Assembly (NCBI RefSeq): GCF_021134715.1
Contig: NC_060023.1
Coordinates: forward strand, 8,990,001 to 9,054,000
Length of the DNA stretch: 64,000 bases
Direction: 5' to 3'
DNA from: Daphnia pulex
Lineage: Eukaryota; Arthropoda; Branchiopoda; Diplostraca; Daphniidae
The translations under genes were made by a program, and so were the position numbers. Numbering within the stretch: the stretch's first letter is position 1; the number at the start of each line of letters is the position of its first letter. Below are positions 1 to 64,000 of the stretch, piece after piece. Below the pieces are notes generated by a model. That model was not told where the DNA came from. It ran no database searches and saw nothing but the letters and a program-made list of their open reading frames with translations.

Positions 1-19
1 AACCCAAAACGAATTTAGG

Positions 20-1158
20 ATGCTGACAAAGGAGTACCGCATACCAATGCCCATCAGTGTTTCAGAGGTCTGTATACATACAATGTAGTAGAATGGTTTG
101 ACACGTAAAAGAATGTATATCTCAACTTTATCTAACTCAACTTTGAACCACAGTACAAAATAGGGCAGTTGTACATGATAGCGAAGCATAGCAACGAGCA
201 GTCTGCTGAAGGAGAAGGAGTTGAAGTTGTGGCTAATGATCCTCATGAAGACCCTCAGCATGGACCGGGACAGTATACAGAAAAACGAATATACCTCTTC
301 AGGTATGTGCTCCTACAAATGTGTTTGTGCTCGTAACAACCAACTTATCATTCTTGTTGCTTTCAGTCGTCTCCCACAGTGGATTAGATCTCTTATTCCC
401 AAAATCTTCTATATAACAGAGAAAGCATGGAACTATTATCCTCACACTACCACAGAATATACAGTATGGTCTCTTTAAAGCTTCTGTGTTAATTACCATG
501 TTTACACTTCTTTTGATTGTGTATGTGCAGTGCTCTTTCCTACCGAGATTCATCATCAATGTTGAAACATGTTATGAGGATAATGCAGGAACTAATGATA
601 ATGTATTAAGCCTACAGTACTAATTGTGTAATCTTGCCTTCTAATCCTGTTTTACTTATCAAACAGGCTTTAAATCTCAATGAGGGCCAGCTGAGTGCAC
701 GAGAAGTGGATTTCATTGACATCGCCTACGACGATATTAGCCCGAAGCATTACAAAGCAGAGGAGGACTTGAAAACATGGAAGTCGGAGATGACTGGAAG
801 AGGCCCTCTTGCACAAGATTGGATGAAAAGTGATTTCCAACCAATGATGTGCTCTTACAAGGTGGTTTCAGTCTGCTTCGAGGTCTGGGGTCTCCAAACC
901 AAAGTTGAAGACTACGTCCACCGGGCCATTCGCGAAATCCTGCTAGTCGGCCACCGGCAAGCCGTCGCTTGGCTGGATCAATGGTTCAACATGACGGAGA
1001 AGGACGTTCGAAAATACGAAAATGAAATGCACACTGTCACCAACGAAAAAGTATTGCATCAGCCGACTGTGGTCGCTTCCCCCATTTCATCACCAGTAGA
1101 TGCCGATCAGCCAGAAGTGGCTACCCCAACTAGACGTAGTTGGTTTAATTGGTCGTAG
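20..1158 (+). CDS. PITPNC1: Cytoplasmic phosphatidylinositol transfer protein (PITPNC1 / rdgB-beta type), complete
   Basis: Five exons join in frame: 20-67, 154-302, 367-463, 531-602, 667-1158, giving 285 residues. All introns have GT-AG ends. The start MLTKEYRIPMPISV is the usual N-terminus of class II PITPs, and the ATG lies only 19 bases from the window edge, so the promoter is not visible. Further hallmarks are YKIGQLYMIAKHSNEQS, GPGQYTEKRIY, PKIFYITEKAWNYYP, CSYK and FEVWGLQTKVE. The family moves phosphatidylinositol or phosphatidic acid between membranes in the cytosol. The protein stops soon after the lipid-binding domain, with a short Ser/Pro/Thr tail, and lacks the DDHD and LNS2 domains of long rdgB. 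That separates it from rdgB itself. It is closest by eye to PITPNC1 rather than PITP-alpha/beta because of EKAWNYYP and GLQTKVE. Confidence 0.93.
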
Positions 1159-2097
1159 CTGGTGAAGTATACCTTTATTTATTTATTTGAAGGAAGTCAC
1201 TTATCACATCGCAAATGTCATAATTATCAAGTTATCACCCTACTAGTGTATAGTATTGTCTGTTGCTGTAATTGCATTTGTGTAAACTGTGAAAGCTTTT
1301 GTTTGAAAACTTGAGGAAAAAGAGACTCGACGACAAATTGCCTTTGCTCTGCACTAAATATTTACCAAATGGCTAAAGGTCCAAAGAGCCCGTCTCTCGG
1401 AAGTAGGTACGTGAAATTCCCAAAGAGTAACGTACCATCATTCACTCTCGGTTGTGATTCAATAATGAGGCTAACGCACATATACTTATAAGAATATGAT
1501 GTTGTCATAGTCCTTGTTTTCAATGTCCTGGTTACTTGTTGAATTTTTGAGTTCCTTTCACCAAAATTTCTTCTAATTGTTATTTGTTTTTGGTTGATTT
1601 GATTTTCCCTTTCTTTTTTGTTCATGAATTAAGGTGGTTAGTATTTTGAACTTTATTAATGATGTATTGTATACATTACGTATTATTATAGCAGTTTCCG
1701 ATGTACAAGCCTGTATGCTTTAAATCTCTAGGAGCTTATTGTCTTGAGCGTGTTAACATTTGTGAAATGTCAAACATTCAACTTCGTCGTTCGCTTTCCT
1801 TTCGATTGAACAGCCCGACATGTGTCTTGCCTTGTTAGCTTTATTTTTGGAAAATCAGAAGTGACGTTGCATTTATAATGTTTCCGCTGATTAAATTAAT
1901 TGATGTCATGTATAAGAGAAATCAGAAAAGTATCTAGTTTTAAATTTCTTTATTAATATTATTAAGAAATAAATAGACATTAGCATTATAATTGGAACAT
2001 GAAAATGTTTGATTTAGATTTGTTTTTGATTTGGTTTTTGATTTTGTTTGTAACGTCGATTGGCAAAAATTAACATAAATACTGTGTGGTGTTCCTT
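1159..2097. other. Intergenic, probable PITP 3' UTR and convergent gene tails
   Basis: This is AT-rich sequence between a plus-strand and a minus-strand gene. The first few hundred bases are probably the PITP 3' UTR. A T/G-rich low-complexity stretch with repeated TTTGATTT words lies near 2010-2055. I see no open frame resembling a protein. Confidence 0.5.
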
Positions 2098-3050
2098 TCA
2101 AAACATGTTCACAAGTTTGAAAATAGATACTGGGCAAGTGTAGTAACGTGTCCAGCATTTTCCTTCTTTACCGGCGCGATAGGCGTCAGTGTAATCATCT
2201 TCCACCGGTTTCTGGAGCACTTCCAATTCCGGAATGTTTGTCGCATCTCTTCGGATCCGGTTGCCACTGAGGTAAGGCTCCATAGATTTTGGTACTTTCA
2301 ACACACTTGGCCTGAAACATATCAACAACAACTTTATTTAAATAATTTCAAGTGAAATCGAATGGAAAATATCTACGTGAATATCAAATCGATGATTTTG
2401 CCTAAAAGCCCATGATGGGCTAGCGGAGCTTCGGCCATTTCACATATAGCACGAAGTAAACATGTCTGGCCATCAAATCCTAAACTGTGAAAACAAACAA
2501 ATCGGCATAAATTTAATTGATTTGCATTTAAATGTGTCTACACATACTTTTCAAAGACGCCTTGAGCGTGCTGATAGACAGATCGTCTTTCGTGATTGGC
2601 TCTTTGTTCTTCGAAGAATTCGAAATCTATTTGACTTTCGTCCATTTCTCCCTCGAGATTGTTGGTATCCAGCCTGCCCAGCGTGCTGTACAGGTTGTTG
2701 AGGTCTTTGTAGGTGGGCAAAACGAAGCGGTAAACCAAATCGAAAGTCAAAAAGCTGAAAGAGTTGTTGAGAGGGGTGATGGGCATGATGAGATCGAACA
2801 AGAATCTGGTGCTAGTGTTGGGTGGCAAAGACCAAGAGGATCGCTTAATCCGGCGAGATTTCCGCTCGACCGGTTGCTGCTGATGGCCCGTTCCGCTGTA
2901 CATCATTCCGGCTTCAGGTAATTCGACTATCGAAAGATCGTCAACAAATCGATCGGTTGCCATTTGTGTATCGGATAGACACGAGTCGTAAAAGGAAGCG
3001 AAGACTAAGACGCCAACCGTCAGCATCAATCCGATCCGGACGCCCGTCAT
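2098..3050 (-). CDS. DM4/DM12-family secreted protein, long form (left pair)
   Basis: Three exons on the minus strand (2548-3050, 2377-2484, 2098-2311) splice in frame to 274 residues. A hydrophobic signal peptide (GLMLTVGVLVFASF) begins the protein, followed by a basic KSRRIKRSSWSLP motif typical of a cleavage site. Exon 2 carries the core FGFDGQTCLLRAICEMAEAP, and exon 3 ends with a Tyr-Ala-rich stretch and the CW-x5-CP motif. This Cys-rich C-terminal layout is the arthropod DM4/12 domain, whose biochemical role is not established. Both introns fall inside the domain (phases 2 and 2). The gene is closest to the long form at 38032-39012 in length, in PLNNSFSF versus PLNNTFSS and in intron positions. 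The ATG was chosen because it opens the signal peptide. Confidence 0.87.
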
Positions 3051-4740
3051 TCCTGTGTAGTTGAAAATTCCTAGGAAGTGACTGAAGATACTCGATGGAG
3101 AAACGGGGCCTTCTTATACATTTCGGACGCACATTGTGCAGCAGCAAGGAGGAAGTTACGAAAGTTCAATGATTTGGAATATGATTTCCTGATTCCCGTG
3201 CAAAGCAATACATTGTTTACTTTTGGATGACGGCCAATGTGCCCGTTACAGTGTCTCTCCCGCGGGAAATTGATGTCGCAGCAAAGGTAATGTTGCATGA
3301 CACATTATTGAGTTATCTTGGAATTCCAGCGGATGTCCATCGTCTTGGGAAATGTGACTCGGAACTCACATCAGTGTAGACGAATATATAACGGGTCGAG
3401 TGGACGAGTTGACTTGTTAACCGGAAGGATTTTTCGGAGGTTAACCGGAAGTATATTCAATTTGTACATTGAAAACATGTCGATGCGTTTCTCCCTAGGA
3501 ATTTTTCTAGTTTTCTTTTCAAACATTTTGAAAAAATTGACCCGATTCTATTAAGCAGTTGAAATAGCAACAGTACGCGGAAATTAAATTGTAGCAGCAG
3601 AAATCGTGTCCCTTATTTATCTAATCCAGATAATACCGCATTATTATTTGTTGCTTTCCAAGATAATGTGATCGTTATCGATCGTTATCTTGATAATGGA
3701 AGGGGAATAGAGTGGCAGTAGAATATTGTCACATGAGTTAACTTTTTACAGAAATAGACGTTGACTCTTCTCCTACTTGTCTTTTTGATTATTGGAAACG
3801 TTTTCTGACTCTGTGAGGAGCTTTGGTATTGTGTAGGCTACATGTTTTGTTGTTTTTATCGATTAAATCCAGCCCCCCTCCCCCATATTACCAGGGTAGA
3901 TAGAAGAAAACTTTTATTAGTTAATAAAATTTTTCAAATTTAAAGTACCAATAATACCGATATTTATAGACGACGATTAGTAAAATTGCAATGTCGCCGG
4001 CTCGCCGCTAAGAAACAAAAGAACGTTTCCCACCCTTTCCACTTCATTAGACGTTGGAACTCGTTGGCGGTGGAAGTTATAAAAATGGTCGTGCTCTGAA
4101 TTCTCACCAGTTATTCTACAATTTGACAAAGTTGACAATTGAATCTGTCGCTTTCAGTGTGGTGGAATAAATGTGTCGTACAAACGTTTCAATTCAAACT
4201 TTTATTCAACATTTTTCTCCGGGATCGTGACTCACCCTTTGCTGCATCAGACCCAAACTCTCAAAAACAATCCATGTTTCTCAATGGCAAACAATGACTA
4301 ATTTACTGTGCTATAACATCACTTCGTGGAGGGCCTACCTGTCACCAGTCGTTAGCAGCTGCCAATTAAGTCATCAAAAAGTAGTAAGTCGAAAAAACAA
4401 AATTTCCCTTCCCCTTTCACGTGGTGATTTTTTGGTGGGTTTTTGGTCGTTAGTGAGAACAAAGCATTTTTGTGCAATTGATTTTATGACTTTGATTAGA
4501 GCAATTATTTTGAAGGAGATAACGTTGAAAATGACTTTTATTTTTCGAATTTTACGAATCTCCAGTGCGAACGTTTTTGTCAGGCAAATTACCCGTGTAT
4601 TTATCTAAATCTTGATTTCACGTGTTAGCAAACACTAAAAATAAATATGAATAGAACTGTTTTTGATTCAGGGTTGGTTTTTGATTGGTGAGCTCATAAT
4701 CGTAAAATGCTAATCACGTGCAAAAATTTTCCTTTGCCAC
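3051..4740. other. Intergenic stretch with one orphan TATA-like site
   Basis: The first 100-200 bases to the right are the promoter side of the long DM4/12 gene. A plus-strand TATAAAAA at 4078-4085 is followed by no recognisable coding exon. The rest is AT-rich, with no RNA gene or repeat that I can support. Confidence 0.4.
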
Positions 4741-5599
4741 TTACAAACTCAACATTTTGAATACGTTAATTGGACAGTTTGCGTAGTGACTCCAACAAGA
4801 GCCATCCTTTCCTCGGCGATAAGCTTGCGTGTACTCATCTTCGACAGGTGCCGCAACAAAGTCCAAATCTTGCAAGATGACGTCATCGTGTACATTTAAA
4901 TCTCCTGAACGCTTGAATCGGTTCTCCCCAAAATAGGGCTCCATCTTGGCAGGCATTTTCATCAGGCTAGGCCTGTTTTATATTATTATTTAATTCTGTA
5001 GAAATGTCAAATTTGTTTTAACAATTTTTCGTTACGTTAAAACAAGTTCGACGAGTTTTCCCAAAAGTCCGTTGCTGGAAAGTGGCGCTTCAGACATCTC
5101 GCAAATAGCTCGGAGCACGCAGGCTGTGCCGTTGACTCCAAAGCTGACGATTAGAAATCAAGTAAATGTTATTTATTCAACTTTTGAGACAAATTGCTTT
5201 TTTATACTTTTGGAAAAATCCTTCGATGTATTGATAGAGGGATCTTCTTTCCTGATTGGCTCGTTGTTCGTCGACGAATTCTTCGTCCACCTCGATACCT
5301 TTCTCTTTGAGACGGCCGAAACTGTTGTACAAAGTGTTGAGGTTGTTGTTGTTCGGTACGGGCCAGGTTGACGGGAAGTCGAACCAAAGATAAGTGTTGG
5401 TTTGATTGATGAGCGACAGCACAGGAACGATGATCTCGCCGGTAACTTTGAAAATACTTCGAGGAAGCGAAAGAACTGACCGTTTCTGTTGACGGTGAAA
5501 ATGGCCCGGTTGGCCAACGGCCACCGAGTCGACATTTGTCATGTGAAAGCCGATTAATACTAGCGCAAAGCATGGCCAATTGATTACTTGTGATTTCAT
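4741..5599 (-). CDS. DM4/DM12-family secreted protein, short form (left pair)
   Basis: Exons 5208-5599, 5036-5143 and 4741-4972 join to 243 residues. The start at 5599 opens the signal peptide MKSQVINWPCFALVLIGF; an in-frame ATG 14 codons upstream (5641) would put a polar leader before it and is less likely. Domain landmarks are QQKRSVLSLP, TYLWFDFPSTWPVP, FVDEQRANQERRSLY, C-x3-RAICEMSEAPL and the C-terminal CW-x5-CP. A palindromic TATA box (CTTATATAAAG, 5678-5688) lies about 80 bp upstream. The intron phases match those of the other three DM4/12 genes here, and the TYLWFD motif pairs it with the gene at 40387-41236. Molecular function is unknown. Confidence 0.86.
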
Positions 5600-6331
5600 T
5601 TTACTCCTCTGTGAGTTGGGTCTGGCGAGACTGTTGAGCAAACGGCAACTGATGGCTCGACAGCTCCGATTACCCCCTTATATAAAGCTCGATTTGAACT
5701 ATTTTTATTCTCTCATTGTATTGATTATTTTTTAATGGGAGTAGATCAGTTTGCCAACGGTATCTAATTCCATTTTCTGATTCGTTCACAAATTTTTGTG
5801 TGGGAATTTATTAGTTGAGTTTCCCACCCATTGTAAATGGAAAATTCGGACCGTTTCCGTATTCTCTGTTCTTCCGTTTTTGACCGGATACAAGTCAATC
5901 CTTAAATTCGCACGATATTCTCGAATCTCAAAAAGACAAATGTCCATCAAATAACTGTCATATCCCCTGTCGATTGAGAATAATTTGCCTGTTTACATCG
6001 TTCTAAAGTCAACGAACTTTTGATAATCGAACGCTTCATTCATTCTCTTTGAAGAACCAACGATGACTTTGCCATTTCTTTCGGCTGCCTGTTGACATTA
6101 CCCTTGAATTTGAATGACCCGAGATAATGGTTTGCGTTCCGCTAAAAAAACGCTAATGCTTATCTTGATCATATTTGTATCCTTTGACGCACCAGCATTG
6201 TGCTTAAAGAACCTTATTATTACAGTTAATGAAGTAAACTTTTGTGTCGTTATAAAAGTGTATTGAAACAGAAACCGCGTGGAATGATATTTTTTCAGCT
6301 AAAACATGTCCCAAACAAATCGAAGAGCTTC
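5600..6331. other. Intergenic between DM4/12 gene and hemoglobin cluster
   Basis: This holds the minus-strand TATA box of the DM4/12 gene (5678-5688) and, near the hemoglobin end, an isolated plus-strand TATAAAAG at 6251-6258 with no coding exon after it. No open frame of note was seen. Confidence 0.4.
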
Positions 6332-7829
6332 TTAGTTCTTGGGAGAAACTCCGTTAACGAAAACGGTCAAAACGCCCTTCCATGAGTCCAAATCGTCGGA
6401 GGAGACACCCTTGGCGCCCAAAACGTCCATCAACAGACGGCCGAAATCCTGACAAATTATAGCGCGCATTTTGAAATGATTTCTTGTTTTCTTTCAGCGT
6501 GAGATTGATCTTACCTCGAAAGTTTGACGGGCAATTCCACGCTTGATGTGGCTGTATTTCATGTAGTTGATGTTGCCCAGAAGTTGCAGTTTGTCATCCA
6601 TAGCAGAGACGATAGTGTCCAGACGGTCAGCGACGAGAGCGACTTGTTGGTTGTAGTCACCGTTGGCAGACAGGGCATCAACGGCGACTCCGGAGAACTT
6701 GGCGAAGTGCTTATGGATGCGAGGAGTCTCTTTGAAGAGCCTTTTTTTTGGCAAAACAAATTGATTTGATATTTGAAACTGCTTTTTGATTGAAAGTTAA
6801 ATTCACTCACTTGATGAAGATGGAAGAGACCATGGCGTTGCGGTCATTGCGGATGGTTTCCCAGCTTCTCTGGACATCGCGGATCTGGTGGAGGGTCAGT
6901 TTAGTTTGGGGGTCGATCAAATCCTCTGGGTTCCTTCATATTTTCAGACAATTAGGTTAAACGATTTCTTCGGGTTTTTTTTATTTGGGCAAATACTCAC
7001 TTGAGGGTTTTTGAAACTCCACCGACCAATGCGCGGATTCCGTTCTTCCAGGCGTCTCTGGCCTCAGCGTTGAAGGTGCTACCGAGCTCTTCCTCTAGGA
7101 CTTGTTCAACAATGACACCGAATTCCTTTTGATTTTTTCAACCCAATTTGTGTTATTATTTAACAACCGTCGAGCTTTTAGTTCATTAATCCAGAAACTT
7201 ACCTCAAACATGGCGGGGGTAACACCGCGGGGTTGATGGGCACCGCCGAGAGCGTTCAATTGATTGGCCAAAAGTTCCTGGCTGGACAGGGACTGGATGA
7301 CGACGTTCAAACCGGCCAAGATGGTGTAAGCCTGGGCCAAGAAGTTTCCGTTGCTCAACAATTCGGATTGAGGAACATCAGCGAACTTGCTAAATTTCTT
7401 TTGGTATTCGGGGTGGGCCTTGATGAAGCTGAAGGCGAATTTTATGTTAATTTAAAGAATAGCTTTTGAAAAGTTTATTTTGTAATTGGGTTGAAAAACA
7501 TACCGGTAAAGAACTTGAGGAGCGACATCACCATCTTTCTTTGCCTGATCCCAGGTCTTGCGGATGATGCTGCGTTCGTGAGAGCTGAGGATGCCGGTAC
7601 TTTCTTCGTCAAGAGTAACGGTGGTGACGCTGGTGGTCACAGTGGTTACCTTGGTGCCAGGCTGAAATAAGAAAAAAAGGGGTTGATTATTTAATTTCCA
7701 ATTTGAATTTTGTGTTGTCTCAAACTGCATCTAAACGATACCAGTTTTGTTTTTAAATGAATTACTTACCGCATAAGCGCTGACAGCGACGACGATGCCG
7801 ATGAAAAGAGCGAGGGAGAGGACCTGCAT
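6332..7829 (-). CDS. Hb: Two-domain hemoglobin 1 (most downstream copy)
   Basis: Seven exons: 7770-7829 (signal peptide MQVLSLALFIGIVVAVSAYA), 7504-7661, 7203-7428, 7001-7125, 6811-6933, 6515-6740, 6332-6448; 344 residues. Intron phases are 0,2,0,2,2,0, so each globin domain has the ancestral B12.2 and G7.0 introns plus a bridge intron. Domain 1 has a Thr-rich N-terminal extension (PGTKVTTVTTSVTTV), Gln at the distal position and proximal His about 137 in GGAHQPRG. Domain 2 has distal Gln and proximal His about 295 in NYMKYSH. It acts as an extracellular hemolymph oxygen carrier. This copy departs from the central ones: KNPEDLIDPQ instead of KKSEDLADPQ, EFGVIVEQVLEEE in exon 4, and IARQTFE rather than IPRGxWE. 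The TACGTG site at 7967 suggests hypoxia control. Confidence 0.96.
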
Positions 7830-7900
7830 GTTTGGAAGATGCGTTTAGCTTGAAATGTGTTCAGACAGCCAACTGATGCCTTCTTACTGAATTACCGTCC

Positions 7901-7972
7901 CTTAAATACTAGCTGAGTAGAACGTTTGACCTCTGTTGTTGTGCCTTCTTGGCTGTAAACATAGCCTACGTG
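7901..7972 (-). promoter_or_regulatory. Promoter of hemoglobin 1: TATA-like box and hypoxia-response motif
   Basis: On the coding strand the sequence AGTATTTAAG (7901-7910) sits about 75 bp before the ATG. TACGTG, the HIF-binding motif shown to act in Daphnia hemoglobin promoters, lies at 7967-7972, 138 bp before the ATG. A CACGTG follows at 8005-8010. Confidence 0.75.
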
Positions 7973-8925
7973 ACGATGTAGAGCCGAAATTGATCTTAAA
8001 ATAGCACGTGTGTCTGGCTGTTGATGATTATCTTTTTATCCTTTGAACTTTTATCTGGTTGCCGGCCGCTTGTTTGCTTGGCTGAAAAATGGACTATGTC
8101 ACTACGAGGAAGTCTCGTGTCATCCTTGTACGGGTCGACCGAAGGCCGGCTAACATGTTTTTTCTGTCAAAGAATTGTTTTTTGTTTTTATTTTTCCAAC
8201 TTTAACTGAAGTATTTAAAATAATTCCCTCTTTATTGTTTTTGCAGTCTTTTGACCGCGCAGAGGTCGAAAAAATATGCCTAGTTATACGCCTACGTCAA
8301 GATTTCGCTTGTTGTTGTCGCAAACAATTATTTCGCTTGTCGGCCTCATTTTATTTTGAGATCTTTCGCTAACTTTGTTTCAATATCAAGAGATTGATAT
8401 TGAAATGTGTAAGGTTTATATTACCTTGAAATGTAAAGTTTTTATGATTACTCAGCACTGCTGAATAATTTATCAATAGACACTTGCCGCTTATTAATGC
8501 GTATTAATGTTATAATTTAAACTCATTTTCTTTTCGTGTCCCAAGCCGAACTGATTCAAACGAGTCCGTGGAAACAACTATTTTTGAGCGGGGCGAAATT
8601 TTTGTCTGTATTTCATTTACTTTTTCTTTTATGGCATTTTCAATTTTAATACAAAGCAGGAAAGAGAGGATAACAAATGTTTATAGACGAATATTTAAAA
8701 TTTAAACCCGTTATTTATTGACCAGTCGATGATTCTACCAATCAGAAATTTCAGCTCGACACTAAAGTTGCAGTAGTAACACGAGTATTTTTTTAATAAT
8801 TTAAAATCATTTTACAATGAAGAGAGAAATTTTTGTGGACTAATTAAGTAATTGTATTTCAAAAAAATCTATTTGAATCATTTCCAACATTGTAACCTTA
8901 TTTGGGTAAAAAGACTTGAGCAAAT
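7973..8925. other. Intergenic between hemoglobins 1 and 2
   Basis: Apart from CACGTG at 8005-8010 this is AT-rich DNA, with no supportable gene. The right end is the 3' flank of hemoglobin 2. Confidence 0.4.
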
Positions 8926-10443
8926 TTATTTCTTGGGAGCAATTCCGTTGAGGAAAACGCCCAAAACACCCCTCCATGAGTTCAACTCGTCAGCAGAGAG
9001 ACCCTTAGAGCTGAGAACGTCAAAAATAAGGCGGCCGAAGTCCTGTGATAGGAGAAAAAAGGTCGAATTAATAAGAAAAGTTGGCAATTGCGGCAAATAA
9101 AACTTGTAATATACCTCCCAAACTCCACGGGGAATGCTACGGGCGGCGTGGGTGTAGCGCATGTAGTTCATGTTGCCGAGAATCTGCAGTTTGTCGTCCA
9201 AAGCAGCGACCATGGAGTCCAGACGGTCGGCGACCAAAGCGACTTGCTTCTCGTAATCAGCATTACCGGCCAAAGCGTCGACAGCGACATTGGCGAACTT
9301 GGCGAAGTATTTCTGGACACGGGGAGTCTCCTTGAAGAGCCTTTGAACAACAATGTTTATGTTGAGTTGGAACAATTTTTATTGATATGCAAATCAATCA
9401 CTCACTTGATGAAGATGGATGAGACCATAGCGTTGCGTCCTCCACGGATGTTCTCCCAGGTCCTCTGAGCGTCACGGATCTGGCGACCAGTGAATTTGGT
9501 TTGGGGATCAGCCAAATCTTCGGATTTCCTTCAAGTTCAAAGCAATAATTTTAACTCTTATAAATGCTTGAGTTTGAATTTGTTTGGTCTTTCACTTGCG
9601 TTGTGGTGCGGTTCTTTTGTTTTATTTTCAAAAGTGAAATTAATGGCCGACTTACTTGAGGGTCTTGGAGATTCCGGCAACCAAAGCGGCGAGTCCGCTT
9701 TTCCAGGCGCTCTGGGCCTCAGCGTTGAAGGCGCTGCCGAGCTCTTCAGCAAGGACTCCGGTCAAGATTTCACCGAATTGCTGCATTTTTCAATTTTCAG
9801 TTTAAGTTAAAAGGCTAACAACTTGGAAATATTATTTTGAATTTGGGTTTGAAAACAAACCTCGAACATGATGGGAGTAGCTCCACGGGCTTGGTGAGCA
9901 CCACCGAGGGCGTTCAATTGGCTGGCCAAAAGTTCCTGGCTGGACAGGGACTGGACGACGACGTTCAAACCGGCCAAAATGGTGTAAGCCTGGGCCAAGA
10001 AGTTTCCGTTGCCCAAAAGTTCGTTCTGGGGAACAGTGGCGAACTTGCTGAACATCTTTTGGTATTCGGGGTGGGCAGTGACGAAGCTAAATTTACACGT
10101 ACACATTCAATTTTGATTCCACTCGGTAATCCTTAAGCGGGAAACTTACCGGTAAAGAACTTGGGGAGCGACATCGCCGTCCTTCTTGGCTTGGTCCCAG
10201 GTCTTGCGGATGACACTGCGGTCGTGAGAGCTCAAGATTCCTTCATCTCCTTCATCGGCAGAGACGGTGGTGACGGTGGTGGTGACAGTGGTCAAGGTGG
10301 TTCCGGGCTAAAAATTCAAATGGGTCAAAGTTGTTTTGATTTAACCTTTTAATTAAAAATTTGAATGTCTAACTTACAGCTTGTTGTGAGCAAGCACTGA
10401 CGAAGGCAACGAGGCCGAAAAGAAGAGCAAGCTTGAATGCCAT
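8926..10443 (-). CDS. Hb: Two-domain hemoglobin 2
   Basis: Exons 10378-10443, 10150-10307, 9861-10086, 9656-9780, 9406-9528, 9115-9340, 8926-9042 join to 346 residues. Signal peptide is MAFKLALLFGLVAFVSA, followed by CSQQA, so the mature chain probably begins near a cysteine that could form an inter-subunit disulfide. The tail PGTTLTTVTTTVTTVSADEG precedes domain 1 (proximal His about 139). Domain 2 has proximal His about 297 (NYMRYTH). The linker exon TKFTGRQIRDAQRTWENIRGG differs from its neighbours, as does the last exon (IFDVLSSKGLSADELNSW), which ends APKK. Its third intron is almost base-for-base that of hemoglobin 4. It is the only copy without a TACGTG near its promoter. Confidence 0.96.
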
Positions 10444-10512
10444 GGTTGCTGGAAGTGTTAGCTCTGGAAATATCAGTCAGCTAAGTGATGCTCTTCTGAA
10501 TATTTTCACGTT

Positions 10513-10732
10513 CTTTTATAGTAAAATTTGCCTTAAGGATTTTGCTGATAAATTTATTTTTGTAAAATGTTGTAAAAAGTTGTGATATGGGACACGCGAT
10601 GTCTGCGTCTAACCAATGAAAATTCTTTTTTTGTTCCGTTGCGGCCATATTTCACTATGCCCTTTGAACCGGCATTACTGATCATTGACCGAAGATGTTA
10701 GAACAGTACACATGTGGGAAAGTGTGTGCGTG
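10513..10732 (-). promoter_or_regulatory. Promoter of hemoglobin 2: TATA box, no TACGTG
   Basis: A TATAAAAG box (10513-10520) lies 70 bp upstream of the ATG. No TACGTG was seen in the next 500 bp. The nearest match to the minimal HIF core RCGTG is GCGTG at 10728-10732, about 285 bp upstream. Regulation may therefore be weaker or different. Confidence 0.6.
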
Positions 10733-11601
10733 ACCATCTGCACATACTAGTTTAAATTTTAGCTTTTAAACAAAAACTGCTTTTGTTGACATCTGTAAGA
10801 ATTTGAATCGAGTTCTAGAAGGTTCGCGAACAATCAGGTCGAAAGTTGTTTTCATTTTCTGATCTGATGATTCGAGCGAATATTCTTTTATTCAGCTTAC
10901 ACCAAAGCAATTTTTGCGTTTTATGGTGTTTTAATGGAGCAGATGATATATTAAAACCATTCATTAAACAATTGTTTCTATTGTGTTGACGATTTTTCCG
11001 ATTTTTGCAACATAAGATGTAAAATTTTTAATTTTTCTTGCTAACGGGAAGTTAGTAGAGCTTTTTTCCTTATCTTGTTGTGCGTTACTTGTCTGTAAGA
11101 AGATTTTCATTGAAATACTACTGAGCGTCGTTCGAAGCAAAAGTTTAGTCATCAAGTGTTATGTTTTCTTGGCGTCTCGCATTTCCAGTTTATTCGAGAT
11201 TGCCATTGATTTCTGTTTACAAAATGTATCCATGAACTCGTTCGCATCATTCTCAGTTTCAGTTTCATCTCTGTGCGCTTGTTTACAAGAATCACCAGCT
11301 GCCGTGTGGCAACTTAATATTTCAAATTAAAAGCTTTATTTTGCTAGTTTTCCTAGAATCGTTACAAGTAAATTTCAATTTGTTGCATTTTAGAACACAG
11401 ATGTGTGCAGTTTATCGATCAACGAAATCTGTACATTGCACATTTTAAAAAAGGCACGTATTCACTGCAACAGGACAGATGTTGAATCACAAAATATAAC
11501 ATTCTATGAACTTTTTTTTTAACACGATATAAGACAGTTTCTGAGCGATAATTCTAATAGGCTATCATTCAATTAATTCTTGCTAACGTCCACATAGGTT
11601 T
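10733..11601. other. Intergenic between hemoglobins 2 and 3
   Basis: AT-rich; no coding exon, RNA gene or repeat recognised. Confidence 0.4.
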
Positions 11602-13101
11602 TCATTGCTCGGGAGCGATTCCATCAATAAAAATCTTCAGAACGCTTTTCCACGAGTCTAGATCGTCACCAGCGATACCCTTTGCAATCAAAGTGTCTAG
11701 CAGAAGACGGCCAAAGTCCTGCGAAATAAATTTATGTTATTGAATTTTTGTTTCGTCTCCTTATATGGTAAAAACAAAAACAGAAGGATAATGTAGGCCT
11801 ACCTCAAAGCGATCTCGGACAGCGTTTCTCGGAGAATAGATGCGCTGCTCGTGGCTGTATCTCATATAATTGATGTTACCCAACAGTTGCAGTTTATCTC
11901 CCATGGTCGAGATAATTGTATCTAGGCGGTTGGCGACGAGTGCAACTTGTTGGTTGAAATCGGTGTTGCTAATCAAAGACTCCAAGGGTAGACTGGCGAA
12001 TTTGGCGAAGTATTTCTGAGAGCGAGGATTCTCTCTGAAGAGCCTGTCCATTTATAATATTTCGTAAGTTATTTCTACTGTGATGAATTGTGCGTTTTAT
12101 TTGAATTTATTGTGCTATTTACTCGATGAAGATGGCAGAAACGATTGAGTTGCGATCGCCTCTCATTGATGCCCACGTACTCTGGACTTCTTTGATTTGT
12201 TGGGGGGTCAGTCGAGTTTGGGGATCAGGCAAATCTTCTGGATTCCTTCAATGCAATGGTTATAATTACAAGATTGTTTTTAGGCATGTTGAAGCTACTC
12301 ACTTTAAAGTCTGTGATAGGCCACCAATCAATTCATGAATTCCATTTTTCCAAGCCTGTCTGGCATCGATTGTCATTGCACTTCCGATTTCTTCTTCGAG
12401 AACTTGAATAAGAATGACCCCGAATTTCTAAAGTTCAAATCCGTTATTTGAATACGACGTACCGGTATTATCGTTGAAAAAAAATTCGTGAATCACCTTA
12501 AACATAGTAGTGGTAACTCCTCGGGGTTGATGTGCACCACCAAGAGCGTTCAATTGGTTGGCCATCAGCTCCTGGCTGGACAGGGACTGGACAATGACGT
12601 TCAAACCGGCCAAGATGGTGTAGGACTGAGCCAAGAAGTTTCCATTGCTTAACAAATCTGACTGAGGGACATCAGCGAACTTGCTGAATTTCTTCTGGTA
12701 TTCGGGATAAGCCTTGAGAAATCTGGGTTAATCAACGTTTGATGTTAGTCTTGATTGATTTAATTTCTATTAGGATTCGATTCATACTTGGAAAGGAGCT
12801 TGGGTGCGACATCTCCATCTTTTTTGGCCTTATTCCAAGTTGTGCGAATGATAGCGCGTTCCTGAGTGCTAAGAAGTCCTGACCCCATTTCATCATCTTC
12901 TGTCGTCATAATAGACATAGCGATCGCATATGAAGTTTTACCGGGCTAAAATGTAAATAATTTGATTTTACCAATGACGTTCAAGACTTTAAATTTTTTT
13001 TGCGGGAAAATGTATTAGGTTAAACTTACCATAGCCATGTTAGCGCAAGCGCTTGTGGCGGCGATTGTGCCAAAGAAGAGAGCGAGTGTGAGGATCTGCA
13101 T
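11602..13101 (-). CDS. Hb: Two-domain hemoglobin 3, divergent copy
   Basis: Exons 13030-13101, 12788-12945, 12497-12722, 12303-12427, 12123-12245, 11803-12043, 11602-11718 join to 353 residues with the standard phases. Signal peptide is MQILTLALFFGTIAATSA. Proximal histidines are near 141 (GGAHQPRG) and 299 (NYMRYSH), with Gln at both distal positions, so heme binding should be intact. It is the most divergent copy: the Thr-rich leader is replaced by PGKTSYAIAMSIMTTEDDE, the exon 2/3 junction reads KLLSKFLKAYPEYQ, the exon 4/5 region is IHELIGGLSQTLKNPEDL, exon 5 ends FIE instead of FIK, and exon 6 has five extra codons before its end (YSPRNAVRDRFE). The C-terminus is APEQ. A TACGTG lies at 13267. 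Confidence 0.94.
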
Positions 13102-13174
13102 GCTGCTGCAATAGGTTGTTCTGTTGTATAGCATCCAGAAGCTAACTGTTTGCCTTCTGTCTGAATTTGCAGCG

Positions 13175-13272
13175 CTTTATATACCCCTGATATGATCGCT
13201 TGTAAAATTAAATTTGTTGTGTTTAGTCGCGATATTCAAGGTTATTTACTTAGTCGAAACACGGCCTACGTG
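13175..13272 (-). promoter_or_regulatory. Promoter of hemoglobin 3: TATA box and TACGTG
   Basis: TATATAAAG (coding strand, 13175-13183) lies about 75 bp upstream and TACGTG (13267-13272) 166 bp upstream of the ATG. The flank GGCCTACGTGA is shared with the promoters of hemoglobins 6 and 8. Confidence 0.75.
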
Positions 13273-14277
13273 ATGATACATGTTCCGTTGAAATCCGTTG
13301 CGCATGTTTTGTGGTTATCTTGCGAACACTTAAATGGGTTTCAGCTGTGAGTTTGAAATTTTTCTGATGGATTGTGCCGGTCTTCCACTGACGCATCCGT
13401 TCACCCTTGAAGTAAATAAACATGATGCTGTGTTTACGGTTTTACTCTGTTTTCGATAGGAGTTAAACGGAACTTTACGAAACAGGAAGGAATCGTGTTG
13501 CTCATCCTCAGTGACCGTCTACAGCATATGGTGGAATAATTTTTTTTAAACGAATCTTTTCTTTTAACTGATTTTTTAACTTAGAAAAAAAAAATCAGTA
13601 AAAGCGGGTAAATATATGCTGGACGGACAAATTTCCTGGATGCAATCGCTCAAGTTTTGAGTCTTCCAACTTGAGAAATCGATCTTGGGTTTTCCTTCTT
13701 TCGGCAAATGCAACCTCTACACGAGTATACTGATAGATGAGATGGCGGTTTATAACATGCATCTCGAAGCCTTGAAAAAGAGAGGTTAAAAGTCAAACAA
13801 GGAAGCAAAACAAGTACACTGTAGTAATAGTCGACATCTTTGATGTTTTTTTTCTTCTCTTCCTGTTTTTTTTTTTTCCTTTTTTTAAATTCTTCTTAGA
13901 AACGTGGGAGGCGTTCATAGTGACAGGAACTATAACGACTCAATTAGAAGCTTGTATACCGTTTTTATTTTGATATATGTAACATTGGAACTTGTTAGAA
14001 CAGAAGGTTTTGTTGGGCGATGCTTGTGTAGGTCTCAATGCAAAAATTGGGCCTGCTTATCCGTCTATGACACTTGTGATAGAATCAGTGCACTTCCAAC
14101 TTTTAATATTTGAATAAAAAACCAAATTTTGCAATAATAACAGTGTTGGAAAAAAAAGGAACTAGATGATTTTTTTTTTACTGATTTTTATTGTAAGACC
14201 AAAACAAAATTAAACAAAATAACGAAATTTGTCTTTCCTTTGAAACTTCTTGAGAAGAGAACCAAAGGTCGACAAGT
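13273..14277. other. Intergenic between hemoglobins 3 and 4
   Basis: A long T-rich tract lies near 13840-13890. No open frame of interest; the right end is the 3' flank of hemoglobin 4. Confidence 0.4.
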
Positions 14278-15779
14278 TTAGTTTTTGGGGGAAATTCCGT
14301 TGACCAAGACGGACAAAACGCTCTTCCACGAGTCCAAATCGTCAGAAGAAACACCCTTAGCAGCCAAAGACTGGACGAGGAGACGGCCGAAGTCCTGAAA
14401 GAAAGAGTTGAATTAGAATGCGATCAAATAAGTTATCTTTTGTTTAACTCACATCCCAAGCTCCACGGGGAATGCTGCGAGCGGTGTGGGTGTAGCGCAT
14501 GTAGTTGATGTTGCCCAAAAGCTGCAGTTTGTCATCCAGAGCGGAGATGATGGTGTCAACGCGGTCGGCGACGAGGGCGACTTGCTTCTCGTAATCGGCA
14601 TTGCCGGGCAGAGCATCGGCAGCGACAGAGGCGAACTTGGCGAAGAATTTCTGGATGCGGGGAGTCTCCTTGAAGAGCCTTTGAACAACAATGTTGTTTT
14701 AGTATTAGAGATTTTTGATTGGTGAAATGAATCACTTACTTGATGAAAATGTCGGAGACCATAGCGTTGCGACCTCCACGGATGTTCTCCCATGACCTCT
14801 GAACATCACCGATCATGTGACCGGACAACTTGGTTTGGGGATCGACCAAATCTTCCGATTTCCTTTAAATTAAATGCAATTGTTATAATCCTTATACTCG
14901 TTAAATTAAAGTTTTGACCAAGAAATTTAACGGAATTTTTCTTTTTTCGTTGTAATAAGTGAAATCAATGTCGATGACTTACTTGAGGGTCTTGGAGATT
15001 CCGGCAACCAAAGCGGCGAGTCCGCTCTTCCAGGCGCTCTTGGCCTCAGCGTTGAAGGCGCTGCCGAGCTCCTCAGCAAGGACTCCGGTCAAGATTTCGC
15101 CGAATTGCTGCATTTTTCAATTTTCAGTTTAAGTTAAAAGGCTAACAACTTGGAAGTATTATTTTGAATTTGGGTTTGAAAACGAACCTCGAACATGATG
15201 GGAGTAGCTCCGCGGGCCTGGTGAGCTCCGCCGAGAGCGTTCAATTGGCTGGCCAAAAGTTCCTGGCTGGACAGGGACTGGACGACGACGTTCAAACCGG
15301 CCAAGATGGTGTAAGCCTGGGCCAAGAAATTTCCGTTGCCCAAAAGTTCGTTCTGGGGAACAGAGGCGAACTTGCTGAACATCTTTTGGTATTCGGGGTG
15401 GGCAGTGACGAAGCTGAATTTACACGTACAAATTAATTTTGATTCCACTTTTGAGTCTTATGCGGAAAAACTTACCGGTAAAGAACTTGGGGAGCGACAT
15501 CGCCGTCCTTCTTGGCTTGGTCCCAGGTCTTGCGGATGACACTGCGGTCGTGAGAGCTCAGGATTCCTTCATCTCCTTCATCAGCAGAGACGGTGGTGAC
15601 GGTGGTGGTGACGGTGGTCAAGGTGGTTCCAGGCTAAAGATATTCGTATGGATTATTTACTAAGTATGTAGATTTAATTTAAATAAAATTTTCAACTTTA
15701 ATTGTTGACTTACAGCTTGTTGAGAGCAAGCACTGACGAAGGCGACGAGGCCAAAGAGAAGGGCAAACTTGAAAGCCAT
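14278..15779 (-). CDS. Hb: Two-domain hemoglobin 4
   Basis: Exons 15714-15779, 15476-15633, 15188-15413, 14983-15107, 14740-14862, 14453-14678, 14278-14394 join to 346 residues. Signal peptide MAFKFALLFGLVAFVSA is followed by CSQQA. Domain 1 shows distal Gln 107 and proximal His 139; domain 2 shows distal Gln 265 and proximal His 297. Exon 6 ends RGAWD (Asp) where nearly all others have Glu, and its donor is GTGAGT. The last exon (LLVQSLAAKGVSSDDLDSW) is shared with hemoglobin 5. Exons 3-4 and the intron between them match hemoglobin 2 almost exactly, so the gene looks like a mosaic. Extracellular oxygen carrier, with TACGTG at 16023. Confidence 0.96.
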
Positions 15780-15849
15780 TATTGCGAGACGAATTAGCTC
15801 TGGAAATATCAGTCAGCTAAGTGATGCTCTTCTGAGGATTTCCACCGCT

Positions 15850-16028
15850 CTTATATACCGAACTGGGCTTGAGGAAGTAGGTTCTGAGAATTCCGAGATA
15901 GGGAATCTCCGTTTCACGCGATAACCGCATGACAACAAGCCTAAGCGGTAGCATACTTGGGGGTTGAACTATTGACTACCAGTCTTGTTTTTTAACCAGA
16001 CAGCCTATGCTGGAAAAAGATGTACGTG
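15850..16028 (-). promoter_or_regulatory. Promoter of hemoglobin 4: TATA box and TACGTG
   Basis: TATATAAG (coding strand, 15850-15857) is about 70 bp upstream. TACGTG is at 16023-16028, 244 bp upstream, farther out than in most copies. Confidence 0.7.
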
Positions 16029-17072
16029 ATGTCGACCACGTTTTACTTTGGGAGTTCATGTTTGTTTAACTTCGATGTTGATGGCTGATATTTTTTTAAA
16101 ACTTGGGTTCAACATGGTCCTTGGGTAATAAATCAACCGTTTCTCCACTAAAATCAGATGTCAGCAAATTGAATTAAACCGGTTGTCTAGCCTTGTGCGG
16201 TGAGTTCCATCAAATCTATGTTTGATGGAGCCTACATTTTTCGAAATAATTTTTTTTGTCTCGTGACGGTTTGTTTTGTTTACGGTTCAATGAATACGTT
16301 TCTCGATGACCTCATTCGCACTTGCTTTCACGCATTCGGTTTTGCTGTAAGGGATTTTGCAATAGGTGCCTTTTTGCCGCTTGCCTATTTAAACCAACTG
16401 TTAGTTATGAATTTGTGTTCTTGCATTTTTTTTTCATTATTATTTTCTTTCCGCCTTTCAGAAAGGAATTTTTGCTTTCATCATTTTGCTCTGCTTTTCA
16501 AAGATTGAGTTTGATGATTGTTTGCTTTTTGTTGCTTGAAAATCACTCAGTCAGAATTGCAAGAAATTTTATTTCACTTATTGCCGTAGTACGTGACACT
16601 AGTCACGTTTTGTTTTTATCGTCTGAAGTTTCATTAAGTTGTGGTTCGCATGACATTAGGGTCAAAGGATGATCGACTAGATTGATATTTCCTCTTTTTC
16701 TTAACCAAGAAACTTGGCGAAGTACACAACACAGAAACATTTCCCCCAAGTTCAAATGTCATTCAGGATTCGATTACCTCTTTTCTGTGGCCGCTATGTC
16801 CCTTCCTATTTGCCCAGTCATCATATTTATCCATCGACTAAATCGATTTTTGAATCGATCCAAAATATGATATGTTATGATACTGCACGTGTCGGATGAA
16901 AACCGACTTAATATATTCCGTATACATCTTTTGATTTTGGGTCGGTGTCGATATCGCCTTAATAGACCTAGAGTGTGCATGGTGTTTTCCGATAGGAAAA
17001 GTACACCATTTTTGTTGGAAACTCCCCTTCATTATCTCCAATAGTTTATCGTTAGGCTATTTTTCGTCTTGT
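16029..17072. other. Intergenic between hemoglobin 4 and the globin relic
   Basis: AT-rich. Short open frames here are not protein-like. A CACGTG near 16887 stands alone. Nothing else can be supported. Confidence 0.4.
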
Positions 17073-17524
17073 TTAACTCTCCTTGCCACAAGAAACTTCT
17101 CTAAATATAGCTTTCGTTTGACTGACAATAATATTGTGCGGCCGTCTTATCTGATATTCTGTATTGAAAGATGCCCTCAAATGAGAATTCACCGAACTTT
17201 CATTTAACAAATTTGTCAACAAAATATTCCGCCATCTTCTCCGCCAAAAGTATAACATGATCAGAACGTTCCTCTTCAGTCCAGATAGACAGACGCGCGA
17301 GACACCCTCGATGCTCAAATCGGTCCAGTGTTGGGGGAAAACGGCCAAATTCCTGCAAAGTAAAAGAAACGTTTCCTAATGTACAGAATAATTGCCCATC
17401 TATTTGTATTTGGATCTGTCTCTTACCTCAACTCTTTCAAGATTCATTCTACTCGGTTGTTGACCGTAGCGCAATTAATGTTACCCAACAGCTGCAGTTT
17501 CTCGTCAATCGCGGAAATCATGAA
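17073..17524 (-). pseudogene. Relic of hemoglobin exons 6 and 7 (minus strand)
   Basis: A piece equivalent to the end of exon 6 (about 17427-17524) still reads ISAIDEKLQLLGNIN, then degenerates: the proximal His motif is replaced by CATVNN and a TGA follows in that frame, while the original GAG/GTAAG donor survives at 17427/17426. About 75 bp downstream an exon-7-like start follows an intact acceptor (17352, EFGRF) and soon drifts out of frame, keeping only fragments such as EGVS in another frame. It cannot encode a heme domain. Order and orientation are those of the neighbouring genes. Confidence 0.8.
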
Positions 17525-17715
17525 GTCCTCCTGCGAGCGATTCGATTGTTGAATTCGCCGTTTCTTCCCCACCGAACATTTGAGCAAAATTAAGGGGGTC
17601 TCTCTCTCCTTGACGATGCCTTCAACCATAACGAATGACTTTAACTGATTAACTTGCTCACGAGAAATGTGTCTTATCCTTACGTTTTCTGAAATTGTTA
17701 TACTTGACGAAGAGG

Positions 17716-17830
17716 ATGGCAACTGGACGCCATCATTTCCGCCATGGACGAAAAACTGCAGCTGTTGGGTAACATTAACTACAAACGTTACAGCCAACAA
17801 CCGGGGCGGAATGGTCCGCAACCGCGTTGA
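17716..17830 (+). pseudogene. Inverted hemoglobin exon-6 fragment (plus strand)
   Basis: On the plus strand the sequence reads LDAIISAMDEKLQLLGNINY, then KRYSQQPGRNGPQPR and a stop. This is the middle of exon 6, lying head to head with the minus-strand relic about 200 bp away. The proximal His is missing (SQQ instead of THx). It faces away from the surviving promoter at 17887-17952, so part of the dead gene was inverted or inserted backwards. Confidence 0.82.
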
Positions 17831-17886
17831 TGTAAGAACCGCTCACTGAAACAAATGACGGGGGCTCGAAACTGAAGTTGTCCCCG

Positions 17887-17952
17887 TATTTATACGCTGC
17901 GGGAGGATTTGAAACAAACGCATCAGCGTCATTAATTTGAGTAGGCTACGTG
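17887..17952 (-). promoter_or_regulatory. Surviving promoter of the dead hemoglobin copy
   Basis: TATAAATA (coding strand, 17887-17894) and TACGTG (17947-17952) have the same spacing, about 55 bp, as in working copies such as hemoglobins 1 and 7. No intact signal-peptide exon follows. Inference: a relic promoter, perhaps still oxygen-responsive. Confidence 0.6.
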
Positions 17953-18923
17953 TCAGCAGTCGATTTTTGTTTTCCAGATCATTCTTTATTGGCCGGGAAA
18001 AAAAAATGGTCTACGTCAGTGTCAGGGGTGGGGTCATGGACGCTTAGATTCGTTTCCTTTTTCAAGTTTCAGTTGAGATTTATATTCACTGAGTAGCATT
18101 TAATGTGTTGTAGTTGGGTACTCGTCGATTAAGGATATAAACTCGGTCTTCTGCTGAACTGTTTCGATCGACAGATGAAGATGCAATCTTGTAGCTAATT
18201 TGATTAATGGCAGCGCTGTACAATTGGTACAAAGTTATAGAACTCTGTAACTTTGTCCAGTTATAGTAGCTCGTGTCGGACACATAACATGGGGTTTATT
18301 GATGTTTTTATTAGTAAGTAGCATAAGATATAAAGGGGATTTCGTTTGATTTTTGAATTGGGTGGAACTTTATTATCTTCTCGTCATGTCTTGCAAGTCC
18401 CAAGCTTGGTTTGTTGGTTAAAAAACAAACAACAACAGTGTTGTATTTACCAATGGTCCATTCATTGGCGTTTGGATTGTATTTCATGAGGAAACATTTA
18501 ATACATGTAAAGCACTAGCTATGGCTTGTCATACTAGTTCAAGTTGTTGGGACAAAGACGGTAGCTGAAAAACGATTAAATTAAACCGGAGTGGAACAAA
18601 TTCTTGAAATCGTATTGATTACAAACGAAATATAGATAGCTGCAATTTTGATTTTCGGTTGAGCTAGAAATTTCAGAAACTCAGAAAAGACTGAAGATGA
18701 TGTCTTATGTTGTAGGCACAAAACCCAATCAAATCAGGCAGTATAATTTCATTTTGATTTAATAAAGACACAGTTGAGAGACCTTTTTTTTAAGTAATTG
18801 TATTTGGGAAAAAAAAATAATAACAATAAAAAAAATGTCAGAATCAGACGGTTCAGAAATTTTTTCTTCTCCTCATTATTGCTTGAGCATTGATTTTGGA
18901 GAACTCCAGTAAGATATTTAAAT
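17953..18923. other. Intergenic between the globin relic and hemoglobin 5
   Basis: AT-rich; no coding exon, repeat or RNA gene recognised. Confidence 0.4.
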
Positions 18924-20404
18924 CTAGGGAGCAATTCCGTTGACCAAGACGGACAAAACGCTCTTCCACGAGTCCAAATCGTCAGAAGAAACACCCTTAG
19001 CAGCCAAAGACTGGACGAGGAGACGGCCAAAGTCCTGAAAGAAAGAGTTGAATTAAAATACCATCGCGATTTCATTATTTCAACATGGACTTACCTCCCA
19101 AGGTCCACGGGGAATGCTACGGGCGATGTGAGTGTAGCGCATGTAGTTAACGTTACCCAAAAGCTGCAGTTTGTCATCCAGAGCGGAGATGATGGTGTCA
19201 ACACGGTCGGCGACGAGGGCGACTTGCTTCTCGTAATCGGCATTGCCGGGCAGAGCATCGGCAGCGACATTGGCGAACTTGGTGAAGAATTTCTGGATGC
19301 GGGGAGTCTCCTTGAAGAGCCTTTGAACAACAATTTTGTTTTAGTATTAGAAATTTTTGATAAGTTACTGAATCAATCACTCACTTGATGAAGATGTCGG
19401 AGACCATAGCGTTGCGACCTCCACGGATGTTCTCCCATGACCTCTGAACATCACCAATCATGTGAGGAGACAATTTGGTTTGGGGATCGGCCAAATCCTC
19501 GGATTTCCTAAATAGATGCGATAATTTTGAATTCAAATGTGATACCTTTGCATCAAGGCCTACTGTTTTGTCAACTTTTTAAAAGAAAAACTAATATGTT
19601 TGTTTGGTAATGAATTACTTGAGGGTCTTGGAGATTCCGGCAACCAAAGCGGCGAGTCCGCTCTTCCAGGCGCTCTTGGCCTCAGCGTTGAAGGCGCTGC
19701 CGAGCTCTTCAGCAAGGACTCCGGTCAAGATTTCACCGAATTGCTGCATTTCCAATTGTAGAGTTAAAGTTAATAAGCTAATTGGAAAATTTACTGTATA
19801 TTTTATCATTTGGTTTTGGAAACGAACCTCAAACATGATGGGGGTGGCTCCACGAGCCTGGTGAGCACCGCCGAGAGCGTTCAATTGGTTGGCCAAAAGT
19901 TCCTGGCTGGACAGGGACTGGATGACGACGTTCAAACCGGCCAAGATGGTGTAAGCCTGGGCCAAGAAGTTTCCGTTGCCCATAAGTTCGTTCTGGGGAA
20001 CAGTGGCGAACTTGCTGAACATCTTTTGGTATTCGGGGTGGGCAGTGACGAAGCTGAATTTACACGTACAAATTCAATTTTGATTCCACTTGGTAATCAT
20101 TAAGCGGGAAACTTACCGGAAGAGAACTTGAGGAGGGACATCACCGTCCTTCTTGGCTTGGTCCCAGGTCTTGCGGATGACACTGCGGTCGTGAGAGCTC
20201 AAGATTCCTTCATCTCCTTCATCAGCAGAGACGGTGGTGACGGTAGTGGTGACAGTGGTGGTGGTGGTTCCGGGCTGAATATGCAAATGGATCATAGTGG
20301 TATTGAATTAAATTGAATGATGAATGAAATTTCTAACTTACAGCTTGAGAGCAAGCACTGGCGAAGGCGACGAGGCCGAAGAGAAGGGCAAACTTGAAAG
20401 CCAT
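18924..20404 (-). CDS. Hb: Two-domain hemoglobin 5
   Basis: Exons 20342-20404, 20117-20274, 19828-20053, 19619-19743, 19385-19507, 19095-19320, 18924-19034 join to 343 residues. Signal peptide MAFKFALLFGLVAFASA is followed by CSQA. Thr leader PGTTTTTVTTTVTTVSADEG; proximal His about 138 and 296. The protein ends NGIAP at a TAG, two residues short of the usual APKK/SPKN. Donor sites of introns 3 and 4 (GTTCGT, GTAATT) are non-consensus but kept in several paralogs. Intron 6 is nearly identical to that of hemoglobin 7, although hemoglobin 6 lies between them. Two TACGTG motifs lie upstream. Confidence 0.96.
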
Positions 20405-20473
20405 TATTGCGAGACGAGTTAGCTCTGGAAATATCAGTTAGCTAAGTGATGCTCTTCTGAGGATTTTCTTGTT

Positions 20474-20980
20474 CTTTTATAGTGGAAGTGTATTGAAGAG
20501 ATTAGCTGCTGACGCTGTTTTTTTTTCTCCGAAAAGTTTCACATGGCCTTAGCGAGGACTTTCAAGTCACCAATCAGAATTTTCGGTTTAAACCGTCATA
20601 GATGTTCGTCCATCCTATTGAACATTGAACTGTTTTTAACTATCAGTTAACTGACTGACGAGCGACCTGCAGGAATGGAACGGGACGTACGTGACGAGGA
20701 TCACGTCGTTTTTCTACGCCCATACTCAAGTTACTTCTTAGTATGTGTCTTATAGTCAGCAACTGTAGGTTCATCAAAAGGTCAGTTTGCTGAGTATACT
20801 GCAATATAACCGAAGTTTGTTTTGGGTTGTAAATGTCATTCGCTATACGATTGGGTCTTGCTCCTCGATAAAAAAGTTATTAAACATTTTAGAATCATGC
20901 TAACCGGAGATAATCCTGTGCAGCTTTTAAGGAATCAGAACTGATTTCACGAGCATATATTTTGCAAAACAACGTACGTG
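20474..20980 (-). promoter_or_regulatory. Promoter of hemoglobin 5: TATA box and two TACGTG motifs
   Basis: TATAAAAG (20474-20481) lies 70 bp upstream. ACGTACGTGACG at about 20685 contains TACGTG (20688-20693) and its reverse overlapping; a second copy, in AACGTACGTGATG, is at 20975-20980. They lie about 284 and 571 bp upstream of the ATG. Confidence 0.7.
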
Positions 20981-22181
20981 ATGTTTTTGGGTAATAGCAC
21001 ACGCTCTCTGTATTGATGACGTCCTTCTTATTAATAGCCGGGCAGATTCATTCTGTAAAGAGCCAGCAATTGTATAATTTTCTAATAGCTTTTGAATCAA
21101 AAATTGCGAACCCTTTCTCGATAACTGCCTATTTATCTTGATTACACATTGAGTTTTAAAACTAAAGTTTATCGCACACTTACTTCCCAGGTCATATTTT
21201 TTTTTTTTTTCGGGGGGGGGGGGGGGGGTTGTTGTCGCAATTTTCTAGAAAAAATCGCCTGGCCATTGAATTTCTTTCATTATCTCATCTCTTTGGCTAT
21301 AGAAATGTGTTCGAGTATTTTTGGTAGACACAAGACAGTACACATGAGTTTTATACTACTATAGACACTCTGTCGCGCCCACTGTTTATGTTTTGGTATG
21401 AGCGGGGGTACGAGTGATGTATTCCGTTTACAAAACTAAAACCAACAGTCTTAATGAAAGCAGTTCTTTTAAAAATGACTTCTGTTACGGTTCCCGCGAC
21501 TTTGTTTCGTTGAAAGTACAGTAGGACTCCTGTTTTCTTAATAATGATGTAATCGATAAACAGTTAAACACATTACATCTAAATTCCAGTATCAATGTAA
21601 TATGGAATACCTTTCTGCGGCAATTTCAAACAGCCCTCCCAGCCTCCCTGTCACTTGCGTTCCCATGTTTCGAACAGTTTAGAGTGTCCTTTTATGGGAT
21701 CGGGTCGAAAAAGTTTCATTTACTGACAGAAGTTCATCATAAAACGTGAAATAAAACTTTTTTTAAATTTGAAATCACAATTTGGGGTGATGTTTAAAAT
21801 ACATGCGATTTCGTGTGTTCCATTACTAGAACTCCCATGAATTTATTGACTTTAAGTTCGTTCCATCAGTTTGCATTGAGTACGGTAGTAATATTCAGCG
21901 TATTATATGGCAAAGCGTTTGAGTCTCAATGTCTCATGATGACTGCCACCTCACATTTTACTTGCTCGAATGCCAACATACGGGATGGCTTTTCTATATT
22001 GAATGCAGTCATTGATTAAGATTCATAAATTTGAACGGAAATGAGACCAATCTCGTACTACTGAGATCCATAGAGAAACAAATTGTTTGTTGCTTTTCAG
22101 TATCTGAATTATTTTGTGTTTATTGATGACATTTAGTTTTTTTCTTTTTCAATTATGGCGAGTTCTTAAAACAACAATAAT
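20981..22181. other. Intergenic between hemoglobins 5 and 6, with T14/G17 tract
   Basis: A homopolymer pair, T14 (21197-21210) then C then G17 (21212-21228), stands out. The last 350 bp resemble the 3' flank of hemoglobin 7 near 26160-26560 (shared words around ATTTTGTGTTTATTGATGA), marking the edge of a duplicated unit. Confidence 0.5.
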
Positions 22182-23695
22182 TTATTTCTTGGGAGAAATT
22201 CCGTTGACGAAAACGGCCAAAACACCCTTCCACGAGTCCAAATCGTCAGAAGAAACACTCTTAGCATTGAGAACGTCAAGGAGAAGACGGCCGAAGTCCT
22301 AAATTTAGGATGAAAATAATTGTTAAGCAGGAACGTTTGATTGTTATGCAACAGTCAAAATTCAGTCTTGACATACCTCCCAAACTCCACGGGGAATACT
22401 GCGGGCGGCGTGGGTGTAGCGCATGTAGTTGACGTTGCCCAAAAGTTGCAATTTGTCGTCCATGGCAGCGATCATGGTGTCCAGACGGTCAGCGACGAGG
22501 GCGACTTGCTTCTCGTAATCGGCATTACCGGCCAAAGCGTCGACAGCGACATTGGCGAACTTGGTGAAGAATTTCTGGATGCGGGGAGTCTCCTTGAAGA
22601 GCCTTTGAACAACAATTTTGTTGTTGTACAACAATTTTATAGATAAATGAATCAATTACACTCACTTGACGAAGATGGATGAGACCATAGCGTTGCGATC
22701 CCCGCGGATGTTTTCCCATGACCTCTGAACATCACCGATCATGTGACCAGACAATTTGGTTTGGGGATCAACCAAATCTTCGGATTTCCTTTGAATTAAA
22801 CGCAATTATTAAAATCCTTATACACGTTGGTTTAAAATTTTGACCAAGTAAATCAAACGGCATTGTTCTTTTTACGTTGTAATATATAAGTGAAATCAAT
22901 ATCTATGACTTACTTGAGGGTCTTGGAGATTCCGGCAACCAAAGCGGCGAGTCCGCTTTTCCAGGCGCTCTGGGCCTCAGCGTTGAAGGCGCTGCCGAGC
23001 TCTTCAGAAAGGACTCCGGTCAAGATTTCGCCGAATTGCTTCATTTTCAATTGTAGAGTTAAAATTAATAAGCTATTGAGAAAATGTCTTTCATCATTTG
23101 GTTTTGGAAACGTACCTCGAACATGATGGGGGTGGCTCCACGGGCCTGGTGAGCTCCGCCGAGAGCGTTCAATTGGCTGGCCAAAAGTTCCTGGCTGGAC
23201 AGGGACTGGACGACAACGTTCAAACCGGCCAAGATGGTGTAGGCCTGGGCCAAGAAGTTTCCGTTGCCCAAAAGTTCGTTCTGGGGAACAGTGGCGAACT
23301 TGCTGAACATCTTTTGGTATTCGGGGTGGGCAGTGACGAAACTGAATTTACACGGACACAATTAATTTTGATTCTACTTTTGAGTCTTATGCGGGAAACT
23401 TACCGGTAAAGAACTTGGGGAGCGACATCGCCGTCCTTCTTGGCTTGGTCCCAGGTCTTGCGGATGACACTGCGGTCGTGAGAGCTCAGGATTCCTTCAT
23501 CTCCTTCATCAGCAGAGACGGTGGTGACGGTGGTGGTGACAGTGGTGGTGGTGGTTCCAGGCTATCAAGTGTAGGCAATATACCATCAATATTGGAAAAT
23601 AGAACTATAAGGAAAGAGAATAAATGTGAACATACCTTGTAAGCGCTGGCAAAAGCGAGCACGCTGAGGAGGAGGACGATCTTGAAAGAAGCCAT
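22182..23695 (-). CDS. Hb: Two-domain hemoglobin 6
   Basis: Exons 23636-23695, 23404-23561, 23116-23341, 22914-23038, 22666-22788, 22377-22602, 22182-22298 join to 344 residues. Signal peptide MASFKIVLLLSVLAFASA, then YK, without the Cys seen in hemoglobins 2-5. Proximal His about 137 and 295. Exon 4 has GVLSEELG and EAQSAWKSG, shared with hemoglobin 8. The last exon reads LLLDVLNAKSVSSDD, with Ser replacing the usual Gly in AKGVS, and ends SPKK. Its first intron is far closer to that of hemoglobin 8 than to adjacent hemoglobin 7. Confidence 0.96.
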
Positions 23696-23761
23696 TGTTG
23701 CAAGAAGAGTTGCTCTGGTAATACAGACAGCAAGTGGTGCCGTTCTGTCGATTTTCACTCT

Positions 23762-23840
23762 CTTTTATACTCAATCCAGTCCGAAGACTGAACTATTGGA
23801 ACATGGAACTATCAATTGCAACCAAAGACCGGCCTACGTG
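23762..23840 (-). promoter_or_regulatory. Promoter of hemoglobin 6: TATA box and TACGTG
   Basis: TATAAAAG (23762-23769) and TACGTG (23835-23840), 140 bp upstream. The block from the HRE outwards (CCTACGTGAGGAT, then GTCCCCCGTGAACCTTAGTC) is shared with hemoglobins 7 and 8. Confidence 0.78.
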
Positions 23841-26611
23841 AGGATGTCCACACTTATTATCAAGATGTCCCCCGTGAACCTTAGTCTTGTTTTTTGAACT
23901 TTTGCTTGAATGTATTTACATTTAAAGCAAAGCAACACTTGTTTTTCATCACCCGTTTGCTCATAACGTATTGAATTTCGCATTGAATCTCCATTTGGGT
24001 CATGAAAATATCTGTTGTTCAAACGTTCAAACATTTTTGTAAAATAATTTTTTATGGTTCATTCAAATCGATTGCTCTGGAAAATATTTTTTGAATTTTT
24101 CAAATAATAAAAAATTAAACTCTAAGAAATCTACAAAAAAAAAACGATTGCGAACTGCGATCCAATCCCATAATTTTTTTTCTCTCAGTCCTATGTCCTA
24201 TCCAACTTAAAATGCAACATGTATGCTTTTCTGCTTTTTTTTCCAGGGAAATTAAAAAGCAAAACAAAACAAAAAAAAAATACAACAAAAATAAATGCGT
24301 TTTTTTAATTAGCTTTTTTGCATCGACTTGAATATTGCGATATCAAATATACCAACACTTCTGTTCAGACTGTTCTATTGATCGAAGCCCACATCATTTA
24401 AGATATAGGATATTTTTAAAATTTATGTATAGATCTTTCTTCCTTTAATATCGCGATATGTTGTCTAGGACGAGGTCCTAGCTATACACACTTTATCGCA
24501 ATCGTAACTAAAAAAAAAAAAAGTTTTGTTGATACTTGATAGTTTAAGTTGTAACTTGATTTTGGTTACAACGTAACGTTATCTCAAAACTTATTCCCTC
24601 TTTGCCGGGTCTTACCGGGGAATTATATACCAAACAGAAATGGTTTTAGATTTCAACTTAAACTTATTCTCTCACCTCAACGTATTCTCTTTCCCTTATT
24701 GCATTTTGAGGGGTGAGTTTGATTTTCATTTCTAATTTCTATCGACATGCGACATCGTATTATCGTAAGCATGCTGATTAGAAGAAAATTGAAAATTTGA
24801 CTAGTGTCGTCTGCTTTCGTTTAGTTTAAAATTTCGAAAAAGTCAGAGACAAAAGACAACAAGACATTTTCCAGATTTATATTCTTATAGATTTATTTGT
24901 TTTCGATAACCGTCATCCTTCATGTTGTTTAGCGGGTAAATAAAACTAAGAATACAAATAGAATGATTGTGGGAAACTGGGAACTATAGAAGAGTTAAAC
25001 CTGTTCTAAATTTTGTGAAATGTTATTTCCTGACCATCATCTATCATGTGTCCTGTCAATGCATGGCAGTTTTTGTTTGCACTATATAACCTTATTTGTT
25101 TTTCTGTTATGCAGATTTGAGGCCAGCCATCATAACCACACAATATGCAAGTTTTTCTTGTGCAGGTGTTTACCTGTCATCAGCAGTAATCTCAGGATCA
25201 TCGCTTGGGTAATGATCTCCTTCACTTTTTTAAACCTGTGACCTACTAGATATTTTAATGTTAGATATTTAATGTTGCATTACCTGCATCAATGCAGTGT
25301 AATACATGTAAACCTTAAATTCTCCTATTTATTAATAATTAGGGTTTACGTTTACCCAGGTCTCATTTTAAACTTTTCCTGACTTGTTGTTTCTGTCAAC
25401 TTTTTTTTTCGTAACCCATTTTCTATTTTTATTTAGATAAAGAGCATCCCATCGCATTGGGAAAACTACCGACGATGTCAATCGAGTTACGGATCTCTCT
25501 TTTCCCCCTTTATTTCAATGTCCTCGTGTATGCTCATGTGAATGTGGGTGTATTCACGAGGACACCCTTTTTACCCTATCCCGTCTGGTGTAACTCTTTT
25601 GCGGATGGATGGAGCAACTGTGGATGCCTGGCTGTATTTCCCAGGCATAAAGGTAGGACCAAATTGATCTTATTCTTCCTTTTGGACAATTTTTGGTGGC
25701 GTTGATTATCAATCGTTACGTAGTCTAGTCAGTCACGGAGTATGTTTATCCCTGAGCTAGGCGGTTGACTGTACAGCTGTTTTCTCTCTCCGTTTTGTTT
25801 TTTTCTCAGTAAGGGTTCACTAAAAAATCTCATTTGTCGAACGAGTGCAGATCAGGCATGTTTTTGTACCTCACAACTTTTTCTGTCGGTAAACCATTAT
25901 ATTCGAAAATATTTGAACTTTAAGCACTTCAAGCAAAGTGCAACAATTCAATTTTTTGACCAAGAGGGACCTGCCGCCACTTCGGCACCTCCTCGTTTTT
26001 AAAACACTTGACGCTAACCTTATCGTGCAATGACAAGTCATGGTAAAATATCGACGTTTTGAGTATGTTATATTCATTTTCTAAAATTCTGTGTCAATTT
26101 GAAACCAAGAGCAAAACTATGGCTTTTTAACTCGCAATGATTTTCTTTTTGTGGGTTGTTTCCTGTTCTATAATTTTTTATTGAGTACCGTAGTTATATT
26201 CAGTGTAGGCTATTGTTTCTCTTTCTGGTCACTTTTAAGCTCGAGAGTTGTTAGTACCGGCCATGGTGACTTTTAGTCCCAATACGGAATACGCACTTAC
26301 ACGTAGCTTTCTCGAATGTATTCTTTTTACCCTCAAATACTACCAGTGATAGTTCAGTCTATTACATTAAACTTTGGAATTCCCATCAATAATTCCATTT
26401 TAAACCTTATCCATATTCATTGTTTCAGATTTGATAATAGTATTGTGTGTGGCCGCAATCAAGACAACATCAACACTACTGAGTTCCATTTCGAGAATAA
26501 CAATATCTTTCATTCCTTTTATATCTGAACTATTTTGTGTTTATTGATGATATTCGTTTTTGGTTTTGGTTTTTTTTTTTTTTCATTTTCGGTTCTTAAA
26601 CAAAAAGTAAT
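23841..26611. other. Long intergenic gap between hemoglobins 6 and 7
   Basis: The first 700 bp are homologous to the upstream flanks of hemoglobins 7 and 8. The last 450 bp resemble the 3' flank of hemoglobin 6. The middle (about 24600-26100) is AT-rich with an 82-codon open frame at 25457-25705 that has no recognisable motif or introns and is probably chance. At 2.8 kb this is the largest gap in the cluster and could once have held another copy, but I see no globin remnant. Confidence 0.5.
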
Positions 26612-28084
26612 TTAGTTCTTGGGAGAAATTCCGTTGACGAAAACGGCCAAAACACCCTTCCACGAGTCCAAATCGTCAGAAGAAACACCCTTAGCAGCCA
26701 AAGACTCGACGAGGAGACGGCCGAAGTCCTGATCGAAAGAGTTGAATTAAAATACCATCGCGATTTCATTATTTCAACATGGACTTACCTCCCAAGGTCC
26801 ACGGGGAATGCTACGGGCGGTGTGGGTGTAGCGCATGTAGTTGACGTTGCCCAAAAGTTGCAATTTGTCGTCCATGGCAGCGATCATGGTGTCCAGACGG
26901 TCAGCGACGAGGGCGACTTGCTTCTCGTAATCGGCATTACCGGCCAAAGCGTCGACAGCGACATTGGCGAACTTGGTGAAGAATTTCTGGATGCGGGGAG
27001 TCTCCTTGAAGAGCCTTTGAACAACAATTTTGTTGTTGTAGATAGATTTTTGATTAGTTACTGAATCAATCACTCACTTGACGAAGATGTCGGAGACCAT
27101 TGCGTTGCGATCTCCGCGGATGTTCTCCCAGGTCCTTTGAACGTCACGGATCTGGTGAGGAGACAATTTGGTTTGGGGATCGGCCAAATCCTCGGATTTC
27201 CTTTTAAGTTAAACGAAATCATTTTAATCATTTAAACGCTTTAGTTATTAGTTTTCTTGACAGTAAAGTGAAATTGTTTTTTATTTCGTTGAAATCAATG
27301 TCTATGACTTACTTGAGTGTCTTGGAGATTCCGGCAACCAAAGCAGCGAGTCCGCTCTTCCAGGCGCTCTTGGCCTCAGCGTTGAAGGCGCTGCCGAGCT
27401 CTTCAGCAAGGACTCCGGTCAAGATTTCGCCGAATTGCTTCATTTTCAATTGTAGAGTTAAAGTTAATAAGATAATTCTAAAATATCTTTTTTTCATTTG
27501 GTTTTGGAAAAGTACCTCGAACATGATGGGAGTTGCTCCGCGAGCCTGGTGAGCACCACCGAGGGCGTTCAATTGGTTGGCCAAAAGTTCCTGGCTGGAC
27601 AGGGACTGGACGACGACATTCAAACCGGCCAAGATGGTGTAAGCCTGGGCCAAGAAGTTTCCGTTGCCCAAAAGTTCGTTCTGGGGAACAGAGGCGAACT
27701 TGCTGAACATCTTTTGGTATTCGGGGTGGGCAGTGACGAAACTGAATTTCATGTACACATTAGTTTTATTATCCATTCTGGAATAATTAACGGGAAACTT
27801 ACCGGTAAAGAACTTGGGGAGCGACATCACCGTCCTTCTTGGCTTGGTCCCAGGTCTTGCGGATGACACTGCGATCGTGAGAGCTCAAGATTCCTTCATC
27901 TCCTTCATCAGCAGAGACGGTGGTAACGCTGGTGGTGACGGTGGTTGTGGTAGTTCCAGGCTATCATTAGGGATTATACATCAATATTCGAGAATAAAAT
28001 AATGAGTGAAAAGATTAAACTTACCTTGTAAGCGCATGCAAAAGCCAGAACGCTGAGGAGGAGGACGATCTTGAAAGAAGCCAT
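26612..28084 (-). CDS. Hb: Two-domain hemoglobin 7
   Basis: Exons 28025-28084, 27803-27960, 27516-27741, 27313-27437, 27078-27200, 26789-27014, 26612-26728 join to 344 residues. Signal peptide MASFKIVLLLSVLAFACA, then YK. Leader PGTTTTTVTTSVTTVSADEG; proximal His about 137 and 295. Linker exon TKLSPHQIRDVQRTWENIRGD ends FVK. The last exon is a chimera: LLVESLAAKGVSSDD like hemoglobins 4/5, then GVLAVFVNGISPKN like 6/8. Its sixth intron is almost that of hemoglobin 5, so a conversion tract covers the first part of exon 7 and intron 6. Confidence 0.96.
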
Positions 28085-28150
28085 TGTTGCAAGAAGAGTT
28101 GCTCTGGAAATACAGACAGCAAGTGGTACCGTTCTGTCGATTTTCACTGT

Positions 28151-28222
28151 CTTTTATACTCCATCCAGTCCGAATACTGAGCTATTGAAACTATTAGTTT
28201 CCAGCAAAGAGCGTCCTACGTG
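28151..28222 (-). promoter_or_regulatory. Promoter of hemoglobin 7: TATA box and TACGTG
   Basis: TATAAAAG (28151-28158) and TACGTG (28217-28222), 133 bp upstream of the ATG, with the flanking block shared with hemoglobins 6 and 8. Confidence 0.78.
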
Positions 28223-29502
28223 AGGATTTTCACACTTTTTATCAAGATGTCCCCCGTGAACCTTAGTCTTGATTTTTGAACTGTTACTCAAATGTACTTA
28301 CTCTTAACGCAAAGCAATATTTATTTTTCATAATCCTTACAATCTAAAGAATCATCTTTCGCAATGATCATTTATTTGAGTTATGAAAAATCTTCTGTTT
28401 AAGCGATGCTATAACACAAATTTATGGTTCCATAAATTTGATTCTTTGGAATAAAATACTTCTAACCCAAAATTTTAATCCACAAGTCTACTTAAACACT
28501 GTTGGAAACCGCTTTTCAATGCGATGTACGTATTTTTTTCTCACTCTAATCTACTTGCAACATTTTAATTTGGTCAAAAAAAATTTTGTGTTTTTTTGTC
28601 AATTATTGTTTTTTAATCTATTTGAATACTCCTTTTTTTTATTATTACAGCATTTCTGTGCTTTTGATTCACATTCCACATTAAAAGATATAGAGTTATT
28701 GAATTTTTCAAATTGATTTTGCTTTAATATCGCGATAATTTGTCTGACGGGTTTCCGAAGTTTAAAAGACGATTTATAGCAACTTTGAAAGAATGCACAC
28801 AATTGTGATAGAATCTGTAAATTTATATCCGCTATTTCGGTGAGGCTTTAGTTAAGTTTAAAAAATTAAAACGCCTGCAGTAATATTTAAATGCTTTATT
28901 TATTCTGTCATCTGACTTCTGCTATAATTTGGTAATCAGATTTTTAGTCACAAGCGAATTTGATCGTCATCCCTGTACGGTTATCTGATTTTTTTTGTTT
29001 GTTTGTTCCACGACTCTATGTCATAGACATTCAATAACGCGTGTTCCAACACTAAAACTTTCTTGGCTTCATTGACTGTATCTTCGTTATATCGGGTTGC
29101 ATTCAGTATCAATCACTGTATTGTTTGCCATCTGCGGCCATCTGGTCAGTTTAAAATTTCAAGTTCAGTCTAATGGTGACTGTTGGTGTTACATCTTACG
29201 TATCTTGCTCGAATATCTTCTGTTTATTCTGAAACATTAACAGCGATCGTTCATTCTATCCTAGTAAAGTTTAGAACTCTCAAAGCTTCACGACTTCTAT
29301 TTTGAATGAATTCGTGAATTCAGACTTGATTGTGATATTGTATATGAAACCGGAATGGAAACAGTACCAACACTGTAAAGCTCTATTAACAGAATCAAGA
29401 AGTCGTTCTTTACTTTACTATTTGAATTCTTTCATGTAATTATTCGTGAAATTCAGATTTTTTATTTTTCCAATTATATTCCGTTCTTAAAACAACAGCA
29501 AT
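28223..29502. other. Intergenic between hemoglobins 7 and 8
   Basis: The left part is homologous to the upstream flanks of hemoglobins 6 and 8. The remainder is AT-rich with no gene visible. Confidence 0.45.
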
Positions 29503-31024
29503 TTAGTTTTTGGGAGAAATTCCGTTGGCGAAAACGGCCAAAACACCCTTCCATGAATCCAAATCATCAGAAGCAACACCCTTAGCGGAGAGAACATCAA
29601 GGAGAAGGCGGCCGAAGTCCTAAAATGAGGATTAGATAAATTTGTAAAATCGAAGGTTGCACGAAACATGAAAGTTAAAATGAAATTTTGACTTACCTCC
29701 CAAGGTCCACGGGGAATGCTACGGGCGGTGTGGGTGTAACGCATGTAGTTGACGTTGCCCAAAAGTTGCAATTTGTCGTCCATGGCAGCGATCATGGTGT
29801 CCAGACGGTCAGCGACCAAAGCGACTTGCTTCTCGTAATCGGCATTACCGGCCAAAGCGTCGACAGCGACATTGGCGAACTTGGTGAAGTGCTTATGAAT
29901 GCGGGGAGTCTCCTTGAAGAGCCTTTGAACAACAATATTGTTTTAGTATTAGAGATTTTTGATTGGTTACTGAATCAATCACTCACTTGATGAAGATGGA
30001 TGAGACCATAGCGTTGCGATCTCCGCGGATGTTTTCCCAGGTTCTTTGAACGTCACGGATCTGGTGAGGGGACAATTTGGTTTGGGGATCAACCAAATCC
30101 TCGGATTTCCTTTTAAGTTAAACGCGATTAAACGAAATCATTTTAATCCTTTAAAAGCTTTAGTTATAAATTTTTCTTGAAAGTAAAGTGAAATTGTTTT
30201 TTTAGATCGTTGGTATTTATTAAATCAATGTCTATGACTTACTTGAGGGTCTTGGAGATTCCGGCAACCAAAGCGGCGAGTCCGCTCTTCCAGGCGCTCT
30301 GGGCCTCAGCGTTGAAGGCGCTGCCGAGCTCTTCAGAAAGGACTCCGGTCAAGATTTCGCCGAATTGCTTCATTTTAAATTGCAACGTTAAAGTTAATAA
30401 GATGGAAGTATATATTTTTTTAAAATTTTGTTATGGTAACTTACCTCGAACATGATGGGGGTGGCTCCACGAGCCTGGTGAGCACCACCGAGAGCGTTCA
30501 ATTGGTTGGCCAAAAGTTCCTGGCTGGACAGGGACTGGATGACGACGTTCAAACCGGCCAAGATGGTGTAAGCCTGGGCCAAGAAATTTCCGTTGCCCAA
30601 AAGTTCGTTCTGGGGAACAGAGGCGAACTTGCTGAACATCTTTTGGTATTCGGGGTGGGCAGTGACGAAACTGAATTTACACGGATACAATTAATTTTGA
30701 TTCTACTTTTGAGTCTTATGCGGGAAACTTACCGGTAAAGAACTTGGGGAGCGACATCACCATCCTTCTTGGCTTGGTCCCAGGTCTTGCGGATGACACT
30801 GCGGTCGTGAGAGCTCAAGATTCCTTCATCTCCTTCATCAGCAGAGACGGTGGTGACGGTGGTGGTGACAGTGGTGGTGGTGGTTCCAGGCTATCAAGTG
30901 TAGGCAATATACCATCAATATTGGAGAATAGAACGATAAGGAAAGACAATAAATGCGAATTTACCTTGTAAGCGCAGGCAAAAGCGAGCACGCTGAGGAG
31001 GAGGACGATCTTGAAAGAAGCCAT
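29503..31024 (-). CDS. Hb: Two-domain hemoglobin 8
   Basis: Exons 30965-31024, 30733-30890, 30445-30670, 30243-30367, 29987-30109, 29697-29922, 29503-29619 join to 344 residues. Signal peptide MASFKIVLLLSVLAFACA, then YK. Proximal His about 137 and 295. Domain 2 begins LFKETPRIHKHFTKF, an IHKH motif otherwise seen only in hemoglobin 1. The last exon reads LLLDVLSAKGVASDD and GVLAVFANGISPKN. Introns 1 and 2 match hemoglobin 6 closely. Extracellular oxygen carrier with the standard promoter. Confidence 0.96.
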
Positions 31025-31090
31025 TATTGCAAGAAGAGTTGCTCTGGAAATACAGACAGCAAGTGGTGCCGTTCTGTCGATTTTCGCTCT

Positions 31091-31169
31091 CTTTTATACT
31101 CAATCCAGTCCGAAGACTGAACTATTGGAACATGGAACTATCAATTTCATCCAAACTCCGGCCTACGTG
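31091..31169 (-). promoter_or_regulatory. Promoter of hemoglobin 8: TATA box and TACGTG
   Basis: TATAAAAG (31091-31098) and TACGTG (31164-31169), 140 bp upstream; nearly the same sequence as the promoter of hemoglobin 6. Confidence 0.78.
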
Positions 31170-32172
31170 AGGATTTCCACACTTCTAATCAAGATGTCCC
31201 CCGTGAACTTTAGTCTTGATTTTTGAACTGTTACTGGAACTGTTACTCGAATGAAGTTACTCTTGACGCAAAGCAATAGTTATTTTCGTAGCCTGTCTCC
31301 CTTAAAGGTTTAGATCAACTTTCGCAACTGGTTATCCATTTGAGCCACCAAAATTTTTCATTCAAAAATATTTATTGAATAATTTGGTGGTTCATTCAAA
31401 TCGATTCTTTTAAAAAAATTTGTAACAATCAAATTGCAAAAATTATGTCTACGTAAAGATTAGAGATATTACTACAAATTTCTTTTTGAATATGAGAATT
31501 TGTCCTTGTTATCTCACCAGAATTTGTCTTATGAAATCAATCTTTTAATGGCCGATTTTGCCATTAAAATATTTGGTCTTCTTCTCGCTTTGTGCTTTAA
31601 CATACTGCACGTACCAAATTTCTCTCAAATAATCCAAATCTCTTCCAAGCAAAGAGTTTCTTTTAGTGATATACCGGAATTGATTTTGCGATATTTTTTC
31701 TGATTAGGTTATGTAATCTTGAATTCTATTTTTGTATTGCAATCGCAATTACAACTACAACACATGTTCATTTTGATTAGCGACTTGATTTGTTGGTTAC
31801 CGCTTAAGATGAAAAATCAGTCCTTTCAACCAAGTCTGAATCTTGTCCTTTTAGAAGAGTAGAGTATATTATTATTTCTTTCATTTTTAATGTAAACGAA
31901 TTTATCATGTTTCCGAAGTTTCAAAGACAATTCATTGTGGTTTTGAAACAAACAACCAAACTTGGTAGAATGGTAGAATTTGAAGATTAATCGTATCGGT
32001 AGCAGATTTATTATATTATCCACTATTATGGCCGAGGCTAAAAAAAATAATAATAATAATATGCATGCAACATTCTGTTCTACAATGTTTTATTTATTCC
32101 ATTTATTGGATGCAATAGGCACGTTGTAAATTTTTTATTCAAAATAAATGGGGAAGAGCAGCAGAGCTGTTT
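31170..32172. other. Intergenic between hemoglobins 8 and 9
   Basis: The first 600 bp continue the flank shared with hemoglobins 6 and 7. A short TAA microsatellite lies near 32045-32060. No gene seen. Confidence 0.45.
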
Positions 32173-33723
32173 TTATTGCTTGGGGGAAACACCGTTGACA
32201 AAGATGGTCAGAACGCCCTTCCACGAGTCCATGTCATCAGCAGAGACTCCGCTGGCAGTAAGGCCATCGATAAGAAGACGGGCAAAGTCCTGAAAAAAGC
32301 GTTAAGAGGGAGCATTAGAATTTTAGTAAAAAATTACTGAATACGATTAATCGTTACCTCGAAAGTCTGGCGAGGGATGGCACGAGGAGGCTGGTGAGTG
32401 TAACGCATGTAGTTAATGTTGCCCAACAGTTGCAGTTTATCGTCCATGGCGGAAATGATGGTGTCCAGGCGGTCAGCGACCAAGGCGACTTGCTTCTCGT
32501 AATCGGCATTGCCGGACAGAGAATCGACAGCGACATTGGCGAACTTGGCGAAGTGCTTCTGGACGCGAGGAGTCTCCTTGAAGAGCCTACACAAATCGAG
32601 CAAAATATTTTAGAGGTAATCTAAAAATGAATTCGTATTGATTGGGTTTTTGTGCATACTTGACGAAGATGGCGGAGACCAAAGAGTTGCGGTTGGCACG
32701 GATGTTTTCCCAGCTTCTCTGGACATCATGAATTTGATGGGGGGTCAACTTGGTCTGAGGATCAGCCAAATCTTCGGCTTTCCTATGGTTAATAATTTCG
32801 ATTTAGTTAAAGTTCAGTAACGAAACCTTCTGAAGGAAAATTCGTTTCAGTTGATTTCTGCCTAATTTGATTGTTTGAACTCACTTGAGGTTCTTGGAGA
32901 TGCCAACGACCAAAGCGCGCATACCGTTCTTCCAGGCCTGTCTGGCTTCAGCGTTGAAGGCGATGCCGAGCTCTTCAGCCAGGACTTCTTCAGTGATGGC
33001 ACCGAATTGCTTCATTTTCAATTTAAAAGTTTAAGTTAATAAGCTTATTTGAAGTATATACATATATTTTTTTATTTGGGTTAAGAAACGAACCTCGAAC
33101 ATGATGGGGGTAGCTCCGCGGGGCTGGTGAGCACCTCCGAGAGCGTTGATTTGGTTAGCCAAAAGCTCCTGGCTGGACAGGGACTGGATGACGACGTTCA
33201 AACCGGCCAAGATGGTGTAGGCCTGAGCCAAGAAGTTTCCGTTGCCCATAAGTTCGTTCTGGGGAACAGTGGCGAAGGACTTGAACATCTTTTGGTATTC
33301 GGGGTTGGCGACGATGAAGCTGGAAATTAAACATGACAAATAACCAGTTCAATTATTGCGAATTGAATTTCAATAAAGAAAGATGTTGAGGCTTACCGGA
33401 AGAGGATCTTAGGAGGAACATCTCCGTCCTTCTTGGCTTGGTCCCAGGTCTTGCGGATGATGCTGCGTTCGTGTGAGCTGAGGAGTCCGCTGTCGCTGTC
33501 TTCATCGGCTGTCACAGTGGTGACGGTCGTGGTAACGCTGGTAATGGTGGTTCCGGGCTGTAATTTTTTCAAATTTAATTAGTATTTCTTTAATTCGAGT
33601 TACATTGACATGTAAGTTTTCTTAGAACTAAGATGTTCTCTAACGTACAGCCTGAGAGCAGGAAGAGGAGGAGCTGGCAAGAGCCACCAAGGCAAAGAAA
33701 AGAGCGATCTTGAGGAACTGCAT
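32173..33723 (-). CDS. Hb: Two-domain hemoglobin 9
   Basis: Exons 33649-33723, 33397-33557, 33094-33319, 32885-33009, 32660-32782, 32358-32586, 32173-32289 join to 351 residues. The signal peptide MQFLKIALFFALVALA is followed by a serine run, SSSSSC, then SQA. Exons 2 and 6 are one codon longer than in hemoglobins 1-8 (ADEDSDSG; RYTHQPPRAIPRQTFE). Proximal His about 143 and 301. Diagnostic of the 9/10 subgroup are FIVANPEYQKMFKSF, QINALGG, AITEEVLAEELGIAF and the final exon start DFARLL in place of DFGRLL. The C-terminus is SPKQ. Confidence 0.96.
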
Positions 33724-33780
33724 GTTGCAATTGTCTTCTGAAAATATCAGACTGATGCTCTTGGATTCGCGCGATGTTCC

Positions 33781-34184
33781 TTTTTATATTTTTCGGCCAT
33801 CAAGTCATTCCCCTCTGCTGTGTGTTTTAAATTTCAGACAGTGGCGTACGTGACTGATAATAAAAAAAAAATGAATCTATTGGTTTCAAGAAATCGTCAA
33901 TTTTAAGCTGACGACATTTCACTTTCTAAGAATTGAAATACAAAACAAGACAGACTGTTTGGGTTGAAAACTGATCAGGTCTTATCTCCAAAACGAACCA
34001 CGAGTGTCGCTCCTTGCCGATCGTGTCATTCCGCTAAAGTCTGGGAAAATTTGAAATTGATTACCGTACGGTCTAACCCTTTGAACCTGCGATGATTATT
34101 ATTAAGAGTAATGTATGTTTGCTCGTATCTTTGCAGTATGTCTGACCTTCTTGCTTTCGTGGCGTACGTGACTTACGCCACGTG
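33781..34184 (-). promoter_or_regulatory. Promoter of hemoglobin 9: TATA box, two TACGTG and one CACGTG
   Basis: TATAAAAA (33781-33788) is 58 bp upstream. GGCGTACGTGACT occurs twice, with TACGTG at 33847-33852 and 34165-34170, and CACGTG follows at 34179-34184. The paired motif suggests a proximal and a distal hypoxia element. This is the richest HRE region in the cluster. Confidence 0.72.
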
Positions 34185-35752
34185 TACTCATTTTATATAA
34201 CCAGTATGAAATGGTTCCCTGCAATCAAAGTAAAGACTGGGTGGCGGATTTCTTAGTTTGTTTGTTTTTTTTTTTTTTTTGAACAGTAATTGCAAATATA
34301 TAGCATGATGCATTCAAGAAAATATCGTCAGTGATATTATCTTTGAAAGCTATTTTGTTTAAATTTTGCCAATTCATGGATTTAATCAACCCGGAAATCA
34401 AACCGGAAGCTAGCATGATTTTCATCTTATGTAACTGTAAAAAAATAACTTGTATAGCCTATTTAAAGAACGCGGACGAGTAAATCGAGGGTGATTACCT
34501 AGGAAATAGTTGAACCGTTTTTTTGTTCGCTGGAAATGGACTTAGTCAGCATCGGGGGATTGTATTTGTGTTTAAATTTCTGCCGCAAATGTCTTTTTTT
34601 TTCTAAGCTTTGATGTCTAGAAAATGACCCCGAATCGGAATAATTTCAAAAATGTCCTTATAAATCTACCGCGGTTTCATCAGCTCAATTAATTGTATAT
34701 TCAGCAGACTTAAAACTGTTGAATCAACTTAATTTACTTCAATTTGTATTTTCATCTTGAATATAAATAGAAGCCATGCTGCTTTGCAGCCTGACTACCA
34801 GTGCAAAGTTCAAAGAATAACATGTATCGTTTAACGATTTTTTTATCTTTCGTAACTTTTGAAAATTTGTATCTTATTTACATTTTGTAGCTGTGTGCAT
34901 GGATAGTGTTAGTTGTTTATATTTTTTTCGCCCCAAGATTTTAAAAATTACGATTTGTCCTCACCGTGCTATAAAACCGAAATCTATCGAATATTGAAAT
35001 AATGCTAGAAACTCATCATAACTCTACTAACTAGTCAAGAATCGAAACGCGCAACATTTTGATTCTTTTTTGCGGATGAGAAAGTACATTTCGCATTTCG
35101 GCCAACAATAAAACTTTTTTATTTCAAACCGGCAATTTCCCGCCCTTTTTTCAGATTATTGCAAATTTTCATTGCCGCAGTGCCTGTTTGCCAGCCACAA
35201 TCTTTCATAGCTACGTAGCCTATATGTTGAGCGGAAAGAGTTGGGGAATTGCGGCATTAACATGTGACCCGGCCAAAAGTGCTGATCGCTGTGTACCACA
35301 AACACTGTACTTAAACCGGTAGTAGTTTCCACAGGGTTCATTTGGTACATCGTTTTTCTTTTTAACATTGATTGCCGTCTGTTTTTTTTCTTTCTTTTCA
35401 TTTATTAAACATTTTGCCAAAGACCCAGAACATTTATTCCAGACCAGTTTTCAAATATCACAAAATGGGCTTGCCCTTTTGCTCCTTTTACTAGCTGATC
35501 GAATTCCGTGTCATCTATATGAACTCGAAACACATCCGAGTAAGTATAATACTCTACCGACTACAAACTAAGAAACGTGAATACATGGCCCAACTATGCT
35601 TATTTTAAAGAAGGGAAAACTCGGATAATAAAAGAAGCTCGCAGAATAATTTCGACTAACTCATTCGAGTTGTTTATTTCTCAGCTAAAAAGATTCGAAT
35701 TATTTTCAAACAAATAACCACACAGTTACTGATCGGTAATGGCTTCCAGCTC
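34185..35752. other. Intergenic between hemoglobins 9 and 10
   Basis: A plus-strand ATATAAATAG near 34760 precedes a 22-codon frame (MYRLTIFLSFVTF) that is too short to support. The rest is AT-rich without recognisable genes. Confidence 0.4.
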
Positions 35753-37270
35753 TTACTGTCTGGGTGAAACTCCGTTAACGAAGACAGTCAGAACGCCCTT
35801 CCAGGAGTCCATATCATCAGCAGAGACTCCCTTCGAGGCGAGAACATCGAGGAGCAAGCGAGCGAAGTCCTGAATTTTCAAAGTGACGATGTGTAAAGCA
35901 ATTTTTTTAGTTAGTTATTTAAATTTCTGTCTTATACCTCGAAACGTTCACGGGGAATGGCGCGAGGAGGCTGGTGAGAGTAGCGCATGTAGTTGATGTT
36001 GCCCAAAAGTTGCAGTTTATCGTTCATGGCGGCAATGATGGTGTCGAGACGGTCGGCAACCAAAGCGACTTGTTTGTTGTACTCGGCATCGGCGGTCAAG
36101 GAATCGACGGCGACGTTAGCGAACTTGGCGAAGTGCTTCTGGGCACGGGGAGTCTCCTTGAAGATCCTGTAAAGGCCGCAATGAATTAGTTAACTAGCAA
36201 AGAAATCAATTTTATGTTTCACTGATAAATTATACTTGACGAAGATGGCGGAGACCAAAGAGTTGCGGTCACTGCGGAGGTTTTCCCAGCTGGTCTGGAC
36301 ATCGCGGATCTGGTGGGGGGTCAGTTTAGTTTGGGGATCAGCCAAGTCTTCGGCTTTCCTTTATTATTTGCAAAAACGTTTAAAATTATTTTGAGTCGGT
36401 CTTAAAGCTTTTTAAGTTTAAACTCACTTGAGGTTCTTGGAGATGCCAGCGACCAAAGCGCGGATTCCGTTCTTCCAGGCCTGTCTGGCTTCAGCGTTGA
36501 AGGCGATGCCGAGCTCTTCAGCCAGAACTTCTTCAGTGATGGCACCGAATTGCTTCATTTTCAATTAAAAAGTTTAAGTTAATAAGCTTACTTGAAGTAT
36601 TTTTTTCTTTTGTTTTAATTTGGGTTAAGAAACGAACCTCGAACATGATGGGGGTGGCTCCGCGGGGCTGGTGAGCACCTCCGAGAGCGTTGATTTGGTT
36701 AGCCAAAAGTTCCTGGCTGGACAGGGACTGGATGACGACGTTCAAACCGGCCAAGATGGTGTAAGCCTGGGCCAAGAAGTTTCCGTTGCCCATAAGTTCG
36801 TTCTGGGGAACGGTGGCGAAGGACTTGAACATCTTTTGGTATTCGGGGTTGGCGACGATGAAACTGAAAATTGAAACATGACAAATTATTGCGAATTGAA
36901 TTTCAATAAAGAAATATGTTGAGGCTTACCGGAAGAGGATCTTAGGAGGAACATCACCGTCCTTCTTGGCTTGGTCCCAGGTCTTGCGGATGATGCTGCG
37001 TTCGTGTGCGCTGAGGAGTCCGCTGTCGGTGCCTTCATCAGCTGTCACGGTGGTGACGGTCGTGGTGACAGTGGTAGTGGTGGTTCCGGGCTGTAATTTA
37101 AAAAATGCATTTTATTGAATTGCCACCCATTTAATTCGAGAAATATAGTTCCACTTTGATGCGTAATAATTAACTATTACATTATTACTTATGAGAATAC
37201 TTACAGCTTGAGAGTAAGCGCTGGCGATAGCCAAGACGCCGAAAACGAGGGCAACGTTGAAGAACTGCAT
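35753..37270 (-). CDS. Hb: Two-domain hemoglobin 10 (most upstream copy)
   Basis: Exons 37205-37270, 36930-37090, 36638-36863, 36428-36552, 36236-36358, 35938-36166, 35753-35869 join to 348 residues. Signal peptide MQFFNVALVFGVLAIASA, then YSQA. Proximal His about 140 and 298. It shares with hemoglobin 9 the one-codon insertions in exons 2 and 6, FIVANPEYQ, QINALGG and DFARLL. Domain 2 starts with Ile (KIFKETPRAQKHF) where all other copies have Leu. The C-terminus is SPRQ. The promoter HRE is in the opposite orientation to the others. Confidence 0.96.
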
Positions 37271-37333
37271 GCTGAACGTGTCTTCTGAAAATATCAGATC
37301 GCAAACTGATGTTAATGGATTGCTTTTCATGCC

Positions 37334-37413
37334 CTTTTATATGTATTCCCAATTTTACCCTTTCGTATGTTATTCAACACAGTCAGAAAACGGTACCGGT
37401 AGTGACGCACGTA
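37334..37413 (-). promoter_or_regulatory. Promoter of hemoglobin 10: TATA box and inverted hypoxia motif
   Basis: TATAAAAG (37334-37341) lies about 65 bp upstream. The plus strand reads CACGTA (37408-37413), so TACGTG is on the coding strand here, 138 bp upstream; in the other copies it is on the opposite strand. Confidence 0.72.
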
Positions 37414-38031
37414 TATAGCTAATTTTCTATACTCTTTGACCTGCGTTACGTATCTACTTCGAGTTGACGACAAGATAACTTGAAAATTGTCTACAAAATT
37501 AAAGCCAGACTGTACTGGTACTAGACAGTGCCGTCCCCATCCAGCTGTTGGATGGAAAATTGATCAGGTCTTATCTATACAGTTACTGTGTGCTGATAGT
37601 ATCTGCGCAAGCTCGTGCTGTCATGCAATTTTTTGCTCTTGATCAATCATCAACACCCCTCCCTCCCCCCAGCCACCACCCAATCATTTCCAGTACTGAT
37701 GACGAGAATACCGTGAAATTTATTAACTGAAATCAAAGCGATGGCTTCATTGGCTCGAATTTGAAAATACGGTGGAAATGTTGATTGTTTTTTTTAGCCA
37801 GAAACGAGTTGCTCAATAAATTGTGTAACAAAATAATGATTCTGTTGAATCAACCGACACGTAATTATCAATAATGAAAATGCATTGAAAGTTGAATTTG
37901 TTTATTAGTTGTAGTAGGAACTTTTCTGTTTGGCTATGCGATAAGCGAGAAAAAACTGCTGACCAGCTAGTAGCTAGAGGCAATCGTACAATAATAATAT
38001 GATTTCATCAAACACTCTCTCCTCACGGAAG
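37414..38031. other. Intergenic between hemoglobin 10 and the right DM4/12 pair
   Basis: Includes a C-rich patch near 37660-37680. No gene seen. Confidence 0.4.
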
Positions 38032-39012
38032 TTAAATATTTAGAAGCGTGAATAGGGAGATGGGGCAGGAGGAGTAGCGCGCCCAGCACTTGTTTTCTTT
38101 GCCAGTGCGATAAGCGTGAGTGTACTGGTCTTCCAGTGGCTTTTCAATCAACTCCAGCTCGGGCAGCAACGTAGCATCGCGCCGGACACGGTTGTTGTTG
38201 CTGTTGCCATGGGCGGTCAGAAACTGTCGCATGATTTTGGGAAATTCTAGCAGGCTTGGCCTGTCGTGAAGTGTATAGTTTGAAATGATAGATATTTATG
38301 AAACCAGTGGCATTTGAATAATAAGATATAATGCGTTTACGTGAAAACCAGATGCATCAGTTTGCCTAGGATTCCGTGGTGGGCCAATGGAGCTTCGGCC
38401 AGCTCGCAAATGGCCCGTTGCATACAAACTTCGCCGTCGAATCCAAACCTTAAAATTTTAGCAATTGTAAAATTGCTTAATTAAATATTATTAATTTAGT
38501 AAGAATTTAAAGCGTCGTCATCACTTTTTGAACAGAATCTCAATATGTTGGTAAACGGTCCGCCTCTGTTCGTTCGCTCGTTGTTCTTCGAGAAAGTCGT
38601 AATCGATCAGATTGCTCTCGATTTGCCCTTCATCGCTCAGGTCTTTTTCGAGTTGATCCAGACTGCCGTAGCGATTGTTGAGCTGCGTGAATGTCGGCAA
38701 GACGAAGCGGAAAGGTAAGCTCATGGTGAACGAGGAGAAGGTGTTGTTGAGTGGACTGATGCCCACAGACATGTCGAACGCTATTTTGAGGCTCGTGTTA
38801 TCTGGCAGTGATAAAGCCGTCCGACTGCTGGAACTCTGCCGGCGCTTTCGTTCCAGCTTCTCGTCAGATTTCACGTCGGCAATGGGGCTGCTGTAGTCTC
38901 CCGTGCCCGACAGCACTAATTCGTCGTCAGCACCGCGATTTGTTTGATGCTCGGCATCGTAGGAAACAGCAGCGAGGCTTCCAACCGCTAACAACAACCA
39001 GATGCGGATCAT
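38032..39012 (-). CDS. DM4/DM12-family secreted protein, long form (right pair)
   Basis: Exons 38525-39012, 38341-38448 and 38032-38260 join to 274 residues. The start MIRIWLLLAVGSLAAVS opens the signal peptide (an in-frame ATG six codons upstream is possible). Basic ERKRRQSSSS precedes the domain. Landmarks are PLNNTFSSFTMSLPFRFVLPT, FLEEQRANEQRRTVY, FGFDGEVCMQRAICELAEAP and CW-x5-CP at the C-terminus. It is the counterpart of the long gene at 2098-3050: same length, introns and order relative to a short partner. The DM4/12 family is arthropod-specific as far as I know; its role is unresolved. Confidence 0.87.
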
Positions 39013-40386
39013 TTTTCGAATGTTTTGCAAGGACCCGTGTGTGTATACCTTTGACTGTGGCGGTAACTCGAGATGAACTGGTTGACTGGCTCGACAATCT
39101 TGTTACCTTTTATTGTTACCCTCCAAATTGACTATACGTGGAAAACTTTGGATGTCAGAAAATTTGCGTGTTCATTCAGTTGTAGTTTTATTTGTTTAGA
39201 TAATGCGCCTCTTCCCATCTATTGTTGGAATATGTTAACAAAAGCGTTTCCTGTTTCCCGTCTGCCGGGAAGCGATGATGGGAATCGCACGATCCTCCTA
39301 TCAAGTCGAACTCTATAGTCGCTTGGACCAAAAGAGTTATAGGCCGAATTTCCACGGAATCAACAAGTCGTGCATGGGTCAAGATAACTGTGTACCCGAG
39401 AACTCGAGTATACGCAATATTGTGTCTGTTTCACATAGCAACAAGATATTACTAGGTGTCCCAAAGAGGGTACAGCACTATACTGCCCTTCAGTCAAAAT
39501 GTCAGCCTATATCAGCCGGGTGCTGAACTTGATCGAATAAACAAAGGGATCGTTATTCGTTTCCGTTACTCAGAAATGTAAACCGGTTCTCCATTTTCAA
39601 AACAGAGACACATGGCTGTATTACGGCACAAACAAACATGATCATCGCCAAATGGTCGAGCTCGTTCCATTCATTTTTGATTTTTCAAATATTGAAACAA
39701 ACAGTTTTTTGTTTTATTTGCTCAGCAGAAAACTGGACCCAGTGTTGATAACCTAGGATCCAAATTTCGAGAATTGCGGCTACTATTCCACGTCAAAAAG
39801 CCTGTAAGAACTTTGCTCTTTCTGAAGTTTTTATACCGACCCATACTGAACTCCCACACTTTTCTGCGATAACAAAATAGAAACAGATTTATGGCCTCCT
39901 TGGCCTTACGATTTTCAACTTGAACGACACGTAATATTATATCGACGCTTTGAAGACACGACACATAAACATTTGGAACTGTAGGCTGGCAGAAAGCTTG
40001 GAACTCAGCAAAATTGATTATTTTATGACAATCAAATCGCTGAAAATCTCAAGTTAATATATTTAAAATTGAGAATTATTCACCGAATAAGTTTTTTTAA
40101 ATGTAATTCTGTATAATTATATAGTTGAAATCACATAGTGTCTTGTTATGGCCTCTGCTTTGGATTGTGCTGAGTAGTTACAATTGACTTTCGTACACTG
40201 CGTATATCATACGTATTCAACTAATTCAAGGACTAAGAATCAAGTATCAGTTTGGACGAGATTTTATTTATGCAACGTTGTTGTATAGGATGTGAGTGCA
40301 CTTTTTTCTAACACGAATATATCGAAATAGGAACTTTAGGTTTCAGAACAAATCACTGGTTATAGTCTCTACATTTTTTGTTTAAG
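39013..40386. other. Intergenic between the two right-hand DM4/12 genes
   Basis: No protein-like frame, RNA gene or clear repeat. Several 60-80 codon frames on either strand lack splice or motif support. Confidence 0.4.
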
Positions 40387-41236
40387 TTAAAAGTCCAAAA
40401 GTTTGAAGACAGAAATTGGACATGCGGAGAAATGAGTGAGACAACCGCTGGCTGCTCTACCCTTCAAATAGGCGTCGTTGTATTCGTCCTTATTCCTTTT
40501 CCCCAAGAAATGCAGCTCAGGGGGCAGCGACGTAAAATTGATGAAATTCTGCTCGTGTTGAGGAAAATCCGATTCAGTTGGCCTAGTTTGCAAATAAAAG
40601 CTGTTAGTTTTATCGCAGGAGGAACCAAATTCGCGCTCTAAATTATCTTTACAAAAATAAGATGTCAAAGATTTTCCCGAAAAGTCCGTGATTGCCTAGT
40701 GGAGCTTCAGCTAGCTCGCATATGGCCCGCTTTAAGCAAGCATTGCCGTTGAATCCAAAACTGTTGAGAAAAAATTAAATTGAAACTTGAATCCCATTCA
40801 CCTGATTGCAAATATAAAAAACAAATCAAAATCAAATATTTTACTTTTGAAAGAAACTTTCGGCATATTTGTAAACTTGTCTCCGATCATGATTAGCTCT
40901 TTGTTCCTCCATAAACTCGTGGTTCAGTTCATTTGAAATGCGGGACTCATCGTCATTTGAAGTTCCGGATGACATGCCAAAACTCGAGTAGAGTTCGTTC
41001 AGCGCGCTAGCAGTGGGTAGATCGAATGTGAGCGGCAAATCGAACCACAGGTAAGTCAATGTGGTGTTGAGAAGTGGAACGACGGGAATGATCAAATCCA
41101 TCGTGACTGATAGCGTTCCACCGCTAGGCAGCGACAAAGCCGAGCGTCGGACTTTCTTATGGATCTTGGCCGATTCCACTCCAAGTATGATGGCAGCTAC
41201 GAACAGCAACAATCTGAAAGAACGGCGTAGTTTCAT
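40387..41236 (-). CDS. DM4/DM12-family secreted protein, short form (right pair)
   Basis: Exons 40845-41236, 40653-40760 and 40387-40582 join to 231 residues. Signal peptide SFRLLLFVAAIILGVESA; then KVRRSALSLP, TYLWFDLPLTFDLP, FMEEQRANHDRRQVY, FGFNGNACLKRAICELAEAP and a C-terminal C-x7-CPISVF. The tryptophan of the usual CW motif is replaced (CLTHFSACP). The TYLWFD block pairs it with the short gene at 4741-5599. The same two intron positions are kept. Confidence 0.86.
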
Positions 41237-42174
41237 TGCGAGATAGGTTTGAGATTGCTCTACCTGCTGCTTTAGCTTGTGGATTGTTACTGCGACATGT
41301 TTGTAAATGTTTCGTTATTTAAATACTTTCGGATCAGTCCGTGGGATCAAAAATGTTTTGGCTAAATCGCGTTCTTTAACTTCTTTTGTGACTTTACTAA
41401 AAGGTTTAGTCATGTATTGAACTCTATGTTACGTACCGTTCTGACATTTTTTTTTCTCATCCCACCATTTTATGAACCGGAGGACTGTGGGAAAATGTAT
41501 CGCAAAGTGTAAGTAGGCTATGTGACAAAAGAATATTGAAGACGCGGAAGCTTGTCCAACTTTATTATAATAAAATGAATTCACACAGAATTATGTGAGT
41601 GACAAAGGATAGCAGTTTCCATTCGAATTTTCTTTATCCGGTTTTCAAGTGAAAAATGGTGAAGGCCAGCGCTCTTTTTCTTGTGAATCATGCAGTTTTT
41701 TTTTTTTAAGTCAAATTTAGATTGTACTTGAAGCCGGAGCGTGTACGAAAAATTATAATAGCAAATTTATTGATAAAAGCCAATTTCTCGCGTAAAAAAA
41801 GTAATACTCAGAAAATATTGAAATAGAAAAACGCGCAGTTTTATTGATTGTGAAATGGATGCTGTTTAGAAATATCGTCGTCGAAAAAATCGTCTGTCAA
41901 TCTGTCATTACTACATTTTCAGTTCGCACTCACAGTCAGTTAATGAGTGCCAAAATAAAATAATTCCAAATCTACTTGTAAAAGAGAAATTAATCCAGTT
42001 ATTTATCAATCGTAACAGCGTAAATTTTTAATAATTTGAAACAAATAATGATCTAAACTGTGATTGTCGTAAGTACATTATAGACGTGCCAGTGAAATTT
42101 TATCCAAGTTTTAATTCAAATTTGTAATTTTCTTTTTCATAGGATAAAGTATTCAACTAAATTCAATAAAACCA
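41237..42174. other. Divergent intergenic region
   Basis: It lies between the 5' ends of the minus-strand DM4/12 gene and the plus-strand GGTase gene and so holds both promoters. Very AT-rich; no clear motif beyond that. Confidence 0.4.
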
Positions 42175-43679
<1,505 letters not shown>

Positions 43680-43801
43680 TCAGCCTAAATTTCATCGATG
43701 CAACCCTATTATGCACAACTTTTCTTGACTGATTTCACACCTCATATTGTCAATTATTTGTCAACATGTATTCACGATCCCAACGAGCTCAAACATATAC
43801 T

Positions 43802-44927
43802 TTAAAACCCATATTTTGCTTGTGTTTGTCGTTTCGTGGATTTGTTTTGAGCCCATTGGTTTTTAAGATCAACCTCACGAGCTTTTGCTTGGGCAGCCAA
43901 GTAAGTGATTTGATGCTTCTTCTTTTGTAGCTTGTTGTAGGCTATATCTGGACCTCTACTAGCAGACTTTTCTTCAGAAATTGCCTTCAAATATGACATG
44001 TTGGGATCATACGTCAAACGCTCTCCTTGAATATCTATAATTTGTGCATCATCTGGTAATTTGCGTTTGACTCCAGAGGAACCCTGAAGTGCCTGTAACT
44101 ATTAGGCAAAAAACAATTAAATCTTCTACCAGATTTTTATATGAACAAGTACATACTGCAACATGGTCAAGTTCCAATCCAGCATATTCTGTTTGGTAAG
44201 TGTCTGAAATTCCAGCCATGTTATACTGCTGATTGGTAGGCATGCTAGGGTAAGCTGGTTCAGCTTGTTGGCCTGTTGAACTGATTGTTTGGAAGACTGG
44301 CCCAACATCCATTGGTTCTGCCTGCACTTTTAAGGCTGGCTCATCCATTGTAAAGAAGCTGTCAGATACATCCTCATCATCAGAATCTTTCTTGGAAGAC
44401 TGCTGTCTAGCAACAGACTGAGGAATAAGAGGGGTACTTTTCTTCATCAGGGGTTTCGCAACTGGTTTTGCGATTTCTGAAGGAGGCTCATGATGTGAAT
44501 TTTTTGGAGGTGGTAGTTTGGAGAATAGTTTGGATTGTCCTACAGCAAGTGGTTTGTCTATTTTCTTAATTTTTTTTGTTTCTGTATCATCTTCCAGCTA
44601 AATGAGAAAAACATCAGTGTAATGGAAACAAAATTAGATATAAATGGAACTTACATCAGCTAGTGACGGTATGCCAATTACAATTTTTCCATTCTTTCTT
44701 TGGCTTATAATTGATAGTAGCTCAGATTTCTTCAAATTTGCTTTTTCTTTACTAGCAAGCTCTGCTAGTTTGAGTTCTTTTTCGGAAGGTTTTGGTATAT
44801 CATCTAAATCTTCACGAATGCTCCCATGTTCATTTTTGTATTTAGAGAAAACTATTGCAGGCGATTGATCCATTTCTTCATCGGATTCACTGCCACTTTC
44901 ATCATATGCCACCAAATTTAACGCCAT
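43802..44927 (-). CDS. PRCC: PRCC family protein (proline-rich, mitotic checkpoint/splicing-associated)
   Basis: Three exons, 44655-44927, 44157-44597 and 43802-44098, give 336 residues. The N-terminus MALNLVAYDESGSESDEE and the C-terminal block KKHQITYLAAQAKAREVDLKNQW, then RRQTQAKYGF-like SxKRQTQAKYGF, are the conserved ends of PRCC. In vertebrates PRCC is nuclear and associated with splicing factors and MAD2B. The middle is Pro/Ser/Gln-rich and poorly conserved, as usual. The gene is convergent with the GGTase gene, with 122 bp between stop codons. Confidence 0.93.
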
Positions 44928-45060
44928 TGTGTTGATTATGAAGAAATGTTTAAAACAAAATTACAAATAGTTCTGCTTGTTGACTTATTGTGACTGCTCT
45001 CTGTAATTTGTAAGGCCGACTAACTCTGTCTTGTCCGTGCGACTGACGAACTGTCACTGT

Positions 45061-45860
45061 GCATCTAACTTAAGATTCAAAACTCATTAGTAGATGTCGC
45101 CACTATCGCCCTTGTTGTTCCTGAACCGTGAAATGAGAGGAAATGAGAAATGAGCGAAACAAATTGTTGCTAATTCCTGTGATTTCAAATACCAAATTGA
45201 ACTTCGTATCTTATGTAGGTTTATCTTGACCTATTTTTCTTATTTTTACACTGTATCAACTTATTTCTTCAAATTCTAGATGCATACTGTATTACTGTAC
45301 TGTGTACTGCCACCAACAAGTTGACTTAGTGCTCAGTCACTTTCTGACTTTCCATCTATTAGACCCTCATGCTGTCAAAAGCCTAAAACTCATGTTTGAA
45401 GCACACATATAGTGGAATACTAATGTACCGAGATAAGGTATTTGCACTTTACTGCTACAAGACCATTACATTTCAGATTTTCTTATAACATAGGTATCCT
45501 TGCTCATGAACCACAGCATCTTTTCTGAATCTTGCATATTTGGTGGCGTACCCTGCAACAGCATGTTTGTTGTTATGGCTGTTTTTACTTCGGTTTAGAA
45601 GGCAACCCAGCTAAGAGTTAGTAGAGTTTTATTTTTTATAGGTAAATTTGTGTAAATTTGGAAATAGAGAGAGAATTTTCAATTTCCTTGTCCCATTGCT
45701 GCTTAGAGTTTCAGTGACATGAAGAGTGTGAAGTGAATAACCTGCACTGTGTATGTACATGTACCAGATCTGTACATGAAAACATGTATGTACATGAGGA
45801 CAGATATATAACAGCTAATAGGAAATAATTTTATTTTTTAAATCCATATAGCCAATAATC
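45061..45860 (+). repeat. Block X: third copy of the palindrome's inner sequence
   Basis: This PRCC upstream flank is homologous, in the same orientation, to about 54552-55200 of the right arm and, inverted, to about 53900-54500 of the left arm. Shared words include ATTCAAAACTCATTAG/ACCCATTACTAG, CAAATACCAAATTGAACTTC, CTCATGCTGTCAAAAGCC and GTACCCTGCAACAGCATG. By eye it is clearly diverged, with many substitutions and small indels. Confidence 0.75.
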
Positions 45861-45879
45861 ATTTTATTCTTTCCTACAG

Positions 45880-46033
45880 ATGTGCATAAACGAAAGTTAT
45901 GAATTTCGTTTTGGGGTCAATGGAGTTGGCGCTGGTTGCCGTTACTGGCCTTATGCGACGTCTCGATATCAGTTTGGAATAATAGCTCTGGACTCTGAGG
46001 AATCCTCACTCATACTACTATACGATCATACAG
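45880..46033 (+). other. Possible orphan exon
   Basis: A 154-bp stretch is open in one frame from ATG (MCINESYEFRFGVNGVGAG...) and is bounded by a good acceptor (TTTCCTACAG) and donor (CAG/GTAACG). I do not recognise the peptide. It lies just outside the left end of the palindrome, downstream of block X. It may be a remnant exon or chance. Confidence 0.35.
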
Positions 46034-46389
46034 GTAACGTAACCTAGCAGTCAACATAAGCGAGGAGTTTTAGATTCATTACATTTTTTGCATGTTTTCG
46101 TTTTGTTTTTTTGCATGCAAGTCAACCTGTAGACAGGTCGACCAGTTTGTCTTCTCGATTGAAGGTCACGAGAAACATTACATAAAACTGGCATGCGGTT
46201 GTGTAGAGGTTGGGTGAGAATGACACGTGTTTCATCATTATCAAAGCAGGTACAATATCCGCAAGGGTAAGCTTTTTGGTATTCATTTTGATATTGGTTT
46301 TTGTAGACCCATCCCCAGCAACGTCTACCTAAAGAAAGAAAGGCCAGTTTGCATTTCAATCGAAGGTCATGGAGATCATTAAGTAAAAC

Positions 46390-46560
46390 GTGTCATGCAG
46401 TGGCGTAGAGGTTGGGTGAGAACGGGACGTTTTGTATCATTATCAAGAAGGTAAAATAACCGCAAGGCTTAATAGGAGGGGTGAGAAAAAGTCGTATAAA
46501 AGGCGAGAGAAAAGTCGATAGGGCTCAGTCGAGCGAGTATCTCCGACACGGTAAGAGCTG
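46390..46560 (+). promoter_or_regulatory. Promoter module of the Tyr/Thr-repeat genes (left, outer)
   Basis: A conserved block (GTAGAGGTTGGGTGAGAAC, CATTATCAAGAAGGTA, CCGCAAGGCTTAATAGG) is followed by TATAAAAGG at 46495-46503 and the motif ATCTCCGACACGGTAA. The block recurs at 49560-49745 and, partly, at 46170-46280, and is mirrored in the right arm. Confidence 0.65.
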
Positions 46561-46972
46561 CTGTGCATTATTTGCTATCAGCTGCAATCTTCGTCGTATT
46601 GTCAGTTAATTTTCAGTAAAGTAAATTATTTCAGTAAATTTTCTGTTGTTCCATGGAGTTATGTATCAAATTTCAATTTTTTCTCTTTGTTAATATGCTA
46701 GTTATTTTTGCATATTATTTTTAAATTATTTATTGTCTAGTCGTATGTAAGGGCAAAGAAAAGGCGAAAGAAATCAGTCGAGTGAATATTTCCGATATAC
46801 AAGAGCTAAAGTGCACCATGTGTCACCAACTGCATTCTTCGTCGCGCTACCAGTTTCAATCATGGGTGAATATTCTGTTTTTTTGTATGGAAAGTTTTAT
46901 TCTATTTTTATTTCAATTTGCTATTAGCCAGTTATTGTTGAATAATAATGTTTGAATTTAATAATTGTCTAG

Positions 46973-47246
46973 TAAACTGTGCTGTTGTTGGGTGTTGTAT
47001 CGTTGATAGCTGGGTCGACCACTGGTGTACCGATGATTCTTGGGTGTGGCGGATACCAAAGCACTACACTGCCGCCTTACTACACAACATACAACACAAC
47101 CAGTTGCTACACCAATGCCTTAAATACTACTCCACCAAAGAACCAGAGTGTTACACAACTACAAATGCCGCGCCAGCTTATTACACCGAGGCTCCCTAAC
47201 ACAACACCACCAAGGCATCGGAGTACTACACCACTACATATCATGG
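46973..47246 (+). pseudogene. Tyr/Thr-repeat gene copy 1 (left), frameshifted
   Basis: After a TGTCTAG acceptor the frame begins with a hydrophobic leader (VLLLGVVSLIAGSTTGVP) and YYTTYNTT, then shifts: the repeat register continues in another frame as YYSTKEPECYTTTNAAPAYY, followed by a stop in TEAP-TAA before NTTKASEYYTTTYHG. The family motif is YYT(T/E)xxPxYY. The same frameshift is in the mirror copy at 60863-61135, so the break predates the arm duplication or was spread by conversion. Confidence 0.75.
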
Positions 47247-47524
47247 GTAAGTATTATGTTATGTGGAGTTTTAATATGCCAACTGCTAAAAACAAAAATT
47301 CTTTATCGTCTATTCGTATGAAAGGAGAGAAAAGGTGAAAAAATTAAGCAGCCTAGTGAGCATCTCCGTTATGGCAATAGGAACTGCCGTGCACTATTTG
47401 TCAACAACTTCATTCTTCATCGAATTCCAAGTTTTAAATTAAGGTAAAAAAATTTCCATAGAGTTGTGAATCAACTCTACTTTTTTTCTATTTGTTGTTA
47501 TACCAGTGCCATAGTTGAAAATTG

Positions 47525-49111
47525 ATGTTAAAATTTATTAATCGTCTAGTAAACTATGGCGTCGTGCTGCTGTTGGGTGTTGAATCGTTGATGGTTGTTG
47601 GTTCATCCATGGTGTACCGATATCTCCAGGGTATGGTGGGTACCAACAACAACACCACGAAGGCAGCGGAGTACTACACCACGAAGGCAGCGGAGTACTA
47701 CACCACGAAGGCAGCGGAGTACTACACCACGAAGGCAGCGGAGTACTACACCACGAAGGCAGCGGAGTACTACACCACGAAGGCAGCGGAGTACTACACC
47801 ACGAAGGCAGCGGAGTACTACACCACGAAGGCAGCGGAGTACTACACCACGAAGGCAGCGGAGTACTACACCACGAAGGCAGCGGAGTACTACACCACGA
47901 AGGCAGCGGAGTACTACACCACGAAGGCAGCGGAGTACTACACCACGAAGGCAGCGGAGTACTACACCACGAAGGCAGCGGAGTACTACACCACGAAGGC
48001 AGCGGAGTACTACACCACGAAGGCAGCGGAGTACTACACCACGAAGGCAGCGGAGTACTACACCACGAAGGCAGCGGAGTACTACACCACGAAGGCAGCG
48101 GAGTACTACACCACGAAGGCAGCGGAGTACTACACCACGAAGGCAGCGGAGTACTACACCACGAAGGCAGCGGAGTACTACACCACGAAGGCAGCGGAGT
48201 ACTACACCACGAAGGCAGCGGAGTACTACACCACGAAGGCAGCGGAGTACTACACCACGAAGGCAGCGGAGTACTACACCACGAAGGCAGCGGAGTACTA
48301 CACCACGAAGGCAGCGGAGTACTACACCACGAAGGCAGCGGAGTACTACACCACGAAGGCAGCGGAGTACTACACCACGAAGGCAGCGGAGTACTACACC
48401 ACGAAGGCAGCGGAGTACTACACCACGAAGGCAGCGGAGTACTACACCACGAAGGCAGCGGAGTACTACACCACGAAGGCAGCGGAGTACTACACCACGA
48501 AGGCAGCGGAGTACTACACCACGAAGGCAGCGGAGTACTACACCACGAAGGCAGCGGAGTACTACACCACGAAGGCAGCGGAGTACTACACCACGAAGGC
48601 AGCGGAGTACTACACCACGAAGGCAGCGGAGTACTACACCACGAAGGCAGCGGAGTACTACACCACGAAGGCAGCGGAGTACTACACCACGAAGGCAGCG
48701 GAGTACTACACCACGAAGGCAGCGGAGTACTACACCACGAAGGCAGCGGAGTACTACACCACGAAGGCAGCGGAGTACTACACCACGAAGGCAGCGGAGT
48801 ACTACACCACGAAGGCAGCGGAGTACTACACCACGAAGGCAGCGGAGTACTACACCACGAAGGCAGCGGAGTACTACACCACGAAGGCAGCGGAGTACTA
48901 CACCACGAAGGCAGCGGAGTACTACACCACGAAGGCAGCGGAGTACTACACCACGAAGGCAGCGGAGTACTACACCACGAAGGCAGCGGAGTACTACACC
49001 ACGAAGGCAGCGGAGTACTACACCACGAAGGCAGCGGAGTACTACACCACGAAGGCAGCGGAGTATTACACAACTACGTATGCAGCGCCAGCTTACTACA
49101 GCGTCGTATAA
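47525..49111 (+). CDS. Tyr/Thr-repeat protein with 59 octapeptide repeats
   Basis: From the ATG at 47525 the frame runs 528 codons. A hydrophobic leader (NYGVVLLLGVESLMVVG) is followed by YRYLQGMVGTNNN, 59 copies of TTKAAEYY, and a short tail TTTYAAPAYYSVV. The leader suggests secretion; a Tyr/Thr-rich repeat protein of this kind would suit an extracellular fibre, cuticle or adhesive role, but no function is known. A splice acceptor TGTCTAG at 47550 fits the family, yet the usual upstream ATG exon is degraded here (TTTTAAATTAAG at about 47437), so the start is uncertain. The mirror copy is broken, leaving this as the only long open member. It could also be an expressed-looking accident of a minisatellite. 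Confidence 0.55.
   Translation: MLKFINRLVNYGVVLLLGVESLMVVGSSMVYRYLQGMVGTNNNTTKAAEYYTTKAAEYYTTKAAEYYTTKAAEYYTTKAAEYYTTKAAEYYTTKAAEYYTTKAAEYYTTKAAEYYTTKAAEYYTTKAAEYYTTKAAEYYTTKAAEYYTTKAAEYYTTKAAEYYTTKAAEYYTTKAAEYYTTKAAEYYTTKAAEYYTTKAAEYYTTKAAEYYTTKAAEYYTTKAAEYYTTKAAEYYTTKAAEYYTTKAAEYYTTKAAEYYTTKAAEYYTTKAAEYYTTKAAEYYTTKAAEYYTTKAAEYYTTKAAEYYTTKAAEYYTTKAAEYYTTKAAEYYTTKAAEYYTTKAAEYYTTKAAEYYTTKAAEYYTTKAAEYYTTKAAEYYTTKAAEYYTTKAAEYYTTKAAEYYTTKAAEYYTTKAAEYYTTKAAEYYTTKAAEYYTTKAAEYYTTKAAEYYTTKAAEYYTTKAAEYYTTKAAEYYTTKAAEYYTTKAAEYYTTKAAEYYTTKAAEYYTTKAAEYYTTTYAAPAYYSVV
47654..49069 (+). repeat. 24-bp coding minisatellite, 59 units
   Basis: 59 units of 24 bp (1416 bp), each encoding TTKAAEYY, run without a visible difference except TAT for TAC in the last unit. 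The length equals exactly 59 periods. No frame is broken across the array. Confidence 0.97.
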
Positions 49112-49559
49112 AAGGAGAGAGAAGAGTCAAATGAAATCAGTCGATGTAGCATCTCCGACACGGTAACATCTGTTGTGAATTATTTGTCACAACCTGCATT
49201 TTTCGTCTGTTATGGGTTATGGGTAAATATTCTTTTTTTTTTCATGGAGTCTTGTAGTGTATGTATGTATGTAATGTATGCCATTATTTTCTATTTCTAA
49301 CATGCCAATTATTTAATATTAATGTTAAAATTATTTTTGTCTAGTCGTATTAAAGGAGACAACAGGTGATCATCTCCGACATGGCAATAACTGCGGTGCA
49401 CTATTCGTTACCAACTGCATTCTTCGTCGTACCACCAGTTTGCTTTCATGGGTAAATATTCTTTTTTCTACATGGAGTTGTGAAATGTGAATCAATTCTT
49501 TTTATTTGTTTTTGTCAGTTATAATCGAAAAAATTCGTTGTTCACGCTTGTAGTTCACA

Positions 49560-49745
49560 AGAAACGTTTCGTAAAACTGGCATGCGGTGGTGTAGAGGTT
49601 AGGTGAGAACCGGACGTTTTGCATCATTATCAAAAAGGTACAATAGCCGCAAGGCTCAAGAGGTGGATCAGGTTGAGAAAAAGTTGTGTAAAAGGAGAGA
49701 GAAACGGGTACAGAAATCAGTTGAGCGAGTATGTCCGACACGGCA
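49560..49745 (+). promoter_or_regulatory. Promoter module of the Tyr/Thr-repeat genes (left, inner)
   Basis: Contains GTAGAGGTTAGGTGAGAAC, CATTATCAAAAAGGTA, CCGCAAGGCTCAAGAGG and GAGCGAGTATGTCCGACACGG. The TATA position reads TGTAAAAGG here, while the mirror copy at 59361 keeps TATAAAAGG, so this copy may be weakened. Confidence 0.6.
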
Positions 49746-49766
49746 ACAGCAACTGCAGTGCACAAT

Positions 49767-50218
49767 ATGTCAGGAACTGCCTTCTTCGTCGCTTTACTGT
49801 CCTCAATTATGGTCAAATATTTATATAGAGAGTTGTGTATCAACTCTACATTTTTTTTCCTGTTTGTTAACATGCCAGTTTTTATTGAATGCTAATGTTT
49901 AAATTAATTAATTGTCTAGTAAAATATCGTGCTGCTGCTGCTATCGTCGTCGTGCTGATGTTGGGTGTCGTATTGGCTCGGTCAACCACTGGTGTACTGA
50001 TGTCTTTTGGGTATGGTGGTTATGAAACCGCAACGCCGCACGTTACTACACCGAGACCCCCAAGTACTTCACCACCAAGTCTCCAGATTATTACACCACA
50101 ACTTCGCTGCCCGAGCTACTACACCAAATCCCCGAAGTACTATTCTTCCCCGAGGTACGCCATTAAAGGGTCGAGTACTACACCGAGGCCCCTATTTACT
50201 ACACCACTACATATCATG
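49767..50218 (+). pseudogene. Tyr/Thr-repeat gene copy 3 (left), probably broken
   Basis: Exon 1 from 49767 reads MSGTAFFVALLSSIM, a plausible signal start. Exon 2 (49920-50218) reads YRAAAAIVVVLMLGVVLARSTTGVLMSFGYGGY, then runs out of the repeat register (TTPRPPSTSPPS) while the true register (RYYTETPKYFTTKSPDYYTTT) is in another frame, and later returns to YYTKSPKYYSS. Several indels are therefore present, and the two exons do not join without a stop at the acceptor. Confidence 0.65.
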
Positions 50219-50544
50219 GTAAATATTCTGTTACATGGAATTTAAAATGCGAATATCCAAATTATTTATTGTCTAGTCGGAGGAAGACGATGGAGAGAAG
50301 GTATTGTCTAGTCGAGGTAGAAGGAGAGAAGGCGATAGATATCAGTCGAATGGTTATCACCGGCATGGCAACAACTATAGTGCAGTAGTCGTCATTAACT
50401 GCGTTCTTCGTCGTACCACCAGTTTTGCAATCATTGGTAAATATTTTTTTTTTTTGTGGAGGTGTGAATCAGCTCTGCGTGTTGTATTTTTTAATATGCC
50501 AGTTATTATTGCATATGTTTCAATTTAATTATTGTTTCGTATAG

Positions 50545-50830
50545 ATGGCTGGATTGACAGCTGGTGTGCCGATGTCTCCTGGGTATGGCGGGTATCAAAC
50601 CACGACGCCGCCGTCTTACTATGGAACATCAACATACGACACGACCAGTTATTACACCGAGGCCCCCAAGTACTACACCACCGAGGAACCATAGTGTTAC
50701 ACAACTACAAATGCCGCGCCAGCTTATTACACCGAGATCCCAAGTACTACTCTGCTCCCAGCTACTACACCGAGGTTCCAGCTTATTACACCACTAAAAC
50801 AGTCGAATACTACATTAAAGTAATCATTGG
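50545..50830 (+). pseudogene. Tyr/Thr-repeat gene copy 4 (left), truncated at codon 50
   Basis: MAGLTAGVPMSPGYGGYQTT starts at 50545 right after a TATAG acceptor and continues SYYTEAPKYYTTEEP before a TAG at 50692; the homologous codon elsewhere is GAG (Glu). Beyond it the register continues (CYTTTNAAPAYYTEI), then shifts frame to PKYYSAPSYYTEVPAYYTT. A 49-residue product is possible but looks like a nonsense remnant. Confidence 0.65.
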
Positions 50831-50972
50831 TAAATATGAATTTTTTTTCATTGAGATGTGTATCAACTGTACTTATTATTTTAAAATGGTAGTTATTATT
50901 GCATATAAATGTTCAAATTATTTTTATTGTTTAGTTATCTATGGCGTGCTGCTGTTGGGTGTTTAATCGTTG

Positions 50973-51690
50973 ATGGCTGGATTGACAGCTGGTGTGCCGA
51001 TGTCTCCTGGGTATGGCGGGTATCAAACCACAACGCCGGCGTCTGACTGCACGCCAACATACGGAACGACCAGTTACTACACTGAGGCCTCCATGTACTA
51101 CACCACCAATGTTCCAGATTGTTATACAAAAACATAAGCTTTCTCGAGTTACTACGCAGAAGCCCCGAAGTATTATTCTACCCCGAGCTCTATCACCAAG
51201 TCACCGGAGTATTACACAACTACGTATGCAGCGCCAGCTTACTACACCGAGGCTACCAAATACTACTCTGCTCTTAACTACTGCACCGAGGCTCTAGCTT
51301 ATCACACCACCAACGGTCGAAATCTACACAGAAGTGCCAAAGTACTACTCTGTCCCGAGCTACACATTTCTAACTGAGGCGGCCAAGTATTACGTTTCCT
51401 TAATTAACCAACCGCTGCCCCTTCGTATTATGCTGAACCGAAATACTACACTGAAGCCCCAGTTTACTACACCACAACCTACGCTACACTCTGCTACTAC
51501 ACCGAAGCTCTGAAGTAGTACACTACGAAGGGACCTGAGTTCTAAGCCACTAAATACGATGCTCCGACCTGCTACACCGAAGCTCTTAAGTATTACTCTG
51601 TTCCAAGTTATTACACCACTATGTGATCTGAATGTTACACCACGACCTACGCTTCTCCAGATAACTCCAAAGAGGCTTCTAAATACTAGA
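50973..51690 (+). pseudogene. Tyr/Thr-repeat gene copy 5 (left), multiply interrupted
   Basis: Starts MAGLTAGVPMSPGYGGYQTT at 50973 and stops after 54 codons (TAA at 51135). Downstream about 550 bp still show YYAEAPKYYS, SPEYYTTTYAAPAYYTEA, EAPVYYTTTYAT and YYSVPSYYTT in changing frames with several stops (for example LKxYTTKGPEF). This was once a much longer protein and shows the ancestral repeat types. An AATAAA lies shortly after the end (about 51748). Confidence 0.7.
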
Positions 51691-52108
51691 TCTGAAATTG
51701 TTTTTCATGTGTTTTCACTGAGAATTCCTGTTGGTGTTGAATGAGAAAATAAATTTTTATGCGGGTAAACATCTTGTAAAACTTCACTTAAATCCTTCAA
51801 GCCTTTTGCCATTGCGAAGTGTTCTCATTGTTTTAGATCTTTCCTAATTAACTTATGTCTGAAAACTCTGCTAAACAACATTCTGAAGTGGACGAATTTC
51901 ATTATCAGGTCAAGTTACGAGAGAAACGTACTGCGTTCTCTAAATTTTCATCGATGTTTACTGTAAGCAAGTCTTGAGATAAATGATGTAATATATTACA
52001 AGACACAATGAACAAATACTTAAAAAGGAATTGCTATTTTGTCCCACCTCCACCCACAATTCCACCACATTTTACAATCACATACATAAATACATACACT
52101 TAAGTTAA

Positions 52109-52370
52109 CCCATTGGCTGCCACGCCATACAACCCGTAGGTTGCTCTCTACTACTCTACGCGTCACGTCTGAAGGATCCATGACCAAGTGGGACTTGCCA
52201 TTGCTGACAAGTCCGTGCTGACAAGGGGGGGACTAAGGTGCATTGCCTTTTGACAGGCTTGCCTTGCGGCAAATTTTGGGCTTGGCGACTCTCCGACCTC
52301 GCGGCTTGTAAGCCACGAGACCGAACAGCGCGGCCCGTGCAGGGGAGAAAAAGGTGTGGCAGCCAATGGG
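52109..52370. mobile_element. TTAA-flanked MITE, piggyBac-like (left arm)
   Basis: 262 bp with 15-bp terminal inverted repeats CCCATTGGCTGCCAC, flanked on both sides by TTAA (52105-52108 and 52371-52374). A TTAA target duplication and ends beginning CCC are hallmarks of the piggyBac superfamily. It has no transposase and is GC-richer than its surroundings. Confidence 0.82.
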
Positions 52371-52374
52371 TTAA

Positions 52375-52575
52375 CTAACACAAACACAAACGCAATAATA
52401 CCAACAATACGATGATCCACGTTGATGACGAGTCTCGGTGTCGGTCGCGATTCCACCGAGTTTCGTTCGCACCAGGAGCAGGGGCAACGTCCGACGGAGA
52501 CCGTTGACGACTGTTAAAGATGAGAAAATCCTCTTCTCGACGTCTCCTCTGCATTACCTGAATAAAGACAAACAT
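52375..52575 (-). other. Small open frame next to the MITE (left arm)
   Basis: 66 codons: an Arg/Ser-rich stretch (QRRRREEDFLIFNSRQRSPS) and a hydrophobic tail (WIIVLLVLLRLCLC). A splice acceptor (TTTATTCAG) precedes the internal Met. The stop lies against the TTAA of the MITE, so the end was probably altered by the insertion. Not recognised; mirrored at 56480-56680. Confidence 0.3.
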
Positions 52576-52710
52576 TTCTTATTAAGTGACATGTCAATAA
52601 AAGTTACATAATACAAATAGGAACATTGATCATGTTTTTTAGCTCAAAGATTTAAAGATGCAATTTTTTACACTTAAAATCAAGCTTGCAATATTGAGAA
52701 CTGTAAACAG

Positions 52711-53099
52711 AACAAAGCTCACTTGCTAGTCTTTGGAAAAAATTCCGGAAGTAGACCGGAAGTAACCACAGCGCCTCAACCATTGAGCTGTCGTCAAATT
52801 AAACCACATATTCGTGATCTCCATGAAATTTGGGGTCGATTAGGTGTGATTTAAACGAAATCCAAAATTTGGCCAAAATCGAGAATTTTCCTGAACTATA
52901 GTTCAGGAAAATTTTCGAAACCGGAAGTACGAAAACGTAAAAAAGATAACATGAACTTTACCACAAATTTTACGAGGATCACGAATATGTGGTTCTTTTG
53001 CTCCTCAGATGAATATTTACTGAACTACTGACTGAAATGAGCAAACCGGAAGTAGAAAAAAAAAACTTATTATCAAAAATCTAACAAGTGAGCTTTGTT
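52711..53099. mobile_element. Fold-back element with 19-bp inverted ends (left arm)
   Basis: The ends AACAAAGCTCACTTGCTAG and the reverse of CTAACAAGTGAGCTTTGTT match at 18 of 19 positions. Inside are a second inverted pair (CACATATTCGTGATC near 52805 and its reverse near 52985) and a perfect 28-bp palindrome at 52885-52912, so the whole can fold into one long imperfect hairpin. Non-coding. Target duplication not clear. Confidence 0.65.
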
Positions 53100-53440
53100 G
53101 GAGGTCTAGTTATCGTCAGTTTCCACTAAAATTTTCCACACAACAGCTGCCGATAAATGTTTAAAGAGATTTTCAAAGTAACTGAAACTGACTGTTTTGA
53201 CAGCTGAAAATTATCGAAAAGCCATCTAGCGTTAGAAAAAAGAAACGTCTAAATAACACACTAAAACTTCTTTTACGCGCAAGAGGGGCCTGATTTTGGA
53301 ATTACTACACAGACAGAGAGTTTTACGCAAAAAGATAACTAGTAGATAATCTACGAAAATAATTCAATTGTCCGGTACCTGGCCATAATCCCGTGGTGAG
53401 TGACTGCACACTGCAGGTGTGTAACAGCGGACGGAAGCGA

Positions 53441-53626
53441 TCACTGAAGTGATCCAGAAACTCGCCAAGTCGCCAGTGAAGTAAAACCAATTGTGTTTAG
53501 AAGCAGTGAAACTAGATGAGCGTGCGTCGCGAAGATAAGGATGGAGAAGAACGTTGATGGAAATCCCTCTTCCGTCATGGTCAGCATTGGCTCAAGAATC
53601 TCCGTGCCAGGACCACACGATTCCAT
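53441..53626 (-). other. Small unrecognised open frame (left arm)
   Basis: 61 codons starting MESCGPGTEILEPMLTMTEE, mirrored exactly in the right arm. An acceptor (TTTTACAG) lies upstream of the Met and a CAG/GTACCGG donor about 60 bp after the stop, so this may be an exon of a spliced, perhaps non-coding, transcript. No family recognised. Confidence 0.3.
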
Positions 53627-54537
53627 AAAGAAACTGCGTGCTCTGTAAAATAAAATGTTTTACATTAATAAAAATATAACAAAGAATAAAGCATTTCAAT
53701 CTTTACCTATTTTAAGAAGCACACTGATTGTTCATGATGAAAAACCGTGAAAATGGAATTCACTGCAACCAACAGCATTACTCCACATGTTGAGATCAAT
53801 TTCCTGATGCTAAAGAAAGTGTCATGAAGAATTGTAACTGAGCTTGGTGATAGGTGGTATTGATGTTTACCTTTATCATGCGGGTGATGAATTTAGTAAG
53901 GCATTTGACTTTCATAAAGCAGATCCGGTATATGTGCAATACACATGGCAGGCTATTCACTCCCACTCTTCACGTCACTGAAACTCTAAGTAGCAAAGGG
54001 ACAAGGAAATTCTCTACATTATTTACAAATAGACATAAATTTACTTATGAGAAATAAAACTGTACCTTTCTCTTCTTCTTGCATTCTTAACAGAAGTAAA
54101 AACATCCACAACAACAAACATGCAGTTGCAGCTAGGTACACCACCAAAATTGTGAGATTCAGAAAAGATCCTATGGTTCAAGAATACCTATGTTACATGA
54201 AAATCTGAATTGTAATGGTCTGGTAGCAGTAATTGGAAAATACCTTATCTCTGTACATTTGTATTCCACTACATGTGGGCTTCAAACATGAGTTTTTGGC
54301 TTTTGAAATCATGAGGGTCTAATCCGATGGAAAGTGACTGAGTGCTAAGTCAACATGTTGGAATGACTGACAGTATTCATCTAGAATTTGGAGAAATAAG
54401 TTGGTACAGTATAAAAATAAGGAATAAACTATGCCAAGATAAACCTACATAAGTTACGAAGTTCAATTTAGTATATGAAATCACAGGAAGCACAGGAGCC
54501 TCGTTTCACGCTGTAACAACAACAAACGCGACACTAG

Positions 54538-54585
54538 CCCCATCGTGTTACCTACTTAGGATTCAAAACCCATTACTAGATGTCG
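54538..54585. other. Centre of the palindrome
   Basis: About 50 bp between GCCTCGTTTCACGCTGTAAC (left, 54498) and its reverse complement ending near 54625. It contains ATTCAAAACCCATTACTAG, also found in block X. Confidence 0.7.
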
Positions 54586-55424
54586 CTAGTGTCGCCTTTG
54601 TTGTTGTTACAGCGTGAAACGAGGCAAAAAAGGCGAAACAAATTGTAGCTAATTAATACTTTAATATTCCTGTGATATCAAATACCAAATTGAACTTCGT
54701 AGCTTATGTAGGTTAATCTTGACCTAGTTTCCTTATTTTTATACTGTACTAACTCATTTCTTCAAATTCTAGATGCATACTGTCAGTCATTCCAACAGGT
54801 TGACTTATCGCTCAGTCAATTTCCATCCATTAGATCCTCATGCTGTCAAAAGCCTAAAACTCATGTTTGAAGCACACATATAGTGGAATACAAATGTGCA
54901 GAGATAAGGTATTCCCCCATTACTGCTACCAGACCATTACAATTCAGATTTTCATGTAACATAGGTATTCTTGAACCATAGGATCTTTTATGAATCTCGC
55001 AATTTTGGTGGTGTACCCTGCAACAGCATGTTTGTTGTCATGGCTGTTTTTACTTCTGATTAGAAGGCAACCCAGCTAAGACATAGGTACAGTTTTATTT
55101 CTCATAGGTAAATTTGTGTAAATTTGTAAATAACGTAGAGAAATTCCTTGTCCCATTCCCACTTATAGTTTCAGTGACATGAAGAGTGTGAAGTGAACCA
55201 CCTATCACCATGCTACTGCAATACTTCATGAACCTTTCTTGAGCATGGAAATTGATCTCAACATGTGGAGTAATGCTGTTGGTTGCAGTGAATTCCATTT
55301 TCACGGTTTTTCATCATGAACAATCAGTGTGCTTCTTAAAATAGGTAAAGATTGAAATGCTTTATTCTTTGTTATATTTTTATTAATGTAAAACATTTTA
55401 TTTTACAGAGCACGCAGTTTCTTT

Positions 55425-55610
55425 ATGGAATCGTGTGGTCCTGGCACGGAGATTCTTGAGCCAATGCTGACCATGACGGAAGAGGGATTTCCATCAACGT
55501 TCTTCTCCATCCTTATCTTCGCGACGCACGCTCATCTAGTTTCACTGCTTCTAAACACAATTGGTTTTACTTCACTGGCGACTTGGCGAGTTTCTGGATC
55601 ACTTCAGTGA
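55425..55610 (+). other. Small unrecognised open frame (right arm mirror)
   Basis: Same 61 residues as the left-arm frame at 53441-53626; acceptor TTTTACAG at about 55400-55408. Confidence 0.3.
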
Positions 55611-55951
55611 TCGCTTCCGTCCGCTGTTACACACCTGCAGTGTGCAGTCACTCACCACGGGATTATGGCCAGGTACCGGACAATTGAATTATTTTCGTAG
55701 ATTATCTACTAGTTATCTTTTTGCGTAAAACTCTCTGTCTGTGTAGTAATTCCAAAATCAGGCCCCTCTTGCGCGTAAAAGAAGTTTTAGTGTGTTATTT
55801 AGACGTTTCTTTTTTCTAACGCTAGATGGCTTTTCGATAATTTTCAGCTGTCAAAACAGTCAGTTTCAGTTACTTTGAAAATCTCTTTAAACATTTATCG
55901 GCAGCTGTTGTGTGGAAAATTTTAGTGGAAACTGACGATAACTAGACCTCC

Positions 55952-56344
55952 AACAAAGCTCACTTGTTAGATTTTTGATAATAAGTTTTTTTTTTCTACT
56001 TCCGGTTTGCTCATTTCAGTCAGTAGTTCAGTAAATATTCATCTGAGGAGCAAAAGAACCACATATTCGTGATCCTCGTAAAATTTGTGGTAAAGTTCAT
56101 GTTATCTTTTTTACGTTTTCGTACTTCCGGTTTCGAAAATTTTCCTGAACTATATATAGTTCAGGAAAATTCTCGATTTTGGCCAAATTTTGGATTTCGT
56201 TTAAATCACACCTAATCGACCCCAAATTTCATGGAGATCACGAATATGTGGTTTAATTTGACGACAGCTCAATGGTTGAGGCGCTGTGGTTACTTCCGGT
56301 CTACTTCCGGAATTTTTTCCAAAGACTAGCAAGTGAGCTTTGTT
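55952..56344. mobile_element. Fold-back element (right arm copy)
   Basis: Mirror of 52711-53099, four bases longer because its central palindrome reads GAACTATATATAGTTC instead of GAACTATAGTTC. Confidence 0.65.
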
Positions 56345-56479
56345 CTGTTTACAGTTCTCAATATTGCAAGCTTGATTTTAAGTGTAAAAAATTGCATCTT
56401 TAAATCTTTGAGCTAAAAAACATGATCAATGTTCCTATTTGTATTATGTAACTTTTATTGACATGTCACTTAATAAGAA

Positions 56480-56680
56480 ATGTTTGTCTTTATTCAGGTA
56501 ATGCAGAGGAGACGTCGAGAAGAGGATTTTCTCATCTTTAACAGTCGTCAACGGTCTCCGTCGGACGTTGCCCCTGCTCCTGGTGCGAACGAAACTCGGT
56601 GGAATCGCGACCGACACCGAGACTCGTCATCAACGTGGATCATCGTATTGTTGGTATTATTGCGTTTGTGTTTGTGTTAG
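56480..56680 (+). other. Small open frame next to the MITE (right arm mirror)
   Basis: Identical in sequence to the left-arm frame at 52375-52575, ending at the TTAA of the MITE. Confidence 0.3.
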
Positions 56681-56684
56681 TTAA

Positions 56685-56946
56685 CCCATTGGCTGCCACA
56701 CCTTTTTCTCCCCTGCACGGGCCGCGCTGTTCGGTCTCGTGGCTTACAAGCCGCGAGGTCGGAGAGTCGCCAAGCCCAAAATTTGCCGCAAGGCAAGCCT
56801 GTCAAAAGGCAATGCTCCTTAGTCCCCCCCTTGTCAGCACGGACTTGTCAGCAATGGCAAGTCCCACTTGGTCATGGATCCTTCAGACGTGACGCGTAGA
56901 GTAGTAGAGAGCAACCTACGGGTTGTATGGCGTGGCAGCCAATGGG
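56685..56946. mobile_element. TTAA-flanked MITE, piggyBac-like (right arm copy)
   Basis: Mirror of 52109-52370: 262 bp, the same 15-bp inverted ends, TTAA at 56681-56684 and 56947-56950. Its presence at the same place in both arms means it inserted before the palindrome formed or was copied by conversion. Confidence 0.82.
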
Positions 56947-57364
56947 TTAACTTAAGTGTATGTATTTATGTATGTGATTGTAAAATGTGGTGGAATTGTG
57001 GGTGGAGGTGGGACAAAATAGCAATTCCTTTTTAAGTATTTGTTCATTGTGTCTTGTAATATATTACATCATTTATCTCAAGACTTGCTTACAGTAAACA
57101 TCGATGAAAATTTAGAGAACGCAGTACGTTTCTCTCGTAACTTGACCTGATAATGAAATTCGTCCACTTCAGAATGTTGTTTAGCAGAGTTTTCAGACAT
57201 AAGTTAATTAGGAAAGATCTAAAACAATGAGAACACTTCGCAATGGCAAAAGGCTTGAAGGATTTAAGTGAAGTTTTACAAGATGTTTACCCGCATAAAA
57301 ATTTATTTTCTCATTCAACACCAACAGGAATTCTCAGTGAAAACACATGAAAAACAATTTCAGA

Positions 57365-58082
57365 TCTAGTATTTAGAAGCCTCTTTGGAGTTATCTGGAG
57401 AAGCGTAGGTCGTGGTGTAACATTCAGATCACATAGTGGTGTAATAACTTGGAACAGAGTAATACTTAAGAGCTTCGGTGTAGCAGGTCGGAGCATCGTA
57501 TTTAGTGGCATAGAACTCAGGTCCCTTCGTAGTGTACTACTTCAGAGCTTCGGTGTAGTAGCAGAGTGTAGCGTAGGTTGTGGTGTAGTAAACTGGGGCT
57601 TCAGTGTAGTATTTCGGTTCAGCATAATACGAAGGGGCAGCGGTTGGTTAATTAAGGAAACGTAATACTTGGCCGCCTCAGTTAGAAATGTGTAGCTCGG
57701 GACAGAGTAGTACTTTGGCACTTCTGTGTAGATTTCGACCGTTGGTGGTGTGATAAGCTAGAGCCTCGGTGCAGTAGTTAAGAGCAGAGTAGTATTTGGT
57801 AGCCTCGGTGTAGTAAGCTGGCGCTGCATACGTAGTTGTGTAATACTCCGGTGACTTGGTGATAGAGCTCGGGGTAGAATAATACTTCGGGGCTTCTGCG
57901 TAGTAACTCGAGAAAGCTTATGTTTTTGTATAACAATCTGGAACATTGGTGGTGTAGTACATGGAGGCCTCAGTGTAGTAACTGGTCGTTCCGTATGTTG
58001 GCGTGCAGTCAGACGCCGGCGTTATGGTTTGATACCCGCCATACCCAGGAGACATCGGCACACCAGCTGTCAATCCAGCCAT
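57365..58082 (-). pseudogene. Tyr/Thr-repeat gene copy 5 (right)
   Basis: Mirror of 50973-51690 with the same MAGLTAGVPMSPGYGGYQT start and the same early stop, plus single-base differences (for example ACC-ATA for ACC-ACA after the start block). Confidence 0.7.
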
Positions 58083-58224
58083 CAACGATTAAACACCCAA
58101 CAGCAGCACGCCATAGATAACTAAACAATAAAAATAATTTGAACATTTATATGCAATAATAACTACCATTTTAAAATAATAAGTACAGTTGATACACATC
58201 TCAATGAAAAAAAATTCATATTTA

Positions 58225-58510
58225 CCAATGATTACTTTAATGTAGTATTCGACTGTTTTAGTGGTGTAATAAGCTGGAACCTCGGTGTAGTAGCTGGGAG
58301 CAGAGTAGTACTTGGGATCTCGGTGTAATAAGCTGGCGCGGCATTTGTAGTTGTGTAACACTATGGTTCCTCGGTGGTGTAGTACTTGGGGGCCTCGGTG
58401 TAATAACTGGTCGTGTCGTATGTTGATGTTCCATAGTAAGACGGCGGCGTCGTGGTTTGATACCCGCCATACCCAGGAGACATCGGCACACCAGCTGTCA
58501 ATCCAGCCAT
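58225..58510 (-). pseudogene. Tyr/Thr-repeat gene copy 4 (right)
   Basis: Mirror of 50545-50830; the same TAG interrupts the frame after 49 codons. Confidence 0.65.
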
Positions 58511-58836
58511 CTATACGAAACAATAATTAAATTGAAACATATGCAATAATAACTGGCATATTAAAAAATACAACACGCAGAGCTGATTCACACCTCCACA
58601 AAAAAAAAAAATATTTACCAATGATTGCAAAACTGGTGGTACGACGAAGAACGCAGTTAATGACGACTACTGCACTATAGTTGTTGCCATGCCGGTGATA
58701 ACCATTCGACTGATATCTATCGCCTTCTCTCCTTCTACCTCGACTAGACAATACCTTCTCTCCATCGTCTTCCTCCGACTAGACAATAAATAATTTGGAT
58801 ATTCGCATTTTAAATTCCATGTAACAGAATATTTAC

Positions 58837-59288
58837 CATGATATGTAGTGGTGTAGTAAATAGGGGCCTCGGTGTAGTACTCGACCCTTTAATGGCGTAC
58901 CTCGGGGAAGAATAGTACTTCGGGGATTTGGTGTAGTAGCTCGGGCAGCGAAGTTGTGGTGTAATAATCTGGAGACTTGGTGGTGAAGTACTTGGGGGTC
59001 TCGGTGTAGTAACGTGCGGCGTTGCGATTTCATAACCACCATACCCAAAAGACATCAGTACACCAGTGGTTGACCGAGCCAATACGACACCCAACATCAG
59101 CACGACGACGATAGCAGCAGCAGCACGATATTTTACTAGACAATTAATTAATTTAAACATTAGCATTCAATAAAAACTGGCATGTTAACCAACAGGAAAA
59201 AAAATGTAGAGTTGATACACAACTCTATATATAAATATTTAACCATAATTGAGGACAGTAAAGCGACGAAGAAGGCAGTTCCTGACAT
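58837..59288 (-). pseudogene. Tyr/Thr-repeat gene copy 3 (right)
   Basis: Mirror of 49767-50218, one residue different (YEIATPHV for YETATPHV). The same loss of repeat register occurs. Confidence 0.65.
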
Positions 59289-59309
59289 ATTGTGCACTGC
59301 AGTTGCTGT

Positions 59310-59495
59310 TGCCGTGTCGGAGATACTCGCTCAACTGATTTCTGTACCCGTTTCTCTCTCCTTTTATACAACTTTTTCTCACCCTGATCCACCTCTTGAG
59401 CCTTGCGGCTATTGTACCTTTTTGATAATGATGCAAAACGTCCGGTTCTCACCTAACCTCTACACCACCGCATGCCAGTTGTACGAAACGTTTCT
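59310..59495 (-). promoter_or_regulatory. Promoter module of the Tyr/Thr-repeat genes (right, inner)
   Basis: Mirror of 49560-49745 but with an intact TATAAAAG (59361-59368). Confidence 0.62.
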
Positions 59496-59919
59496 TGTGA
59501 ACTACAAGCGTGAACAACGAATTTTTTCGATTGTAACTGACAAAATCAAATAAAAAGAATTGATTCACATTTCACAACTCCAAGTAGAAAAAAGAATATT
59601 TACCCATGAAAGCAAACTGGTGGTACGACGAAGAATGCAGTTGGTAACGAATAGTGCACCGCAGTTATTGCCATGTCGGAGATGATCACCTGTTGTCTCC
59701 TTTCAATACGACTAGACAATAAATAATTTAAACATTAATATTAAATAATTGGCATGTTAGAAATAGAAAAAAATGGCATACATTACATATACACTACATG
59801 ACTTCATGAAAAGAAAAGGAATATTTACCCATAACCATAACCCATAACTGACGAAAAATGCAGGTTGTGACAAATTCACTACAGATGTTACCGTGTCGGA
59901 GATGCTCCATCGACTGATT

Positions 59920-60563
59920 TCATTTGACTCTTCTCTCTCCTTTTATACGACGGTGTAGTAAGCTGGCGCTGCATACGTAGTTGTGTAATACTCCGGTGAC
60001 TTGGTGAATGGTGATAGAGCTCGAGCTCGGGGCCTTTGGAACAGCGTAGGATGTGGTGTAGTACTCCGCTGCCTTCGTGGTGTAGTACTCCGCTCCCTTC
60101 GTGGTGTAGTACTCCGCTCCCTTCGTGGTGTAGTACTCCGCTCCCTTCGTGGTGTAGTACTCCGCTCCCTTCGTGGTGTAGTACTCCGCTCCCTTCGTGG
60201 TGTAGTACTCCGCTCCCTTCGTGGTGTAGTACTCCGCTCCCTTCGTGGTGTAGTACTCCGCTCCCTTCGTGGTGTAGTACTCCGCTCCCTTCGTGGTGTA
60301 GTACTCCGCTCCCTTCGTGGTGTAGTACTCCGCTCCCTTCGTGGTGTAAGCTGGGGCGACGTAGGTTGTAGTGCAGTACTTGGGTGCTTCGGTGGAGTAA
60401 CAAGTCGATCCTCGGTGGTGTGGCACTTGCAGGCCTCAGTGTAGTAACAGGTTGTTGCGTATGTTGTTGTTGGTACACACCATACGCTGGAGATATCGGT
60501 ACACCATGGATTAACCTACCATCAACGATACAACACCCAACAGCGGCATGACGCCATAGTTTA
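59920..60563 (-). pseudogene. Short-array repeat gene (right counterpart of the 59-repeat gene)
   Basis: After the TGTCTAG acceptor the frame reads NYGVMPLLGVVSLMVG and hits a stop (GGT-TAA) where the left copy has GGTTCATCC. Downstream are YYTEACKC, then a shift, then TTYVAPAY, 11 units of TTKGAEYY, one TTKAAEYY and TTSYAVPKAPSSSS. A region of about 115 bp between NNN and the array, present here, is missing in the left copy. Not translatable as one protein from the family start. Confidence 0.75.
60058..60345 (-). repeat. 24-bp coding minisatellite, 12 units
   Basis: Twelve 24-bp units. Eleven encode TTKGAEYY (GGA codon); the twelfth, at the 3' end of the coding strand, encodes TTKAAEYY (GCA), the type that fills the left-arm array. 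Confidence 0.96.
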
Positions 60564-60862
60564 CTAGACAATTAATAAATTTTAACATTTCCAATTATGG
60601 TACTGGTATAATAACAAATAGAAAAAGGGAAGAGTTGATTCACAACTTAATCGAAATTTTTTTTTACCTTTATTTAAAACTCGGAATGCGACGAAGAATG
60701 AAGTTGTTGACAAACAGTGCACGGCAATTCCTAATGCCGTAACGGAGATGCTCACTCGGCTGCTGAATTCTTTCACCTTTTCTCTCCTTTCATACTAGAC
60801 AATAAATAATTTGTGTATTTAGTAGTTAGCATATTAAAACTCCACATAACAAAATACTTTCC

Positions 60863-61135
60863 CATGATATGTAGTGGTGTAGTACTCCGATGCCTTGGTG
60901 GTGTTGTGTTAGGGAGCCTCGGTGTAATAAGCTGGAGCGGCATTTGTAGTTGTGTAACACTCTGGTTCCTTGGTGGAGTAGTATTTAAGGCATTGGTGTA
61001 GCAACCGGTTGTGTTGTATGTTGTGTAGTAAGGCGGCAGTGAAGTGCTTTGGTATCCGCCACACCCAAGAATCATCGGTACACCAGTGGTCGACCCAGCT
61101 ATCAACGATACAACACCCAACAACAGCACAGTTTA
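60863..61135 (-). pseudogene. Tyr/Thr-repeat gene copy 1 (right)
   Basis: Mirror of 46973-47246 with the same frameshift and stop. The donor after TATCATGG reads GAAAG rather than GTAAG, so splicing is also lost. Confidence 0.72.
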
Positions 61136-61559
61136 CTAGACAATTATTAAATTCAAACATTATTATTCAACAATAACTGGCTAATAGCAAATTGAAATAA
61201 AAATAGAATAAAACTTTCCATACAAAAAACAGAATATTCACCCATGATTGAAACTGGTAGCGCGACGAAGAATGCAGTTGGTGACACATGGTACACTTTA
61301 GCTCTTGTATATCAGAAATATTCACTCGACTGATTTCTTTCGCCTTTTCTTTGCCCTTACATACGACTAGACAATAAATAATTTAAAAATAATATGCAAA
61401 AATAACTAGCATTTTAACAAAGAGAAAAAAATTGAAATTTGATACATAACTCCATGGAACAACAGAAAATTTACTGAAATAATTTACTTTACTGAAAATT
61501 AACTGACAATACGACGAAGATTGCAGCTAATAGCAAATAATGCACAGCAGCTCTTACCG

Positions 61560-61735
61560 TGTCGGAGATACTCGCTCGACTGATCCCTATCGACTTTTCT
61601 CTCGCCTTTTATACGACTTTTTCTCACCCCTCCTATTAAGCCTTGCGGTTATTTTACCTTCTTGATAATGATACAAAACGTCCCGTTCTCACCCAACCTC
61701 TACGCCACTGCATGACACGTTTTACTTAATGATCT
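61560..61735 (-). promoter_or_regulatory. Promoter module of the Tyr/Thr-repeat genes (right, outer)
   Basis: Mirror of 46390-46560; TATAAAAGG at 61605-61613 and the CGACACGG / GCAAGGCTTAATAGG blocks are kept. Confidence 0.65.
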
Positions 61736-61995
61736 CCATGACCTTCGATTGAAATGCAAACTGGCCTTTCCTTCTTAAGGTAGACGTTGCTGGGGATGGG
61801 TCTACAAAAAGAAAACCAATATCAAAATGAATACCAAATACCTTACCCTTGCGGCTATTGTACCTGCTTTGATAATGATGAAACACGTGTCATTCTCACC
61901 CAACCTCTACACTACCGCATGCCAGTTTTACGTAATGTTTCTCGTGACCTTCAAGCGAGAAGGCCAAGCAAACTGTTCGTCCCGTCTGCAGCTTG

Positions 61996-63200
61996 AAATC
62001 TACAATAGTAATTGAAAATGATAAACACTGCATCAATGGAACATTTTTAAAATATACCTAGATTTGACTTAAGACATTATAAAGTCACGTGCGAGTGTAC
62101 ACATAGAAAAAATAGTTGAAATGATACGAAACTCCATGTAAAAAAAAAAAAAAAAAAAAAACGAAACTTTTACTCATTATTGCGAGTCGGAAGAATGCAG
62201 ATGATGGCTTGACTTTCGTCATCGGTAACTTTCTGTAAACCAGGCCTACAAATTGTATGAACGGAGTAAAGTTGAATTTAGCGGTTACTTAAATAGTTAA
62301 ATTTGTAGAGATTTCACAGAGTCGAAGGGTAAACAAGCATACCAAATTTTAAAAAATGGGGTAAAGATGAAAATTCAATCACATAAAATCACATCTTAAG
62401 ATGTTACGTAAAATTACACAAAAATTAAACAAAGGAATCTACTCTCTGCTCTTCAATCACTGACATTTACAGCTTGCTTTAAAGGAAATTAATAAACACG
62501 ATTACTTTTTTGTCAAGTTTTTTTCTGGTTTCTGGAAAATGAACAGTAGTCAAGCTTTGAGATCAGATGATTAGGCCAGTGGAATTTAGATTACAGGAAT
62601 AGCTAATTCACAGGTAAAGCAAGTGAAGATAAACAAAAAAGCAATTCATCATCTTTCTTCAAAAGGCTTCAGCACTACCTTTTTGACTGATTCTTAAGTT
62701 AACATTTCTAGCCATGTATTTTAAAAACCAAGTAATTCTAATCACCAAGACAATGTTCCTGTACAAACCACATGTCCAAAGAAGGTGAAGAAGGTAAGAA
62801 AATAACTGTAGATTCACTAACACCAGAGAAAACAACACCTTTCACCATCTGCACATTGAGCAGCAAACACTATCATTCACAGCATCAGCATCAGCATCAG
62901 CGAACAACAACAAATTAATCTATAACTTTAGACAATTAAAGGAAAAAGATAGCTTCAGCTTTGGAAATACACAGTAGTTACAAAATGACTAAGCATGCTA
63001 ATGACTTCTTTTTTGTTAAACATTTTTTTTTTTGTCAAAATTTTACAACCAGCGTAAATCATCAACACAACCAAGTGTAGTTGAAACAAAGTGAAACTGG
63101 ATGAAAATGTAATGAACTATCCAACATGGACTATATTTAATTAGACTAATACAACAACTTAATTTATAAAACAAATATCATAACTAGTTAGTATAGTTAC
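61996..63200. other. AT-rich region right of the palindrome
   Basis: Contains a poly-A run (about 62140-62160) and a short CAGCAT repeat near 62885. It may be the 3' UTR of a minus-strand gene starting beyond the window, but no coding sequence supports that. Confidence 0.35.
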
Positions 63201-63300
63201 CATTCAATGAAGTTTCTAGTACGAGACGACATTTCAGCATACGGACAGCACTTTCAGCTGCTTTCAGGACATATGCTCGGACGACATACTGGGAGTGGGA
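63201..63300 (-). other. Possible coding exon of a gene continuing past the window
   Basis: On the minus strand 100 bp are open (SHSQYVVRAYVLKAAESAVRM...LETSLNG) between an acceptor (AATTTCAG) and a donor (GTAACT). The composition looks protein-like but I do not recognise it, and no partner exon is visible. Confidence 0.3.
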
Positions 63301-64000
63301 CTGAAATTGCAGGCATAATAACCTTTATATCCACACACGAATACAAGAATATATCTAATTCATATACACAATGGCATTCATGAATAAAAACAAAAAATAC
63401 CTCTCTGTCTTAACGATAGAAAATGTTGAAGTTCGCTGTCATGACTAATACGGGAACATATAGCGGTCAAACGACTTCTAACCCCACCTTTTGACAAAAA
63501 TTCTAACCCTAACCTTTTGTCATTTGATTTGACGGTAATTCTAATCTACCTACCTTCCTTTTGACAAAAAACTTTAAAACCTTCAACAACCACTTGTAAT
63601 CTTGATCCATCGGTGAAACTGAGAAGAGATTGCTGAAATCCAAAACTGCTTTCCACGGGAAACGGATTTCAATTTGAAACGGGCAACGGGGCAAACAGAC
63701 TTGTAAACTAACTAACTATTGTAAACAATGTTCTGTGACAAGTTTATAAGAAGAAACACTATTAAATATTTGCCTACTAAGGAACTTTGATAAATTAGTA
63801 CAAAAAAATGGATCTATTAAAAATAATCGAAATTCTTGAGAAACAAAAACAACAAAAAATATTTGCAAAAGAGAATTCAACGTTTAGTGTTTATAACACA
63901 AAAGAAACATTTCCCATTTCCAAAGGAAAATTATAATTTTTCAATTTCAGAAAATCTAGTCACTTAAAAAAATCTTTCCTTTACTCTAATTGAACAGGAT
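63301..64000. other. Window end, nothing recognised
   Basis: AT-rich; a 61-codon minus-strand frame at 63509-63694 has no supporting motif. Confidence 0.35.

Follow-up and report, generated by a model that had tools for sequence, protein, structure and literature searches.

Our self-alignment and divergence data indicated that a 64,000-nucleotide stretch of Daphnia pulex (hereafter the window) carries, as assembled, an inverted duplication of ~16 kb (46122-61996), most probably a single old duplication with ~10% background divergence that was partly patched by later inter-arm gene conversion. The palindrome appears to be genuine but unremarkable among inverted duplications, with copying between its two halves having overwritten parts of them; the sequence comparison supports conversion between the arms, whereas the protection of a working gene family is unsupported.

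Self-alignment recovered a left arm at 46122..54561 (+) and a right arm at 54562..61996 (-) around an axis at ~54545-54580, in agreement with the location, mirror structure and arm lengths (~8.4 and ~7.4 kb) given in the initial annotation. The difference in length was mostly due to the copy number of a 24-bp array. Outside the axis region, two inverted matches were recovered: 46122-48066/60053-61996 at 92.5% identity (gaps counted), extending into the array, and 48707-53858/55197-60348 at 98.1%. The interval 46122-61996 contained 11,636 inverted 20-mer matches (10,220 with both arrays masked), whereas 20 mononucleotide shuffles and a single stretch of equal size from the window had none. A chance origin of the mirror structure was ruled out by the shuffle, folding and permutation controls. 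Both arms were collinear and lay on one assembled chromosome with distinct outer flanks, as the left (44900–46121) and right (61997–64000) flanks shared only short low-complexity matches (best E = 0.025). Five repeat-gene copies and two terminal inverted repeat (TIR) elements were mirrored in both arms, as previously proposed.

The axis, read by eye, was a loop bounded by a 41-bp stem that contains a single mismatch, and the surrounding region (54440-54700), folded as single-stranded DNA, gave a z-score of -16.25, with 0 of 200 shuffles folding as well. The stem's apparent excess identity (1 mismatch/41) was not significant at a 10% background (~0.07, a rough estimate). On both sides of the axis, self-alignment and folding revealed a central inverted pair of an element, termed E (53956..55197), whose halves are ~10-12% diverged and which matches itself in inverted orientation at 82.7% identity. 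A third copy of E was situated outside the palindrome (45068..45781, +), adjoining a PRCC-family gene. No Pfam match was obtained for the short open stretches resembling exons next to E (within 53461–53810) and at 45881–46034.

Excluding the 24-bp array, the arms differed at 144 of 6821 aligned sites, spread very unevenly, and by 29 indels, of which only 3 were of the homopolymer type, indicating that no single class of sequencing error dominates. Segmentation revealed a near-identical inner tract with sharp edges at 49868 and 53809 (left arm 49868..53809, +, 4 mismatches/3940 sites, 99.9% identity), which the identity profile located in the right arm at 55247..59154 (-), the mirror of 49901-53804. 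Two further segments were 97.5–98.5% identical: an outer low-divergence tract (46162..47242, +, 16/1080) and the segment from the array to 49867 (20/790, including 6 sites before the array). By contrast, the segment beside the axis (53810-54500, 60/581) and the block on the outer side of the array (47243..47642, +, 37/390) were each ~90% identical, and the outermost segment (46122-46161) carried 7 mismatches in 40 sites. A six-segment model gave a log-likelihood of -542 versus -698 for one rate, the data used for the fit being those that had prompted the six segments. The longest identical run spanned 1570 sites, compared with a maximum of 675 in 10,000 permutations, and four runs of 513-1570 sites exceeded the permutation 95% limit of 363. 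The clustering of mismatches thus exceeded chance, and divergence after a single duplication would not by itself give such patchy identity. A uniform near-perfect palindrome was ruled out by the identity profile and segmentation: the description "near-perfect" is apt for 49868-53809, about half of each arm, but not elsewhere, where blocks fall to ~90%.

This mosaic suggests the following scenario. A single inverted duplication would have copied a decaying cluster of tyrosine/threonine-repeat genes together with two TIR elements and element E, and the collinearity of the arms suggests that the palindrome folded at the edge of E. Drift would then have brought the arms to ~10% divergence, a level that persists next to the axis and on the array's outer flank; the two blocks are alike in divergence, as one duplication age would predict. 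Conversion over 49.87-53.81 kb, in one or more events, appears to have been very recent, making the inner tract the putative site of the most recent conversion, and older or weaker conversion may account for 46.16-47.24 and 49.08-49.87 kb. Two caveats bear on the reading of these values: an over-collapsed consensus could inflate the identity of the inner tract, and the 9.5% block, lying next to an array prone to mutation, may have evolved fast locally rather than being old.

An assembly artefact, whether from chimeric joining of reads or of haplotypes or from a foldback read that entered the consensus, is an unlikely source of the structure. The near-identity of the inner 3.9 kb does resemble a foldback read; however, a foldback copy should be nearly identical from the axis to the end of the read, whereas identity was ~90% both next to the axis and at a greater distance from it, and the blocks remained collinear. 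An ordinary haplotype join would not give inverted arms, since haplotypes are collinear. Moreover, the two flanks are dissimilar, and the arrays are distinguished by ~47 units in length and by a fixed variant of the unit. The differing arrays, the indels and the unequal divergence, which had been put forward in favor of real arms, all hold. Very unlikely, in our assessment, are two copying events in which the inner 3.9 kb was re-copied, for instance by break-induced replication, after an old duplication of the whole. The sharp tract edges and the near-identity between them are consistent with re-copying, and inverted duplications have been proposed to arise by foldback priming at breaks, in the accessible portion of one source (PMC10622511). 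However, the inner tract keeps collinearity with the older sequence to its left and right and leaves the length unchanged; re-copying would thus require an exact replacement, effectively the same as a long conversion event, and the 1.5% and 2.5% segments suggest several events.

The two 24-bp arrays have turned over independently. The left array (47652..49071, +) contains ~59 copies of a unit encoding KAAEYYTT in the YYTT frame, 58 of the 59 counted units being identical, whereas the right array (60053..60348, -) contains ~12 copies, 11 encoding KGAEYYTT followed by one KAAEYYTT unit at the 3' end. The 1.1-kb mismatch in array length may have halted conversion tracts at the array. The broader proposal, that a length-mismatched minisatellite acts as a barrier splitting each arm into separately converting blocks, in a relic palindrome homogenised without selection on its genes, is tentative and rather doubtful. 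A single instance links the array to a tract end, and immediately inside the array the divergence was only ~5% (9/191 sites at 49100-49299).

The repeat genes inside the palindrome look like mostly broken, non-functional relics. By frame reading with no intact family member as reference, nine of the ten copies appeared to carry a stop or a frame change in their repeats, and both arms have almost all of these defects in common. Copy 1 (left 46974..47242, +; right 60870..61136, -; boundaries by eye) was disrupted in both arms, its YYTT frame containing a stop as well as frame changes. A long open frame was present only in the left copy 2 (47519..49111, +), where it spans 530 codons between stops and consists mostly of array, whereas the right counterpart (59943..60571, -) had a leader-frame stop and frame changes before the array. 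Copy 3 (49920..50222, +; mirror 58833-59135, 1 mismatch) had a leader open for 118 codons, out of the YYTT frame; copy 4 (50545..50830, +; mirror 58225-58510, 0 mismatches) had an in-frame stop and a frame change; and copy 5 (50940..51690, +; mirror 57365-58115, 2 mismatches) was interrupted by numerous stops, including one confined to the left arm. One frame change in the copy 2 leader was common to both arms within the least converted 9.5% block, suggesting that decay began before the duplication or soon after.

Selection-favored conversion that keeps a functional family of repeat-protein genes intact is therefore a highly improbable account of the palindrome. Some features could be read in its favor: in both arms, the leader frames of copies 1 and 3 run for 118-120 codons between stops; the left copy 2 frame is open; and TATAAAAGG and TCAGTC/TGA stay 30 nt apart at two sites on the left and three on the right. 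However, the copy 2 frame is weak evidence because it consists mostly of the 24-bp unit, which is free of stops in five of six frames, and the stops and frame changes of the nine copies fall between the leader and the YYTT repeats. Frame reading did not reveal the intact genes in both arms expected of a conversion-protected family, the kind put forward for Y palindromes. Three repeat-family sequences gave no Pfam match above the curated cut-off, such repeats not necessarily being in Pfam, and neither did any of the seven peptides or open reading frames searched from the arms and left flank. A functional five-gene family per arm is unsupported: the mosaic identity profile supports the initial proposal of real, unequally diverged arms shaped by conversion, but not its suggestion of gene-family maintenance. 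The TATA/initiator-like promoter modules, TATAAAAGG followed by TCAGTCGA at a 30-nt spacing taken from motif positions, were mirrored as claimed at two places (46495..46532, +, with 61576-61613; 49107-49144 with 59910-59947), but the third (59331-59368) had an exact TATAAAAGG on the right only. Since the genes look mostly non-functional, homogenisation was probably a neutral by-product of a close inverted copy rather than the result of protein-protecting selection.

Palindromes are usually discussed as gene-protecting devices on non-recombining chromosomes. A palindrome that appears homogenised while its genes mostly look broken would be a natural control, displaying conversion without selection, and the mosaic provides tract edges that can be measured, a level of background divergence and, in the unequal array, a possible barrier, so that resequencing of clones could measure conversion directly. 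If the array does act as a barrier and homogenisation proceeds without selection on the genes, conversion would be a default property of close inverted copies rather than an adaptation, and this in a possible cyclical parthenogen. Spurious repeat genes and distorted copy numbers could result from annotating genes or mapping short reads in this region.

In the accessible text of PMC1803023, long inverted repeats of Caenorhabditis elegans, C. briggsae and C. remanei are, as in this invertebrate, more alike between arms than expected, from which active maintenance was inferred; they carry paralogous gene pairs (e.g., the HSP16 locus) compared over three species, whereas the Daphnia copies look mostly broken and come from one genome. 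For the human Y palindrome P6, the available part of PMC3723533 gives conversion tracts with a mean of 2068 bp and a maximum of >9 kb, the same scale as our inner 3.9-kb tract in similarly inverted, conversion-homogenised arms. However, P6 arms are almost identical throughout (~0.02% divergence) around a unique ~46 kb spacer (PMC3723533), whereas the Daphnia palindrome is patchy, with hardly any spacer and arms of ~8 kb. Palindromes of Folsomia candida and Adineta vaga, an arthropod and parthenogens, also carry repeated genes in the accessible sections of PMC5490193 and PMC7953838, one Folsomia block holding two times eight Dscam2 copies (pair synonymous divergence, 0.2); unlike ours, they were found by gene collinearity. 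According to the same portion of PMC7953838, D. pulex could not be screened for palindromes. Among the literature matches listed, most subscription journals lying outside the search, no title concerned this palindrome or long Daphnia palindromes.

Searches for the repeat-gene family or the TTAA element in viral contigs (two patterns) gave 0 matches, and a pattern scan of genome contigs returned 48 stretches with 0 confirmed relatives; this absence says little because the scanned collections are viral or prokaryotic. Within the window, Rfam gave 0 families at gathering scores and ARAGORN 0 tRNAs. The first TIR element (52105..52375, 271 bp; mirror 56680-56950, 1 mismatch) has 24-nt TIRs (96% complementary), TTAA on both sides and no transposase, as in non-autonomous piggyBac/TTAA-type elements; the sole overlapping open reading frame of at least 90 aa (52163-52513) had no Pfam match. 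TTAA elements are listed for D. pulex in the accessible part of PMC2884549, the likeness being one of type. The second TIR/foldback element (52711..53099; mirror 55952-56344) contains a nested 40-nt palindrome. Outside the arms, a globin gene cluster adjoins the palindrome, and the right flank carries a weak AT-rich match of 53–55 bp (76–77%) to both arms.

Self-alignment of the window revealed a single dominant inverted structure at 46122-61996, composed of three main collinear matches, and bore out both the coordinates and the arm lengths that the initial annotation had assigned to a palindrome in this region (left arm, 46122-54561; right arm, 54562-61996). The palindrome region contained 11,636 inverted 20-mer matches, or 10,220 after masking of its two 24-bp arrays (left, 47652-49071; right, 60053-60348), and such matches were absent from each of 20 mononucleotide shuffles and from one stretch of the same size (20001-35875). 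The symmetry stopped at the arm ends, with comparison of the flanks (44900-46121 versus 61997-64000) returning short matches only (best E = 0.025). At the fold axis, a loop was placed by eye at approximately 54545-54580, bordered by a 41-bp stem that contains a single mismatch, and folding of 54440-54700 as single-stranded DNA gave -75.6 kcal/mol (z = -16.25), a value that 0 of 200 shuffles equaled.

Alignment of the two arms, with the 24-bp array and the axial stretch 54501-54639 excluded, yielded 144 mismatches over 6821 aligned sites in a patchy distribution. Penalized segmentation (left-arm coordinates; mismatches/sites) delimited 46122-46161 (7/40), 46162-47242 (16/1080), 47243-47642 on the outer side of the array (37/390), a segment running from the array to 49867 (20/790, with 6 of its sites preceding the array), an inner tract at 49868-53809 (4/3940), and 53810-54500, which adjoins the axis (60/581). 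The log-likelihood was -542 for the segmented model versus -698 for a single rate. Identical runs between the arms included 1570, 1002, 693, and 513 sites, and the longest run in 10,000 permutations of the mismatches reached at most 675 sites. In total, the arms differed by 144 substitutions (59 transitions) and 29 indels, 3 of which were of the homopolymer type, a profile that does not fit one sequencing-error class. It is unlikely, in our estimation, that the palindrome is an assembly artefact: a foldback read would be near-identical outward from the axis, whereas the axis-adjacent sequence is among the most diverged here, and haplotypes are collinear, such that joining two of them inverts neither. 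A remaining risk is local, as assembly or polishing could have over-homogenized the inner 3.9 kb. The single indel within 49901-53804, 4 bp of extra bases in the right arm, is situated at the center of a 40-nt spacerless palindrome (52879-52918).

Divergence was approximately 10% in both high-divergence blocks, the one adjoining the axis and the one on the outer side of the array. Under the best reading, these blocks would record how long ago a single inverted duplication took place, and the lower-divergence segments would represent conversion tracts that formed at two or more times. Conversion tracts of several kilobases have been described in the human palindrome P6 (mean, 2068 bp; maximum, >9 kb; PMC3723533), and foldback priming at breaks has been proposed as a source of inverted duplications (PMC10622511). 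A fold axis located at a short inverted repeat could result from such priming. The axis is flanked by two inverted copies of a repeat, element E (53910-55203), and coincides with the edge of this element, hinting that the repeat may have promoted fold-back. Beyond the outer end of the left arm is a third copy (45068-45781), adjacent to minus-strand open reading frames (ORFs). In a three-way alignment, the two halves at the axis differed at 66/544 sites, and the third copy differed from them at 95/581 and 79/563 sites; the halves are therefore the closest pair of the three. Near the third copy, the minus-strand ORF at 43802-44098 matched PRCC (PF10253, E = 1.2e-21), and the ORF at 44634-44960 is probably the 5′ part of this same PRCC-family gene. 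Exon-like open stretches with splice-like ends adjoin element E at 45881-46034 and at 53461-53810, the latter with its mirror image in the right arm; both were without a Pfam match and are possibly exons of a lost gene.

The 24-bp arrays, which sit between lower-divergence tracts, comprised approximately 59 unit copies on the left and 12 on the right. In phase, 58 of the 59 units counted in the left array were identical, and 11 of the 12 right units carried a different base, the last being of the left type. The unequal copy number and the different unit base indicate that the arrays expanded and were homogenized independently. Divergence was 37/390 outside the arrays and 9/191 on the inner side (49100-49299), and the mismatch in array length, judged from this single case, may be a barrier to conversion.

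Two mobile elements occur within the near-identical inner tract and are mirrored in the right arm: a TTAA-flanked element at 52105-52375, with TTAA at both ends and 24-nt terminal inverted repeats (TIRs; 96% complementary), and a second TIR/foldback element at 52711-53099, which contains the 4-bp indel. Given this location, they may either be older than the duplication or have been transferred from one arm to the other. TTAA elements are listed for D. pulex in PMC2884549, which the first element appears to resemble.

The five repeat-gene copies of each arm (left: copy 1, 46974-47242; copy 2, 47519-49111; copy 3, 49920-50222; copy 4, 50545-50830; copy 5, 50940-51690) show a hydrophobic leader and YYTT-type repeats in three-frame translations, and the family may resemble repeat proteins of Daphnia. 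In both arms, copies 1, 3, 4, and 5 are interrupted by frame changes and/or stops, located either inside the repeats or in the stretch that joins them to the leader. In right copy 2, the leader frame contains a stop, and frame changes occur ahead of the array. These calls rest on the copies themselves rather than on an intact family member as reference. Left copy 2 alone retains an open frame, of 530 codons between stops; this openness says little because its bulk consists of the array unit, stop-free in 5 of 6 frames. Counting against the broken-gene reading, in copies 1 and 3 of both arms the leader frame is open for 118-120 codons stop to stop, mostly outside the YYTT frame, and unusual splicing could rescue some frames. 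A frame change in copy 2 between the leader and a GVPISP-type motif is common to both arms and lies in the 9.5% block, the least converted; the onset of decay therefore preceded the duplication or followed it shortly. The stop at 51543-51545 (TAA) is specific to the left arm, the right arm having TAT. The left arm contains two pairs of TATAAAAGG and TCAGTC/TGA motifs at a 30-nt spacing (46495 and 49107), and the right arm contains three; core promoters may thus survive. At 59331-59368 in the right arm, TATAAAAGG lies 30 nt from TCAGTTGA, and the left arm reads tgtgtaaaagg near 49687, a possible promoter difference between the arms.

The Daphnia palindrome belongs with known long inverted repeats and palindromic gene blocks. 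Its closest precedent among the literature examined is a study of three Caenorhabditis species in which the arms of long inverted repeats were closer within species than between them (PMC1803023). Palindromic gene blocks have been reported in Folsomia (11) and Adineta (PMC5490193, PMC7953838), and D. pulex could not be screened for palindromes according to PMC7953838. Less usual features of the present case are a clear mosaic, arrays of unequal size, and genes that are mostly broken.

Elsewhere in the window, approximately 10 tandem globin-gene-sized copies with 66-87% pairwise identity occupy 6.3-37.1 kb (6324-37125). Minus-strand ORFs from two copies, the two scanned, matched Pfam Globin (8.2e-11 and 4e-17) and appear to correspond to distinct domains of a two-domain globin. 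A cluster of globin genes would be in keeping with Daphnia. Four related-looking minus-strand ORFs, two per side of the globin cluster (2538-3113, 5177-5677, 38521-39102, and 40841-41314), share the motif [E/D]EQRANxxRR and may be of DM4_12 type; the one scanned, 5177-5677, gave nothing above the Pfam cut-off. A prenyltransferase-domain ORF (42316-42729) and an IP_trans ORF (610-1158) were also identified.
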